A DNA stretch of 64,000 bases from Owenia fusiformis (taxonomy: Eukaryota; Annelida; Polychaeta; Sabellida; Oweniidae), in the NCBI GenBank assembly GCA_903813345.2, contig CAIIXF020000007.1:20261564-20325563 (forward strand), in the 5' to 3' direction. A program made the position numbers and the translations under genes. Below the pieces are notes generated by a model. It ran no database searches. It was given only the letters and a program-made list of their open reading frames with translations, and was not told where the DNA came from. Position 1 is the first letter of the stretch, and each line of letters starts with the position of its first letter. Shown here piece by piece: positions 1 to 64,000 of this stretch.

Positions 1-62
1 TATTACCACAAGTATATATTGTGAGTACATTTACAATTTTTGTTTTGCATTTAACAATAAAA

Positions 63-3000
63 TCACATTTGCATAAGCATGTTACGCTTTGCATACATTA
101 GAAATACAGCTTTGGCTTTTAAAATCATTGCTTCATGATTGTCTGATTTGAAAGTTTGAAATATAATGTCATCATTACCAATTCTAAATAAATTGAGAAG
201 TGCAACTCTTTCCGCATCTATGGAATTGCAGAAACGTAAAAAGTGATCCAATGTTTCTATTTCGCCAGTATCACATATATTACATTTTCTGTCACCCCAT
301 TTTTTATTTCCATTGAGTGTTTGGTTCATAAGCAAATTGACCATTAATTTACAATATTTTAAATCTCTAGGGTATTTGAAACTGAGTGTCCACCATTTAA
401 GTGGCTGAGCAAAGCATTTTACACTTACATACAAATGTGTTGCACTTTTTATAGCACATTTAATCATAAACGTTGGATTTTGGCTTTGACGTAGCCTACC
501 TAAAACTAATTTACGCCATATTCCCTTTGATGGGTAGACACCTGTGTTTATCATATTAGTTGCAGCATCTAAAAGATTAAATCTGCTTAAAACATTCCAT
601 ATTGTATTAAGTGGTGACGCAGCACCACCGTGACCATTATATTGGAATTCCGTAGCTCGATAAAGAAAGACCTGCTTATAAATATTTTTTACCGGTAGTG
701 TTATCAACATAAGGAAGAACATTAATTTATCTAAGGCGATTTTATACTCGATGTCCATCCAGCCCAGTGGATCAGTTGAAAATACATTATCAGCAAATTT
801 AGGAAGACATTGAATGCGTTTTCCAATCTGCCTATGGGCTGTTTGGATTAATTCAACATCATTATTCGAATAAGAAATGATTGAACTACCGTATAGCATT
901 GTAGGGATAGACAGCGTCCAATAAAGGCGTGATGCCGTTAGAGGATTGAGTCCACCACAAGTACTCCCTAGACCAAGTAGAGAGAAATATTTCCTTTTAC
1001 CAGACGTAACCGCCTTCTCAACATATTCGGAAACGCTTCCACTAGTTGATAAGGGTATACCTACATGGGTTTGATTTTGCACAATAGTCACCTGCTTGTC
1101 GCCAATTTTGAACGTAGGCTGTACAGCGTAGTGATTATTTCCGAAAATCATCACATTACATTTATCAGGATGGATATCATACCGCCACTTACGGCTGTGA
1201 TTGTATGCCAAATTTAACAGTGCATTCATAGATGTCGTGCTTGTAGTAACTATTGATGTATCATCGGCGTAAACTGGACATGTGATATCCAACCCACCAA
1301 CTAATGCACCCAACTTTAACGATTGCAATTCTAGGATTAAGTCAGCATTATATAATTGGTACATTAACATAGAATATACCCCGCCCTGATGAACTCCTTG
1401 AAGTACACAGAACGGAGCAGAGAGTGTATCCACACGTACCATGCACTTGTAATTTTTGTAAGATTCTCGAATGAGTCTCCACAATTTACCATTTATGCCA
1501 ATGTTAAATAACTTAAAAAGAAGCCCGTTAAGCCACACAGTATCGAAGGCCTTGCGGATATCAATTGTAGACAAGTATACATTATTACCTTTGTCAAGAT
1601 TATGAGCTATTGTCTCTTGTACAATCAGGGATGTATGGATCGATGAGCATTAGATTGAGATGCCCCTTGTAACTGGGGGATATTTAATAGGATAACTGGT
1701 TTGCTTCTGATCAGAAGGATATTATCAAAAACCTTCCTAAGAACAGACATGAGGGTAATCCCCCTAAAATTGTCTTTTTCTAGTGGATCCCGGATACCTG
1801 ATTTGAGAAGAGGCAATAGTATACCAATTTGAAAGTTGTTAGGAATAAATTCATTATCAATAATGCTTTGAAGCAGGATCTTAACTACCTGTTGAACCTG
1901 AGTACCACCATACCTTAAGTGCTCGGCGGAAACGTTATCAAACCCAGTAGCACGTTTAAGGTTAAGTGAATCAATTGCATGAGATACCTCTTTTAAAGTC
2001 AGAGGGTCAGATAAAATTGTGTTACCATTCAAATATGACTCTGCTAGCATGCGGTCTATAGCATTGTTAACCATTATCTCATGCTGGTGATCAAAATCAT
2101 TACTCTGGGAGGGGGTGGAAAGCTTTTCGAAATAAGATCGCCACTCATCACATATATCGTTTGGATTAGTCAAAATTTCATTAGTTTCAGAGGATCTGAT
2201 CAGTTTCGAGTTAACTTTACAACCACCTCTACTTTTTTGAACTAAATGCCAATACATTCTTGGATTCAAACCTTCTGATTCATGAAGTTTTCTTAATTCA
2301 TTTTGCTCGTATTGATATTGTTCAGTTTTATATCGTTTCCTGAATAGCTTTTTGGCATTTTTATATCTAATTCGATACTCATTATTGGCGTCTCTCGGAC
2401 GACCCATATTGCACCATTCATTCCATTTTTTATTTCGGTCTTTTACTAACTCTGATAGATGTTTTGACCAAAAAGGCTTCAGATGTCTGCGATATTTGAC
2501 AGTAGGAACATTCTCATATGACGCATGTTTAACGTTCGAACATAACTGTTCTATAAAAAAGTCAATTTGTGGGTTTGACAGACCGTTACAATTACTACTT
2601 ACAACTGCATTTTGTATCTCGTTAAGCAATGGGCCACATAAACACTCCACAACGTCCGTATAGTTTGACTGAATTTCGCATTTACTTAATTTATGCCATG
2701 CAAGACGTGGTGCGTTCTCATCGCATTTAGGATATACGTGACTGACATTACTTAAGTCGATGAAGATAAATACAGGCAAATGATCGCTCACATTGGATGC
2801 ATGCTCGGCTATTAATCCACACTTCACAATGCATTTTTCCAAAGTGGATGAAACAATACAATGATCAACATAATGACGTGCATGCACGTTGAGTATACGA
2901 ATTAAAACTGATGTTTGGACCAACAGCATGCTGTTTCATGTCCGCAATCACAAGAGATTTTTCAATACATACATTCAGCAAAGAGAAAGCATTGTCAGTA

Positions 3001-3203
3001 TAATTACCCCATCCTCTTGGTGCGGGAAAGAGTGAGCCAAAATGAGAATTCATATCTCCAATTATTACGACGTCACCAAGCTGCTGAGCCTGTGAGATAA
3101 ATTCAAAGAGGGTATCTAAGACATCAGTGAATTGATCGTTAACACAGTGTCTATACCAAGTAGAGTTTTCAGTGAAATTACCGGAAGCGGGAAGATATGC
3201 ACC
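63..3203 (-). mobile_element. 5'-truncated, frameshifted APE-type non-LTR retrotransposon (LINE)
   Basis: Three minus-strand reading frames follow one another and make up one ORF2-type polyprotein. The first (about 3190-2890) holds the endonuclease segment VVIIGDMNSHFG. The second (to about 1625) holds the endonuclease C-terminal SDHLPVF motif, a linker, and the start of the reverse transcriptase (NFRGITLMSVLRKVFDN). The third (1574-63) holds the RT core: KAFDTVW, the QGVHQGGVYS region, the catalytic YADD box, and a C-terminal cysteine/histidine cluster (CNICDTG...DHFLRFC). Frame breaks near 2900 and 1600, and the missing endonuclease N-terminus, show a dead copy. The 3' end lies in or beyond the first 60 bases of the window. 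The clade is unresolved. EN and RT identity is secure from the motifs. Confidence 0.93.
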
Positions 3204-3250
3204 GAAGCGGGAAGATATGCACTGAAGCGGGAGATATGGCGGGAGATATG
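3184..3250. repeat. Short tandem repeat, about 20-bp unit, three copies
   Basis: The unit GAAGCGGGAAGATATGCACC occurs at 3184 and 3204 and again, decayed, from 3224. It sits exactly where LINE homology stops, so it may mark the 5' truncation junction. The following stretch, 3251-3757, is AT-rich and I see nothing in it. Confidence 0.85.
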
Positions 3251-3757
3251 GAGGTTCTGGATATGGAAACCTCAAAATCAGGATACGGGATATATCTTAC
3301 CAACTTATCTCCCTAAAACTCAACTTGGCATAGGATAAACCCGGACACATCCTTTAGAAGTAACATGGGGTTTTTATATATCATTTTAAGGGGAATTTAA
3401 TTTGCTGATCACACACCAAATTTCAGAGATATTGGTTAAATTCCAAGTTTTATAGAGCATTTTTAGTGATGTTCACATTTCACATTTTTAATAGTTCGTT
3501 AAAAATCCCAAAGCAGCTTGGACTGCCTCAATTCTACAAGGATAAGATTCCAAAATGTTCACAAACAGGGGTGTTGCACTTTCAAGGCTTCTAAAAGCTT
3601 TCTTGATTCATTTGAGCAATGTTTCATGGCTATAAAGTTTCTCCCCTGGTTGATCTTCGATTAATTTTTTGACCCTGTCCTTAATAATCGCAGTATAAAC
3701 TTTTCACTGTTCATTCATTATCCTGGTAATTTTACTCTTTTTGACGCAATCAACGGT

Positions 3758-3945
3758 CAAGGAGGATTGGAAGCCAGGGTTCCAACTCGATATTCTTTAA
3801 TCTCCACGCATGCGTCATTTGCTATTCGTGTCTGTATAATTTGTACGACTGCATGGAGAATGACCCGATACTCTCCAACAAAGCTATCGCTAGGTGATTG
3901 TTTTGCAGAATATCGGTGTTGCATTCTGGGAGCCAATCCTCCTTG
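3758..3945. mobile_element. Mutator-like MITE, 188 bp, with 9-bp target duplication
   Basis: The ends are CAAGGAGGATTGG and its exact complement CCAATCCTCCTTG. The base-perfect 9-bp repeat ATCAACGGT flanks both sides (3749-3757 and 3946-3954). A second copy of the family is at 15904-16208. A 9-bp duplication with TIRs of 20 bp or more is the size class typical of Mutator/MULE elements; assignment to that superfamily is inferred from the duplication length only. The element contains no coding capacity. Confidence 0.9.
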
Positions 3946-4216
3946 ATCAACGGTCAACTACATACTTTCAAGAAACATTGTAGCAATTTTATTAGGAAGA
4001 GTTCATTATTGATTTTCTTATTATTGATTTTTGGGAGTGATCAGCATTTTCCATAAGCTTTAGAATGATATATGGGAAAGTATGATAACTTTAAAAATAA
4101 AAAAGTTAACGGGGAGAACAGACTTATTTGACGCCCTGTAGTATCTATTTGCCCTCTCCTCGGCATTTCCAGAGACGACTCGAATTATTAGTTTCTTGAG
4201 ACACATAACGAACAAG

Positions 4217-7200
4217 TTAACTGTGACTGGTTTTATTTTTAATATGAAATTTGTTCATTACATTTTGAATTGTAAGCGTGAAGGCATCATCATCATCATC
4301 GTAGAAACCATACTGGAAATATTTCCCTATTTCAACTATTCTTTCCTGCATCTTTCTAATTGTTTCTGTTGGTATATCACCTAACAGCTTCAAAACAGAA
4401 CGTTTATTTTTCATAATGTCCTCTTCATTGAGCAAAATAGTAAATGTATGGTATGGGTATGGGAACCCGGCGTGTTGCATATCTATGAACGGATAATACG
4501 CTGAGTGGTTTGTGAAAATCACCGGAATGCACCCTGACAGCAGTCCATCAAAGAATGATTTGCGTGTAGGGGTGTCTCCATGAGGCTGGAAGAACAATAA
4601 CAAGAATTAAAACAATAAAAGGGTGATGCCATTTAAGGCATGCTATTACTCAAAATCTATCCGGCATTTACAAGGCATTAACATGACAAAATGTCACCAC
4701 CTAGTTGCTCACAATATTATCAGTTCAGGCTTAGTCACATTTGAATTTCTGAGAACTTGTAGATTTTTATTTATCTTTTTTTAAATTTTTTTTTATTTAT
4801 TTTCATATTCATTTAGTATTACATTAACAGATGATTTTGAAAAAATAAATAGGTCAATTTGAAGCAAGTTGAAAAAAGACCTGCTTGAACATAAGAAGGT
4901 CATTGAAGGTGACATCTCAAATCTAGAGTCAGTTTTGAAAAATAGATAACTTGTAGATGATTCTGAAAAAAAGATTGGTCAATTTGAAGCAAGTTGAAAC
5001 AATACCTTTTTGGCCTTTTTCACCTTGAGAATGTCATTGAAAGTCAAAACTACAGTCGAACTTATAATATATGAGTACATACATAAGGTACAGGCAATAG
5101 TAACATCACCGAGTTCAATATTGACAGTTTAAGTGCATTGTTTAGTATTGCATGAAGTTAATTCCTTTAAAGAACACAATAATAAAATGCTGAAATTCTA
5201 TTCTTTGATATATAATTACAACGCACTCAGCAGGTACACTCCCCTCCATAAGTTTGGCAACCTTTTTTCCCCATTGAACTACGTGTTAAAGCCTCTTTAC
5301 GTTTGAATTTTTATTACTTAACCGGCGATGAAATAACTTATAATATTAATGGAAACGTAACTTGACTTTATTTCCAATACCTCCACATTTTCTCAATTTT
5401 TTTCCTGAATTACAATAGGTCGAAAATTGATGATAAATTTGATGAATTTTTGAAAATCGTCATTCCCATGTAATCCAATGGGAAATGGAGGGTTCGGGGC
5501 AAATCAGAAATCAGGATAAATTTTCAGTAAAAGATTCAGCAAAAAATATTTTTATATAGGAAATTGAATTGTCTAACTTTTTTGAACACTAAGTGTTTAG
5601 TTTATTTGATGAATATTAAAGTTACAGCGCTTCAAAGTCATTTTTGAAAATAATTTTTCGCCTCCTGTGTTATTTCAATGGGATAGGTTTTTTGAAAAAC
5701 AATTTTGACTTTAAAAACCCCTATAACTTTGTTGAACCTGAAGAAACATATCAATTTTTTGTTAAATAAAGTTAGCAAATTCAATTCCCTGCCTAACTCG
5801 TATTTTTTGCAAGGACTCGGATGGATGGATATTCTGTCATATGACTTGCGGCAAACCTACCATTTCCCATTGGTTAACATGGGAATGTCGATTTTCAAAA
5901 ATTCATCAAATTTATCATCAATTTTCGACCTATTGTAATTGAGGAAAAAAATTGAGAAAATTTGAAGGTATTGGAATTAAGGTCAAATTACGTTCTCAGC
6001 AATAGTTTAAGTATTTTCATCGCAGATTAAGTAAATAAAAATTCAAAGGTAAAGAGGCTTTAACACGTAGTTCAATGGGGGAAAAAAGGTTGCCAAACTT
6101 ATGGAGGGGAGTGTATATCAGGGTGAAATGACCATCAAATACGGCATATGCATTGCATAGAAATTGAATTAAATTCATTTTATTTAATGCCGCAATGAAA
6201 TGCTGAGATCATATTCTGTGGTTCAATTTTTACAATGCACTAGAAATATCAAGGTGAATTGGTGATCATGCTAGTGCAAACTGCACAGCTCCATGTACCA
6301 GGTCGTTCAATAAGTTCACGGAAAAATGCTCTCATTTCAAAGATTCTTGATATTTTCCCATAAAATTTTCACACAATGTTTAAAAAATACTTTCTGATTG
6401 ATTCTTAAAATCTCAGCATCTCTAATTAGATTGGTCAAAAATAAGGGTTACTATGGTAACTTGACTTTTGGGTAGGCGGGGCACGTTTTACGTCACACAA
6501 TTTACCATTACAGAAATCTATCAATATGTGCAAAGGAAGGATCCTTATTTTTTATTTGTTCTTATTCAAATTACAAATTTTTGAGGGAAAATTGATGTTC
6601 ATTGTTTTCACGAACATTTCTGAAATTGTGCTAGTTAATGCTGTACCAGTGGACCAGAAAATCAACAAAGTAATGGTATAATGGTAAGTTGATTAAAACT
6701 TCCATTCAGCCGAACTCTAAATAATTCCATCAGAATAATGCAGCCGATCACACTGCTAATATTGTGCAGGAAACCATCACAAATAACTGGCAAAATAGAT
6801 GGCAAAGCTGCCCCAAGTTACATACTCTCCAGATGAGACAACTTTGATTTTGTTGTTTTCTCTAGGATGAAGGATCAGCTAAGAGGTTGACTTTATGAAA
6901 CAATGAAGCTACTTTCGACTGCAGTCCAGATTGCCCTTCAAACAAGTTTTTGAGATGACTTCAGAGCATTGTCTCGTCAATGGCTTGAATGGAACCTACT
7001 GTGCATTAAACATGCAGGAGAATATTTCTAAAACCTTATGGGACAATAGTTGTTACTATTATCACATTAAGTAATATCATGTACAAGTAGAAAGCGAAGG
7101 AATTCATGTGATATACTCATAAATTGCCTACTATTCTGTTGTTTTTCCAATGAATAATGTGACGTAAAAAGTGCCCCGCCTACCCAAAAGTCAAGTAACC

Positions 7201-10200
7201 ATAGTAACCCTTATTTTTGACCAATCGAATAAGAGATGCTGATATTTTCAGAATCAATCAGAAAGTATTTTTTATACATTGTGTGTAAAATTTCATGAGA
7301 AAATATCAAAAATACTTGAAATGAGAGCGTTTTTCCGTGAACTTATTGAACGACCTGGTATTTGAATGTTATTGTCCTGTTAATTGAGGCATATTCAATT
7401 GATTGTATATTATACCAGTTTGTATAAAATTAAAAAGAACTACATTCAAGCATTAGCTTTACACAATCTGCATATGCTATCAGTAAAGAAAAATTCTTCA
7501 TGGCAATTGAATGTTAATAGAATTTGTTTGGGAGAGTCTTTTCTTGTAGTATTAGACATAAACACTAGTTGAGCATAAATAGCTCTGTATGGTCTGGTTT
7601 ACTGTTAATTCCATCACTGTTTGGTCATTGATGCTTGTCATCGTCCACAAAAAGTTGGAGACTAGAACAATATGTCACCACTTCTGGTGACTATCGCTTT
7701 TGGAGACTATCACATGTCCCCACTTCTGGTGTTAACACAAAAATGATCGAAATCATGTCAATGATATAGATTTAAACCAACAAAAAATGAACCAAGATAC
7801 CTGAAGGCAAAATGTTGCATTGCGCATGGTAGCTGTCAACAAAGCCTGGAATGTTTTGTAGCCAAGTCTGGTGTAGTTCACTGAATGTGTTTGTAGGCAA
7901 AGGCTGTATCGACCAGTTCCTTTGTATTTTTTGTACTCATCATCTAACTCAAGCTGTATACACAAGAGAGAACAAAAACCTGGTTGCAGTTACAAGTACG
8001 TGTACACACATAGCTAGACAATTTGTAAGGTGTGTCCGATTCCAGCCAATCCGAACACCCTATTTCATGTAACGGCATCGTATTTTATGACCAAGAATCC
8101 ATTTGGTGAATGGTTGTCAAGGTGACAACTAAAATCTACAGATTGAAATTGATACTTTGCAAACTTGACCGTTGCAAAAAGTTTCATTGAAAATTATGTT
8201 CTTTTAGTGATTACGTATCTTTTAGGTGATTTTGTAGAAAATATTTTGCAATGTGTGAAAAGAATTTAAGCCCAAGACTCGATGCATTGAGGCTGATGCA
8301 TTCCACTGAGGCGTTGTTTCCTAAACTTAGCACTCGATTCTGCAAAGGTTGAAACAACCCTTTTGAGGAATGATCAGTCCACAATGCACCGAGTCCAGGG
8401 CTTAAACCATTTGTTGACGACGCCAATCCTCAGCCCGAAACACGACGAGTACTTCATGTCAGTGTCCGAGGGATCATGACGATTATCTAAGTATCTTACT
8501 TTTAAGTATTTCCTGAAGGCAGTCATGGGATTCCCGGCCATCAGGACGTGAATAGGTCTAGCGTTGTCAATGGCAACGTGGGCATTGGGTCGTAAGTAAT
8601 GGATATAAGAAGGATATGGGGCAGGAATGAGATCTGGCTGTGAAGGAGCACCCTCGATTATCACAAATTTCATATGTTCTGCTCGTGGTCGCCCTGACAA
8701 GAAACTACAACCGTTCACCCAACCACCGAGATGAAGATCCTGAAAATATAGTACAATTATACGACGTCAGATACTGTACATCACGGCATTTTACTGCATT
8801 TTTACATGCGTAGTGACTTTTAAAACCGCGATATCTCCACAGTAAAATCATATTTTTATACAATTTTTTGTCATCAGTTGAACATATATGTCCATGAAAT
8901 ATTTTGACTATCGGAATTCCAAATAATTGATTTGGGACTTTTTAAATGAGAATCACGCAAGCCGTATGATGTGACTTTCTATGCTAAAACCGGGTGTGGA
9001 CTGTAACATTTTCAAGAAAACTGATTTTAAATTTAAACGAAAAATTAAGATAGCTTTGTCATTTCTCAACGGATCTTTCTCAAATTTTCACAATATTTAA
9101 ATTCACCATTTTGGAAAAAACAAACAGATTTTGTGTGATGACGTCATAATATAACAATGCTAATTTAACGTTTTTATTTTTGCCAAAAAAGTGTGGACAG
9201 GCAGAATTTCGTACCAATGAGATATATAGTTTGATCAATTAAACATTTAATCGTTTGAAAGGTGACTTATTCTTTTTACATCCTTATAGGCATACCATAT
9301 TCTATAATTTTATCAAAAATTATATTATTTCGATTAAAATTCAGTCTGTAAGAAGTATAAATTGAAAGAAATATGAAGTGAAGCCATGTGAAAAATTCAC
9401 AAAATTACGTTTCACTTTTGGAGTTCAAATATCTCTAATTAAGGGATAAACATTCAAAACGTTCCGATGTTTCAGCAAGTTCTTTTAATTATACCTCTTA
9501 CTACATACGATTAATTTCATTTAATTTGAACAAGTATATTTTGAGATAGACACCATTTTATAACCGCAACCCCAAGTGAAGCCTTTACAAAATAAGACGT
9601 TGCGCCGTTAGCGTATTATATTTTCTCCTGTATTATTCATTGCTTTAAATAAATAAAACTAAATATTCGAGTTAAAATAAATTACAAATAATACATTTAA
9701 CAATCCTTAATATTTTCCCGTCTGTGTATATCAGTTGAATATGACAAGGGGCTCTGTGAAAAAGTCTAGAAAGACGGTGCGACAACGAGAGCGCATGGCC
9801 GAAAAGCGCGACAAAGAAGAAAACAGGTAGGGTTTGAAATGTCTACTTTCTGGTGATTCTAATTCTGTATATCGTGACACAACCTTTTTGAATATAGAAT
9901 TGTATTGAAGCGCACATTAATCTGAACAAAATTTGAAGTTTGTAAGAAGATTCCACGAATATTAAAACTTTTGCAATTACTGGGAGGAGCATTGCGCATA
10001 TTTATCGCGTAAATCTTTGCATTTTGTCGATAAAATGAACAATTACAATGTTACGCCGTGATGTACAGTATCTGACGTCGTATCAATATGAATATGACCT
10101 AACTTGGAATAGCTCAAATAACCATTTATCTATATTACTTTAGATAAAGAGAGACTCTTATAAATCAGAATAGGGCAACCGACGGCGTCCGTATACTCTA

Positions 10201-11899
10201 TAATATTCTACTTAGTATATTCCTAATATTCTAAGTAGAAGAATTCTATACCTGCATATATCGTAAGCTTTATTTGTTCGTTTTTCATTAAAAATGTTAT
10301 GGATAACCTAAGAATCTTGTAAGAAAGTTGATTAATCAGTTTTTGTTGGATCTGTTTTTGGTCACCCTGTACATTCAATTGAACTGTTCCCATACATACC
10401 CTTTGCACTGTCGACAGTGCCATGAAATGTGGTTTCCCTTTCTTGAAGAACGCCGATGTCTTTATAATGGTCCATACAATTTTTTCCAACGTTTTGAAGC
10501 CTCGACCACAAAAACAAGACAGTCCTGCATAGTAAGGAATATAAAACAGGTCCGCCTTTGATGCATCTTTTGTAACAAGACCACTTCGCAAAAGTTTATT
10601 ATGAAAGATAGGCTCTAGTCCAAACTGACATTGACTTGTCACTACATATCCTTCCTTATCCATCGTCTCTAGTGTTTTACCATATCCCTGGTAATTGAAA
10701 TAATTACATCCTCGTCCATGCAAAGGTTTGTTTGTAGGGTCACTCAAACATGTAGTTATGTTCATATTAAAGCGATCGTCTAATTGATATATGTATATTT
10801 TGATTTTATCGGCGGTCTTATTTTTCAAACTGAAAATACAAAATGTAAAAAATTATTCGAAGGGGTGGTGTATTTATTTCACTAATATTTATTTGCGAAC
10901 GTAAAACAGGGGGTTAAGTTTGTTTTGAGACTGCAAACGAGAATCTTATGCAATAAGTCACCAACAAATTATTGGACTATAATAAATGAGTGTCAAATTG
11001 ATGAGAATTAAATAGTAGACATGCTTTTCTGCAGTGTTAATCACAACATTTTTTCTAAAACATGTTCACTATTGGTTTCACTTATTACACCTAGAATCAA
11101 TGAGAACAGGTTGTAGATGACGCTTAATCAATTTATTTATGTAAATGTCAAAGCAAATTAGATGCCAACATATTGCAGCATAAAACACGTAAAATAACAA
11201 TGATACATATAGAATGAAAGGTAGGATAATAATTTTATTAATAGTCAAGAGGTAAGTCGGCGAAACAGTTGATAAGGTGCCATCATGCCTTCAATCAAGA
11301 TGTGTTGCATTTTCTGATTTAGTTAGCGTGAGGATATATGGACATATTGAAAAGCTCTAACACGTCTTCTGCTCTAAAAAAGTTTGCCATAGTTAGTTTC
11401 TTTAGTTCCTATGAGAATACTTGAGACTGATAAAGAAATCATTGAATTAAGAATCACCTCCTAATTAAAGACTTGAAAGTATTCATTGAATGCAGAAAAA
11501 ATGAACTCAATGAGAACTCAATTTCGTTTTTTGTTTATGATTGAATATGTTTACTCACCCTGATCATATTCCATCCAAATAAAACTGGGATGGACTTGCC
11601 CTAACGCCAAGGATAAAAACTACCAAGGAAACGAGGGACTAGTATTATAAAAAGGTTAAGCATGAGACTCACCTTGATGAATCCTCTTCTGAAAATCCAG
11701 ATGATGGTATGAAATCAAACAACCGTTCATCTGCTTCTAGGTTAATGTTGTTTCTCATTGTGATGTATTGGGGACTCTGCAATCTTTCTATATTTACTCT
11801 TGTGTATATGATGTAAGGGAGAGCAGTAAGAAATCCTATTATTATAACGGAAATAACAAAACGATGTTTTGAAGTGAACATGTCTCTGATTATCCGCAC
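4217..11899 (-). CDS. Exostosin-family (GT47) glycosyltransferase, four exons
   Basis: Exons, in order on the minus strand: 11899-11673, 10829-10400, 8739-about 8422, 4585-4217. They give about 447 residues. Exon 1 encodes a short cytoplasmic tail and one hydrophobic anchor (VISVIIIGFLTALPYIIY, residues 15-32), the type II topology of Golgi glycosyltransferases. Exon 2 starts the catalytic region (KIKIYIYQLDDRF, KADLFYIPYYAGL). Exon 3 continues it (HMKFVIIEG, SSCFGL). Exon 4 has the GT47 signature HGDTPTRKSFFDGLLSGCIP and runs to a stop. The exon 1 donor AG|GTGAGT is phase 2 and is completed exactly by the exon 2 acceptor; exon 2 to 3 is phase 0. The exon 3 donor is the weak point: family alignment wants a break near 8429, but no GT is there, so GGC|GTCGTC at 8422 is my best choice. 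An alternative start is the internal Met at 11881, which aligns with the paralogous exon at 20.9 kb. The sugar substrate cannot be told. Confidence 0.88.
4670..5060. mobile_element. Pearl/Helitron-like tandem-core element, truncated copy A
   Basis: It begins with ACATGACAAAATGTCACCAC and continues CTAGTTGCTCACAATATTAT, almost identical to the start of the element at 46.8 kb. It carries two diverged copies (about 4851 and 4976) of the roughly 120-bp core containing GGTCAATTTGAAGCAAG and AAGGTCATTGAAGGT. No 3' end is visible. It lies in the last intron of the GT47 gene. Confidence 0.75.
5237..6113. mobile_element. 877-bp foldback transposon, TA target (Tc1/mariner-type MITE)
   Basis: The ends are CACTCCCCTCCATAAGTTTGG and its complement, each next to TA. 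The arms pair almost along their whole length (for example CCATTTCCCATTGG inside both), with a centre near 5675, so the unit is one giant imperfect palindrome. A one-ended relic of the same family is at 52347. It lies inside the GT47 last intron and contains no transposase. Confidence 0.92.
6298..7358. mobile_element. 1061-bp TA-flanked element with long terminal inverted repeats
   Basis: The left end CCAGGTCGTTCAATAAGTTC matches the complement of the right end, with TA on both sides. Arms of about 200 bp include the shared block TTGACTTTTGGGTAGGCGGG. No transposase frame is open. The start CGTTCAATAAGT resembles mariner-type ends and the family at 19965. It sits in the GT47 last intron, 185 bp from the previous foldback. 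Confidence 0.9.
7640..7740. repeat. Two short relics carrying the ATGTCNCCAC terminal motif
   Basis: AATATGTCACCACTTCTGGTG and CACATGTCCCCACTTCTGGTG follow one another here. They share the start motif of the tandem-core elements at 4.7, 28.3 and 46.8 kb, so they are probably cut-down ends of that family. The rest of 7361-8198 is AT-rich with nothing else that I recognise. Confidence 0.45.
8199..8268. repeat. Dispersed repeat, inverted copy of 62719-62786
   Basis: TTTTAGGTGATTTTGTAGAA and CAATGTGTGAAAAGAATT recur in reverse complement near 62.75 kb. The family is unknown; it is about 70 bp long here. Confidence 0.7.
8762..10080. mobile_element. 1.32-kb TA-flanked inverted-repeat element inside GT47 intron 2
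   Basis: The ends are CGACGTCAGATACTGTACAT and its complement, with TA on both flanks. Length and target match Tc1/mariner-type insertions, but no transposase domain can be read. It fills most of the 1.66-kb intron and stops 22 bp short of the exon 3 acceptor, so the branch site may lie within it. A GC-richer 86-bp open stretch (9741-9826) is described separately. Confidence 0.88.
9741..9826 (+). CDS. Possible first coding exon of a transposon protein (very basic)
   Basis: An ATG opens a 29-codon frame reading MTRGSVKKSRKTVRQRERMA and then EKRDKEEN. It ends at AACAG|GTAGGG, a good splice donor, two bases before an in-frame stop. Composition (Lys/Arg/Glu) and local GC differ sharply from the surrounding AT-rich DNA. 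Similar basic N-termini occur in proteins encoded by invertebrate transposons (from memory, not checked). No following exon was found, so this is probably a fossil of the autonomous parent. Confidence 0.35.
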
Positions 11900-11949
11900 T
11901 TATTTTCCCCTTATTGGATGTAAAGCTTAAAATATATATTGTCAATCAC

Positions 11950-13740
11950 ATCATTATTAGTTCATGTTCATGCCCGTGTACGATATCCATATCCAAACAA
12001 GTAGACTATTCCTGTACATTTATTAATATATGAGGCATATTCTAATATCGAATGTTCAATGCACATTCAAGCTCTCTTTCAAAGTCATGACATTTTCTGT
12101 GTCGTATATGTTTACCTATAACTGATAGCAACACCACCGCGCAGAAAACCCCAATGCGATTCAATCAGTAATCTTGAAATAGCAGCTCGTAGGCCTTAGT
12201 GTTTGGAGGGTTGCTTCCTAGCTGGTAGAGGAAGGGAATGAGTTACAGAAGCAAGGGAGGGGGACTTTTCAACAACGTAAGAGGAAGTTGAAGCTTTGAA
12301 CTTTTAAGAATCATCAGTCTATAAGTCAAAAATAACAAAGCAATATTCAACCCATTAAGGACAACACATTGGATGAGAATTTTAATGTTTGTCTAATCCG
12401 AGGATCATAACAAAGAAAAATTGAGTTTTCGCTGAAAAATCTTTTTTTGGAATATTTTCTAGAGGCGTTCCAAATATGGGACATAGACACTTTGGATTAT
12501 GTAGTTATGGTTTTGTGGTTGTAAAATCTATTTACAATATCATAACTTTATCAAACATGTTATTTAACACTTTATTTAACTTTCATTAACTCTGTTTGTT
12601 ATAAGTCATGCTCCCCGTGGCCTCCAGTTGCCTCCAAAGCATGCGAGTGGCCCCCAGTGGTACCCCAAAAATAAGTAGGGGTAGGGGGTCTTAGTGGACC
12701 CCTTCTGTCTTTGTCCCCAAAAATGATCATGGGCATTCGTGTCTAGACGCTAATGGGTTTATATCATCCTATAGAAGAAGTACGATAGTGCGTATAATTT
12801 CAACCTCGTAAACATTATAGCTATCAAGACCGCGAGGGCTGATCTAAAGATCGAAGGCGACATGTTGTGAGTTATTTGTTACTGAAACCTGTATGACATG
12901 AACCGCCATCCTATATATCACGATAACTAAACAACAACAGGGGCAGGGTAACATCTTCAATCTCCAGATAGCCCAATTCACCGCTCAGTTAAATAGGAAC
13001 ATCGCTATCTGAGTTACTATATAATGCGTGATCGCCACGATCCTACCGTAAATTCTTCCTCTCTAAGGCACAGTAACGTGAATTGCAATGGTCTCGAATG
13101 AAGATTACGTTACCTTGCCGTAAGCGGTAGAAGCTATGATTGGATCGTGGCATCAATATGGGTTGTGAATTTTTTTTATGTTGCTGAGGTTTCTACATAA
13201 TACTAGCTTGGTGCCTTTAGAATATCAAAAGCCAAATGTTCACGACAAAATGATTTCATTCGTTACAAAAATTTCGAAATCGACCTTTAACGTCCGCCAT
13301 TTTGAAAAAAGGGTACCTGCCGTCTCCTACCATGTCTATATACTGACCAACTAGGAATTATCGATTTTTAAAATGATTTTACACTACAGGCCGGTAAGAT
13401 AGAAATTCGATTGCTCGGAAATTAACATCATAACATTACTAGCATCTGATATGATTGAACTATTCAAAATCTTTAACCAGCGAATTAAATCGAACTTAGT
13501 ATTGAAAAACCTGAAAGGTTTCATTATATATTGTTTTTCAGTAAGGAATAGAGGGTGCAGATAGAACGGATCTAGTCTTTGTTGACCCTTTAAGAATGAA
13601 TTTCAATTAATTAATTAATTCAGTTTCCTTTGTACGGAATGTGAAAACCAGACCTGCTGTTTGTAGGCAGTGCAGATAAACAATTGCAATTATTTATTGC
13701 AAAATCCTATTACCATCTATTTTCATCTGGAGTTTATATG
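11950..13740. other. Intergenic stretch without recognised features
   Basis: Upstream of the GT47 first exon. Mostly AT-rich. A more GC-rich patch at about 12605-12720 carries repeated 'GTGGCC(T/C)CCAGT' wording. There is an AATT run near 13607. No gene, RNA or complete transposon was seen. Confidence 0.6.
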
Positions 13741-13765
13741 CCTAAAATCTATGTATATAGGCTAT

Positions 13766-14035
13766 ATGCCATACCATACCATACCATACCATACCATACC
13801 ATACCATACCATACCATGCCATGCCATACCATACCATACCATACCATACCATACGATACCATCCTACAGATCAGATCAGATCAGATCAGATCAATGCAGA
13901 GATCATACCATATTATACCATGTCATACCAGAGCAGAGACCATACCGTACCGTGCCATGCCATACCATACCATACCATCCATACTGAACCGTGCCATGTC
14001 ATACTATACGATTCCATACCACATCATACCATAGT
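13766..14035. repeat. CCATA pentanucleotide microsatellite with an AGATC block
   Basis: About 95 bp of nearly perfect CCATA units (13766-13860) are followed by five GATCA/AGATC units (13868-13893) and then decayed CCATA units to about 14035. Open frames on the plus strand here are by-products of the 5-bp period and are not genes. Confidence 0.97.
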
Positions 14036-14171
14036 ATATATGATATCAGGACATATATTTCTTTTATTGACAATTGTATCAAAACATGACACATTAGTCT
14101 ATGTACAAACTAGGCTGTCTTGACTCAAGACAATACTACACTATTAACTAAATGCAAGACTACATTTATAA

Positions 14172-15600
14172 CTACACTATGGACATGTAACGTAAAATCA
14201 TTTGCATGAGTTTACAGGCTCTTTGTAAAACTTGATGCATAAAAGGCAATAAAAAATGTATTAGCAGTGTAGCACAATCATTGTAGTTTACTCTAAATTT
14301 TGAAAAGAGTGGTAAACATATTTCCCAATATGTCTTTGAATAGTAACATTTTGCACACACAATATCATTTTAAAATTTGTTTCATTGATTAGAAAATTGG
14401 GTCCAAATATTTCTTTCATTTTTTCTAAGAGGACTCTCCTTTGAACATCATGTTTTTTACAACCAATAAAAATTGTTTTTCATCTTCAACAGATGTAGAA
14501 GTTAAGCAAAGCCTAACATTTTTTTGGAATTGGTTTAGGTTTAGAATACCGGCCTGTTTCAATTCGAATTTTGTGTGAGCTTAGTCGAAACCTGGCTTTT
14601 GATTGTCTATATTTTCTATTGTCAAGTTTTGTATAAGTTTCTAAGCAAAAGTTATTCTTAAAAGTGCTATATGTACGAAGTATAGGAAAGTTGTGATTCA
14701 CATCTGTTTTCCAGATATCAACAAAGTTACTTTTCAATTTTTTTCAACAATAATATAGTGGTACTCTTTCTATATTATCTAAATTATCTTGATCCTACCA
14801 GAATTTTGCCATATTAACTCTTGTAGCCCAAGTTTGAAAACCTAGTTCATGCATTTCATTTTCGGAGGAGTATGATTTATGTAGTATTTTTGTTGGGGGA
14901 GGGAGAATTCTTATCCAGTATTATATTAATGTAGTCTCAAATTTTATTGAAAGAGGATAACGCCCCAAGTCCCCATAAATTGCAGGACTGGCAGTTTGTC
15001 TTTTCACTCCAAGAATTGATTTCATGAATCGTAAATGCACCAGTTCAAGATTATCTATATGTTTTTTTGTTTACCATATCTCACAACCATATGTGAGAAT
15101 GGTTGTTACTAAAGTGTCACAGAGACGTAAAGCAATTTTGACTGGGACATCACCAAATTTCTTATACTGGCTTTTCATTTTGAATTTCATTATCAAAATA
15201 GTCTATGTTTGGGGGTTTGGGGATACTGTTTTAAAATATTCAAGAAGTTGTTCTAGGGGGATTGGGATGTCATTAAATGTCTTACCCTGGGTGCTATTAA
15301 TTAAGTTCCAGTATTTTGTAGGGTTATTTCATTTATATTCTAGAAGAGATTTACAAAGATTGCTTGAGTATTTCCTTTTTTCACACTTCACACAATTATT
15401 GCGTAACTTGATACAAGCGAATGCCACATAATTCAACAAAGCTGTATATGACATTGGGATATCCACTTTTCTTTTAGGATTTTGTAAATATGCTGGTAAA
15501 AAATATGTTTTTAAAAACGTCAGTCTAATGACTTTCGGTATACACAACAATTTCTCATATCCGGCACATAACATTCAAATCAATGAACGGGAATTTGGTG
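14172..15600 (-). mobile_element. Second LINE family, decayed and internally deleted
   Basis: Minus-strand translation gives, in order: a LINE linker (NPTKYWNLINSTQGKTF, near 15300), then directly the end of the RT domain (RLCDTLVTTILTYGCEIW, near 15080), the downstream block HLRFMKSILGVKRQT...DLGRYPL (near 15000), and the C-terminal FRLSSHKIRIETGRY region (near 14570). The catalytic RT core between linker and RT end is absent. Stops and frame changes are frequent. It differs from the LINE at 63-3203. Confidence 0.82.
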
Positions 15601-15903
15601 GGGTTTTGAAGTTGTTGCGCTGCCGTTATGGCAGAGCTACATATATTATCTTTGGCACATTTAAGTATCCAGTACTATCACTTTATTAAATTCTGGAACT
15701 GTGTACTAGCTTCGGAATCATATTAAATCAATATAATAAACAAATAAGATACTTCGTGTATCAGTGTGATTATTCAAACCAAAATTAATCATTTACTCGC
15801 CACCAGAAGAAATATTCAATGAGGCAAAGTTGTAAAGCTTGTTTAAATAAGAGTGCACATACAAACTATCAATTGTTGTCTTCTGTAATACTTTTAATTA
15901 GTT

Positions 15904-16208
15904 CAAGGAGGATTGGCTCCCAGAGTGCACCACCGATATTCTGTCCCATATATGGGTATGTCGTAATACAAAATTCGAATTCAAACAGCCGCCATTTTGT
16001 TCACTTCAACATTTAAATCGTGAATTTTGGTCTTATTTCCAAACGAAAAATTCCAAAACTCACAAGAAACGATCGAGATATTGGTTCGAATCTTTTGAAC
16101 TGTTTATTTTGAATTTATAGTCGGTTTTAATTTCAGAAAATAACGACATTTCGACGTTTTCATTGTTGGAAAATATCGAGTTTCGATCCTGGGAGCCAAT
16201 CCTCCTTG
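15904..16208. mobile_element. Mutator-like MITE, 305 bp, with 9-bp target duplication
   Basis: The perfect 20-bp ends are CAAGGAGGATTGGCTCCCAG and its complement. The target duplication TAATTAGTT is perfect on both sides (15895-15903 and 16209-16217). Same family as 3758-3945, but 117 bp longer. No coding capacity. Confidence 0.93.
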
Positions 16209-16969
16209 TAATTAGTTTAAAGTTAAGTTACAGTGCCGACGCCATCTATCACTACCCTATAAGTTTTCAAGTTTACTTTGTTCAGGAAAACTGAATACGC
16301 GCAAGCAATTCACATTTGCTCAACACATGGTCAAGTCTAGGGTTGAAATGCCGTCGAGGACCATGAAACATTTCAATGTGATCGTTACTTTACATTAATA
16401 TCAATAACTTTTCGTCTCACTTAAGAGCCCGCTCATAACCAAAATATATGAAAAATCGCGATAAATAAATGAATACAAATATTTATGCTCCAAAAAGCCG
16501 ATTCATAAATGCTTTTGAATGTCGGTCCTTAACAACACATTCAAAGTTAGAACTGATCAATATTAAACGCAAAAGCTACAATCCTAGAACACTTACCAGG
16601 CTGCATAGCTCGCTATAAATACGCTACACTGTCGTTCATAAGTTTCGATACCCTTCTCTGCCCAGCAGAAATGTTTTTTTCTATTTAGGTATGCTAATCA
16701 CATACGGTATCAAAATTAAAATCAGAACTAGACCATTGATTTAACCCTCAATAACTTTCATGTAAAGCGATGGACCTGATTATAGTCAAAATAAATCAAT
16801 AAATGACAATATTACTGTCTCGAGGTGGAAAGAGAGATCTTTTTAAAATTTTGCTCATGAAAGGATCCCTGTTTAAATTATAACTTTATAAAACTACCTG
16901 GATTTGGCAAATTTGTAAAAAATACTTGTTTCAATACTTAGTATTGGAAAAGTGGGTCAGGAACAGGAC

Positions 16970-17484
16970 AATGGAGAGGTTAAGCTAACGATGTTTTTCA
17001 CAACGTAACCGTGAACGCAAAGTACAAAAATTAACAAAGGAATGTATCGAGCGCTCATAGTTTTATGCGCGCTTAGTCTACTTCAGATACTCTTTCAGCT
17101 TCAGAGTTTCGGGTTTAGAACGGGAGATTTGAATATTTGACGTTGGGTCAACGGGAACCATTTTACTCGTGTCTATTGAACACTATGGTGTCAATTTTGA
17201 TTTCGATGCACAGTTGAATTCTTGCTGAACACGATGATGTATGTCATGCATGATTTAGCGCCAAAAATCTTACGAAACGAGCTCGTTTAAAATATGTATT
17301 AGAAAACCAGCTATAAAACCGCATCAATGACATACTATAGAATCATTACACGCTATGGTGTAGTCTAAACAAACACTGGATTTGAACGGCTATTTATATG
17401 AGAAGGCTACATGAATTTGTATATGGTTGAGTGATACGTACAGGTTCAGTTTCGATTATATATGCAAAGCTTAACCTCTCCATT
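16970..17484. mobile_element. 515-bp inverted-repeat element, ends AATGGAGAGGTTAAGC
   Basis: AATGGAGAGGTTAAGC at the left is complementary to GCTTAACCTCTCCATT at the right. The subterminal text CACAACGTAACCGTGAACGC reappears, diverged, at 36.1 kb. No clear target duplication was found, so the superfamily is unknown. Confidence 0.7.
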
Positions 17485-17489
17485 AAACC

Positions 17490-18990
17490 TAATGAAAGGT
17501 CTGAAGATTTTTTTTTGGTTGACACTAACTATACTTGGTCCTGTTTCTTGTTTCTGAATCAGGATGGTGGAGCTTTCGATTGGAGCATATTTTAATCATT
17601 GGGGGATATTTGTATATTTTGTTGTTTTAATGTTAGTTTTATTCTTTTATATTTTAATTGCAGTTTGTTCTTGAAACAAAGTAAAAATATGTAAAGCTAG
17701 TGTTTCTCAAATAAAAACAACAACATTGACTATTGATATTGTGGGAATTGGCAAAGGAATTATGAATGATAAATTATTTATTGCTTAGAACCAATTTCTG
17801 ATTTTATTGACATTATGTGAGCATGTATGTAAAAACACAAATATGAATTCACTGTCAGTCAAGTCAAGTAAGTAAGTCAACATTCGAAAATAAAAATCTC
17901 AAAAATCGTACATCTTTGATTTCCAAAATAATTTGTGAGGTGGTTATTAAGATGATAATACACATTTTAACGTATTAATTTTGAGTACATCTCGAATCCA
18001 TTCTCAACAATGCGTTCTCGAAATAAGTATTCGAAATGTTTGAGTTCGGGATGATAAAAGAACGTTAAGATGTACCGCTCCTTAACAAACTCCTTTAGGA
18101 ACAAGATAAAGAATCAAATGCATATTCTTCTTATTTACTCCCTGACACATGCCCATGAAAGTTGCATTAGTAAATATCTCCGTTTAAAAAAAATTGAAAA
18201 CGTTGTTCTCTACAGGTGCCATTTTTTATAATTGAAAAACAAAATTGAACATTTTGCATTTCTAGATTGATAAGTTTCTTGATATACAACTTAACCGTAA
18301 ACGATTTAAGTCATTAATAATATTTCCCTTAGTGAACCCATGCTGAATAGACAGTAACTGGGTCAATGTTTTGTGTTCAACCTTGTTTTAATGACTTTTA
18401 AACATGAGTCGACGATTATGTAGGAAATTTCATTTCCAAATGTAAGCGTGTCAACTCCGGTTTTTGCACAATATTTAGCCTTTTATAATGATAGATCGCC
18501 AAAATCTGCATGTACCTCTCAATGAGGCGATATGTTTTTAAATTTATAGATGTAAGCTATAAACTCAAACAAAATTTCAAACCACCCGCTCTATTATTTT
18601 GATTACACAAGACGAAATTTCCACTCCCGGGGAGCACTTTGGTACCACTTTGAAGGAAGATTCTTGAAAAATCGTTCGAATTTTCACAAAAGGTTTTACG
18701 TAATTTTATTGCTTTGTTTAAGCCTCGACTTATATCATACTCAAATCCGATACCATAATTATAAATTAATATGAAACATTCAACTCACCAGGTTAAATGA
18801 TAAACCGTTTCGAGAATTGATGATTTGAGTTAATTGTGGATATTTATGTAAATGTAAGTCGGCATGTATTCGACAGTTAATGTACACACATGATGTATGC
18901 ATCAACGTGTGACTTAAATATCAATTCGTGACTATCACATTTGGGTTTCAAAAATTAAGTTGGAAGTTACAGTGGTAGGAGATTAACGAA
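17490..18990. other. Unannotated AT-rich stretch
   Basis: No coding signal, RNA gene or complete inverted-repeat element was seen. A GTCAAGTAAGTAAGTC run is near 17863. Confidence 0.55.
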
Positions 18991-18994
18991 AACG

Positions 18995-19516
18995 TCAATC
19001 ACATCCAAATATCCGAATGACGTCAAGTATTAACAATACACTTTCCGTGTATCTCGAACAAAGCAAGGATCTGTGATCCAGCAATGTACATTTCGAAAGA
19101 AAAAATTCACAAATATCAACAGAGTTTATTGAGTAGGATATTACATTCGAAATCACAACTTTCAAATTATTTTTTTTAACCAAGAATTGTAAGAACTTGA
19201 AACATGTTGTGAGTTTTTCAAACGGCATATCCTCATTCACGTTCTTTGACAAGGATGAATCCATTTGAAAACATGGATTTTCTTGATAATTCTTCAAAAC
19301 TACCCTGGAAATATAAGTATGTAGGATATTGCAGTGTAAATTGACACGCATTTGTTTGCTCCATATCACGAACAAATAAAAGCAGTACCAGCTTGCAATA
19401 TTTGAAAACAGAAAGTTCATTCTGTATGTAAACAAGAAAAATACATTTAAGGTTGGTTCATAATGGAAAAATGACGAATAACATACATCTTTTGAAGTAG
19501 GGGTATACAGGGACAC
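18995..19516 (-). CDS. Unrecognised open frame (173 codons), doubtful
   Basis: This is the longest open frame between the two GT47 first exons. Its first third is hydrophobic and low in complexity. The last 100 residues (from VVLKNYQENPCFQMDSSLSK) look more protein-like and begin at a plausible acceptor (TATTTCCAG|GG near 19305), so a single terminal exon is conceivable. I recognise no family and see no partner exon. Chance is an equally good explanation. Confidence 0.2.
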   Translation of the reverse strand: MSLYTPTSKDVCYSSFFHYEPTLNVFFLFTYRMNFLFSNIASWYCFYLFVIWSKQMRVNLHCNILHTYISRVVLKNYQENPCFQMDSSLSKNVNEDMPFEKLTTCFKFLQFLVKKNNLKVVISNVISYSINSVDICEFFLSKCTLLDHRSLLCSRYTESVLLILDVIRIFGCD

Positions 19517-19964
19517 CGTGGAAAATCAGAAATTTAGGTCATATACCAAAGATTGCTTCACCAATATGTAACAGAACATCAAAATTATCATTTACACGTT
19601 TGCTGATAGGTTTATTGAAAATAATTAACCAGAGGTTTACTTAAATTGTGGCACCATTCTTAGTAAATACTGATGAACATACGAATATCGAATGTTGACT
19701 AAGTTACTTGACTTGACCGTGTATATAAAAATTTAATGACTTTGAATTATGTATAGAATGGTGGTATGGCGTTGCAATGATATGTGATTTTGTTTTGATT
19801 ATTATAGCGTAGTTTCTGTTACTGGATTTTCACATAAAAAGGTTCCCGCTATTCAAAACGTTAGGATTAAATCTACTTCAAAGGCTTACCATGTATTTAT
19901 AGACTGGAGCTTTCACACATCGCCTATTATGAACAGATATAACTACTCTTTGACCAGGTATTTA

Positions 19965-20292
19965 CAAGGCGTTCAATAAGTAGTGATAAAAATGCTGTAA
20001 CGTTTTATTACTACTTTTTATACTGCACATTATTGAGTATTATACTGATGTGCTGTCAAAGTTACAGGAATATTCTCAAACAGGAAGTTGGTGCTGGGTT
20101 GAGCCAAATGTGGTTCGTGGTGGATCAGGTCAACCTTATGTCCAACCAAGTACCACCTTCCTGGGGTTACATTCTTGTAACTCTTCCAGTACATCTGTAC
20201 AATACTCAACAATGTACAGTAGAACAAATAATCAGATATATAAAAAATTTAAAAAGTTGCAGCATTTTTATCAGTACTTATTGAACGCTTTG
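19965..20292. mobile_element. 328-bp TA-flanked foldback MITE
   Basis: The ends CAA(G/A)GCGTTCAATAAGTA are complementary, TA lies on both sides, and the inner arms pair up to a centre near 20130 (CCAAGTACCACC-type blocks). Because it is a palindrome, both strands show similar open frames, which are not genes. Confidence 0.9.
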
Positions 20293-20607
20293 TATATACA
20301 TCGGCCATAGGCTCTTGACAATGTCCCACTATTAACTTGCACGATATTGGAGCTGATCCATTGAATTTCAAAAGTACTATACTCTTCTGAAAAACTGTTC
20401 ATATGATTCTTTATTTAAATGAAATTTCTCACATTCTTTAAAGTGAAGAAACTGTCAAATGTGAGGAGCGGACAATGAACTTTTGTCTTCTGTTTAAAAG
20501 ATCGTATAGTTTCTTAATGTAAAGTCCCTTACTCCTTTCTGTTAAAGGTGTTCAGGATTACTTGTATCTTTGAGTTTTTCTGTATGAGTTTTTTTACATT
20601 GCTCTAC

Positions 20608-20641
20608 GCAGAGACATATAAAAACATTTATATGTCTCTGC
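20608..20641. repeat. Perfect 15-bp hairpin, 4-nt loop
   Basis: GCAGAGACATATAAA and its complement are separated by AACA. It is isolated and has no T-run context that would give it a known function. Confidence 0.8.
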
Positions 20642-20867
20642 TCTATGGTTTGAAAAAACGATTTCGTCTCTATATTGATTTCCGAAATATGTGGACTTTC
20701 TTAGATTGATCATCGCCTAAATTGAGATTGGAAAGTATGTGAACTCACATTATGGAACTTATAGTTATTTGAATTCACTTCCATGGAGATTGGAAAGTAT
20801 TTGAATTAACGTATATTAATTATATATATATATCCATCTATATAAAACAGTAACAGTGAGCACTCAC

Positions 20868-21049
20868 CTTATTGAATTGTCTGGTTCTGAGAATTCAGAT
20901 GATGACATGTTACTTCGCTTAATGTATAGAGGCCCCAGAGACATTTTAATCCTTGTATCAATATCATCAAACATGCTATAAAAATTTAAAGCAGTTAAAA
21001 AACCTATGATTATAACAGATAACACAAAACAATGTTTTGCAGATAACAT
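20868..21049 (-). CDS. Duplicated first exon of the GT47 gene (alternative or orphan)
   Basis: Reads MLSAKHCFVLSVIIIGFLTA in its first 20 residues and ends SSEFSEPDNSIR. This parallels MFTSKHRFVISVIIIGFLTA and SSGFSEEDSSR of the exon at 11673-11899. It keeps the anchor segment, the length class and the same phase-2 donor AG|GTGAGT. No exon 2-4 copies were found between 11.9 and 20.9 kb, so it is either an alternative first exon splicing 10 kb to 10829 or a leftover from a tandem duplication. The open frame and intact donor favour use. Confidence 0.72.
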
Positions 21050-21099
21050 TTCTATGATAGAAGCCTTTCACTGTTATTTTCCTCTTACTTTTAAATGTT

Positions 21100-22690
21100 G
21101 TTATTAAAATACACTGTTGGTCAAAAGTATGAAATATTTCTACTTTATATTTTACATTTTCAGTCAGACTCAGTAACTGAGTCAACACCCGTAATTCATT
21201 ATCGCTTAAAGGAATCCAACACCTTGCAAAACTTCTTAACGGAGAGGAATAAGGGAAAATGCTTGCCGGATTCTGAATCGGTGTATTTTTTAATGATTTT
21301 TCACCGTCTTAGAATTTCAATTTTTTTCCTTTGAAAAAATGAGATTTGCATTGTTTTCCAATTAGACAAATGAGTAAACATGAATAGCCCGAAATCTAAC
21401 GGTGAGATTTTGTTTTAAAAAATCATGGATATCAAGGCTAAATATAGCTATACAATAAACATAAAAAAGCAATGCTTGGACTCTTCATATTCACACAAAA
21501 AATTAATTAGTAAATGAGGTTTGATATTTGTGAGAATAAGTTGTACGAGTCGCAATGCTCTACAAACACCAGACTACAGGGTGGATTAGGATCAATGACA
21601 CACATAAAAATTGATTTAAAAACATTTCATGATAATTATCTCAAACAAAAGCAGTTAGCGAAGGATACATTTCATTACACTCAATAAATAGTTATCACTT
21701 TTGACTATATATACATATCTCATGGGAATGTATTTCCATCTGCTCAAGATATCATATTTTAGCTTCGAAAATCACAATCGTTGGATAATACATTTGTCTC
21801 AGAATGATAGGCCACCCTGTAGCAATGTAGCTTTCACTTGAAGTGTACCCTTGAGAATAATGAACTTACTTTCAAATTGGTCTTGCTTTTGTGGTTATGT
21901 GGCATTTTAGCAAATCTGCCACGCTCATTCTTTCCAGAACCATCTTGTTCACATGTAACACTAGGCTATACGCGCATGTATAGACAGATGACATAGATAT
22001 ACATATAAATTATATATTGCACCTGTATTTACTTACATGGGAATATTCCCTTTGGAAAAATGCAAATGCATGAACATATATTTTCATCTTATATATGACT
22101 TCAAGCTAACATATTATTTCATATTTATATTTTCATAGTTAGTCTAACATAAATAATAGATCCATGAGAACAATATTCTTTGTTTTCTTAAAAATTGATG
22201 GGTTTACTGTGAATTCAATAAATTACAATTTGCAAGGGGTAAGTATACTGTATGACCTTAGTTGCAAAGTACTGTTTATATATGCAGCTCAATAGCATAA
22301 AATAAGTTGAATGAAGCATATGGTGGGGATTAGTCGTGTGACACACAAACTGACCAATACATGAGGGTATTAGCTACTTTTCACAGAAACCAAAGGAGGA
22401 CAGTGATTTTATTTCAACTGGGAGCTTACCTCCACACGACTGATCATGTGACCATGGTGTTGGGTCCCTTTAATCATCATATCATATCCCTAGATCTAGA
22501 TGCATATGACCTCCCGATTATGATATCTTGGATTTTTCCGATATCTGTAACTATAGTCCCAACGTTAACAGGTAATATAAGGTAATTGAGCGGCAATTTT
22601 TAATGAAACTAGGTCAGTTTATCATTTCTTCTATTTATCTAACTATAACAGACCAAAAATTGCATTAAAATCGGTCCAAAGTAATTTCTT
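21100..22690. other. Unannotated AT-rich stretch
   Basis: No exon-like, RNA-like or inverted-repeat structure is seen that I can support. Short plus-strand frames occur at chance density. Confidence 0.55.
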
Positions 22691-23099
22691 ATATGGCCTC
22701 TTGCCTGATCTTGGCTGAACTTTGGGGAAATAAATTTTTATCTAGGTCAAGAATTTTTTTCTCAAAAATGGTCAACAAATATTCAATATTTGAAGCCGAA
22801 AGGTGTAATTATTGATGAAATTATTGAGCCAATGTTTAAAAGAGAAATTATTTTCCAGTTTTTGGTATTTTGGTCTGAAAAAGCGCTCAAATCGATGTGC
22901 ATTTCTTACTTTTTCAAAGAAATCTATAAAATTCCATTGCGGTTCTGTCTTTACATCGTATTTTCAACCACGGCCATCATTTTTAAGCGAGTTTCCTTGA
23001 CATATCAAAAGGATGTTTTTCTCATACTTAGAGAAGTAAATGTGACTGTCATTCATCCTTTATTAAGCATTAAAAAATAATTTGCTGCATGGGTGACAA

Positions 23100-24365
23100 A
23101 ATGCTTCTAGTTTCATGCCTATTGTAGTCTCGCATCATGCGATTGTAATTTTATGCGATCTGTCTGCATGGGGTGGGTATTTGAGTTATCAAAGATAATG
23201 TTTTTCCGAAAAATGGCGGCCATTTTTAAATTCAGCTGCCATCTTGAAAATTCTTACTCTAACAGCTACTAGTACCTATCCCTAAGTAACATGATACTAT
23301 CCAATAATACTTCACTTTAAGGATTGGGCAAGAGATTTTTGGGGGTGAAGGAACACCGGATAACCATCCACACATGACAGAGGTTTCAAGGGTGGGGGAG
23401 GGAAAAGATTTCCAAACTGACCTTACCCTTCATTCAAGACTGTGTCACACATTGCAAAATCACTCAATAGACTGATTAGCTCATTCACCTGAATAGGTAT
23501 AGATGTCACTTAGGATATGTTCGTAAGTATCGGCATATAAAATAACCAAATCCGTTCACCGGTATTTGAGTTTTCAGATTACATTTTCTTTACGAAAAAT
23601 GGCCATTTTGAAATACAGCCACCATCTTAAAAATTATTCATAAAACAGAGCTACTGTGTCCCTTGGCATCAGCATATAAAATTTGAACCAAATCCATTCG
23701 CTGGTATTTGAGTTATCAAAAAATACGTTTTTTGTGAAAAATTGAGGTAATTTTGAAATTCAGCCGTCATCTTGCAAATTCTTTTCCCAACAGAGCTACT
23801 GTGTCCCTAGGCATAAGCATATACAATAGAGCCGAATCTGCTCACCGGTATTTGGGTTTTCAGATTATATTTTCTTTACGAAAAATGGCCATTTTGAAAT
23901 TCAGCCACCATCTTAAGTTATTCCTAAAACAGAGCTATTGTGTCCCTTGGCATCAGCATATAAAATTTGAACCAAATCCATTCCTGGTATTTGAGTTATC
24001 AAAAAATACGTTTTTTTGTGAAAAATTGAGGTAATTTTGAAATTCAGCCGTCATCTTGCAAATTCTTTTTCCAACAGAGATACTGTGTCCTTAGGCATAA
24101 GCATATACAATTGAGCCGAATCCGCTCACTTATATTTGAGTTATCAAGTATTATATTTTTATGAAAAATGGCGGCCATCTTGAATTAAGCGGCCATATTG
24201 AAGATTCCTTCTCAAGCAGATAAGAGGCACTTCACCCACAAGGTATAAGTCTATAAAATTTGAATCAAATCCGTCAATCGGTACTTGAGTTATCGTCCGG
24301 ACAAATGGACGGATGGACGGCTTCTCTTATATCCCTACGAGCTTCGTTCGGTGGGATAATGAAAA
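23100..24365. mobile_element. Pearl/Helitron-like tandem-core element, copy B
   Basis: The phrase ACAGAG(C/A)TA(C/T)TGTGTCC recurs at about 23644, 23790, 23929 and 24074, giving a unit near 142 bp. Odd and even units are more alike (CTTGGCATCAGC against CTAGGCATAAGC), so the array is built of about 285-bp dimers. The array is followed by a GGACGGATGGACGG run near 24303-24320 and the end CGTTCGGTGGGATAAT. The 5' end is unclear and may begin near 22.7 kb. Confidence 0.78.
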
Positions 24366-24369
24366 CAAA

Positions 24370-25800
24370 AACAAATCATTTATCATCTAACAGGTTTATA
24401 AAATCTATTTCATTTGTAATTAAAAACTGTTTTCATACATAAAATACAACTTGAACATAAGAACAATATCATGGGTATTCTAGAACGCTCATGACAATGT
24501 GAACAACAATACAAACATTTAATAAACTAAAACAATAACACATTTTTATACAGAACAGCCTTCTACCGGGGTCCATTTCTCAACTTCGTAAAGTACGAGT
24601 TTCAAATTGTATTTCTCCAAACACCATATCATAGGGGTCATATCTTATTGGTCGTCAAGGAGATATTGCGTCATTTTGCACCATTCAAAGATTTGAGTGA
24701 GACACTTGGGGTGAGAATAAATTTAGGCAATTTTGTACGAGGAGTAGGATTTTGTCAGGGAACTTCTTCGCGGGGTGGGAATTTTGAATTGCATATGTCC
24801 AATCGAGAGTCAGGAATTTTCATTGTGTCTGAACGAAGTAATTGTATAATGTTAGTCGTCTTTTATCCGGGCTTTTATCCTATTATCTTTTAATTAACAC
24901 TGAACTATCAAACAGCATATAATGTAAATTATATTCTAGTACCCAAGCTTATCAGACTACTAGTACCATGCTAAAAATATTCAGATTTTAAACCAATATT
25001 TTAGTGATAAAGCCAGTCATACTTATTAAAAAAGTAGTGTGCAGTCAAAATGGTCAGTCATTATTTCCATATTAAAAGAGTACCATAAGTGTATTTTCAA
25101 CAAAAGTTTCTATGGTAAAGTTGCGGAAATTCGACAAAATCGATGATTTTTTGAGAAATGCAAAATCTTCGTAAGTTTGAGAAAGAACAATTGACTTTAA
25201 CGGATCTGTTATTTTGAGGAGTTTGGAGAAATAGATCCCTGGTCCATATAAATGCGCTCTGAATAAAATAACATTGCAACTGATGTAACATTTCAATTCA
25301 TTTTGAGCCACTGTCTAAAATCTTTATTAGCAAGAGTGCGGAGGGCACAATCATTTTACTTTATTTAAAGTCCAGGACAGATTCGTATAAGGTATTTTTG
25401 CCCCAAAGTAATTAAGTTTGAGCTGGTTTAAGGGATAAAAACTCCAGCTTCATTAATGTTCTTATTCATAGCATTTGATTTTTGCACTAACATCAATTTA
25501 TCAGTCTATTCCCTCAATTATTGAAAATTACTGAAATATTGATGAGACAATTTAGATTCTGATAGCATGGATTAGAGGCACATGTTCACAAATTCACGAT
25601 TTCCAACAATGAAAATTCTGCCATTAAATTAAACCGGCATGAACAAAATCTTATCACGATTCTTATATCAGGAGACATCCCTGAAAAGTTCATATTTCAA
25701 ATTTAATTAATATATATATATAAACCAGGTTGTCTAGAAATGGGCAGACAAGGAAAGTGAAATGCTGCTACTGCCTGCCTAGCTGACTAAAATCATACCT
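24370..25800. other. Unannotated stretch
   Basis: AT-rich, with a short AT dinucleotide run near 25710. Nothing further can be supported. Confidence 0.55.
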
Positions 25801-25807
25801 TTATACA

Positions 25808-26335
25808 CACTGGTACTCACCTGTTACCCTGACGATACGTCAGTGTAACATGGCGGATCAACTTCCGGGACCAAGTTTCGGTACGATATTTTAATTTTTC
25901 GATTTACACCTACTTATAAGTCACGCTGTGGATAATAATTTGGCTCAAAGTTAAGGAAGATAGTCTAGTTTGAGAATGTATCAATGTTTTTAGGTCTGGT
26001 ATGTTAACAAAGACGCAATTCACATATTTAGTCTCTCGCTTTTGTTACACTGACGAACGACCAATATTGGCAATATTCATACCGATCGTCAGTGTAACAA
26101 AAGCGAGGAACTAAATATGTGAATTGCGTCTACGTTATAATACCAAACCTAAGACCACCAGCACATTCTCAAACTAGATTATCTTCATTAACTTCGAGCC
26201 AAATTATTATCCAATACGTGACTTATAAGTAGGTGTAAATCGAGAAATAAAAATATCTTACCGAAACCGAGTCCCGGATGTAGTTCCGCCATGTTACACT
26301 GACGTATTGTCAGGGTAACTAGGTGAGTACCAGTG
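25808..26335. mobile_element. 528-bp nested palindrome, 5-bp target duplication
   Basis: The two halves are near-perfect reverse complements around about 26065, with ends CACTGGTACTCACC / GGTGAGTACCAGTG. ATACA flanks both sides (25803-25807 and 26336-26340). GTTACACTGACG-type sequence occurs four times: as a small hairpin near each end and as a pair around the centre. No reading frame of note. The superfamily is not assigned. Confidence 0.92.
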
Positions 26336-26922
26336 ATACAGGCATGATAAGCACCGTCACATTGCAAAATGTTCATTAATCAGGGCTTGAATCCACAGGT
26401 TTTACTGTAATTAAATCTGCTTCTTCATTCAGTTAATTGCATTATAATCATTCCACTCCATCAATCAAGCGTTGATTCTTAATTAGAATGAATTCCTGAG
26501 GCCTTTCAACAGTGTATCCTGTGTTTAGTATTATCTCCAACTACAGGCTGTGTGTGTAACTATGCGCATCTAATTATTGTCCAATCATGTCCTTAGGCTG
26601 CAAGAAAACAAGAACATTCACACCATCTAATCATCATATCTGATAACAAACAGTATTACCTGTACATAAAATTGAACTTTACCATAGGTAAAAGTAAAAT
26701 TGGCAGACATATATATAGCACAAATGTATATTGTTTTTCATGCTGATTATATAAATCTTGATCTAAATTGAGAAGAAAGATATTTGATGTGGCCATTTAT
26801 ACAACAAAAAGGAACAATACAAAATGAAGAGCTGCTCTCCTGTAATGGCGGTGACAGGATTTATTAAAAATCTTCCGAAATGGCTGCCAGAAACAAGGTG
26901 GCTACTCAAAAGTATCAGCTGT

Positions 26923-29900
26923 TTAACTACGAATTTGAAGAAAGTCCAATGAGTCATTTTTTGGAATCATGATGATGAAAAAATCCCAGAGGTAGTAGTG
27001 TGATAAAAAGCTAGGATACCTCTGAAGATATGCATTGACGTCCTCATAGCCATGAAGTCTGGCAACGTGGATAAGAATTCCAGTGCTGCAGCAGCCTGCT
27101 TTTCTTCGACAGAAACTACAATTGCAAATACCTCGACATGGGGGACACTGCCAATCCTGAAAACATACACATCACTTGAGAGACAATCCCTTTGAGACTC
27201 GATGCATAACATTGAGTTGTTCTCATATTAATTTACATAAAGGATCTGCTTTGATGTGACCGATTCAGGTAACATTCCTTTATCAATTCCTGGGAGATTA
27301 ATGAGCCAATCGTATTTGATATTTCGTGAGATTTATTGGTTGAAAGCAGTTCAGTAATCATGAGTTTCACTATAACTATGTAGACTGAAACTTACTGGGT
27401 CCTTGAGAGCAGTTTTTGCATCCTCTCCATATCTATTCCTCAGACAAGGTCCGCAGAAATGACCACGTACTCCTGAGCAATCCTCAGACCTACAGATAGT
27501 TTTCTGGTCATCTGTCTTTTGCCTACACTGGTGACATGTAGTGCCCTAAAATACAGAAGACACTTTTGAGAATTCATATGTGGATTGTGAAGATTAGAGG
27601 AGATGACAAATACAATAGAGAAATGTTGTAGTTTGAGCTGTAATTTGAAGGCGAACTCCCATGCAGTGTCACGGTATAGACACTGCGGCGGGCATATGAA
27701 GAAAATCCCCCAAATTTCATCATATATGTGGTAATTTTCACACAACTTAAAAAATATGTATTCATGAATGTTCCCCAAACATTATTTTGTCAAAATATTT
27801 CAAAATTATTGAAATATGAGAAGAAATCACCGCGGAAGGAAATCTGAGTAAAAGTTGTGTTGATAATAGTTTACCGCACATGTTGTTTATTAGTTAATAC
27901 GCGCAATTCAACCAATGAAATTGTCTAAATTTTAGAATCACGCGACCTGAGAATGGGACTAGAACCAATCACGTCAGTTGTTTATTACGAAGTTACATGC
28001 TTACGTTGAGATACCTGCCCGCCGCAGTGATATATCACTGCACGGGAGTTCGATTTGAAGGTGGTTCATGAATCTATATTGAATTTAAATAAAAAATTTA
28101 AAACATGCTGTTAATTTAAAAAAATTGTGTTTTTGTTTTGTTGTTTGAAAATGTTCATGAAAATAACTGAAACTTAATTCCAGCCATTCAGCATCTCTTA
28201 AGCTTAGAGTATCCATCTAGTAGTAAACAAATACAAGAACACAAATGTGTACAAAATGTCCCCACCAAGTGGTGATCCCGTGAAATGGTTATCCTGAAAA
28301 TGAGTAGACAAGACTTTACCAACACAATTTGAGGACGGAAAATCCAAAGTGGCCACCTTAAAATTTACCCAGAATGCCAAAAATTTAGTCAGTTCTAGAT
28401 TTTCATACTAAGAACCACCCCTGAAAATTTGAAATTGATCCGTCACACAGTTAACCAGAAAACATGTAAACAAGACTTTACAGACAAGATTTCAGGATGG
28501 AAAATCCAAAATGGCTGCCTTGACATTTACCCAGAATGTCAAAAAACTAATCTGTTTGTAGATTTTCATACTAAGAATCATCCCTGAAAATATGAAATTG
28601 ATCTACCAAACGGTTCACCTGAAAACGGGTAGACAAGACTTTACAGACAAGATTTTAGGACAGAAAATCCAAAATGGCTGCCTTAACATTTACGCAGAAT
28701 GCAAAAAAAGTAATCAGATGTAGATTTTCATACAAAGAATCATCCCTGAAAATTTGAAATTGATCTATCAAACCGTTCTCCTAAAAACGCGTAGACAAGA
28801 CTTTACAGGCAAGATTTTAAGACGGAAAATCCAAAATGGCTGCCTTGACATTTACCCAGAATGCAAAAAAACTAATCAGTTCTAGATTTTCATACTAAGA
28901 ATCATTCCTGAAAATTTGAAATTGATCTACGAAACGGTTCACCTGAAAACGAGTAGACAAGACTTTACAGACAAGATTTTAGGACGGAAAATCCAAAATG
29001 GCTGCCTTGACATTTACCCAGAATGCCAAAAAACTAATGAGATCTAGATTTTTATACTAAGAATCATCCCTGAAAATTTGAAATTGATCCACCAAACGGT
29101 TCACCTGAAAACGCGCAGACAAGACTTCACAGACAAGATTTTAGGACCGAAAAATCCAAAATGGCCGACAATAAAAAAGTCCTTATGAGTTTTTGCTGAT
29201 TTCTTTTTACAAAATTATCACATATAACTACTGTTAACAATAAAGTAGGCTTTTACAGCAAAGTACATCTGAAATTATTTATAAAGCTACTAAATAGTTA
29301 AAGTATGAAAACTCAAAAACACCATTCAATATGATACAAAGTATTATCGCGCGCTAACTTTTCTTAAGACATTCAAAATGGCTGACATGACTGAGCTAGC
29401 AGGTCCAAAACCTAATCAGATCTAGAATGAAGTGAGTTGAACAAGATGTTAAAGTTTTAAAAGCAACTGTGAAGCAGTTTTTCTTAAAGTTTGCAGACAA
29501 GGATTTTAGCATTTGACTTCAAAATGGCCGACAGGAAGTAGGTATCGAGTTAATTTTTTTTCATCCACATCTGTATGCACTCATAAGTTATCCCTGAAAA
29601 TTTGAAGGTGATATCTGTAGCGGTTTTGGAGAAAACTGCCGGACGTACGGACAGACAGACGGACGCGCCTAGGCCGACAATATGGCCCCACACTATGTGG
29701 TGGGGACATAATAAAATCAGTCCAGCTAATACTTTTTGAAGGATATTCATATCATCATTCCTACATCAATAAATAATGTATCTGCTACATCACATTTTAC
29801 ACATTGGCATTTTTCAATGTAACCATTCCCAGATATGAAACAGGACTGACCATCACCATATAATTAGCTGATGCAGATTCACTTACATTATATGAGTCAT

Positions 29901-32900
29901 AGCGTTTTTCCTTAACATGATTAGCAACCATATCCAGGTCTTCCTGTGTTATTTCATCCACTGATTTAGCCTCTTGTGGTGGGGAGGTTCTTGCTCTTTT
30001 ACGACTTGGAGATTTTATCTCTGGTGGAAATCTTGGAGCCTCATCCTTGATAATGAATAATAACAGTACAAAGAACAAATACAACTCCATATCAAATCCA
30101 ACAATTGCCACCAACAAAACTTATTGTTTTGCATCAGCATTTCATGTTAGAAACAACAATGTAGTCAGTTCTAAAGCAATTTTGCCAATAACTAATTCAA
30201 TAATAAAAAATATTCAAATTTGTGCAGATTTGAGCAGGCTTTTTGAATAAATGGCCTACTTTAAAAACTTCTCAGATGTCTTCTCTATATCCTGACTGTA
30301 ACTTCATCTGGTGGAATATCAGATATAAATGAAGAAGAAGACATTCTAGAAATGACAATGTTCTTGCCAAAATATAGGGGCTTCCAAGGTCTGCCTATAT
30401 CAACAGAACTCGGGCGTATATGTTACATCATATTTACAAAATTTACAAATCATCTACATTTCATACAAATGCATACCTCGTCCTCATATACTCCACATGT
30501 TCCATCATCTAGCTCTCTAAGTGGGTGAGGGCTCCTTCCAAAGAAACCACCAAACTTCACGACAAGTCTCTGAAATGACAGTGACATATGATAGCATATA
30601 ACTAATCATTGAGAATGTGTACAAAAATGCAGAACATACGGTCATTCTTAATTTCATGACCAGTTGCTAAAATCTTCAATTGCCATGTTCATTGCTTTTG
30701 CGTGGCTTTTATTTTGAAAATTAATTACATGTCATTTTAAATTGATATGAGATGAAAGTAATAATACATTATACATGTATATCGATATAACAACATAAAT
30801 ACATTTTTGCAGACATATCAATGCTTATCTTCCATGTCTTCGATTTTTGATGGTAGGAAGTAAAATAAACAAAATAAGCATCCTAGTAAATGATATCTCA
30901 TTTGAGAGGATTACCCACAAGTTGGATACTCAAATACAATATGAATTGAGAGACAAAGATGATAACTGATGTGCTTTTCAATAGTCTCTTGGACAACCAC
31001 TTGTGAGTGATTTTACTCTGTAAACTCGCTAGGCTTTTATAACCTGCCAAAGCGCAATTCTCTCTCATGTTAAAACCTGACTACACCATTCTCTATCCTG
31101 TTCAATGAATTAAACACCAGGTTCTGTTTTTGAATTTTCTTACTTCAGTTATCAAGCTACAATCCTTCAAAACATAAAACATTTACTCTACCACACAGTT
31201 TTATTTTTCCAAAATGTAATCTGAAAATTCAGCAATTTTTAGATAATTGTAGAATATTTTTAGAAATTGCAAGAATGGCGAATTGTTTCCTCCAAGTTAT
31301 AAACATTATCTGGTGAGAACACTGCGTAGATTATTTGAGAAATAATACCCATAGACTAAATGTGATTTCCAAGGGGCTGTCAGACATGCAAACATGCCAA
31401 AAGGGGAGACCAAAAACACAGTGTATAAAAAATGTTAAGGATAAACTAAAACTTACATCTGGGCTATTTACGGGAGTTGATGCACCAGAATTATTGCTCG
31501 AACCTGTTGAGTTGAGCCTTGATCTGGACCTTGTTGTAATTGGGTTTCGTAGCACCACCTGACGTGATGAGCTACGTCGCACGTACGATTCATCTGCCTC
31601 TGCATCATCACTTCTTTGTCTTTTTACACGTGGTGCCCTCTATCAATTCAAGCACAAAAAATGCATTGCAATATTAATAATCTATAAGTCATTGGCAAAA
31701 TGTTCAATCGTACAGGAATTCAATAAGAGAGCTGTTTCAAAAGACATATTACATGAAACATGATTTTGAATATTTCTTTACCTTTTGAGTCTTCTTTGCC
31801 AGAGTGGAGAACTGTGGATGTGCTTTCAAATCCTTCATCAATTTAGCCAACTATAAACAGAAAGAGTATTATAAAAAAACATCTGAACTTTTTAGCCATT
31901 GATAGGCTTTGGATACTGATGATTTTTTGCAACTACATGTACTTCTTTATATTAGTCTGTGTCTATCCTACATATTATTTGGGCAAACAATGACCAAGGT
32001 CGTAATAGGATTTGCTTCTCTCATAATCCATGCAGGGTTTATTATTACTGTGAGGGAAAAAAGATAGTTCAACATATCTGATGTTCATCTTCTTAAATAG
32101 TAGACATTCTTACTTTGTTGAAATAAAATACTAAATTAGTAAATATCTATAAATTACTTAGATAACACTGAGGCGCAGAAAATTTGATCAAAGAGCCATG
32201 GTCTGCCAAATTGTCATTAGACATTGTAATATGCTTTAAGTATTCACATATGAAATATCAACAAAATTGCAACTACTTGTACGTTTCCAGTCATATCAGA
32301 GCTTTGTTCTATGAAATAGACATTCAGCAGATGCTGGGCTTAGAGGTCTAAGTTCAGTAAAGTTCCGATAAAGGTCCATGTGCAGTATGGCAAGTGATTT
32401 TAGATGGTCATATCTTTCACCATGAGTACTTTCTGGGCACAAATACAGCGGTTTTTATTTCAAATAAAGTCCCCATGATGATGAAAATATCAATCAAACT
32501 ATTCGAAAAATTATAAATAGGGACCCACGTCAACAATTTTTTCAAAATGTTGAACTTATTTGCTCAAAAGAGGGTCTTCTTTTTCTGATTTTTATTGCAT
32601 GAAAACATTATTCAACAAGGGGTCTAAGACATTATTCAACAAGGGGTCTAAGACATCTTCAAAAGTAGAATGGTATTGAAAGTCTAGTTCAATGATCAAA
32701 ATCATGCTGAAAACAATGGACAGCATGAGTTTTCCCCAGGAAAATAACATGGGAAATGTGTTTTTTAATTTGTCGCAATTCAATACCCATCCTTTTGATA
32801 CAATTAAATTGAGAAAACAAGATCCTCTTTTTAGAAAATAAGCCTTACATTTTTAAAAAAGTGACAAGGTGAGAGTTGGATCGATACTTTACTATCATGG

Positions 32901-34905
32901 GGACTTCATTTTGAAGAAAACATATTGTTTTATCAAAAAACACTGTGTATTTATACCCAGAAAATACTGATAGTGAAAGATATGACTGTCTAAAATCACT
33001 TGCCATACTGCACATGGACCTTTGTTATTTTAGACATTAGTTCATGTTTATATGGTTTAAAGAGGTTATTTCCAGCATACTGACATAAATCAGTATGCTG
33101 ATAGTATGTGTGATTGGGAATGCAATAATCATTTGCATGATGTAGTTTATTTTCTTACCATAGCTTCATTGTCAGCAATATTCTTAGCTCGAAGCTGTTC
33201 CAGCTCCCCTATTACTTGTTTCTAAAAATAAATTAGGCTTTGGTTATACATTATTTTAGAGCATTTCTGAGGAACCTACATGTAGTTGCCAGTAGGTAGT
33301 CACCAGTTTCACCACCAGGTGGGCAATTCTTATGTACTCCACTAAAATACACACATTCTAGCATTTTCAAATTGGTCTAAAATTCTTCCATCCATTTTTG
33401 GATTATTCAGAAATTACAGACAATGGTGACTGGTCAATGTAAATAATGTTTCTATTTGATTGGTGAATGATCTGAAGCTTCCGATCGAGGCAGCAATTTA
33501 TTTGTTGTTAGAGTCCATTTCACTGTTTAATTGCGTCAGTAAAACCTAAAAATTAAGAAATCAAAATATCATTATGCAATAATATATGGAAAAATATATT
33601 TCTATTGTACATTAATGACATTTGTATATCTTGGATTGCTTCTAGATTGACTTATAAAGTGTGTGGCCTCTTATATTTGGATGCTTCTCTGCCATGTTAT
33701 TTTCAAGAAGATTAACATGGCTGAAATTCTTCAAATTACAAGAGGGCACAGGCTTATTGCACAAAAAACTAAAATATCTGAAATACACAAATGCCATTCA
33801 TGTACAATATGAATATACTTTTCCATATATTTTTGCACAGTGGTCTCCCTTCTTATTTTCGGGGTTCTACTGACGCAATAAACAGTGAAATGGACTCTAC
33901 CTTATTTTGCTCCTTCAACAGTCTGTTGTAGTAAATCAATGTTCTAAATATTAGACAACATAATTATTAACTTTTGAATTTAGATTCCAGCCATTTTAGG
34001 TCTCGCGAGATCTTGTGACTTTCGAAAGTAAAAATTTGCTACAAAATAATTCGTGTTAGCTAAATATGAATAGTCACGTGATTTTTCAGCGGTAATACCC
34101 ATGCGCATAAAAAGTACAATGCGCATGTGCACGTATGCGCAAAAAGTTAAAAAATGGTGCGAGCCAGATCTGGAATTTCTCCACTCTGCAATTACACAAC
34201 AAGTAGGACTTATTGTCACCATGCGTCATCTGCCCTGTCAACCCTCACGCATGAGGCGTGATTGTCACGCATTTGCTGGAAAAATAGAAATCACGCATAT
34301 TTAGCGTGTATGATCAAATATCACGTATTCCATTTGGTCTTTGCACGCGATTGCCGTTTATGTCACGCATTTGGTACAAAATATGTGTATATATCCCGCA
34401 CTTGTTTCAAAAAGATTTACTTGGACCCAATTTTTGGTTTTAGGGCCCAAAATTTTTTCTCAAAATTTGACACCTCCCCCTTGTTAATTTCTGTATCCGA
34501 CACTGCCCTGTGTGTTGGAATCGAATAGCATCTTATAAATTTAATTATTTTGAATTCCCGCTAAAATATTTCCCGCCAAACGCCATTTTTAAAAGGGCAG
34601 AGACTAAAGAGGATCTTAGAATCGTCTGTTTCCGAGTGGAATTATAAAGAATATTCTTTCCATGTAGACTTGGACAAATCGGGTATAAATCTATGTTGGC
34701 TATAAAGGTCCGATCATACAACGATTGTCCATAATAAGGCAGTAGACGAGGTTTATGAAGTTTCGAAAACCTGAAAACTCTGGGTTGCAGTTCAAAACGT
34801 TTGATTGCTCTCCTTTGTTCAAACCATTAGACGTAACGTAGAATGCAAATCAAAGCTTCAATATTAATGAAGGGTCATTTTACTCACCTGTATTGATTTA
34901 GCCAT
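26923..34905 (-). CDS. CDCA7: CDCA7-like zinc-finger chromatin protein, eight exons
   Basis: Exons on the minus strand: 34905-34888, 33221-33159, 31850-31782, 31639-31457, 30569-30477, 30045-29887, 27545-27396, 27156-26923. Every intron is GT-AG and phase 0, giving about 322 residues. The N-terminus is coiled-coil-like (residues 7-50). Residues 51-195 are basic and Ser/Pro-rich, with NLS-like [12 protein letters not shown] and the segment [13 protein letters not shown] that precedes the finger in CDCA7L. Residues 196-about 290 form the zf-4CXXC_R1 domain: [26 protein letters not shown], then [15 protein letters not shown]. Family members recruit the HELLS remodeler to nucleosomes and support DNA methylation maintenance. 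The last exon is read through to a stop at 26923; a donor AG|GTATCC at 27019 could instead lead to an unseen short last exon. CDCA7 and CDCA7L cannot be separated here. Confidence 0.93.
28255..29712. mobile_element. Pearl/Helitron-like tandem-core element, copy C (six 162-bp units)
   Basis: Starts AATGTCCCCACCAAGTGGTG. GTAGACAAGACTTTAC-type text recurs at about 28304, 28465, 28629, 28791, 28953 and 29115, a steady 161-164 bp period. After a non-repeated tail come GACAGACAGACGGACG (about 29650) and the hairpin-forming end CACACTATGTGGTGGGGACA. Core length, order and tetranucleotide run match the published description of bivalve pearl elements as I recall it. Sits in the CDCA7-like intron 6. 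Confidence 0.88.
32370..33023. mobile_element. 654-bp inverted-repeat element in CDCA7-like intron 2
   Basis: AAAGGTCCATGTGCAGTATG at the left is complementary to the right end, and pairing continues through CAAGTGATTTTAGA. Near the middle a 26-bp unit (ATTATTCAACAAGGGGTCTA at its core) is repeated in tandem at 32605-32655. No clear target duplication. Confidence 0.82.
33511..33897. mobile_element. 387-bp TA-flanked MITE in CDCA7-like intron 1
   Basis: GAGTCCATTTCACTGTTTAA at the left pairs with the complement at the right (TTAAACAGTG/CAATAAACAGTGAAA region), with TA on both sides. The inner arms pair further (ATATGGAAAA / TTTTCCATAT). No transposase. Confidence 0.87.
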
Positions 34906-35005
34906 GCTTTCCACCACAGGAGCTTTTCGACAAAATCTAACTGAATATCACCACGCGAAGTTGATTCTTCTTTCTCGTTTTTAGGTCACGCATGCGCGTT
35001 TGTCA
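34906..35005 (-). promoter_or_regulatory. Presumed CDCA7-like promoter with a GCATGCGC motif
   Basis: Just upstream of the first ATG the sequence turns less AT-rich and carries TCACGCATGCGCGTTTG. GCATGCGC is the core of the NRF1 consensus, which is common in animal housekeeping promoters. More TGCGCATG-type words lie at 34098-34140. Position is suggestive only; no transcription start can be read. Confidence 0.25.
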
Positions 35006-35009
35006 TTTC

Positions 35010-37132
35010 CTGACCCTGGCAATTTTTACAAATGGATAGAAAAAGGATGTTTAAATAATTTTACCATCGTAATTTTACCATGGGGTAAATGTTCATTACA
35101 AAGAGCCTATCAATGTGGAAATTATCGGAGATCTTTCCTTCATATCGTATCATTCTTTAGGCTGTTTCTTAATAACACTAATACATTTTGCCCGGGTCTG
35201 TGTGTCATCAAGACTGGGAGAGGGGAGACATCTATGAATGGAAAGAAAAATTCTAATCCACAGTGAAAATATTGATTTGTTTTAATTTTTCGATCATCAT
35301 AATTATTTTTCGATTTTCACACCTATTCCAAACTATCTTCTACTGTTGATGGCAACCACTGTTCTAAGGATTTCAGCAATCTTGAGCATAGCTACATTTA
35401 AAAGCCTAAAATATAATAAATATAATATAATATAACTAATATAATATAATATATCAATTCATTCATATCGCTGGAAGAACATGGATTGATCATGAGGCTT
35501 CTAATAACCAAGTTAATTATGATACATGTATGTATTGTCGTTAAATAAAATATAGGAGGTTTTATCTGAGGTTTTATATAATAAGCTTCGAGGCTTTTCT
35601 GCCCAGGATCATTTTAGTTTCCTCTATTAACCTTCCTCTTGACCGGCCTTATTGTCCAATTACCTCTATGTATAGCGGTCCATAGACTACAGGGCGTATA
35701 AAAACGAAACAAAAACGATAAATCGTAAAACCGCAAACTATATGATAACTGCATAATAATCTATGTTTTTGTATAGTGGGGCAAAATCAGTTTTGGAATA
35801 CCCTGCGTGCAGAGTCTAGTTAAACTACAGAAGACGAAGCTCTGTTTTAAGAAGTGAAGTCAAACGAATGCAAAGTGTAGTTTTGGAAGATTCAGCAAAT
35901 GGGACTGGTGTTGAACATAAAGATGCGCGACAGTGATGACTGCAATGATTTCGTAGTTCAGTGTTCAATGAAGGTTCATTTCCTCTTTTCAAAGATATGC
36001 AATTACACGGGGTCATGGCTGGCTAAATGATCATGATTCCTGTTGCACAATGGGTCAAAACTCAAAATCAGCCAGGGACCAAGTTTTAGACTATGGAGAC
36101 TTTAAGCTAGCGATATTTTTTCACAACGTAAACGTGAACGCAATCAACGGTAACATGTATAATTTATTTGCCTCTACATAAAGAGAGTTACATTCATATT
36201 TTACATCAAATGATGCATACATACAGAAAATTATACACACAGAATTCAAATATGCCATCAAATAGAGAAAATGTTAGTCTTTCATGATTAAAAATGAAAT
36301 TAAAAACGAGACTTTAACGAGATTTAGCATGTGATCCTAAAAAATCAGGAAACCACCTTGGGCCTCGTTCTACCACTTCGAACTATCTATGTTGCAATAA
36401 TTAGTTTTCGCCTAGGTAATTTTCAGAACTCAAATACAAGCCTATCATCATCAAAGGTTTCTTCTAATGACTTTTATATGAGACCTTTCATTTTTGTCAA
36501 AACTCTTAATCAACTTAATTGAGTAATATAATACTGCATGCGTGTGTTGAATAAGAACTACGTAGACTACACAGCCATACAGTTGTATAGCTGCAAAAAT
36601 AAATTGTAAACCTAATACTTGTATATACGCTGATAACGAATGACGCAGTGTTTGTATTAATTAGAGACAAATCTTTTCTCGATATATATCATAAAAGGAA
36701 ATATTTATATCATAAATCTGTCTGCCATATGATTCTATGAAGCTACGTTAGAACATGCATATTGAAGAAAAGTATTAATGATAAGATAGCGAAGGATAGC
36801 AACTAGGATGACCTGTTAATCCGAGAAATTACTGAGCGTTGTACTAACAGTGTCAGGTGCATTTAATGTTATTTTGATATTGTGAGATACAGCAGCTTTC
36901 TAGGATGCAGAGGTAAGACAGTAATTGTCATATCCCCAGGATGTTTTAAAAAAACAATCAAGCACATCCGTATCTAAATAGAAAAAGATACCATGCAAAA
37001 GTGACGTTAGTAACGATGATATACGATTAACGTTTCTTGGAATTTCTCGCAACTTATGTTGAAGTAACAAGCAGGGACTTCAGTCTTCAGATATCCGTTT
37101 GAATTAATTGCAGTATAAGTGCATTCAGCAAT
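35010..37132. other. Intergenic stretch upstream of the ANKRD34-like gene
   Basis: Contains an ATAAT-rich simple run (35405-35450) and a one-ended relic of the 16970 family at about 36088-36150 (GGAGACTTTAAGCTAGCGAT...). The last few hundred bases should hold the promoter and 5' UTR of the following gene, but no element can be pinned down. Confidence 0.5.
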
Positions 37133-38845
37133 ATGGCCTCGCCACATCGTAGAAACAGATCTTCTACTGCTGGCTTTTGTCATGTTTGTTCGGCGGGAAA
37201 TGCTTTAATGAAGGCCGCCTGCTCTCGCCGGTTACGACTCTGTCGTCTGCTAATCGAAGGTGGAAGTTCCATCAACTCTACAAACGAAGTTGGTCAGACG
37301 CCTCTGACTGTTGTATGCCTGTCTGATGAAGAGCACCAACACGCTGCGCCAAAAGAAAAGGTAATCGAGTATTTCCTCCAAAAGGGAGCAAATGTCAACA
37401 GTCAGGACAATCGCGGACGGACTTGCTTGATATACAGCTGTATGCAGAATCTAAGTTTCGCAATTATCAGACTACTCATCGAAAGTGGCGCGGATCCGCT
37501 GATCATTGACGACACGGGAACAAATGCTTTGAACTACGCTGCTCAGCATGGTAATACATTTATCATAGCTGCTCTTACGGAATCTGTACGAGCGACGGGA
37601 AGAGATGTAATTTTGATTAAGCCAACACCCTCCGATATACAAGAAAAGCTTTCAGAAAGACGCCAGAGCTACACACAGCGAAGGCACAATTTTCAGAACA
37701 CGTGTACCACATATCTTGGAATTCCGACTATGTCGCCTATTGCAAGCCCTGGGTGCGAAGCGTTGACGCCAACAGATATAATACCGTCTCTTGATGAAAA
37801 ACTCCAGGATAAATTTGTTTTTCAATTTGGAAATGGAGATAAAGCAAATACGGGTCAACCAATAGCAGCTATTACAGTATCCGCTGCTCAAAATCAAAAA
37901 GAAGAGAAAACCCCCAAATCTACGGACATAATATATACTCCCGTGACTCGACCGAAGTCGCCCAAATCAGCCACAAATGAATACTCGGATACAGAGAAAA
38001 CAATTGTACGGAGATTCTCTCGGACCCTAGGAAGCATCGATACGGACGACCTTTCACAGCCAAAACTTTTGACTAAAGGCTCATCAATAGAAAGCGATTC
38101 CGATTTCATTATTCATCCGGGTTCTATTCGATCACCAGATAGAACGCGCAAAAAGAAAAAAGGGAAAAAATCTAAGAAAAAGTCGGAAGTTGTAGCAATA
38201 GACGTTCATGCTTTTGATTTACACAGTCCTGAAGATAAAGCACTGTATTCCAAAGCTGAAACGTCACCCCGAAGGTGTAATACGCGAACTGCATGTTCCG
38301 AGGAAGTTGAGTTACCACTAAGGAGGCGGTGTTCATTACCGTTAATATCACTAAGAGCCGCTGGCATTGCAGCTTTGAAATTAGAGGAATCGATGTGTCA
38401 TCACAGTGCCGATAACTCTGAAGTCGATTTATCAAAGGAACTGGAAAACTCTATCGAGAATATTGATTTAAGAAAAGTAAGAAAAACTTCTGGAAAACAG
38501 CTTGTTGATAAGATATCGAAATCAAGAAAGACAACACTGCCTCCCCTAAATCATAACAGGATAATGCCAGGTATCTCGAAGGAGGGTAGCATAGACGAAG
38601 ATATTACGGAAAATGAGAAAAACTGTATTCTTAAGAAAGCTCTACTTGAGAAGCATCCAAGTAGGAAGTTTTTCCAAAACAAGAGTGTGTCGTTTCAAGC
38701 AGGAGATGGGGTAGCTCCAGCATTTATCGACCAGCGAACCGCAATGCCCTCTAAGGGCCTTCCTGGTATGGGAGGGGAGCTGAAGGGAGGGCATACCTTT
38801 CGAAGGCGACATTCTGTATTCGCTCATTATAAAACAAATAGCTAA
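37133..38845 (+). CDS. ANKRD34: ANKRD34-like ankyrin-repeat protein, single coding exon
   Basis: A single uninterrupted frame of 570 codons. Residues about 22-150 form four ankyrin-type units: GNALMKAACSRRLRLCRLLI, GQTPLTVVC, GANVNSQDNRGRTCLIYSCM, and GADPLIIDDTGTNALNYAAQ. The order, the opening 'GN(A/S)L(M/I)KA...RLRL.RLL.EGG', and a following 'GR/KDVI.I' strand match vertebrate ANKRD34A/B/C, whose coding region is also a single exon. The rest is low-complexity and Ser/Lys-rich, with a lysine tract (about 336-352), several PKSPK-like sites and a basic C-terminus containing RRRHSVF, a basophilic-kinase-like site. The start is the first ATG of the frame, after stops upstream. Molecular function of the family is not established. 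The possibility of a retrogene is low, as the family is natively single-exon. Confidence 0.9.
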   Translation: MASPHRRNRSSTAGFCHVCSAGNALMKAACSRRLRLCRLLIEGGSSINSTNEVGQTPLTVVCLSDEEHQHAAPKEKVIEYFLQKGANVNSQDNRGRTCLIYSCMQNLSFAIIRLLIESGADPLIIDDTGTNALNYAAQHGNTFIIAALTESVRATGRDVILIKPTPSDIQEKLSERRQSYTQRRHNFQNTCTTYLGIPTMSPIASPGCEALTPTDIIPSLDEKLQDKFVFQFGNGDKANTGQPIAAITVSAAQNQKEEKTPKSTDIIYTPVTRPKSPKSATNEYSDTEKTIVRRFSRTLGSIDTDDLSQPKLLTKGSSIESDSDFIIHPGSIRSPDRTRKKKKGKKSKKKSEVVAIDVHAFDLHSPEDKALYSKAETSPRRCNTRTACSEEVELPLRRRCSLPLISLRAAGIAALKLEESMCHHSADNSEVDLSKELENSIENIDLRKVRKTSGKQLVDKISKSRKTTLPPLNHNRIMPGISKEGSIDEDITENEKNCILKKALLEKHPSRKFFQNKSVSFQAGDGVAPAFIDQRTAMPSKGLPGMGGELKGGHTFRRRHSVFAHYKTNS

Positions 38846-38849
38846 TAAT

Positions 38850-39800
38850 GTTTACAGGTTGGTGTATGGTTTAATCATTCCAAAGATGCTAATATTGTTT
38901 GCTTCTTGCAGTCATTTATAACCTAGGCTATAAAGCTGTTAAATTAAAAATTACTCCACCTTATAGTTTATACATGACTTCGTTTGATTTAATGAAAGCC
39001 CAGTTATGATATCTAAACTGAGTACTTAGAGATTTGGCGCATGTTTTTCTGATTTTACGTCGTTCTCTTCCGGTAAGGGATTGGGAATATTAGGCCCTAC
39101 CTGATTATAACCTGATTACCAATGGTTCTGGAGGATAGTCCTATTTTATGCAGATCGTGTTCATATTTCAATTAACTGGTATGAAACAATCTGATCTGAG
39201 AGAAAGTGTTCCCCGTGAGCCCTGTGTTTCATCAGTCATTATTGTTCTGTACATGGATGTCTCGATCATCCCTCCCTCTTGAACTTGTTTGTGGTTTCAC
39301 AAACAATTATATGTTGGGGTAGTGTATTCCAGCTTTGTACTTTTCTGTTACCAAAATAATTATTGCGTAAGTTGTCTACTGCGCCTGTGCTCTCAGCTGT
39401 GGTGTAGCTTTTTGTTTGGCCTCTTGTTCAGGTGTTGGTAGATATCGTTGCAATATATCGCGAAATGATCACTACAGCTGAATTTATTTTGTATCGAGAT
39501 TGGACAATACACGATCCATGTAAAAAATCGAACGATATGAATGATGTGACACTCAGAACGACACTCGAACTAAAGCACAATATGCGAAATACGCATCATC
39601 ATATGCGAAACTCGCATCATCGTATGCGATTTTCAATCTATGTTATACCAACAGTTACTTTTCTTACATAACTTATTTCATTCACAGACGCACTGGTTCT
39701 ATCAAGTCAGTGTCACACAAATAGCTACACTTGACTCGAATCACTTTGCAAAAATCCAAAGCAAATTAATGTTGAAATGTCACTCTGATTGTGTTATAAG
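38850..39800. repeat. 3' flank of ANKRD34-like gene with a short ATGCGA tandem
   Basis: Mostly without features. At 39581-39635 a unit close to ATATGCGAAACTCGCATCATC is repeated about two and a half times; each unit is itself a small hairpin (GCGA...CGC). Confidence 0.6.
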
Positions 39801-39802
39801 TA

Positions 39803-40309
39803 CAGTAGAACCTGTATATCTGAACACCTGGCTAATCCGAACACCTTCCAATCTGAACACTTTTTTCGGTCCCATTTTTTCCTCCCATTGACTCCCATGT
39901 TAAAAAACACTTGAAATGTGAACACCTCTCAATTTGAACAGTGAACAGTCATATTTGAAAAATTAACCTGTCTAATCTGAACACTTTTCATAAAATTTCA
40001 CATGTTTCATACAAAATTGCTCAAATATTGTTATATCAAAACTTTGGGAAAAAACTTAAATGGTCTTGATTAACCTATAATAGGGCTTGCGAGTATGACT
40101 GGATTCATATCATTTGAATTGAATTTTCAAATTTCTGAAATGCTGTAAAGCTATGTGGTCAAATGAACTATAAATATGTACCGAGAATGTGTTCACATTT
40201 CTTCAGAATCCGGAATCTCGCGAATGCAAAAACCTCAAAATGTGAACACCTCCTAATCTGAACGCTTTAAGCCGGTCCCAATGGTGTTCGGATTAGACAG
40301 GTTTAAGTG
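39803..40309. mobile_element. 507-bp TA-flanked element with reiterated AATCTGAACAC motifs
   Basis: The ends are CAGTAGAACCTGTATATCTG and the complement of GGATTAGACAGGTTTAAGTG, next to TA. The CAGTA.AACCT start is like pogo/Tigger ends. The words AATC(T/C)GAACAC or near variants occur at least eight times, in both halves and orientations. No transposase. Confidence 0.82.
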
Positions 40310-40711
40310 TAGTATAGAATACTGAAAGAATTATACACAGATCAAATTTCGAACGAACGTGTCAATTTTACACAGGCATTGAGTTCAAACTCGCATAGTA
40401 TGGTTCCCGCTCACATAGGCTGTCACAAACAACTTGCACCTCACATAGGGTGCGAGATTTGAAGTCACGTGACATTTACATCCTGATTTCTACAATACGG
40501 CGCCCTCCATAGAAAGTCAAAAGTCAAACAAGATTTCAAAAAATCGCAAAAAGAATCTCGAACATCTCTAGAAACCAATTTATGTTACATCAAGGTATGT
40601 GATCGTCACATCGGTTTGTGAAAGGAAAAACGTTTGTGCGAGCCTTATCTAGCATTTGTTCGACTTGTCGTGTACTCTGTTCGATGTCATTTTAAAGCGC
40701 ATAGTGCATAC

Positions 40712-41030
40712 ACATACAAGTGTGATTTTACAAACATAGTGTTTGCAAACTCACACGGATTGTGTATACATGTATAGACGCTATTCAATGTAATGTAATT
40801 CAATGTAATAGAGATTTCACATAAATATACTTGATGTCCAACTTTGATGCAATTTTGATACCATAAGCTTACAGGTGTGATTTTACCAGCATAGAGTGTG
40901 CAAACTCAACAAATCGTGTATGAAATCACACATTGTGTACAATGTACACAAATGCCAGACGCTATTTATTTTGTTAGAGATATCACATAAATAAAAGATG
41001 TCCAATTTTAATACAGTTTTAACACCACAC
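40712..41030. repeat. Diverged tandem duplication, about 155-bp unit, two copies
   Basis: Both copies run CA..TGTGATTTTAC(A/C)A(A/G)CATAG, TGTGCAAACTCA, AGACGCTATT, AGATATCACATAAATA and GATGTCCAA(C/T)TTT in the same order. The second starts near 40872. Words of the CACATAGG type in 40400-40460 may belong to the same unit. Confidence 0.75.
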
Positions 41031-41039
41031 TATGTATTG

Positions 41040-43110
41040 ATAGCGGTTTCATTTTTAAATGTGAAAGTGCATATTTGATGTGAGCGAAAATTTGAATTAT
41101 CTGTTTGTCCCCTGTGCGCAAGGCGTCATCAGTTGAAATCAGTAATTATGTAATGATAAGTGTGAAATGGCAGATAAGGATGCATTTCAAGAGATATATG
41201 CAAAAGTGCCGGAAACAACAAGTCGTACTGACATCATTACTTCCGTGCGTATTATCATTCAAGGATGAGCCGTCTTTTCAGTTGATAAATTTTTATCCTT
41301 CTCGTGATGATGATTATAGCTTGTTTGACTCACCACATTGAGCAAAGTGATGAATATAAATAAAATAAAGATATTTGGCAACATATTTTATAATAATCCT
41401 AAAATTTATTATATAATTTACAATTCTTCGGATTCTGTTGAATCTTACAAATAGACGCAAGTGAGTTATTACGTTAGTGGCAAGTGGTGTCTTTATGTTA
41501 GCTATAAGTACCGCTTAATGCAATTGCTTTCAACATACCGGTTTTTCAAAATTCTAAAATAGAACAGAATGTAAAAGGAATAATAAACTCATTTAATTTG
41601 ATACGTCTAAAATATGAGATTTTTGTGAAATATCTATGCTAGTTATAATTACGTATACATTTCTTATTTCGACTTTAGAGCACCTTTGTGAATTTTAACA
41701 ATTATAAACAATAGACATGGTGGAATTTGTAGATGAACAAACATAATTTTTAAGAAATCCTCAAATAGTGTCCCGTTTTTTAGTTGAACTCCGTAGAATA
41801 TGTACATGTATATAGTGATATGATATTTGGAAAAATGAATTGACAAAACTGCGACAATGAGAGAGTCAATAAAAGATACACACATATATGGACGAGAAAA
41901 TTCTCTAAGATGTTAGTACAAAATTGATGTGATTTAACATTATATATATTATACGGTTGTCACATCACTTTACATCACTAAACGCATGATATACAGTACT
42001 TATGATGCAGACAATTTAACATGACAAACGGGTGTATGGTTGCCACATCATATAGACCGTATATCGTGCTGCTGTCCCTATTGATATAATGTTGTATAAA
42101 TATTATTTGATTTGTATGTGGACATGCCGTCACTTGTTAGTCTTGAATAATCATAGATGTCATGAAGTGATGATGATTGATCGTTATTGATGTCATGTGG
42201 TACATGTGATATACCGTATGTGACTGCCACGTATAAACATATGATTAAAAGTTCTGCAATAAATGTGACATGAAATCTGACAAATACAAACAGTATAAAA
42301 TGAAACTAAACGCCAATTGGACGAATGGCTCATATGCCTGGCAGTTTTTTGCTTAGCCCCGTTTAGAGACAGTACTCAAGGGTATAAAACATTTTTAAAG
42401 ATCGCCACTTGGAATTATACACAAATTCTTATATACATGCCCTGATATATAAACTCAAAAAGATAGGTAGTAAGATGATTATTGTAAACATCGTTGAGTA
42501 TTTGTTGATCGATCAGTTTTGTAATTTACATAAATATCATCCTCGTAGAGATTACTGTATGTTGAAATTTCTTCTAAGTGCCAGATCTTCTTTTGCATAT
42601 GTATGCATTTTATCACTATGCATACACTGACTCCGAGGTATAATTCTCAATACAGTTCCTCTTGTCCGATCTGCGACTATGTCGTTTCCTATCTAAAATG
42701 AAAGAGAGAATAGTATTTAACAGACAAGTGTATAATTTTACACACACTCAGTGGCCATAGAATATGGTAAATATAATCCATTCACATCATGTTCGTTACG
42801 TGAACTGTGTATGAAATTCTGTAATCGTATCAAGCAAAGGTGAAGAGGATTGCATGAAAAATCGGAGATCCGGCTTTGTCGGAATATGTTATTTTATTTT
42901 ATTTTTTTAACATATTATTTATTTCCTTCATAATAAAAAAAATACACAAAATATCTACTACCAATCGCCATAGGCATTCTAGGTAGTTTAAATTACAATA
43001 GAGGATTAATTACAGTAGTCATAGATGGAATATGTTATTAATCAAGTTGATAAATAAAATAGTTCCATAAAAACGCTTTAGAATAAATGTATGTAAAATG
43101 TGATACCTGG
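41040..43110. other. Unannotated stretch downstream of the VWA gene
   Basis: AT-rich. TGTCACATCA-like words recur between 41950 and 42240. T-rich runs near 42890-42910 give AATAAA-type signals on the minus strand and could serve as the VWA gene poly(A) region. No gene seen. Confidence 0.5.
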
Positions 43111-43117
43111 GATTTAT

Positions 43118-46100
43118 TTATGCTGATGGGCAAAGTTTGCCGGCCAGGTTGTTAATTGCATCTGCGTAAAGGGCCTCGTCAAAACTAGCTAATTTGATGA
43201 TATGATCAGCGTCATCAGCTATATCTGCTAACTCATCGTCCTTTACTTCACTTGTGAATCCAATCACAAACACTTCAGCACCATTGCTGCGAAGTTGGTT
43301 GGCCGCTGAGGCAAGGTTGGCCTGAAATGACAAAAACAAACGAATTTGAACTTTCAAGCTTGCACAAAATTGTTACAAGAATATGTCACTATGCATGGTC
43401 ATTAATCATTCCCAAATTCTACTGTATATACTTTTCAAACACAATGATAGAAACCTTGTAAAACAAAATAAAATGAGAAAGAGATACAATCACACTTGAT
43501 TCATCAAAGGTATCGTATATATGCCTGACGGAATTACAATGGTTTAACACATATGGAATAACAAGGCAGGGCAGGGCTATTCTCATGGACTTATGGAAAA
43601 AATTAATGCTTGCTCAAAGATCTCATTCCAGGACTCCGGGCCACGACATACATGTAGTTTGTTTTACATGATTTTGAGTAACAGTAAGTTTTTGTTACTC
43701 AAAATCATGTAAAACAAACTACTGTATATAATTTATGATGCAAATAAAAATATTTAACCTCAAAACCTTACTCTGTCATCTTTAGCAAATCCGTCCGTGA
43801 GTAGGATAGCTTTGTTGGCGCGACTGTTGAGGTCTCCCTGGCTACTAGTGAACATGTTCCCGAACTCTCTGACTGCGTTAGTAAGAAATGTGGAGCCACC
43901 GCTGTAACTGGTTTGCATGATCTTTGATCTTACAGTAGACAGACTTGTACCCTCATTGAGGGAGAGCTCACGCTAAAGAAATAAATAATAATGCTATTCT
44001 TACATGGGATCATCATGATAAGATGATAAACCATACCATCTCATTTCTTCTCAGCCCTGAGATGTTTCAGGTGAAACAGAAAGGTGCTATAAGTATCAGA
44101 ATGATATGGGATGGTGATTAAGTTGCATTTACATATTATATGACAATTTATGCGAATGGGCTCTTCCGAAGATTTAATTAAGTTTTCTTTTTATATTTTG
44201 GTTTGACGATACAATGTACAGCAGTAGAAAAACTACAAACTTTTCAATTTATGTCGCGTGTAAAGCCCGGTATACACCAATGAGGCAAAATCCCACTTGC
44301 CCCATCGAGTCCCATCTTGCCCCATCGAATCCCAATTTGCCCCATCGAATCCCACGAAGTCCCATGAGACCTTGATGACTTTGCCCCATCGTGCCCCATG
44401 GAGTCCCATCAAGCCCCATGGAGTCCCATCAAATCCCACCGTGCCCCATTGGTGTATGTCGGGCTTCACACAACACGTCATATGATCGAAAATCCCACGA
44501 TGCCCCATGGAAAGAATGAACATGTTCATTCTCGATGGGACTCCATGGGACTTCGTGGGATTTTGCCCCATCGAGTCCCACCGAGTCCCACGTGGGACTT
44601 CATGGGACCTCATGGGACCTCGTGGGACTCGATGGGGCAAGAGGGGGCAAAATCCTACGGAGTCCCATGGAGTCCCACGGACTAAAAGTTGATTTTACAA
44701 GTTACAAGGCCTTTACACTCAGAGCCATTTTAACACAAACGTGCTTACTCGCATATCCCCAGAAAAGCTGAACGCCCCAAGGTGGGTCTGGTCATATGGG
44801 AAAATCTCAGCAACCTGACGAGCGAAGTTGAGTTCCTTAATGAAGTCTGCTCCCAAGCTGCCAGACCTATCGATTCCAATCACCACGTCAAATGCTACGT
44901 TGCAGCCTAAAAGCAGAGAATCAAATATATATTCATATAAAATATTAAAACACTTGTACAATTTAACATATTATATATTTTATTTTACTGCATTACGTAT
45001 TTTATGTCTATTAATCTTTATATACTACCGAATTGGAATTTTTCCATTCTAACACTGTGTTAACCCTAACTTTAACTTACTTCTCTCACAAACGGCGCCT
45101 CCAAATCCACTGGGGCAGTTACATTCAAAACCAACACTTAGGTCAATGCACTGGCCTCCGTTCTGACATGGTGTACCAACACAGCTATTTTCACCTGCAA
45201 ACAAAGAAGACAAGCATTAAAAACAGTACAAAACTGAATGACATTGAGATGTTAAGTTGAGAAATTAAACTCACTTTCAGAAGGAACTTTCTCATTATGT
45301 GAGAACATTTTGTATTAGTACTGCACTATTTCAGATAAATTCCCTTAAATGATACAATATACAATGTACAGGGTATCATATAGTATATCAGATCACAATG
45401 TATGACATAACAATGTTTCAGAGTATAATGTATCAGAGTACAATATATCAGATTACAATGTATCACATGGCAATGTTTCAGAGTGCAATGTATCAGAGTA
45501 CAATATACCATATGACAATGTATCTGAGTACAATGCATCAGATTTCAATGTATCACATGGCAATGTTTCAGAGTGCAATGTATCAGTGTACAATATATCA
45601 TATGACAATGTATCTGAGTACAATACATCAGATTACAATGTATCACATGGCAATGTTTCAGAGTGCAATTTATCAGTGTACAATATATCATATGACAATG
45701 TATCTGAGTACAATACATCAGATTACAATATATCACATGGTAATGTTTCAGAGTGCAATGTATCAGAGTACAATATATCATATGACAATGTATCTGAGTA
45801 CGATACATCAGATTACAATGTATCACATGGTAATGTTTCAGAGTATAATGTATCAGAGTACAATATATCAGATCATAATATATCACATGACAATGTTTCA
45901 GAGTGCAATGTATATGAGTGCAATAATGAATCAAAGAATATAATGTATCAATAATGTCAAGTTTTAGGGTCCAAACATGCAATATACAATACATACTGTC
46001 TACAACCCTGCTGACAATAAAGGCCTCCACAGATGTGTCATAGTCGAAATTGTCTCTGTACAAAAAGTTATCTTCATTGGGGTAGCTGGATATTTGAAGA

Positions 46101-49100
46101 AGCTCATCCTTATCAACATCTGGACCAAGACCAACAGACATCAAGGTAGCACCACTCTCTCGCAACAGTTCTGCCTCTGCCCTGAATGATAAATTCGTTA
46201 TATAAATATGCAAGTACTTTGAAAAATGCCTTGACAGATGAATAATAACATAAAATATGAATATAAATATATAGTCCAATTTTATTTGTTTTCACTGTTA
46301 TACGAACCTTGGATTGCCGCCGTTATCACCAACATTTCCGGGCCCATTGGAGAACAATACTGCAAAATTGGCGGAACCTCCTCTGTCCCCTGATTGGCTG
46401 AAAACTTCCTGTCTTGTTTTCAAAAGGGCCCCTTGGACGTTGCTGCTTCCTCCATAAAACTGCAGGCCGTGTATGGCAGTGACTAGTGAATTTACATCTG
46501 AAAACCTGAAACAAATACCATCATCTATTTAAAGGGCTTACAGCTTTACTATTTTTAAAACTACTATTAATTCGTCTTTTAGAGAAAAGAAAATTTGACA
46601 TTTTTGAGCTAGTCTAGATATATGTAATGCATTTTATATTTTGGTGACTTGATGCACATATTGGTATATCATGTATTAGGGAGACAATGAACATACGTGT
46701 TTGAACAAAGGCTAAAACTAGACTTGCAAGGTTACATGATGACAAAATGTTAGTATGGCGATGACATGAAAACCACCACAAGTTTATAACAAGGCATCAA
46801 CATGACAGAATGTCACCACCTAGTTGCTCACAATATTATGAGTTCAATCTTAAGTCAGATTTGATTTTGAAAAAAATTTGTCAATTTGGAAAAAAATGAC
46901 CCTGAGAAGGTCGTTAAAGGTGAAATCTCAAATCTAAATTCGGATTTGAACTTCTGAGATCTCATACTGATGATTTTGAAAAAATTGGTCAATTTGAAGC
47001 AAGTTAAAAAACCTCTTTGACCTTGAGAAGGTCATTGAAGGTCAAATCTCAAATCTACAGTCACGTTTAAACTTTTCACAACTTGTAGATGATTACAAAA
47101 TTTGGTCAATTTGAAGCAAGTTAAAAAATACCTTTTTGACCTTTTTGAAAAGGTCATTGAAGGTAAAATCTCAAATCTAAAGTCAGGTTTAAACTTCTGA
47201 GAACTTGTACATGATTAAAATAATTTGGTCAATTTGAAGCAAATTGAAAGGTACCATTTTGACATTTTTTGATCTTGAGAAGGTCAAATCTTAAATCTAA
47301 AGTCAGGTTTAAACTTCTGAGAACTTGTAGATGATTAAAATAATTTGGTCAATTTGAAGCAAATTGAAAGGTACCATTTTGACATTTTTTGATCTTGAGA
47401 AGGTCATTGAAGGTCAAATCTTAAATCTAAAGTCAGATTTGAACTTCTGATAACTTGTAGATGATTTTGAAAAAATTACAGTCCGTCTAAACGGTGTTTG
47501 ATTTAGTTATTGGAAGTTCTAAGAATTTGTTACATGTCATGTTACCATATTTTGGTTGTGACATAATTATACTATAGCTAGATGATCACATGATGAACAA
47601 TATGCATGTATTTATCATTAACACAAACCTGTCTAATGAAATATCAGCATTTGCTTCGCCATTGAAACTGACAACGCCAAATCGAATGTCATCTCCGAAC
47701 CACTCTCTCAAGTCTTGTATGGTGCGCACCACCATCAATTTCATGTAGCCAAAGTTGCTCTCACCCACACGGCTGTCTGCCACTCCACTTGAGCCATCCA
47801 AAATGAATACAATATCAGCTGTGCGCCTTGAAACGGCATCTAAAAATCATATCGAACAACTCAACGTTAGATCAATGGAAAACCCTACTATTGCTAGGTT
47901 TATTTTCTACAGCAACATTCCTGTCAAAACATTATATATGTGCATAGTTTGAATTGAATAAATGGTTCCAACATCTTTAGTTGTCCACTTATAAGCCAAA
48001 TATATAGCAGGCGTTATATTGTCTGAGGCTATGTCTGGACGCCAATTGTGTGTTCCACAAAGTAGCCGGCTGACTCTTTGGTCAGCTTAAAAATTGTATC
48101 GCCAGCCTCCATTATGAACCTTGACCTTTGGTCGGTCTCAGTCAAAAGTCAAAGATTTACAGTCTCAGTATAATCACCTTTAACAGTCTACAATTGTATA
48201 TAGTTATATGATACTTACTTTTGTTGAATTCACAAGCTACGCCATATCTGGTGTCAGGACAGGTACACTTATACGTGTTGATGAGATCCACGCACACTCC
48301 TTCGCCACAGTCAGCATTAACACAATTATCATTGACTGAAAACAAAGTATGAGTATTCCCTGTCAAATGTATCAAAGTGGATATGTAAATAACAGGATAT
48401 TCTCAAAAAGTCGGGTGGGGTAAGCAAAAATTGCTATAAATCTTACCTTCCTGAAAATATTCATTTTCTCAATACAAGCAAATGCATCAATGTATTTGTA
48501 CCTAATAGTTTAGAGTTGGTAAGTTTGTTTAATAAACAAGGGATTGACATGAAAAATGTCACCACTTTTCATTTAATTGTTTCAGACGCCGAACGCCGAC
48601 AGCCAAGCGCTGGAGTTGGATACTATATACTACCTTTGGTAGTGTGCCCACGAACTGACAGTATCTTTTCATGATTTCTTAAAATTATTATCTTCTTATT
48701 ATGACATTGTTTTTCCACGGTTGCCACAATGATTGTATCTAAGCATTTTCCTTATTCGTTTTGAAATTATCGTTTCTATCATAAAACTAAGAGGCTAAAA
48801 GTACTGGCATTCAAATTGGGCAATAGGTAATAGAATTTGATATTTCATATTTCTCATTCGACAGCCGTGCATAAGTGAGCTGATTGTTATTTCATCATTT
48901 GGTTTCCTGTTCGATATTTCTTCTTTTATTCAAACCAGTTCAGCAATAAGCTCGTCGTGCAGTTTTAGAATGGACTTTTAAGAGAAAGCCAATGTTTTTT
49001 ATCTACACGCCCATAATATGGCAATTATTTAGAATAATAATAATCTGAAATGCCTTTCCAAATCACGACAGTCTCTGACTTACCATTGTTCAGGGCTGTC

Positions 49101-52100
49101 GTTGCGAAATTGACTTGACCACCGAGATCATTGAATGACGAGATAGACACGTGGTATGATTCAACAGGTTCACTGGCGATCCTGGCTGCCATTGGAACCA
49201 AGAGGCGTTGTCTTTCATCCGTAGTTTCAGCCGTAAGAACCATTATCTTTACACCATCCGCTTTCAGCTCAGTGGCAGTTGCGTACTCCTGTCCCTTATT
49301 GAGCTTAGACACGTCATCAGCAACAAGCACTAAAGCGTTGGGAGCGCTCATTCTATTACCAGCATTGCTGTCTGCGAATAGGCTCTTTCCAGCTTTAAGT
49401 CCAGATGACACATCGGTGGCAAGGCTAGGATCATTCAGATATGAGATGCCGTCAATTGCGTTCCTCAGTGTATTGATGGTCGTGAATTCATTGAACTTAA
49501 ACATTATTTCGCCATCCTGTCCCCAGCGAATGACAGCTATCCTTTCCTTACCTATATAAAAATGAGAATCATGAAAAGTATTTTGATTTCATTTACTACG
49601 GGAAAAATTCGATGTGCCAAGGCCTGAGATTCAGATCTTCATCATGGGTTGATGAAACGAGAACAGTGCGATGGAACATGGACGTAGTCTTAGTTATTCA
49701 AAATTGACCTCTTGCATGCATCATTTATTGAAATATGTGGCTGTATAAATGCAGTGTACTCGCAATGATTAAAGGTAGAATTAAAAAATAACATATAACT
49801 TTGAAAAATTAGTTTGCATAATAATGTCACTTTTTTCTAGACACCCAAATCTTAATTATTTAGACATATACCCGTTATCCTCGTGAAAAATCCACATTTC
49901 AAAGTGACAATTTCATGACTCAGAGTCAACAAACATTGATTGAAATATGTTGCTTTAAATTTTGTTATCCTTTTATACATTTGGTTCTTGTAACAAACTT
50001 ACCACCAATGTCCAAGTTGTTGGCAACTGATTTGACAAATTCCTTTTGTCTGGTGAAACCGGAACTCCCAACACTAGCAGTTGTATCTAGAAGGAACACA
50101 ATGTCGGCTCCGGATCCACCTGTATCCTCTAAAATAAATCATTAGCTTACAGATGAGATGGTTGTTCAGGAATAAAAGCTTTACAAATCCAACATTCGTA
50201 CAGTGAGTACCATACTAGTTTATTCACGCTTTGGGCAGCAGGCAATAGATGGCTACGTTGAAAGTCTATCTGTACAGTTTGATGCGCTTTCCAATGGTTT
50301 GATTCTCACATCTTAAAAGAGAGCTTCATCTTATGCACTGTGGACTGTGGTCTGATCTGACACTCAGGGTAAAATAGGTTCCGTATTTTCATTTCCAAAT
50401 GTGAATTTGACAGTGTGCTTATATTACTTTTTATTTTTTATTTTATATGTATATTTATTTATCAATCAAATGATAATATGAATTCAATGTACTACCTTTA
50501 TCACAATTTGCTCCAATCCAACCAGGTGCCGTATCACAATCACAAATATAACTCTCGTCTTGCGAGATACAGGTTCCCCCGTTCAAACATGGTGTAGTAA
50601 TACATGGATCTGTAAAATAAGTAAACTGGCAGAAAGGTGCAATCATATGTCACACAATGTACCCTTTGCATTCGTTCGACTTCACCTCTTAAAAGAGAGT
50701 TTCGTTAGTTTATAACTAGACTTTGCGCGCAGGGTTAGTTGGATATGAAATAAAGACGACATTAAAGTGTCTCACATATTCGATCAAAATTTGCCATGCA
50801 AACATGTTAGTCTACTTTACTGGCCCCCCTTGCTGTAACAAGGAACCCAAAACACATTAAAACGTAAACATAAACCAATTAGTCACTTCACTATGAAAGT
50901 GAGGGGTGTTAGTCCATGCACACAGCGTATTCTGCTAATACATATTTGCTAACACAATATCAGTGGTCATTTACTGTGTCAACTTAGTAACCCTTGCATA
51001 TCGTGCTCACTCAAGAATTGAATATTTTTTTTATGATCTAAATGTTTGTGGTTTCACAAAAAATGTGATATATTTTAGTTAGAAATACATTAATTAATAT
51101 ATTCATTCAAACAGCACTAGAATGCGGGAAGAAAGAGCAATGGTGACAAAATGCAGACAGAATTTTCTGTAAGGGTTTCAAACATTTCTGGACACAATCA
51201 TACATGTACTTCATGTGTACTGTTATTTTTAGTGCTGTATTTATAGATATAATTTCACGTATTAAAATCATATTTTCCAGCAATGACTTCAAATTCGGAA
51301 CCACACCCATATCACATTTTCTTCAATAACTCCAAACATGTGTAAACATTGACCATGTGCATATTAATTCAGATTTCACGAGCTCTTTCCTATTCGAGTA
51401 CCTCATACACCCCTGCATGGTTTTGAGTTGGATTCGCCTTTTATACGTGAGCCGACACACTCGCAAACGCTGATTGGATAAAGATTGCGAGAATCTTTAA
51501 TGACAAAGAGCTACTGCACGTATAAATTATTATTAATAATATTTTATTTGTCTATGTTTTCCTTACATTATTTTACATGCACGTATAAATGATCTGCTGT
51601 CGTTTGAAAATGAAATTCATTCAACCAATAGTATGACCATCAGCAAGGTATCGGATATCTTACCACCCAAAGTTCAAGACTTACGAACACTTATGAGTCC
51701 TCCAAATATAATACATAACCATTGGATATACTGAGGTTACATCAAAAGTGTCTATGTACATTTTTATTTTCTTATTGTCTTTTTCTTAATGTATTACAAT
51801 TTATACTTTCCATCCTCCGAACGCAGGGTTCCAGACATCATCCACTAAGTTCCTTCCTTCTTCCAGAAGGAGGTACGAGTTCTGGAGGCCTGTGTTCGGA
51901 GGATCACAAATTGGCCAAACGGCTCGTCGTTCATCGTTCTCAAAATTTTTTACGGTACGGGGATTTTGTCACACTTAACTCTGCGACAACCTTGCGCTTA
52001 GCCTTGCTTCAAGACTGTGTACCCCCCTATACCTTCAGTTATGTGGGAAAGGTGGAGTACACAAGGGGAGTATACAGTCTTGAGACAAGACTACCATGCG

Positions 52101-54821
52101 CTGTACAAAGAGGAAGTCAAATACCAAAGTTACCTGAACTCTTCACTTGTATGTTATCGAAGGCATAATCTGCTGACCAATATTTATCTGTAGTTGGTAA
52201 GGTTGCAGTAATACGAACATATCGTGTGCCACTTGGCAGGCTCACGTCATCTATGGATTTCCAACTGTCTCCGGATGTTAAGTCAAGTGTGACGGGTTGA
52301 TCTGAAGACAAAGGATATACATTTTTTATACATTGGTCTGTATGTACACTCCCCTCCATAAGTTTGGAAACCATAAGTTCCCTTTATGAAAGCCTGTTTA
52401 TGTTCGGCGACTTTTAAAAATTCATCAAATTTGTCATACTAAACTATAGTATTAAAGGAACGAAGTAAGGATCATTTTACTTTTACGAAGTTCCATTATT
52501 ACCAAGGTATTAATTTGATGAAACTAAATGATTGTAAAATATACGTATGTGGAAGCCCATTTGTTCTGAGCTACCCAAGTGTTCTGACTCTTGTGCCCAA
52601 CTGTTCTGACAACCCAAGTGTTCCGAGTTCACTTATTTTATAATATCTTAAAATTCACAAGAGAGGTTGCCAAAAATCTAATTTTGCTAGAAAAATGATA
52701 GGATGAAGTAAGAGAATCCAAAATATTGGCCCAATTGACCAAATTATTAAAAATACGCATCCATTTTCTAAAATTGAGGCCCATTTTTTCAAAAGGCCTT
52801 TTTTCCAAAAATGAGGCATATTCCTTAAATTGAGACCCAGCCTAAATATTTTTATATATTCTGTCTAAATATTATATTGCTCAGGAGTGTTCCATGGTGC
52901 AAAAGTAGAACAAGGGATTTGACACTCCTCAATGGGTACCCTGTTAGTTTATGTAAATAAATAAAAAGCCTTTTGTGCATGAAACAGCCACATTATAAGT
53001 GATTTCATTTATTCAATTTCAACAGTCATCTCCGTAGAAACCTAAAATTGAATAAGAAATTGAAAATCACAATATCGAGTGTATTTGCCTAAATAAGTAA
53101 ACCCAAAATACTTGGGTCAAGTCAGAATACTTCGGCAAGAGTCGGAATACTTGGGTACCCAGAACACTTGGAGCTTCACATACGTATGTTTATATGATGA
53201 GTTCATGCATAATATCAGGTAATTTAATCTAAACATTATCAGTTCTATTTTACTTACCAAATACGAGAGTCTCACGATCAGCATTAAGTGCAGTGACTTC
53301 AACTTGTCCATCTTGAACTCCATCTCCGCGGGAATAATACTTAAACGAGAACGTCTTGAACCCAGATGGGAGCTCGGGGGAGAGGATTGATACTGTGTTA
53401 CCCTGGGAAGCAGGTGGAGAGCTTTCCACATACATGTAAAAACCTTCAACAAATAATGTTTTAATAATTCAGTATAAGCAGAAACTGTTCAGTTAGGGAA
53501 TCACTGGTTTACTAGAATCTCCACTAAATGATAAAGGGATGTGACTTCTTCAAGGACTTTTATCTTCGGCAAATCTACACTAAATAATAGGTCGATCAGT
53601 GAGACTTCTTACTTCAGTACCATTTTTATTTATAAATGATGGATTCTTGCGACTTCTAATCTTCTTTAATCATGAATTGGTACTTTTGATAAATCAATGT
53701 AACCTCCTCTTCCCCCGGGGAAGGATCGATCGTCCGACTACTTACTTCCAAAATCTGTTGAGACTGGGCCAGTGTGTCCACTTGGAGTGGCTTGATCAGT
53801 TCTAAAGAATTGCAAGTTGTCATCCGTCGATTGTGTCATTCCGCTAAATCCGTCTCCACAGCCACTGGCCTCACTCGGATTATCCCAACCAGTCCTTTCA
53901 AAGTCACAACTCCATACCGTAGTTCCTGTTGAAACAAAAAATTATAGTCTTTATAGACTGCACTTAGGACATTCCACATCTACTCACCAACACATGTAGT
54001 TGGGAGGGGGGGGGGGGGGGGGTCACAGGCGCTTGTTGCTATACTAAAAATAATAATCTATTTGTTTTTACCAACAGTTCGTAACACTTCTTAAGTTATC
54101 TTTTCATTATGAAAATTCCCGATAAAAGTTTCATTTTGAGAAGAATGAGAAATGCCATTTGAAACATGAGTGTCAATTATTACATTTTGTATATAGAAAT
54201 GTTGAATATACAGGGTCGACTAAAAAAACAATATGTACAAGTTTAACACATGTCAAACCTTGCCATTTTAAGGATAAATAATTTCCTAACAATATGACAC
54301 CATCCGATTGAAAAACTTTTCCGGCTAAAATTGGCACCAGGGATGTCATGAGCGCCCAAAGAATTATTCGCTGTGGATTTCCAAACTGTGGAAATGGAGC
54401 AAAATTGTATTTTGGCACCTTCAGAAGAGGTACATTTATTCAAGTTTAGTGCAAAATTCACCCATTCTAATTAACTATCAATTTTGGATTACTCTTAAGT
54501 AAATTCACGCCTGGTAGCCTCTCACCTCAGTGTCATATATGTTAGGAAATGATTTATCTTTAAATGATAAACATGGAATATGGTTCAACATATACCATAT
54601 AAGATTCATCTTGGTTTTTTGGCCAACACTGTATATACTGGTAGGTCAGCATTTTCAAAAATAGTGTAGACCTTCGCCTTAAATTTGGAATTTCGAAAAC
54701 AGTAAAAAAGTTGAATTTGCCGCTACTTACCACTTGATTGTCTTTTCGTTCTATGTTTGATAACACTTGAATACGTTAATGCTATTGTAACTGCAATCAC
54801 GAGCGTCTTCATTAAAGCCAT
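43118..54821 (-). CDS. Secreted MAM-EGF-VWA-EGF-VWA-EGF-VWA protein, 15 exons, complete
   Basis: Exons on the minus strand: 54821-54731, 53925-53746, 53443-53258, 52301-52134, 50609-50496, 50128-50003, 49551-49084, 48335-48219, 47839-47629, 46505-46308, 46181-45997, 45194-45081, 44906-44749, 43972-43772, 43321-43118. All introns are GT-AG and the frame stays open for 2721 nt (906 residues). Residues 1-20 ([20 protein letters not shown]) are a signal peptide, followed by RTKRQ, a furin-type site. Then MAM (31-208), EGF1 (209-246), VWA1 (247-444), EGF2 (445-483), VWA2 (484-681), EGF3 (682-719) and VWA3 (720-906). Every module border is a phase-1 intron, as in exon-shuffled extracellular proteins. 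There is no membrane segment or GPI-like tail, so a matrix, mucus, adhesive or shell/cuticle role is plausible. I do not recognise an orthologue with this exact order. Confidence 0.95.
43654..43722. repeat. Perfect 30-bp hairpin with 9-nt loop in an intron
   Basis: GTAGTTTGTTTTACATGATT continuing for 30 bp is exactly complementary to 43693-43722; the loop is GTAAGTTTT. It lies in the VWA gene's last intron but one. Perfect pairing argues for a recent insertion or duplication and not for a conserved microRNA. Confidence 0.9.
44030..44112. repeat. Dispersed repeat, inverted copy at 57236-57330
   Basis: CTTCTCAGCCCTGAGATGTT and TTCAGGTGAAACAGAAAG recur in opposite orientation 13 kb away. CTCAGCCCTGAG is itself a palindrome. 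Likely a small unnamed MITE. Confidence 0.75.
44262..44690. repeat. GC-rich GATGGGGCA/GTGGGACT repeat block, inverted halves
   Basis: The left part repeats TTGCCCCATCGAGTCCCA-like 18-bp units; the right part carries the same text in the other orientation. The two halves meet at the perfect 20-bp palindrome AGAATGAACATGTTCATTCT (about 44512-44531). Within the left half, AAGCCCGGTATACACCAATG and CATTGGTGTATGTCGGGCTT form an inner inverted repeat (44262-44470). Open frames on both strands are by-products. Located in a VWA-gene intron. Confidence 0.9.
45380..45955. repeat. 15-bp minisatellite with 90-bp higher-order unit
   Basis: The basic unit is close to CAATGTATCAGAGTA. CAATGTTTCA or TAATGTTTCA marks the larger unit at 45471, 45561, 45651, 45741 and 45831, exactly 90 bp (six units) apart. 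Because 15 is divisible by 3 and the unit lacks stops in several frames, long open frames arise on both strands (plus 45398-45943, minus 45545-46279) as pentapeptide repeats. It lies in the intron after VWA2. Confidence 0.95.
45997..47839 (-). other. VWA domain 2 (exons 9-11)
   Basis: 198 residues in 594 nt, the same coding length as VWA1, though split by introns at other places. [16 protein letters not shown] gives DGSSG in place of DxSxS, and the TDG loop is VLFSNGPG with no Asp. [14 protein letters not shown] matches the GGST.T.AL helix. The metal site looks lost. Preceded by EGF2 (48335-48219). Confidence 0.9.
46789..47567. mobile_element. Pearl/Helitron-like tandem-core element, copy D
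   Basis: Starts like copy A (ACATGACAGAATGTCACCAC, CTAGTTGCTCACAATATTAT). Carries about five units of 117-123 bp containing TTGGTCAATTTGAAGCAA, then GTCCGTCTAAACGG, and ends TTTGGTTGTGACATAAT, complementary to its start motif. Lies in the intron between VWA2 exons. Confidence 0.85.
48548..48584. repeat. Isolated AATGTCACCAC end, possible tandem-core element relic
   Basis: GACATGAAAAATGTCACCAC resembles the starts of copies A and D, but no core or 3' end follows. Confidence 0.35.
49084..50128 (-). other. VWA domain 1 (exons 6-7)
   Basis: 198 residues. [18 protein letters not shown] places DTTAS where the metal-site motif DxSxS is expected (Ser to Thr at position 3). The later TDG-type loop reads [10 protein letters not shown], so Asp is kept but in a changed context. 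Preceded by EGF1 (50609-50496, six cysteines). Confidence 0.9.
51811..51905. repeat. Inverted repeat around ATCCTCCGAACGCAGG
   Basis: CATCCTCCGAACGCAGGGTTCCAGA at the left pairs with TCTGGAGGCCTGTGTTCGGA at the right. The sequence downstream to about 52075 is less AT-rich and may belong to the same unknown repeat. No gene signal was found in 50650-52130 otherwise. Confidence 0.55.
52347..52450. mobile_element. One-ended relic of the 5237-6113 foldback family
   Basis: TA followed by CACTCCCCTCCATAAGTTTG and, further in, TTCATCAAATTTGTCAT as in the complete copy. The right end is missing. Confidence 0.7.
52544..53184. mobile_element. 641-bp TA-flanked inverted-repeat element with CCAAGTGTTCTGA motifs
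   Basis: The ends are CGTATGTGGAAGC and the complement of GCTTCACATACG. The arms contain repeated CCCAAGTGTTCTGAC / GTCAGAATACTTGGG words, three or more per arm. It is in the MAM-domain intron. Confidence 0.82.
54006..54022. repeat. 17-bp G homopolymer
   Basis: An uninterrupted G run in the first intron of the VWA gene, G-quadruplex-prone and likely length-variable. Confidence 0.9.
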
Positions 54822-54926
54822 GTTGATCTGAAATAAGTCAGCAAATATTTAGACATTTACACAGTTTTTTTGTCTTGTTATGATAAATTCAACATACATC
54901 AGTGTATCAATAAAAGAAAATGCGTA

Positions 54927-55439
54927 CTGTACTCCGGGTAAATTTCAACGCTATAAAATTTCGCAATTTTTCAAAATTGCAATTTCGTGGCTATTTAATT
55001 TTGCGGATTTGAGTTGATGACATTTCGCGAACTGCACAAGTTGAATTTTTTCCGATTACCGTGAATCAATGCATATCTGGCTATTTTAGCCCGTTCAGAA
55101 TCCGATTAATGTTTGTATTTCCCACGTTTAGGGCATTTATTTGAATATTCTTGAATGGCATTTTCAACTTCAATTTGTAGGATATCATTGTTGTCAACAG
55201 TTCTTGCCTTTGTTGGCCTAATAAGCCAATTCAAAATGTTAGACATTTTAGGCCTTTTTTGAATTATCACCAAACAACACTAGACGAAACTTTTTACACC
55301 GAACGTAACATATCAAAAGTCCCGTTTCAAATCCCCGGGGATTTAAAAGACAAATTTCGCGACGATAAATGTTCGCGATTTTACTATATTCGCGAACAAA
55401 GCGAAATTAAATCGCACGCGAACAATACCCGGAGTACAG
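54927..55439. mobile_element. 513-bp TA-flanked MITE 105 bp upstream of the VWA gene start
   Basis: The ends CTGTACTCCGGGTA / TACCCGGAGTACAG are perfect, with TA on both sides. The interior has many ATTTCGC / GCGAAAT words in both orientations. It sits where the promoter or 5' UTR of the VWA gene should be. Confidence 0.9.
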
Positions 55440-55449
55440 TATATGATTT

Positions 55450-58400
55450 TCTGTCAGTAGAGATACTGATACATATTCTACATGTGGCATGTGTATTTCC
55501 CAGTCTGACATCCTAAGTGAATTAACACTCGATATGTCACCTCAAGTTCTGTTTCGCAAATGACAATTTGTAACTTGTTGTAAAAGTAAGAATATTAAGA
55601 TATTTCAACATGTAAGCTGGGAACACCTGACAAATCTTATGAGATATTGAGTGACATTTCAGATCTTTTTGTGTGTTTGTATGGTGCTCCACATGAAAAT
55701 ATCTTTTAACAAATTTCTTTTAACGTTTTTTATAAAATCGGGGTCAACAATACTTAGAGATTGATGACAGAGAAGCCTTAACTACTGTAGTACTCAGTTC
55801 ATGAAAATTGATTGATTGGTGATCAATAGAAATGACGGACTGGTAATCCGCGTCAGTTTGGAAAAAGCTACAAAAGCTAATCACCACATTGATCACATCA
55901 AGTTTAATACAAAAGAACAAATGTCTTCAGTCTCAATGACCAATGAATAGTACTTTTCAAAACAACCCTGTGCCTCCTCAGGGTATCAAAATCAGAAAAT
56001 CAGGTGCTCCACATCCTAAACTGTGCTTATATACTTTAAAGGAGCCATCTATATTTAACAAATTAAAATACTGAAATGACATGAGATTTGTGGCATATTT
56101 CTAGAAGCTGTTGTCACATTAGCCGCTCCGCCACCGTGTGGCTCGTTTTGGGCATTTTTAAGAATTCTTAAAATTAACTTTTGTATTTGTGTGATGGGGA
56201 TATCTTGCTGTAAAACGATTTGTTTTTGCCACCGTGTATCATGCCGTTCCCCGCCATGTGCCCCAAAGTATTCTCACGGTGGCTACCCCGAGCCCACACG
56301 GCCTTTGTGTGATAGCTCCATACGTTATTCTATGAGGCAGGATTGCTCCGCACGGAGAGGAACGCCATCGATAGCCTAATAATGGTAATTGATCTTGGAC
56401 GCGTGAACGCGTTCCAATTTTTTGATAATTTGAAAGCTTGTTCCATGGTTCCATCAAGCTTACGCTAATCCGAGGCTAATACTTGACTAATGATCGACCT
56501 TGTATTCATTCATGCTCTGTGCTGAGCCAACGGTTTTATAATTGTACTTTTAGAAATTATAGCAACCATGCGGTGAAACCGGAACTTAAAGTACAACAGA
56601 TTTTTCTACAAGTTCAGCTTAATTTCATGTTTACATTGTATGAGTTTTTCACACTTGTTGATTTAAACTAAAGTCATATTTTAAATACATTGAAAGTTAT
56701 CAATGTCTGACGTGTGCAATGGTTATACAGAACTATACATTGAGTGATACTGTATGTAATAATTTGACTTCCGTTCTGAAGTAAAAATAAAACGTTTTTG
56801 AAGTCCAGGAGAGAAAAAAAGATCCTAGGTCAAGTACACTGGCGAATCTGCTCACAAAAGTGTTTTGATGATTTATTTGGCTAAGTGACCATATTTTGTA
56901 AGCCACGTACATATATACAGCATGATGAAAAATCGCGAGAGAATTTTTGGCATTAAATACGACAGTTAATATATTACTAGTTTTGGCAATTAATCAAAGG
57001 ATTTGGAAATTGCAGGTTTTTATACAGAAAAGAAAAATAATCTTATAATTATAGTACATGATAAAAGGTGTGGAACTTATCATAACTCAAAATCATTGAA
57101 TAAAAAATTGCATTATTTATTGTATACGAAGCTACTATTCAAACCTAATGTGACACGTACTGGGCTTCGTGATATTCCCGTACCGTACTCGTACAAAAAA
57201 CGTGTGTATCAATTTAGCCACTGTAGTATGTGATAAAATATTCATCCTGATACTCATAGCATCTTTCTGTTTCACCTGAAACATCTCAGGGCTGAGAAGA
57301 AATGAGATGTCATGGTTTATCATGATGTAAAATATTCAACATACACTAACATGGGACAGTGTCTCATCTTGCCCGTATGCTTCGTTGTGTCCCAAGTAAG
57401 GTATATCGTTAGACCTGGCCGCGTCCTAGCTATTGTACCCTGTCGGTTTGCTCAATTTATTAAATAATTCAATTATATTAACTTATAGGCCTATCTCACA
57501 TCTTAGATTTGGAAAGTTCGGCATTATTCTGATTCATGTCTTTTGTGCAAGGAAATTCAAGAATACGTATTCGATCGGTGCACAGCTGTTTTATCAAGGT
57601 TACTAATATAGGCATATTTCTATTTCAGAGAGGATGACCCAAAAACAAAACCTCCTATAATTATAAAAATATCAATACAGCCAGCCTTATTTTTCAGGTA
57701 TATAACTGTCAACGCAACATTGCCAGTCCAATGAACTCGACCCTCGAGCGGGTGTCATGGATGAATACAGTGAATTCCAAAATTGAGTCTATCCCCTGGG
57801 CTTTACTGATAGAAAACGTAGAAACTCATGAAACTACCCAAGTCGTCCATACAGTTTGCGATTTTGGATGAAGTAGGGAAGAAGAATATGATACTGTTGT
57901 ATATATGCCAAGGATGTATATTCACCCGAGCCTTCATATAGTGCAATTATGTATGTCTTTTTTGCATGTACTTAAAACACGCGACGAGTATAAAACACGC
58001 CATGAATAAACTATGCAAGATCACCATTCATTCGTTTTTATTTCAGAATAAATGGAGCAACAAATCAAAATTGGATTAAATTTTCAATTTAAATATCAGA
58101 TGGTATTCGCTCATATAAATTCCATGTTAATAGCTTTCAAATGGTGGATATATAAAACATATCCCGCAACTTACGATGTCATAAAACATTACTCACCCGA
58201 CAATCAACAAAATCAAAAAGTAGTACTACATGTATATCATTACTAAAAAGCTTCAGGGTCGGCAATTCATACCAAATGTGTCATTTAATAAAAGATACGG
58301 TTTGAAAAAATTAATATATGCATGGTTTCAATGAGATAAGTCCACTCGTGCTAAGATATACCTGGTGATATATTATGCCGCCTCAAAGCTTCCTCATTGT

Positions 58401-58840
58401 CAACTGATTATTTTCAGCCCTAAAGAAATTGAACAAACGTGTTCTTTTTTTAGTGATATCAATGTTTGTTCTAATTTTGTATCGTCTCTCCATCAACTCT
58501 ATGCACATGTTCGATTGATTTGTAAATATACACTCCGCAAACATAATTTGAGATTATGGCTTGATAAGCTACCCAAAAGAATGAAGGCATACTCTAAAAT
58601 GTTTATCTGTTTACTTTTATAATCCAAAATTACATACCAATAGATGATAGCATTCGAATTGGTTTGTGAGAGATTAGATTATTTGCAGCGAATTACTTTC
58701 AGAGATCTTGACCAACTAAAAAGTATTAAAAATTGACTCCCAACTATCAATGACCTTAGGGTGATTTGAATGTCCTAGCATGATTGCAAATTGCATGTGT
58801 GCATTTTTTAATATTACGATCAATCTCGGCATTTTCAATA
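55450..58840. other. Intergenic stretch, no supported gene
   Basis: Holds the inverted dispersed repeat at 57236-57330 (partner of 44030-44112) and a GC-richer patch at 56110-56370 with repeated GCCACCGTGT / CACACGG words. No splice-consistent exon was found on either strand. Confidence 0.5.
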
Positions 58841-58846
58841 TATGTA

Positions 58847-59530
58847 CGAGGGTTGTCAAAGAAGTAATGCACTATATGCTCTAACTTTATCAATACTTTA
58901 TATTTTTCCATGAAATTTTCTATAAATATTCCTTAGAGATATTTTGATTATTCTACAAAGGTTCATGCCGATTAATGGAACTATGTTGATATTATCATAA
59001 AATCAAGTGGATGGGTTTGGGTAGGGTGGGGCAGGTTTTTTGTCACGTCAAAAGGAATAAAAATTGAAAATATGAAATAGTTAATCAACAAATACCATTT
59101 TGTGTAGCAATAAGAAGTATGCTAAAAATATGTTTTAAGATACTAAATTACTAGGAGCACATCCTAGATTCAATGGATGTATATTGTACAGTGTCCAATT
59201 TCACATTTTCTCAAACTATTAGACTTTGCATGTAATGCACTTTTGATCCCTTCTCACCCAGTCCTGGAAGCCTCTCGGCAATTTCTTCCACCGTGAAAAA
59301 CTTTGACAAAGTGAGGCGTTTGGCCTCCCACGTTTGGAGTTGTCATCAAGTGTCCAGTCATCATTCAGTCAATATTTTGATCATTTAAATGAAAGAAATA
59401 CGAATAGCTAGAATAACACTTTAGAGCTTTTCATGATTAGACAAATTGGTACCTGCTCCGCCCATCCCTACCCCCATGTTGCAATAGCAACCATTTTAAT
59501 ACTTCACATTAACACTGGTGATCCACTTGA
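58847..59530. mobile_element. Degenerate mariner-like remnant, tentative
   Basis: TA followed by CGAGGGTTGTCAAAGAAGTA is mariner-like. Inside, GGGTAGGGTGGGGCAGG (about 59020) faces CTGCTCCGCCCATCCCTACC (about 59455) in imperfect inversion. The right terminus was not identified. Confidence 0.45.
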
Positions 59531-59538
59531 TTACGCTG

Positions 59539-59565
59539 GTTACCGAAACGGTACGTTTCGGTAAC
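59539..59565. repeat. Perfect 12-bp hairpin GTTACCGAAACG
   Basis: GTTACCGAAACG, GTA, CGTTTCGGTAAC. Lies 15 bp from the next foldback and may be its outer part. Confidence 0.85.
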
Positions 59566-59580
59566 AAAATGTCGGAACGT

Positions 59581-59966
59581 CGAAGGTACAATTTTCCTTT
59601 TTTCCTTATTTCACGCGTTGCAAGCAGAATCCCCGCGACATTTCTTCACACAAACGTGTATCAGTATCAAATGTTTTAGAAAATGTACATGTTTGCGAAA
59701 AAATAGCTCAGAAGACTACAGAATCGTCGACTTATATTCCTCACTTAAGAAACGGTATGGTGCAGATCTTAACTGTTTTTCGAAACACCGTTTCAGTAAC
59801 TTAAGTGAGGAATTAAATATACGATTCTGTTGTCTTCTGAACCATTTGTTCGCAAATATGTACATTTTCTTAAACATATGATACTGATATACGTTTGTGA
59901 TAAAAATGTCGTGGGAATTCTGCCTGCAACGTGTGAAATAAGGAAAAAAGAGAAAATCGTACCTCG
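59581..59966. mobile_element. 386-bp foldback element
   Basis: The arms pair almost throughout (TTTCCTTATTTCACGCGTTG with its diverged complement, and TTCCTCACTTAAG with CTTAAGTGAGGAA) around a centre near 59775. Ends GGTAC(A/G)ATTTTC. No clear target duplication. Overlapping open frames on both strands are by-products. Confidence 0.85.
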
Positions 59967-60805
59967 TATTATATAAGTTGAGGAGCAATTTCTTCGACCA
60001 GTTTCGAATATCTAGTCATATACGATATACTGTGGTATCGTTAAGATTTATGTTATTTTTAAATTAAAATATACCATCTTCCAATTTACATTCCATGTCT
60101 TATGGTGAGATATTATTGTAAGTGGGCAGCCATGGTCACTGACCATGACAGACCATCAGGCTTATGTTTAAGTCAGTTTAGGCCCAACTTCTACTAAAAG
60201 ATCAACATACTCTTACAATTTCTCTTGATAATACGGAACCAATTATTTATATACTCATCGAAAAGTTTCTTTAATATGCATGTATGCATTCTCATGATTC
60301 TGTGCACTTAGATTCTAATTCTCTCCCTATCAATAATAGATCAAAAAATAAATTAAATTTACTCTGGAATATTCTGGCAGACTCTTTCATTAATCATTCA
60401 TGAGATTCGAGTAGCTGTATATCTTGTTAGTAAACCAACAGTGTGTTGTTTCTACATGTAAGGGGTAATATTAAATTGATGGACAAGGCTCAATATTTGA
60501 TTCTAAGATCATATGAACATTGGCATTTTCAGATTATTGACCTGGATGAGGATTAAAAGCCCGAATGAGGAATTAGGGACATCTTTGGAAAAGATGCTGG
60601 CTATCTCTAATCTCCAAGAGAGATGTGCATCGATCCGAATTATAGATATCCAGATAAAATACTTTAAGATAATCCAAAGACAATATCTTTAAATCTATCA
60701 CAGATTTTGTGTAATAATAAACATATTTAAATTGTTCATACTAATATCTAATTCTTTTATAATTAATATGCTCTCTTTAAAAGATAGTAACCAACAATGT
60801 ACGTA

Positions 60806-61601
60806 CGAGGGGCATTTGAAAAGTTCGTTTCTTTTTGGTCTAATTTTTTATTGTTAAAGATTTATTTATGAAACTTTTAGAATATGTTCCATATACATAC
60901 ATCTTGAGTGTACATCAATATAAATTTAATTCCTTATTTGAAAGTGAACTTTTGGTTGCCATGGAAACAGCGAGACTTGATTCCGTGGAGTACCTTCAAA
61001 TAGCAGATACTTTGCATTAAAATCTGTATAAATAAACAAGGGAAAGAATTAAAGGACGCTGTAAGAAAAATAAACCACAGATGAAGAGTACTTGTTGTTC
61101 CTATCCCATGATAAGAAGCTGGTTCAACAAGTTCAAGAAAGGCATCTCAACCATCAAAGATGAGCGAAAAAGGACAGCGATATTAAAAGAAAACATTGAC
61201 TTAGTGAAGACTTTAATTCAACAGAAAAATGCCTATATGGATTGGATACGGAGGTTAAGAAAGTGCATTCTATTTCGGGGAGAATACTTCGAAGGAGATA
61301 GAGATCCCTGAGTCAGTCCCAGTGGCTTATGCTGTGGCAATGATATGATAGGTCCATGGAATACACATTATGGTTGGATACATTGATTGTGACGTAAAAG
61401 TATCAACATTCAAACTGTTCCACGGTATCGAGACTAGTTTATTTCAAACGGATGTCAAACTGTGGCTATAATAATATTACACGCTATAATTTTCACAGCT
61501 TAATAAAAGATACTCAAATTACATCCTGCAAATTTTGTCTTGTTCCGATTATTCCTTGTATTTTTAGAGCAAAAAGAAACAAACTTTTCAAATGTCCCTC
61601 G
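60806..61601 (+). mobile_element. Internally deleted mariner transposon, 796 bp
   Basis: The ends CGAGGG(G/A)CATTTGAAAAGTT are inverted, with TA on both sides. The frame at 61081-61311 keeps the mariner transposase helix-turn-helix region (IRSWFNKFKKG, then ENIDLVKTLIQ) and jumps to the transposase C-terminal wording RGEYFEGD. The DD(D/E) catalytic domain between them is deleted. Full mariners are about 1.3 kb, so roughly 500 bp is missing. The product would bind ends but not cut. Confidence 0.9.
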
Positions 61602-61835
61602 TATATGGTCGAATAATAATAGTAATAAGTTACCAACATCGCCGAAAGACTGTTACCTCGCTTGAGGTACGTTAACCCGCTGGAGCTTTGTAAAAAATAA
61701 TGCGAAGATATTCTTTTGAATGAGAGGCTTTTATATGGTCTGACCTTTTTTGTGTGACTGATAGTTAATGGCTTATTCAAACAGGTTCAGCAAGTTTTAC
61801 ATCCATCATAGTTTCACCTAAGTGCAGCCAACAAA

Positions 61836-62090
61836 ATGCGACTGCCCATTATAACAGTATGCGGTAGTGTAATTTTAGTAACCACAACTACTTTGATTGA
61901 CATGGACATTACAACCGGTACCGAGTATGATTCAGTCAAAAAGCTATTCCCTTGGGATCAACTTGAAACGAAGACATGTCTTTATTTCAGCAGGACCGAA
62001 CTTCCGGTAGAAGAATTTGAAAAAATTGCTTTTCTTGATTTTATCACCTTTATCCTTCAACGTTTAACTTCATATTTGACCCGTGTGTAG
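61836..62090 (+). CDS. Small open frame with signal-peptide-like start, doubtful
   Basis: 84 codons beginning MRLPIITVCGSVILVTTTTL, a basic residue followed by a hydrophobic run as in signal peptides, with a purine (A) at -3. The remainder (VKKLFPWDQLETKTC) is not recognised. It could be a first exon or a small secreted protein, or chance. Confidence 0.22.
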   Translation: MRLPIITVCGSVILVTTTTLIDMDITTGTEYDSVKKLFPWDQLETKTCLYFSRTELPVEEFEKIAFLDFITFILQRLTSYLTRV

Positions 62091-62277
62091 TGCGTAGACC
62101 GGCCGAGTATTTTCTGCAAGCATCGTCTATATAAGGTGTATTGACGAAATTATAAATGGAATCTACACTAAATATGTATAGTTATATCTATTGAATATCA
62201 TGGACAACGTTTCCAAACTTGTGACATTCACCATAAACGCGTATGGCGAATGAGGTTCGGAAAGATGTTTCATTTCA

Positions 62278-62740
62278 CTCTTGAAACATGATACCAAGAA
62301 CAAAACAGGTGTTTGATGTGTTTTCTAAAACAATATAGATGAAAGTATATATATATTTTTCAAATTATATTGTTACCATTCAAAAGATGACCATTAAGTT
62401 GACGATGTGTTAAATTTTTAGATTTTTTATGACGGGTTTAAGAGAAACGTGTGTTCATAAAGTTCCCCATATCGATACCACTCCTTTGAATTCTTTTCAC
62501 ACATTGCATCTCTTGAAACATGATACCAAGAACAAAACAAGTGTTTGATGTGTTTTCTAAAACAATATAGATGAAAGTATATATATATTTTTCAAATTAT
62601 ATTTTTACCATTCAAAAGATGACCATTAAGTTGACGATGTGTTAAATTTTTAGATTTTTATGACGGGTTTAAGAGAAACGTGTGTTCATAAAGTTCCCCA
62701 TATCGATACCACTCCTTTGAATTCTTTTCACACATTGCAA
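62278..62740. repeat. Recent tandem duplication, 232-bp unit
   Basis: CTCTTGAAACATGATACCAA starts at 62278 and again at 62510. The two copies differ at only a few positions (for example ACAGGTG/ACAAGTG and a T-run of 7 or 6). The unit end, GAATTCTTTTCACACATTGC, also begins the dispersed repeat shared with 8.2 kb. Confidence 0.95.
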
Positions 62741-62786
62741 GATATTTTCTACGAAATCACCTAAAAGATACGAAATCACTAAAAAG
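62719..62786. repeat. Dispersed repeat, inverted copy of 8199-8268
   Basis: Same text as near 8.2 kb in reverse complement; only the last copy after the tandem duplication carries the full repeat. Confidence 0.7.
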
Positions 62787-62789
62787 CAC

Positions 62790-64000
62790 AAGGGTCATAC
62801 AGATTTATACTAACAATGTACATCCATGAAATCTTGGCATATGGATGATTATTGGATGGTGTCTGACCTACTTGTTACATGAATAAGTCAATCTTGCGAA
62901 CTAAATGGTCATAAGCACTGCAGACACATACTGTATGTACTACAGAACCCTTCAAAATGATAAATTGCATGGTTAGTAACGTTAACCTTATTTTGCATGA
63001 CCTCAGTTTTAGCAAGGTAACAGCCGTGTATTCATTTATGGTTCATCATGATCAGTTACGTCATTGGGTTGACTCCGAGCTATTCATTTTTCACTCTGAT
63101 AGCCTAAAATATAACGAGCACACAAACACACGCACTCGCTAATTTTCATCATGAGCAATTACATCATTAAGGTATCGGTGCAACATTCAGAATATGTCAA
63201 TTTCATTAACACACGCAGTCTCACTTAAAGGCGCATATACCAATACAGTGATTGTGTATAGTGAAGTAAATAGAACGCTTATTTAGAAATAAGTCTTAAA
63301 TCTTTGCGAATGATGTCTGCAAACAGTTTGTTTAACCATCAGGGTCCCATTAATGTGTTTAAAAACAAAAAATGTTTTAACGACTATTAGAGTTAAACTC
63401 TTTACCCAATCGAGTTTAGATTTGCATTAAAAGACATAAATACTTGAGGTATAGTATATTTTGGGTTATGTAATATACAACACGTATGCCGTCTGACAAA
63501 GATTCGAACTAAGATCCGAAGCAGACCATAAAATAACATTTGATTCGATATTAAGGATCTCTCAAATCTGAGTATGGCGAATTTTCAAACTTAAATTTTA
63601 CTACCTTTCTAATCACAGGCGCCAATCAAATCCCAAATTAATTCAGTGAAATCTCAACCATTATCAAAGCATAAATGCAGGAAAATGATTCTACACTAGT
63701 AACTTTACATACCCCTTTGAACAAACCTGTATGAATTTGAAAAAACAGCATGCACACATATAAAATGTTTCAAACTCACAAGAGTAAATAATTTACAAAT
63801 ATTTTTCAATAACCAACCTATGAAAAACAACAACGAATGCATCCATTTGATTGTGATAATGGAAATGCAACAATTTGTTGCTAACGCTCACTTTCGAAAT
63901 CGCCAAAAACCGGAACACCAAATGTCTGTCACAAAAACCGTCTCACTTCTTCGTGTTAGGTTATGGCATGGGCATTTCATGAAAGTTATGACACCGCCAA
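62790..64000. other. Unannotated AT-rich end of window
   Basis: No exon, RNA gene or complete inverted-repeat element was seen. Confidence 0.5.

Follow-up and report, generated by a model that had tools for sequence, protein, structure and literature searches.

The DNA of Owenia fusiformis contains an intact gene whose product of 906 amino acids is a modular, secreted matrix-type protein. The gene fits a family of loci defined here by a MAM head and a VWA-EGF-VWA-EGF-VWA tail. The tail is common to eight loci, including this one, and its junction with different heads, together with a record in the intron phases, presents a compact case of modular evolution. The gene is encoded on the minus strand of the window (the whole 64,000-nucleotide stretch analysed), between positions 54821 and 43118, and 15 exons could be placed (Table 1), with outer ends exactly matching those of the initial annotation. 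The joined coding sequence of 2721 nt is translated into 906 residues with a single terminal stop and an unbroken frame, reproducing the exon number, length and continuity originally proposed. Exon boundaries were picked at AG and GT sites, and the splice signals (GTA at 12 of the 14 donors and GTT at the other two, AG at all 14 acceptors) are therefore partly a product of construction, the independent part of the support for the gene model being the single continuous frame that follows from the boundary choices. Pfam matches also cross the exon junctions, as with the VWA match at residues 492-666, which covers profile positions 1-166 and spans exons 9-11, and such matches are not given by chance. 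The acceptor-like TTATTTCAG is located 6 bases ahead of the ATG in exon 1, suggesting that an intron in the 5' UTR upstream of this start codon is possible. At the opposite end, an AATAAA overlaps the stop codon in exon 15 and further copies occur at 42923, 42903 and 42898.

All introns upstream of exon 9 are in phase 1, and each of the three EGF exons is flanked by phase-1 introns, as had been claimed for the cassette borders. The introns internal to the VWA domains are in phase 1 in VWA1 (exons 6-7), phases 2 and 2 in VWA2 (exons 9-11) and phases 0 and 0 in VWA3 (exons 13-15). Tandem repeats are found in intron 9 (46903-47466; a 120/243-base array), intron 11 (45386-45913; a 90-base array with sub-periods of 15 and 45 bases) and intron 13 (44289-44636; several short repeats of 10-40 bases).

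Table 1. Exons of the 906-residue protein gene (window positions) and paralogue loci with MAM units ahead of the shared tail (genome positions).
Feature	Position	Strand	Content
Exon 1	54731..54821	-	Start codon (AAC ATG G context), signal peptide, RTKR furin-like site (aa 24-27)
Exon 2	53746..53925	-	MAM, first part (W-C-FE-GW-NP-GCG subtype)
Exon 3	53258..53443	-	MAM, middle; RGD at aa 129
Exon 4	52134..52301	-	MAM, last part
Exon 5	50496..50609	-	EGF1, phase 1-1
Exon 6	50003..50128	-	VWA1, first part (MIDAS DxTxS)
Exon 7	49084..49551	-	VWA1, remainder; exons 6 and 7 together hold 4/5 MIDAS residues
Exon 8	48219..48335	-	EGF2, phase 1-1
Exon 9	47629..47839	-	VWA2, first part (DGSSG)
Exon 10	46308..46505	-	VWA2, middle
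Exon 11	45997..46181	-	VWA2, last part; 2/5 MIDAS residues in whole VWA2
Exon 12	45081..45194	-	EGF3, phase 1-1
Exon 13	44749..44906	-	VWA3, first part (DRSGS), Cys721
Exon 14	43772..43972	-	VWA3, middle; MIDAS T and D
Exon 15	43118..43321	-	VWA3, last part, Cys903, stop
C7b	C7:18.578-18.587 Mb		MAM unit(s), then VWA-EGF-VWA-EGF-VWA
C7c	C7:13.601-13.610 Mb		MAM unit(s), then VWA-EGF-VWA-EGF-VWA
C7d	C7:30.215-30.237 Mb		MAM unit(s), then VWA-EGF-VWA-EGF-VWA

The encoded protein consists of a hydrophobic signal peptide, the RTKR furin-like site at residues 24-27, a MAM domain and three successive EGF-VWA pairs, and a Pfam scan of the joined protein supports the MAM, EGF and VWA assignments of the initial annotation. 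The VWA model (PF00092; cut-off 23.8) scored 246.5 bits over three stretches, with VWA1 and VWA2 reaching 81.0 and 98.4 bits when scanned alone. The EGF model gave 47.6 bits over two stretches and hEGF matched three; EGF2 alone falls below both cut-offs (20.5 vs 21.5 and 22.8 vs 29.3), and the six-cysteine spacing is present in EGF1, EGF2 and EGF3. Calcium-binding EGF domains carry the acidic N-terminal consensus (D/N)x(D/N)(E/Q)C, which was not found in EGF1 (SSDPC), EGF2 (VNDNC) or EGF3 (SENSC), and no EGF_CA match was obtained in the joined protein at E <= 1. The MAM match (PF00629; cut-off 26.4) is weak but passing, with 29.2 bits in the whole protein and 32.2 alone. MAM domains have four conserved cysteines and only Cys37 and Cys53 occur within this one; so divergent a MAM may not oligomerise like that of meprin. 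The RGD motif falls inside the MAM, and an RGD occurs at a like position in one MAM of locus C7c. Among the VWAs, the MIDAS residues (DxSxS plus T and D) are complete in VWA3 only (5/5), with 4/5 in VWA1 (T for S) and 2/5 in VWA2. VWA3 is also flanked by Cys721 and Cys903, three residues before the end of the protein, and VWA1 and VWA2 contain no cysteine. No membrane anchor was seen, with no 19-residue window past residue 40 exceeding a mean hydropathy of 1.1, in agreement with the proposal that the protein is secreted.

Paralogues were sought by a whole-genome search with the protein and with the Pfam MAM and VWA profiles, the best 150 candidates of each being scored, and the architectures given follow the succession in which open frames with matches occur in the stretches fetched from each locus. 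Three loci on the same chromosome as the gene, C7b, C7c and C7d, have MAM units directly followed by the tail (Table 1); for the C7d MAM array, sequence was fetched for the last ~5 kb before the tail and the remainder is taken from the genome Pfam MAM search. In C7b, a single open frame of 311 aa includes the last part of a MAM and, six residues on, a complete VWA. In C7a, C7e, C4 and C5, extra VWAs precede the tail (the C5 tail with one unread stretch). One MAM match over the cut-off occurs in C7a, ~0.5 kb before the first VWA, and none was found near C7e, C4 or C5 among the matches listed (best 150 MAM candidates), so that MAM heads occur at four or more of the eight loci. Six of the seven paralogue loci resemble the present gene in ending the frame 0-3 residues past the last VWA cysteine; the exception is C7c, where a GTAAGT donor is found at the position at which other loci stop. 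In C7a, a possible but weak donor (GTTTAT) lies immediately ahead of the stop. The shared order and end point indicate that the VWA-EGF-VWA-EGF-VWA tail is a family trait.

The initial annotation regarded the MAM-(EGF-VWA)x3 order as unusual. As a claim of uniqueness this fails in view of the three MAM-headed C7 loci, while the EGF between the MAM and VWA1 does distinguish the gene, no such EGF being found in C7b, C7c or C7d. These three loci also contain two or more MAMs, rather than one, and their first MAM exons, as far as fetched, are unlike exon 2. A full MIDAS is found in eight of their nine VWAs, in contrast to one of three here, and in 25 of the 30 VWAs from all paralogue loci, with the other five retaining 4, 4 (one of the residues a gap), 1, 0 and 0. 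Judged from the sequences compared, the distinctive traits of the gene are thus its single MAM, the extra EGF before VWA1 and its long-branched VWAs. Since the Owenia genome has several such genes, the arrangement is an infrequent variant assembled from widely used modules and not a unique case. Literature searches on MAM combined with VWA/EGF, and on tubes or von Willebrand domains in Owenia and its family, gave no recognised case of the MAM-(EGF-VWA)x3 order among the matches listed, which is not proof of its absence in print. Elsewhere in the genome, paired VWA matches with a spacing of ~1.885 kb and equal or near-equal scores form a tandem array at C1:37840411-37860487, within a longer VWA cluster (37796582-37866941).

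Exon 2 matched four MAM exons, one of them on C2 and the others on C3 (E 3.8e-22, 1.7e-19, 5.1e-17 and 8.4e-14), and no match at E <= 1e-3 was found to the MAMs in the fetched C7 stretches. Exons 3 and 4 likewise had their best match on C2, yet the C7 MAMs were matched too. In the genome-wide search with the protein, the places matched by its head were confined to the gene's own locus, C2 (62% over 66 residues) and C3 (45%). Another C2 exon of the exon-2 MAM subtype follows a Ser/Thr-rich stretch, and neither an EGF pattern nor a credible VWA was found in the sequence fetched from C2 (27.826-27.864 Mb) and C3 (32.745-32.763 Mb), a single VWA-model hit in the latter (E 0.61) being set aside. 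Mainly on the basis of one exon, the head appears to belong to another MAM subtype and to have been exchanged by shuffling through phase-1 introns, and it would have been brought onto the shared tail together with one extra EGF. Alternatively, it is possible that an older head was retained.

The three EGF-VWA cassettes had originally been interpreted as duplicates, and a recent duplication within the gene is not supported. Pairwise identity among the three VWAs is only 22.2, 20.1 and 22.4%, and none of the five internal VWA introns match in both alignment column and phase. An alignment of 33 VWAs was compiled from the three of this gene and 30 from the seven other loci, with C4_1, C4_5 and C7a_6 incomplete and at least four fragmentary domains left out. 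VWA2 is 36.1% identical to C7b_a, with which it grouped (97/83), while the nearest relative of VWA3 is C7b_b (33.5%), without support in the tree. The tree is weak, with 17 of the 30 inner branches open and the three query VWAs on long branches (1.9-2.9); the three VWAs need three changes on it, of which the starred branches alone force at least two, and they were united in 0% of 200 bootstrap trees. The low identity, the unmatched introns and the tree together suggest that the cassettes are most likely old, and on these three grounds a recent triplication of one cassette within the gene was discarded.

There is about an even chance that the product functions as a secreted multivalent linker of the extracellular matrix, in the tube lining, cuticle or mucus, with VWA3 as its main metal-dependent site. 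The signal peptide would be removed and the RTKR site perhaps cleaved, after which the MAM head could self-associate or dock to a partner, with matrix ligands bound by the VWA tail and the EGFs serving as short, disulphide-bonded spacers. VWA3, with its full MIDAS and flanking cysteines, would bind a divalent metal and a ligand, as VWA1 may also do, while VWA2 would be mainly structural. Secreted matrices often contain VWA, MAM and EGF domains. Among the papers found on the tubes of Owenia or Oweniidae, none was recognised as describing their tube proteins, and since oweniids are an early-branching, tube-building lineage of annelids, these genes are direct candidates. The tubes of Owenia collaris are reported to contain sediment grains and to have secreted linings that are layered and fibrous (PMC4375521). 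VWA is among the enriched domains in the tube proteome of Paraescarpia, a distant annelid, the architecture not being named in the accessible part of that report (PMC8476170). In coral skeletons, the matrix proteins include a TSP-1 and VWA protein and a MAM and LDLr protein, so that MAM and VWA, as far as the accessible text describes them, occur in separate proteins and with different partner domains (PMC4890752).

Individual features of the protein are also found in better-known systems. Tandem secreted VWAs as seen here occur in the mussel proximal thread matrix protein 1 (PDB 4cn8; E 3e-16, two stretches), and VWA arrays in collagen VI alpha 3 (PDB 9han; E 1.4e-46 for the whole chain), the latter with a collagen triple helix which is absent from the Owenia protein. 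Matrilins and AMACO/VWA2 are secreted and alternate VWA with EGF, as does the Owenia protein, while nephronectin and EGFL6 are secreted proteins with EGF, MAM and RGD. In the latter two, the MAM is located at the opposite end, and the RGD of the Owenia protein lies within its MAM. No MAM is known from matrilins, AMACO/VWA2, collagen VI alpha 3 or the mussel protein, which is not known to contain EGF either, and no VWA from nephronectin or EGFL6.

The alternation of VWA and EGF, secretion and absence of an anchor would also suit a protein of the matrilin or AMACO type, from a basement membrane or cartilage-like, with an incidental MAM. This is, however, unlikely: matrilins have a C-terminal coiled coil, whereas the Owenia protein has none and ends shortly past its last VWA cysteine, and the recurrence of MAM heads at half or more of the loci makes the MAM a regular part of the family. 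It is still less probable that the gene encodes a secreted immune or recognition protein, with VWA and EGF diversified by duplication. VWA and MAM do form large families in the genome, and their matches are clustered, but the tail is fixed across eight loci and the protein carries no lectin or other effector domain.

Another candidate role is that of a fast-evolving gamete or egg-coat recognition protein, whose MAM and VWA would take part in the binding of sperm to egg, as in the MAM-bearing zonadhesin. In its favour, the family is multi-copy and, of the 33 VWAs compared, those of this gene have some of the longest branches. No mucin, VWD or membrane part was found in the protein, however, nor any link to the gonad, and we regard this role as similarly improbable. 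The least probable explanation is that exons 1-4 belong to a MAM protein and exons 5-15 to a neighbouring gene for an EGF-VWA protein, the two having been misjoined. The head resembles MAM arrays elsewhere in the genome, and an in-frame Met shortly upstream of exon 5 makes a separate start conceivable, but the sequence following this Met is unlike a signal peptide, frame and phase run on from exon 4 into exon 5, and MAM is joined to VWA at three paralogue loci, at one of them in a single open frame.

The mature part of the protein (879 aa) contains no NxS/T sequon, against a mean of 9.07 in shuffled sequences, and only 1 of 20,000 shuffles had none. Shuffling in 40-residue blocks gave a mean of 8.18, again with zero in 1 of 20,000. 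Control motifs in the same protein occur in normal numbers ([ST]xN 8, NxxS/T 11, N[ST] 6, DxS/T 12, QxS/T 5). The 30 paralogue VWAs contain 20 sequons against 51.9 expected, distributed as none in C7b and C7c, two each in C7d and C7e, three in C5, seven in C7a and six in C4. The counts for C7a and C4 are close to those in shuffles of their domains, indicating that not the whole family is depleted. The lack of sequons in this protein was unexpected and is presented as a lead, since it was noticed post hoc and without a baseline from other secreted proteins; a literature search on sequon depletion gave nothing to the point among the matches listed. A more specific proposal, which we consider unlikely, holds that the MAM-headed VWA/EGF family comprises dedicated structural proteins of the sand tube of Owenia, or of the lining of this tube, from which selection has kept N-glycans away to let the modules pack or cross-link, and that this gene would be a hybrid with a head derived from mucin-like MAM arrays on other chromosomes.

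The mantle and foot suggested initially as tissues of expression are those of a mollusc and do not fit the host, for which both the Fox gene layout and a linker domain of annelid haemoglobin point to an annelid. The linker C domain of annelid extracellular haemoglobin, not known outside annelids, is matched three times in the genome above the curated cut-off. A search of the assembly for COX1 as a species marker gave no match. Forkhead matches, counted by domain and not by Fox class, number 38 and are located on contigs C1, C3, C4, C5, C6, C8, C9, C10 and C11, with a 30-kb pair and three further matches on C3 and tight clusters on C8 near 13.95 Mb (four) and C10 near 20.69 Mb (three). O. fusiformis is reported to have 35 Fox genes on nine of its 12 chromosomes (numbered differently from the contigs here), with foxF, foxC, foxL1 and foxQ1 sharing a chromosome, tight linkage of foxC and foxL1 only, and tandem foxQ2 genes on two chromosomes (PMC9539403).

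Rfam (at the gathering threshold) and tRNA scans of the window returned no match. Frames at 66-1649 (-), with an RVT_1 reverse transcriptase match of 74.7 bits, and at 1628-2935 (-), with no Pfam match, form a pair that looks like a non-LTR retroelement. Exon-like frames over the Exostosin GT47 cut-off at 4220-4606 (-) and 10226-10852 (-) mark a glycosyltransferase gene. A 580-aa open frame at 37103-38842 (+) contains ankyrin repeats and resembles the intronless ANKRD34 type.
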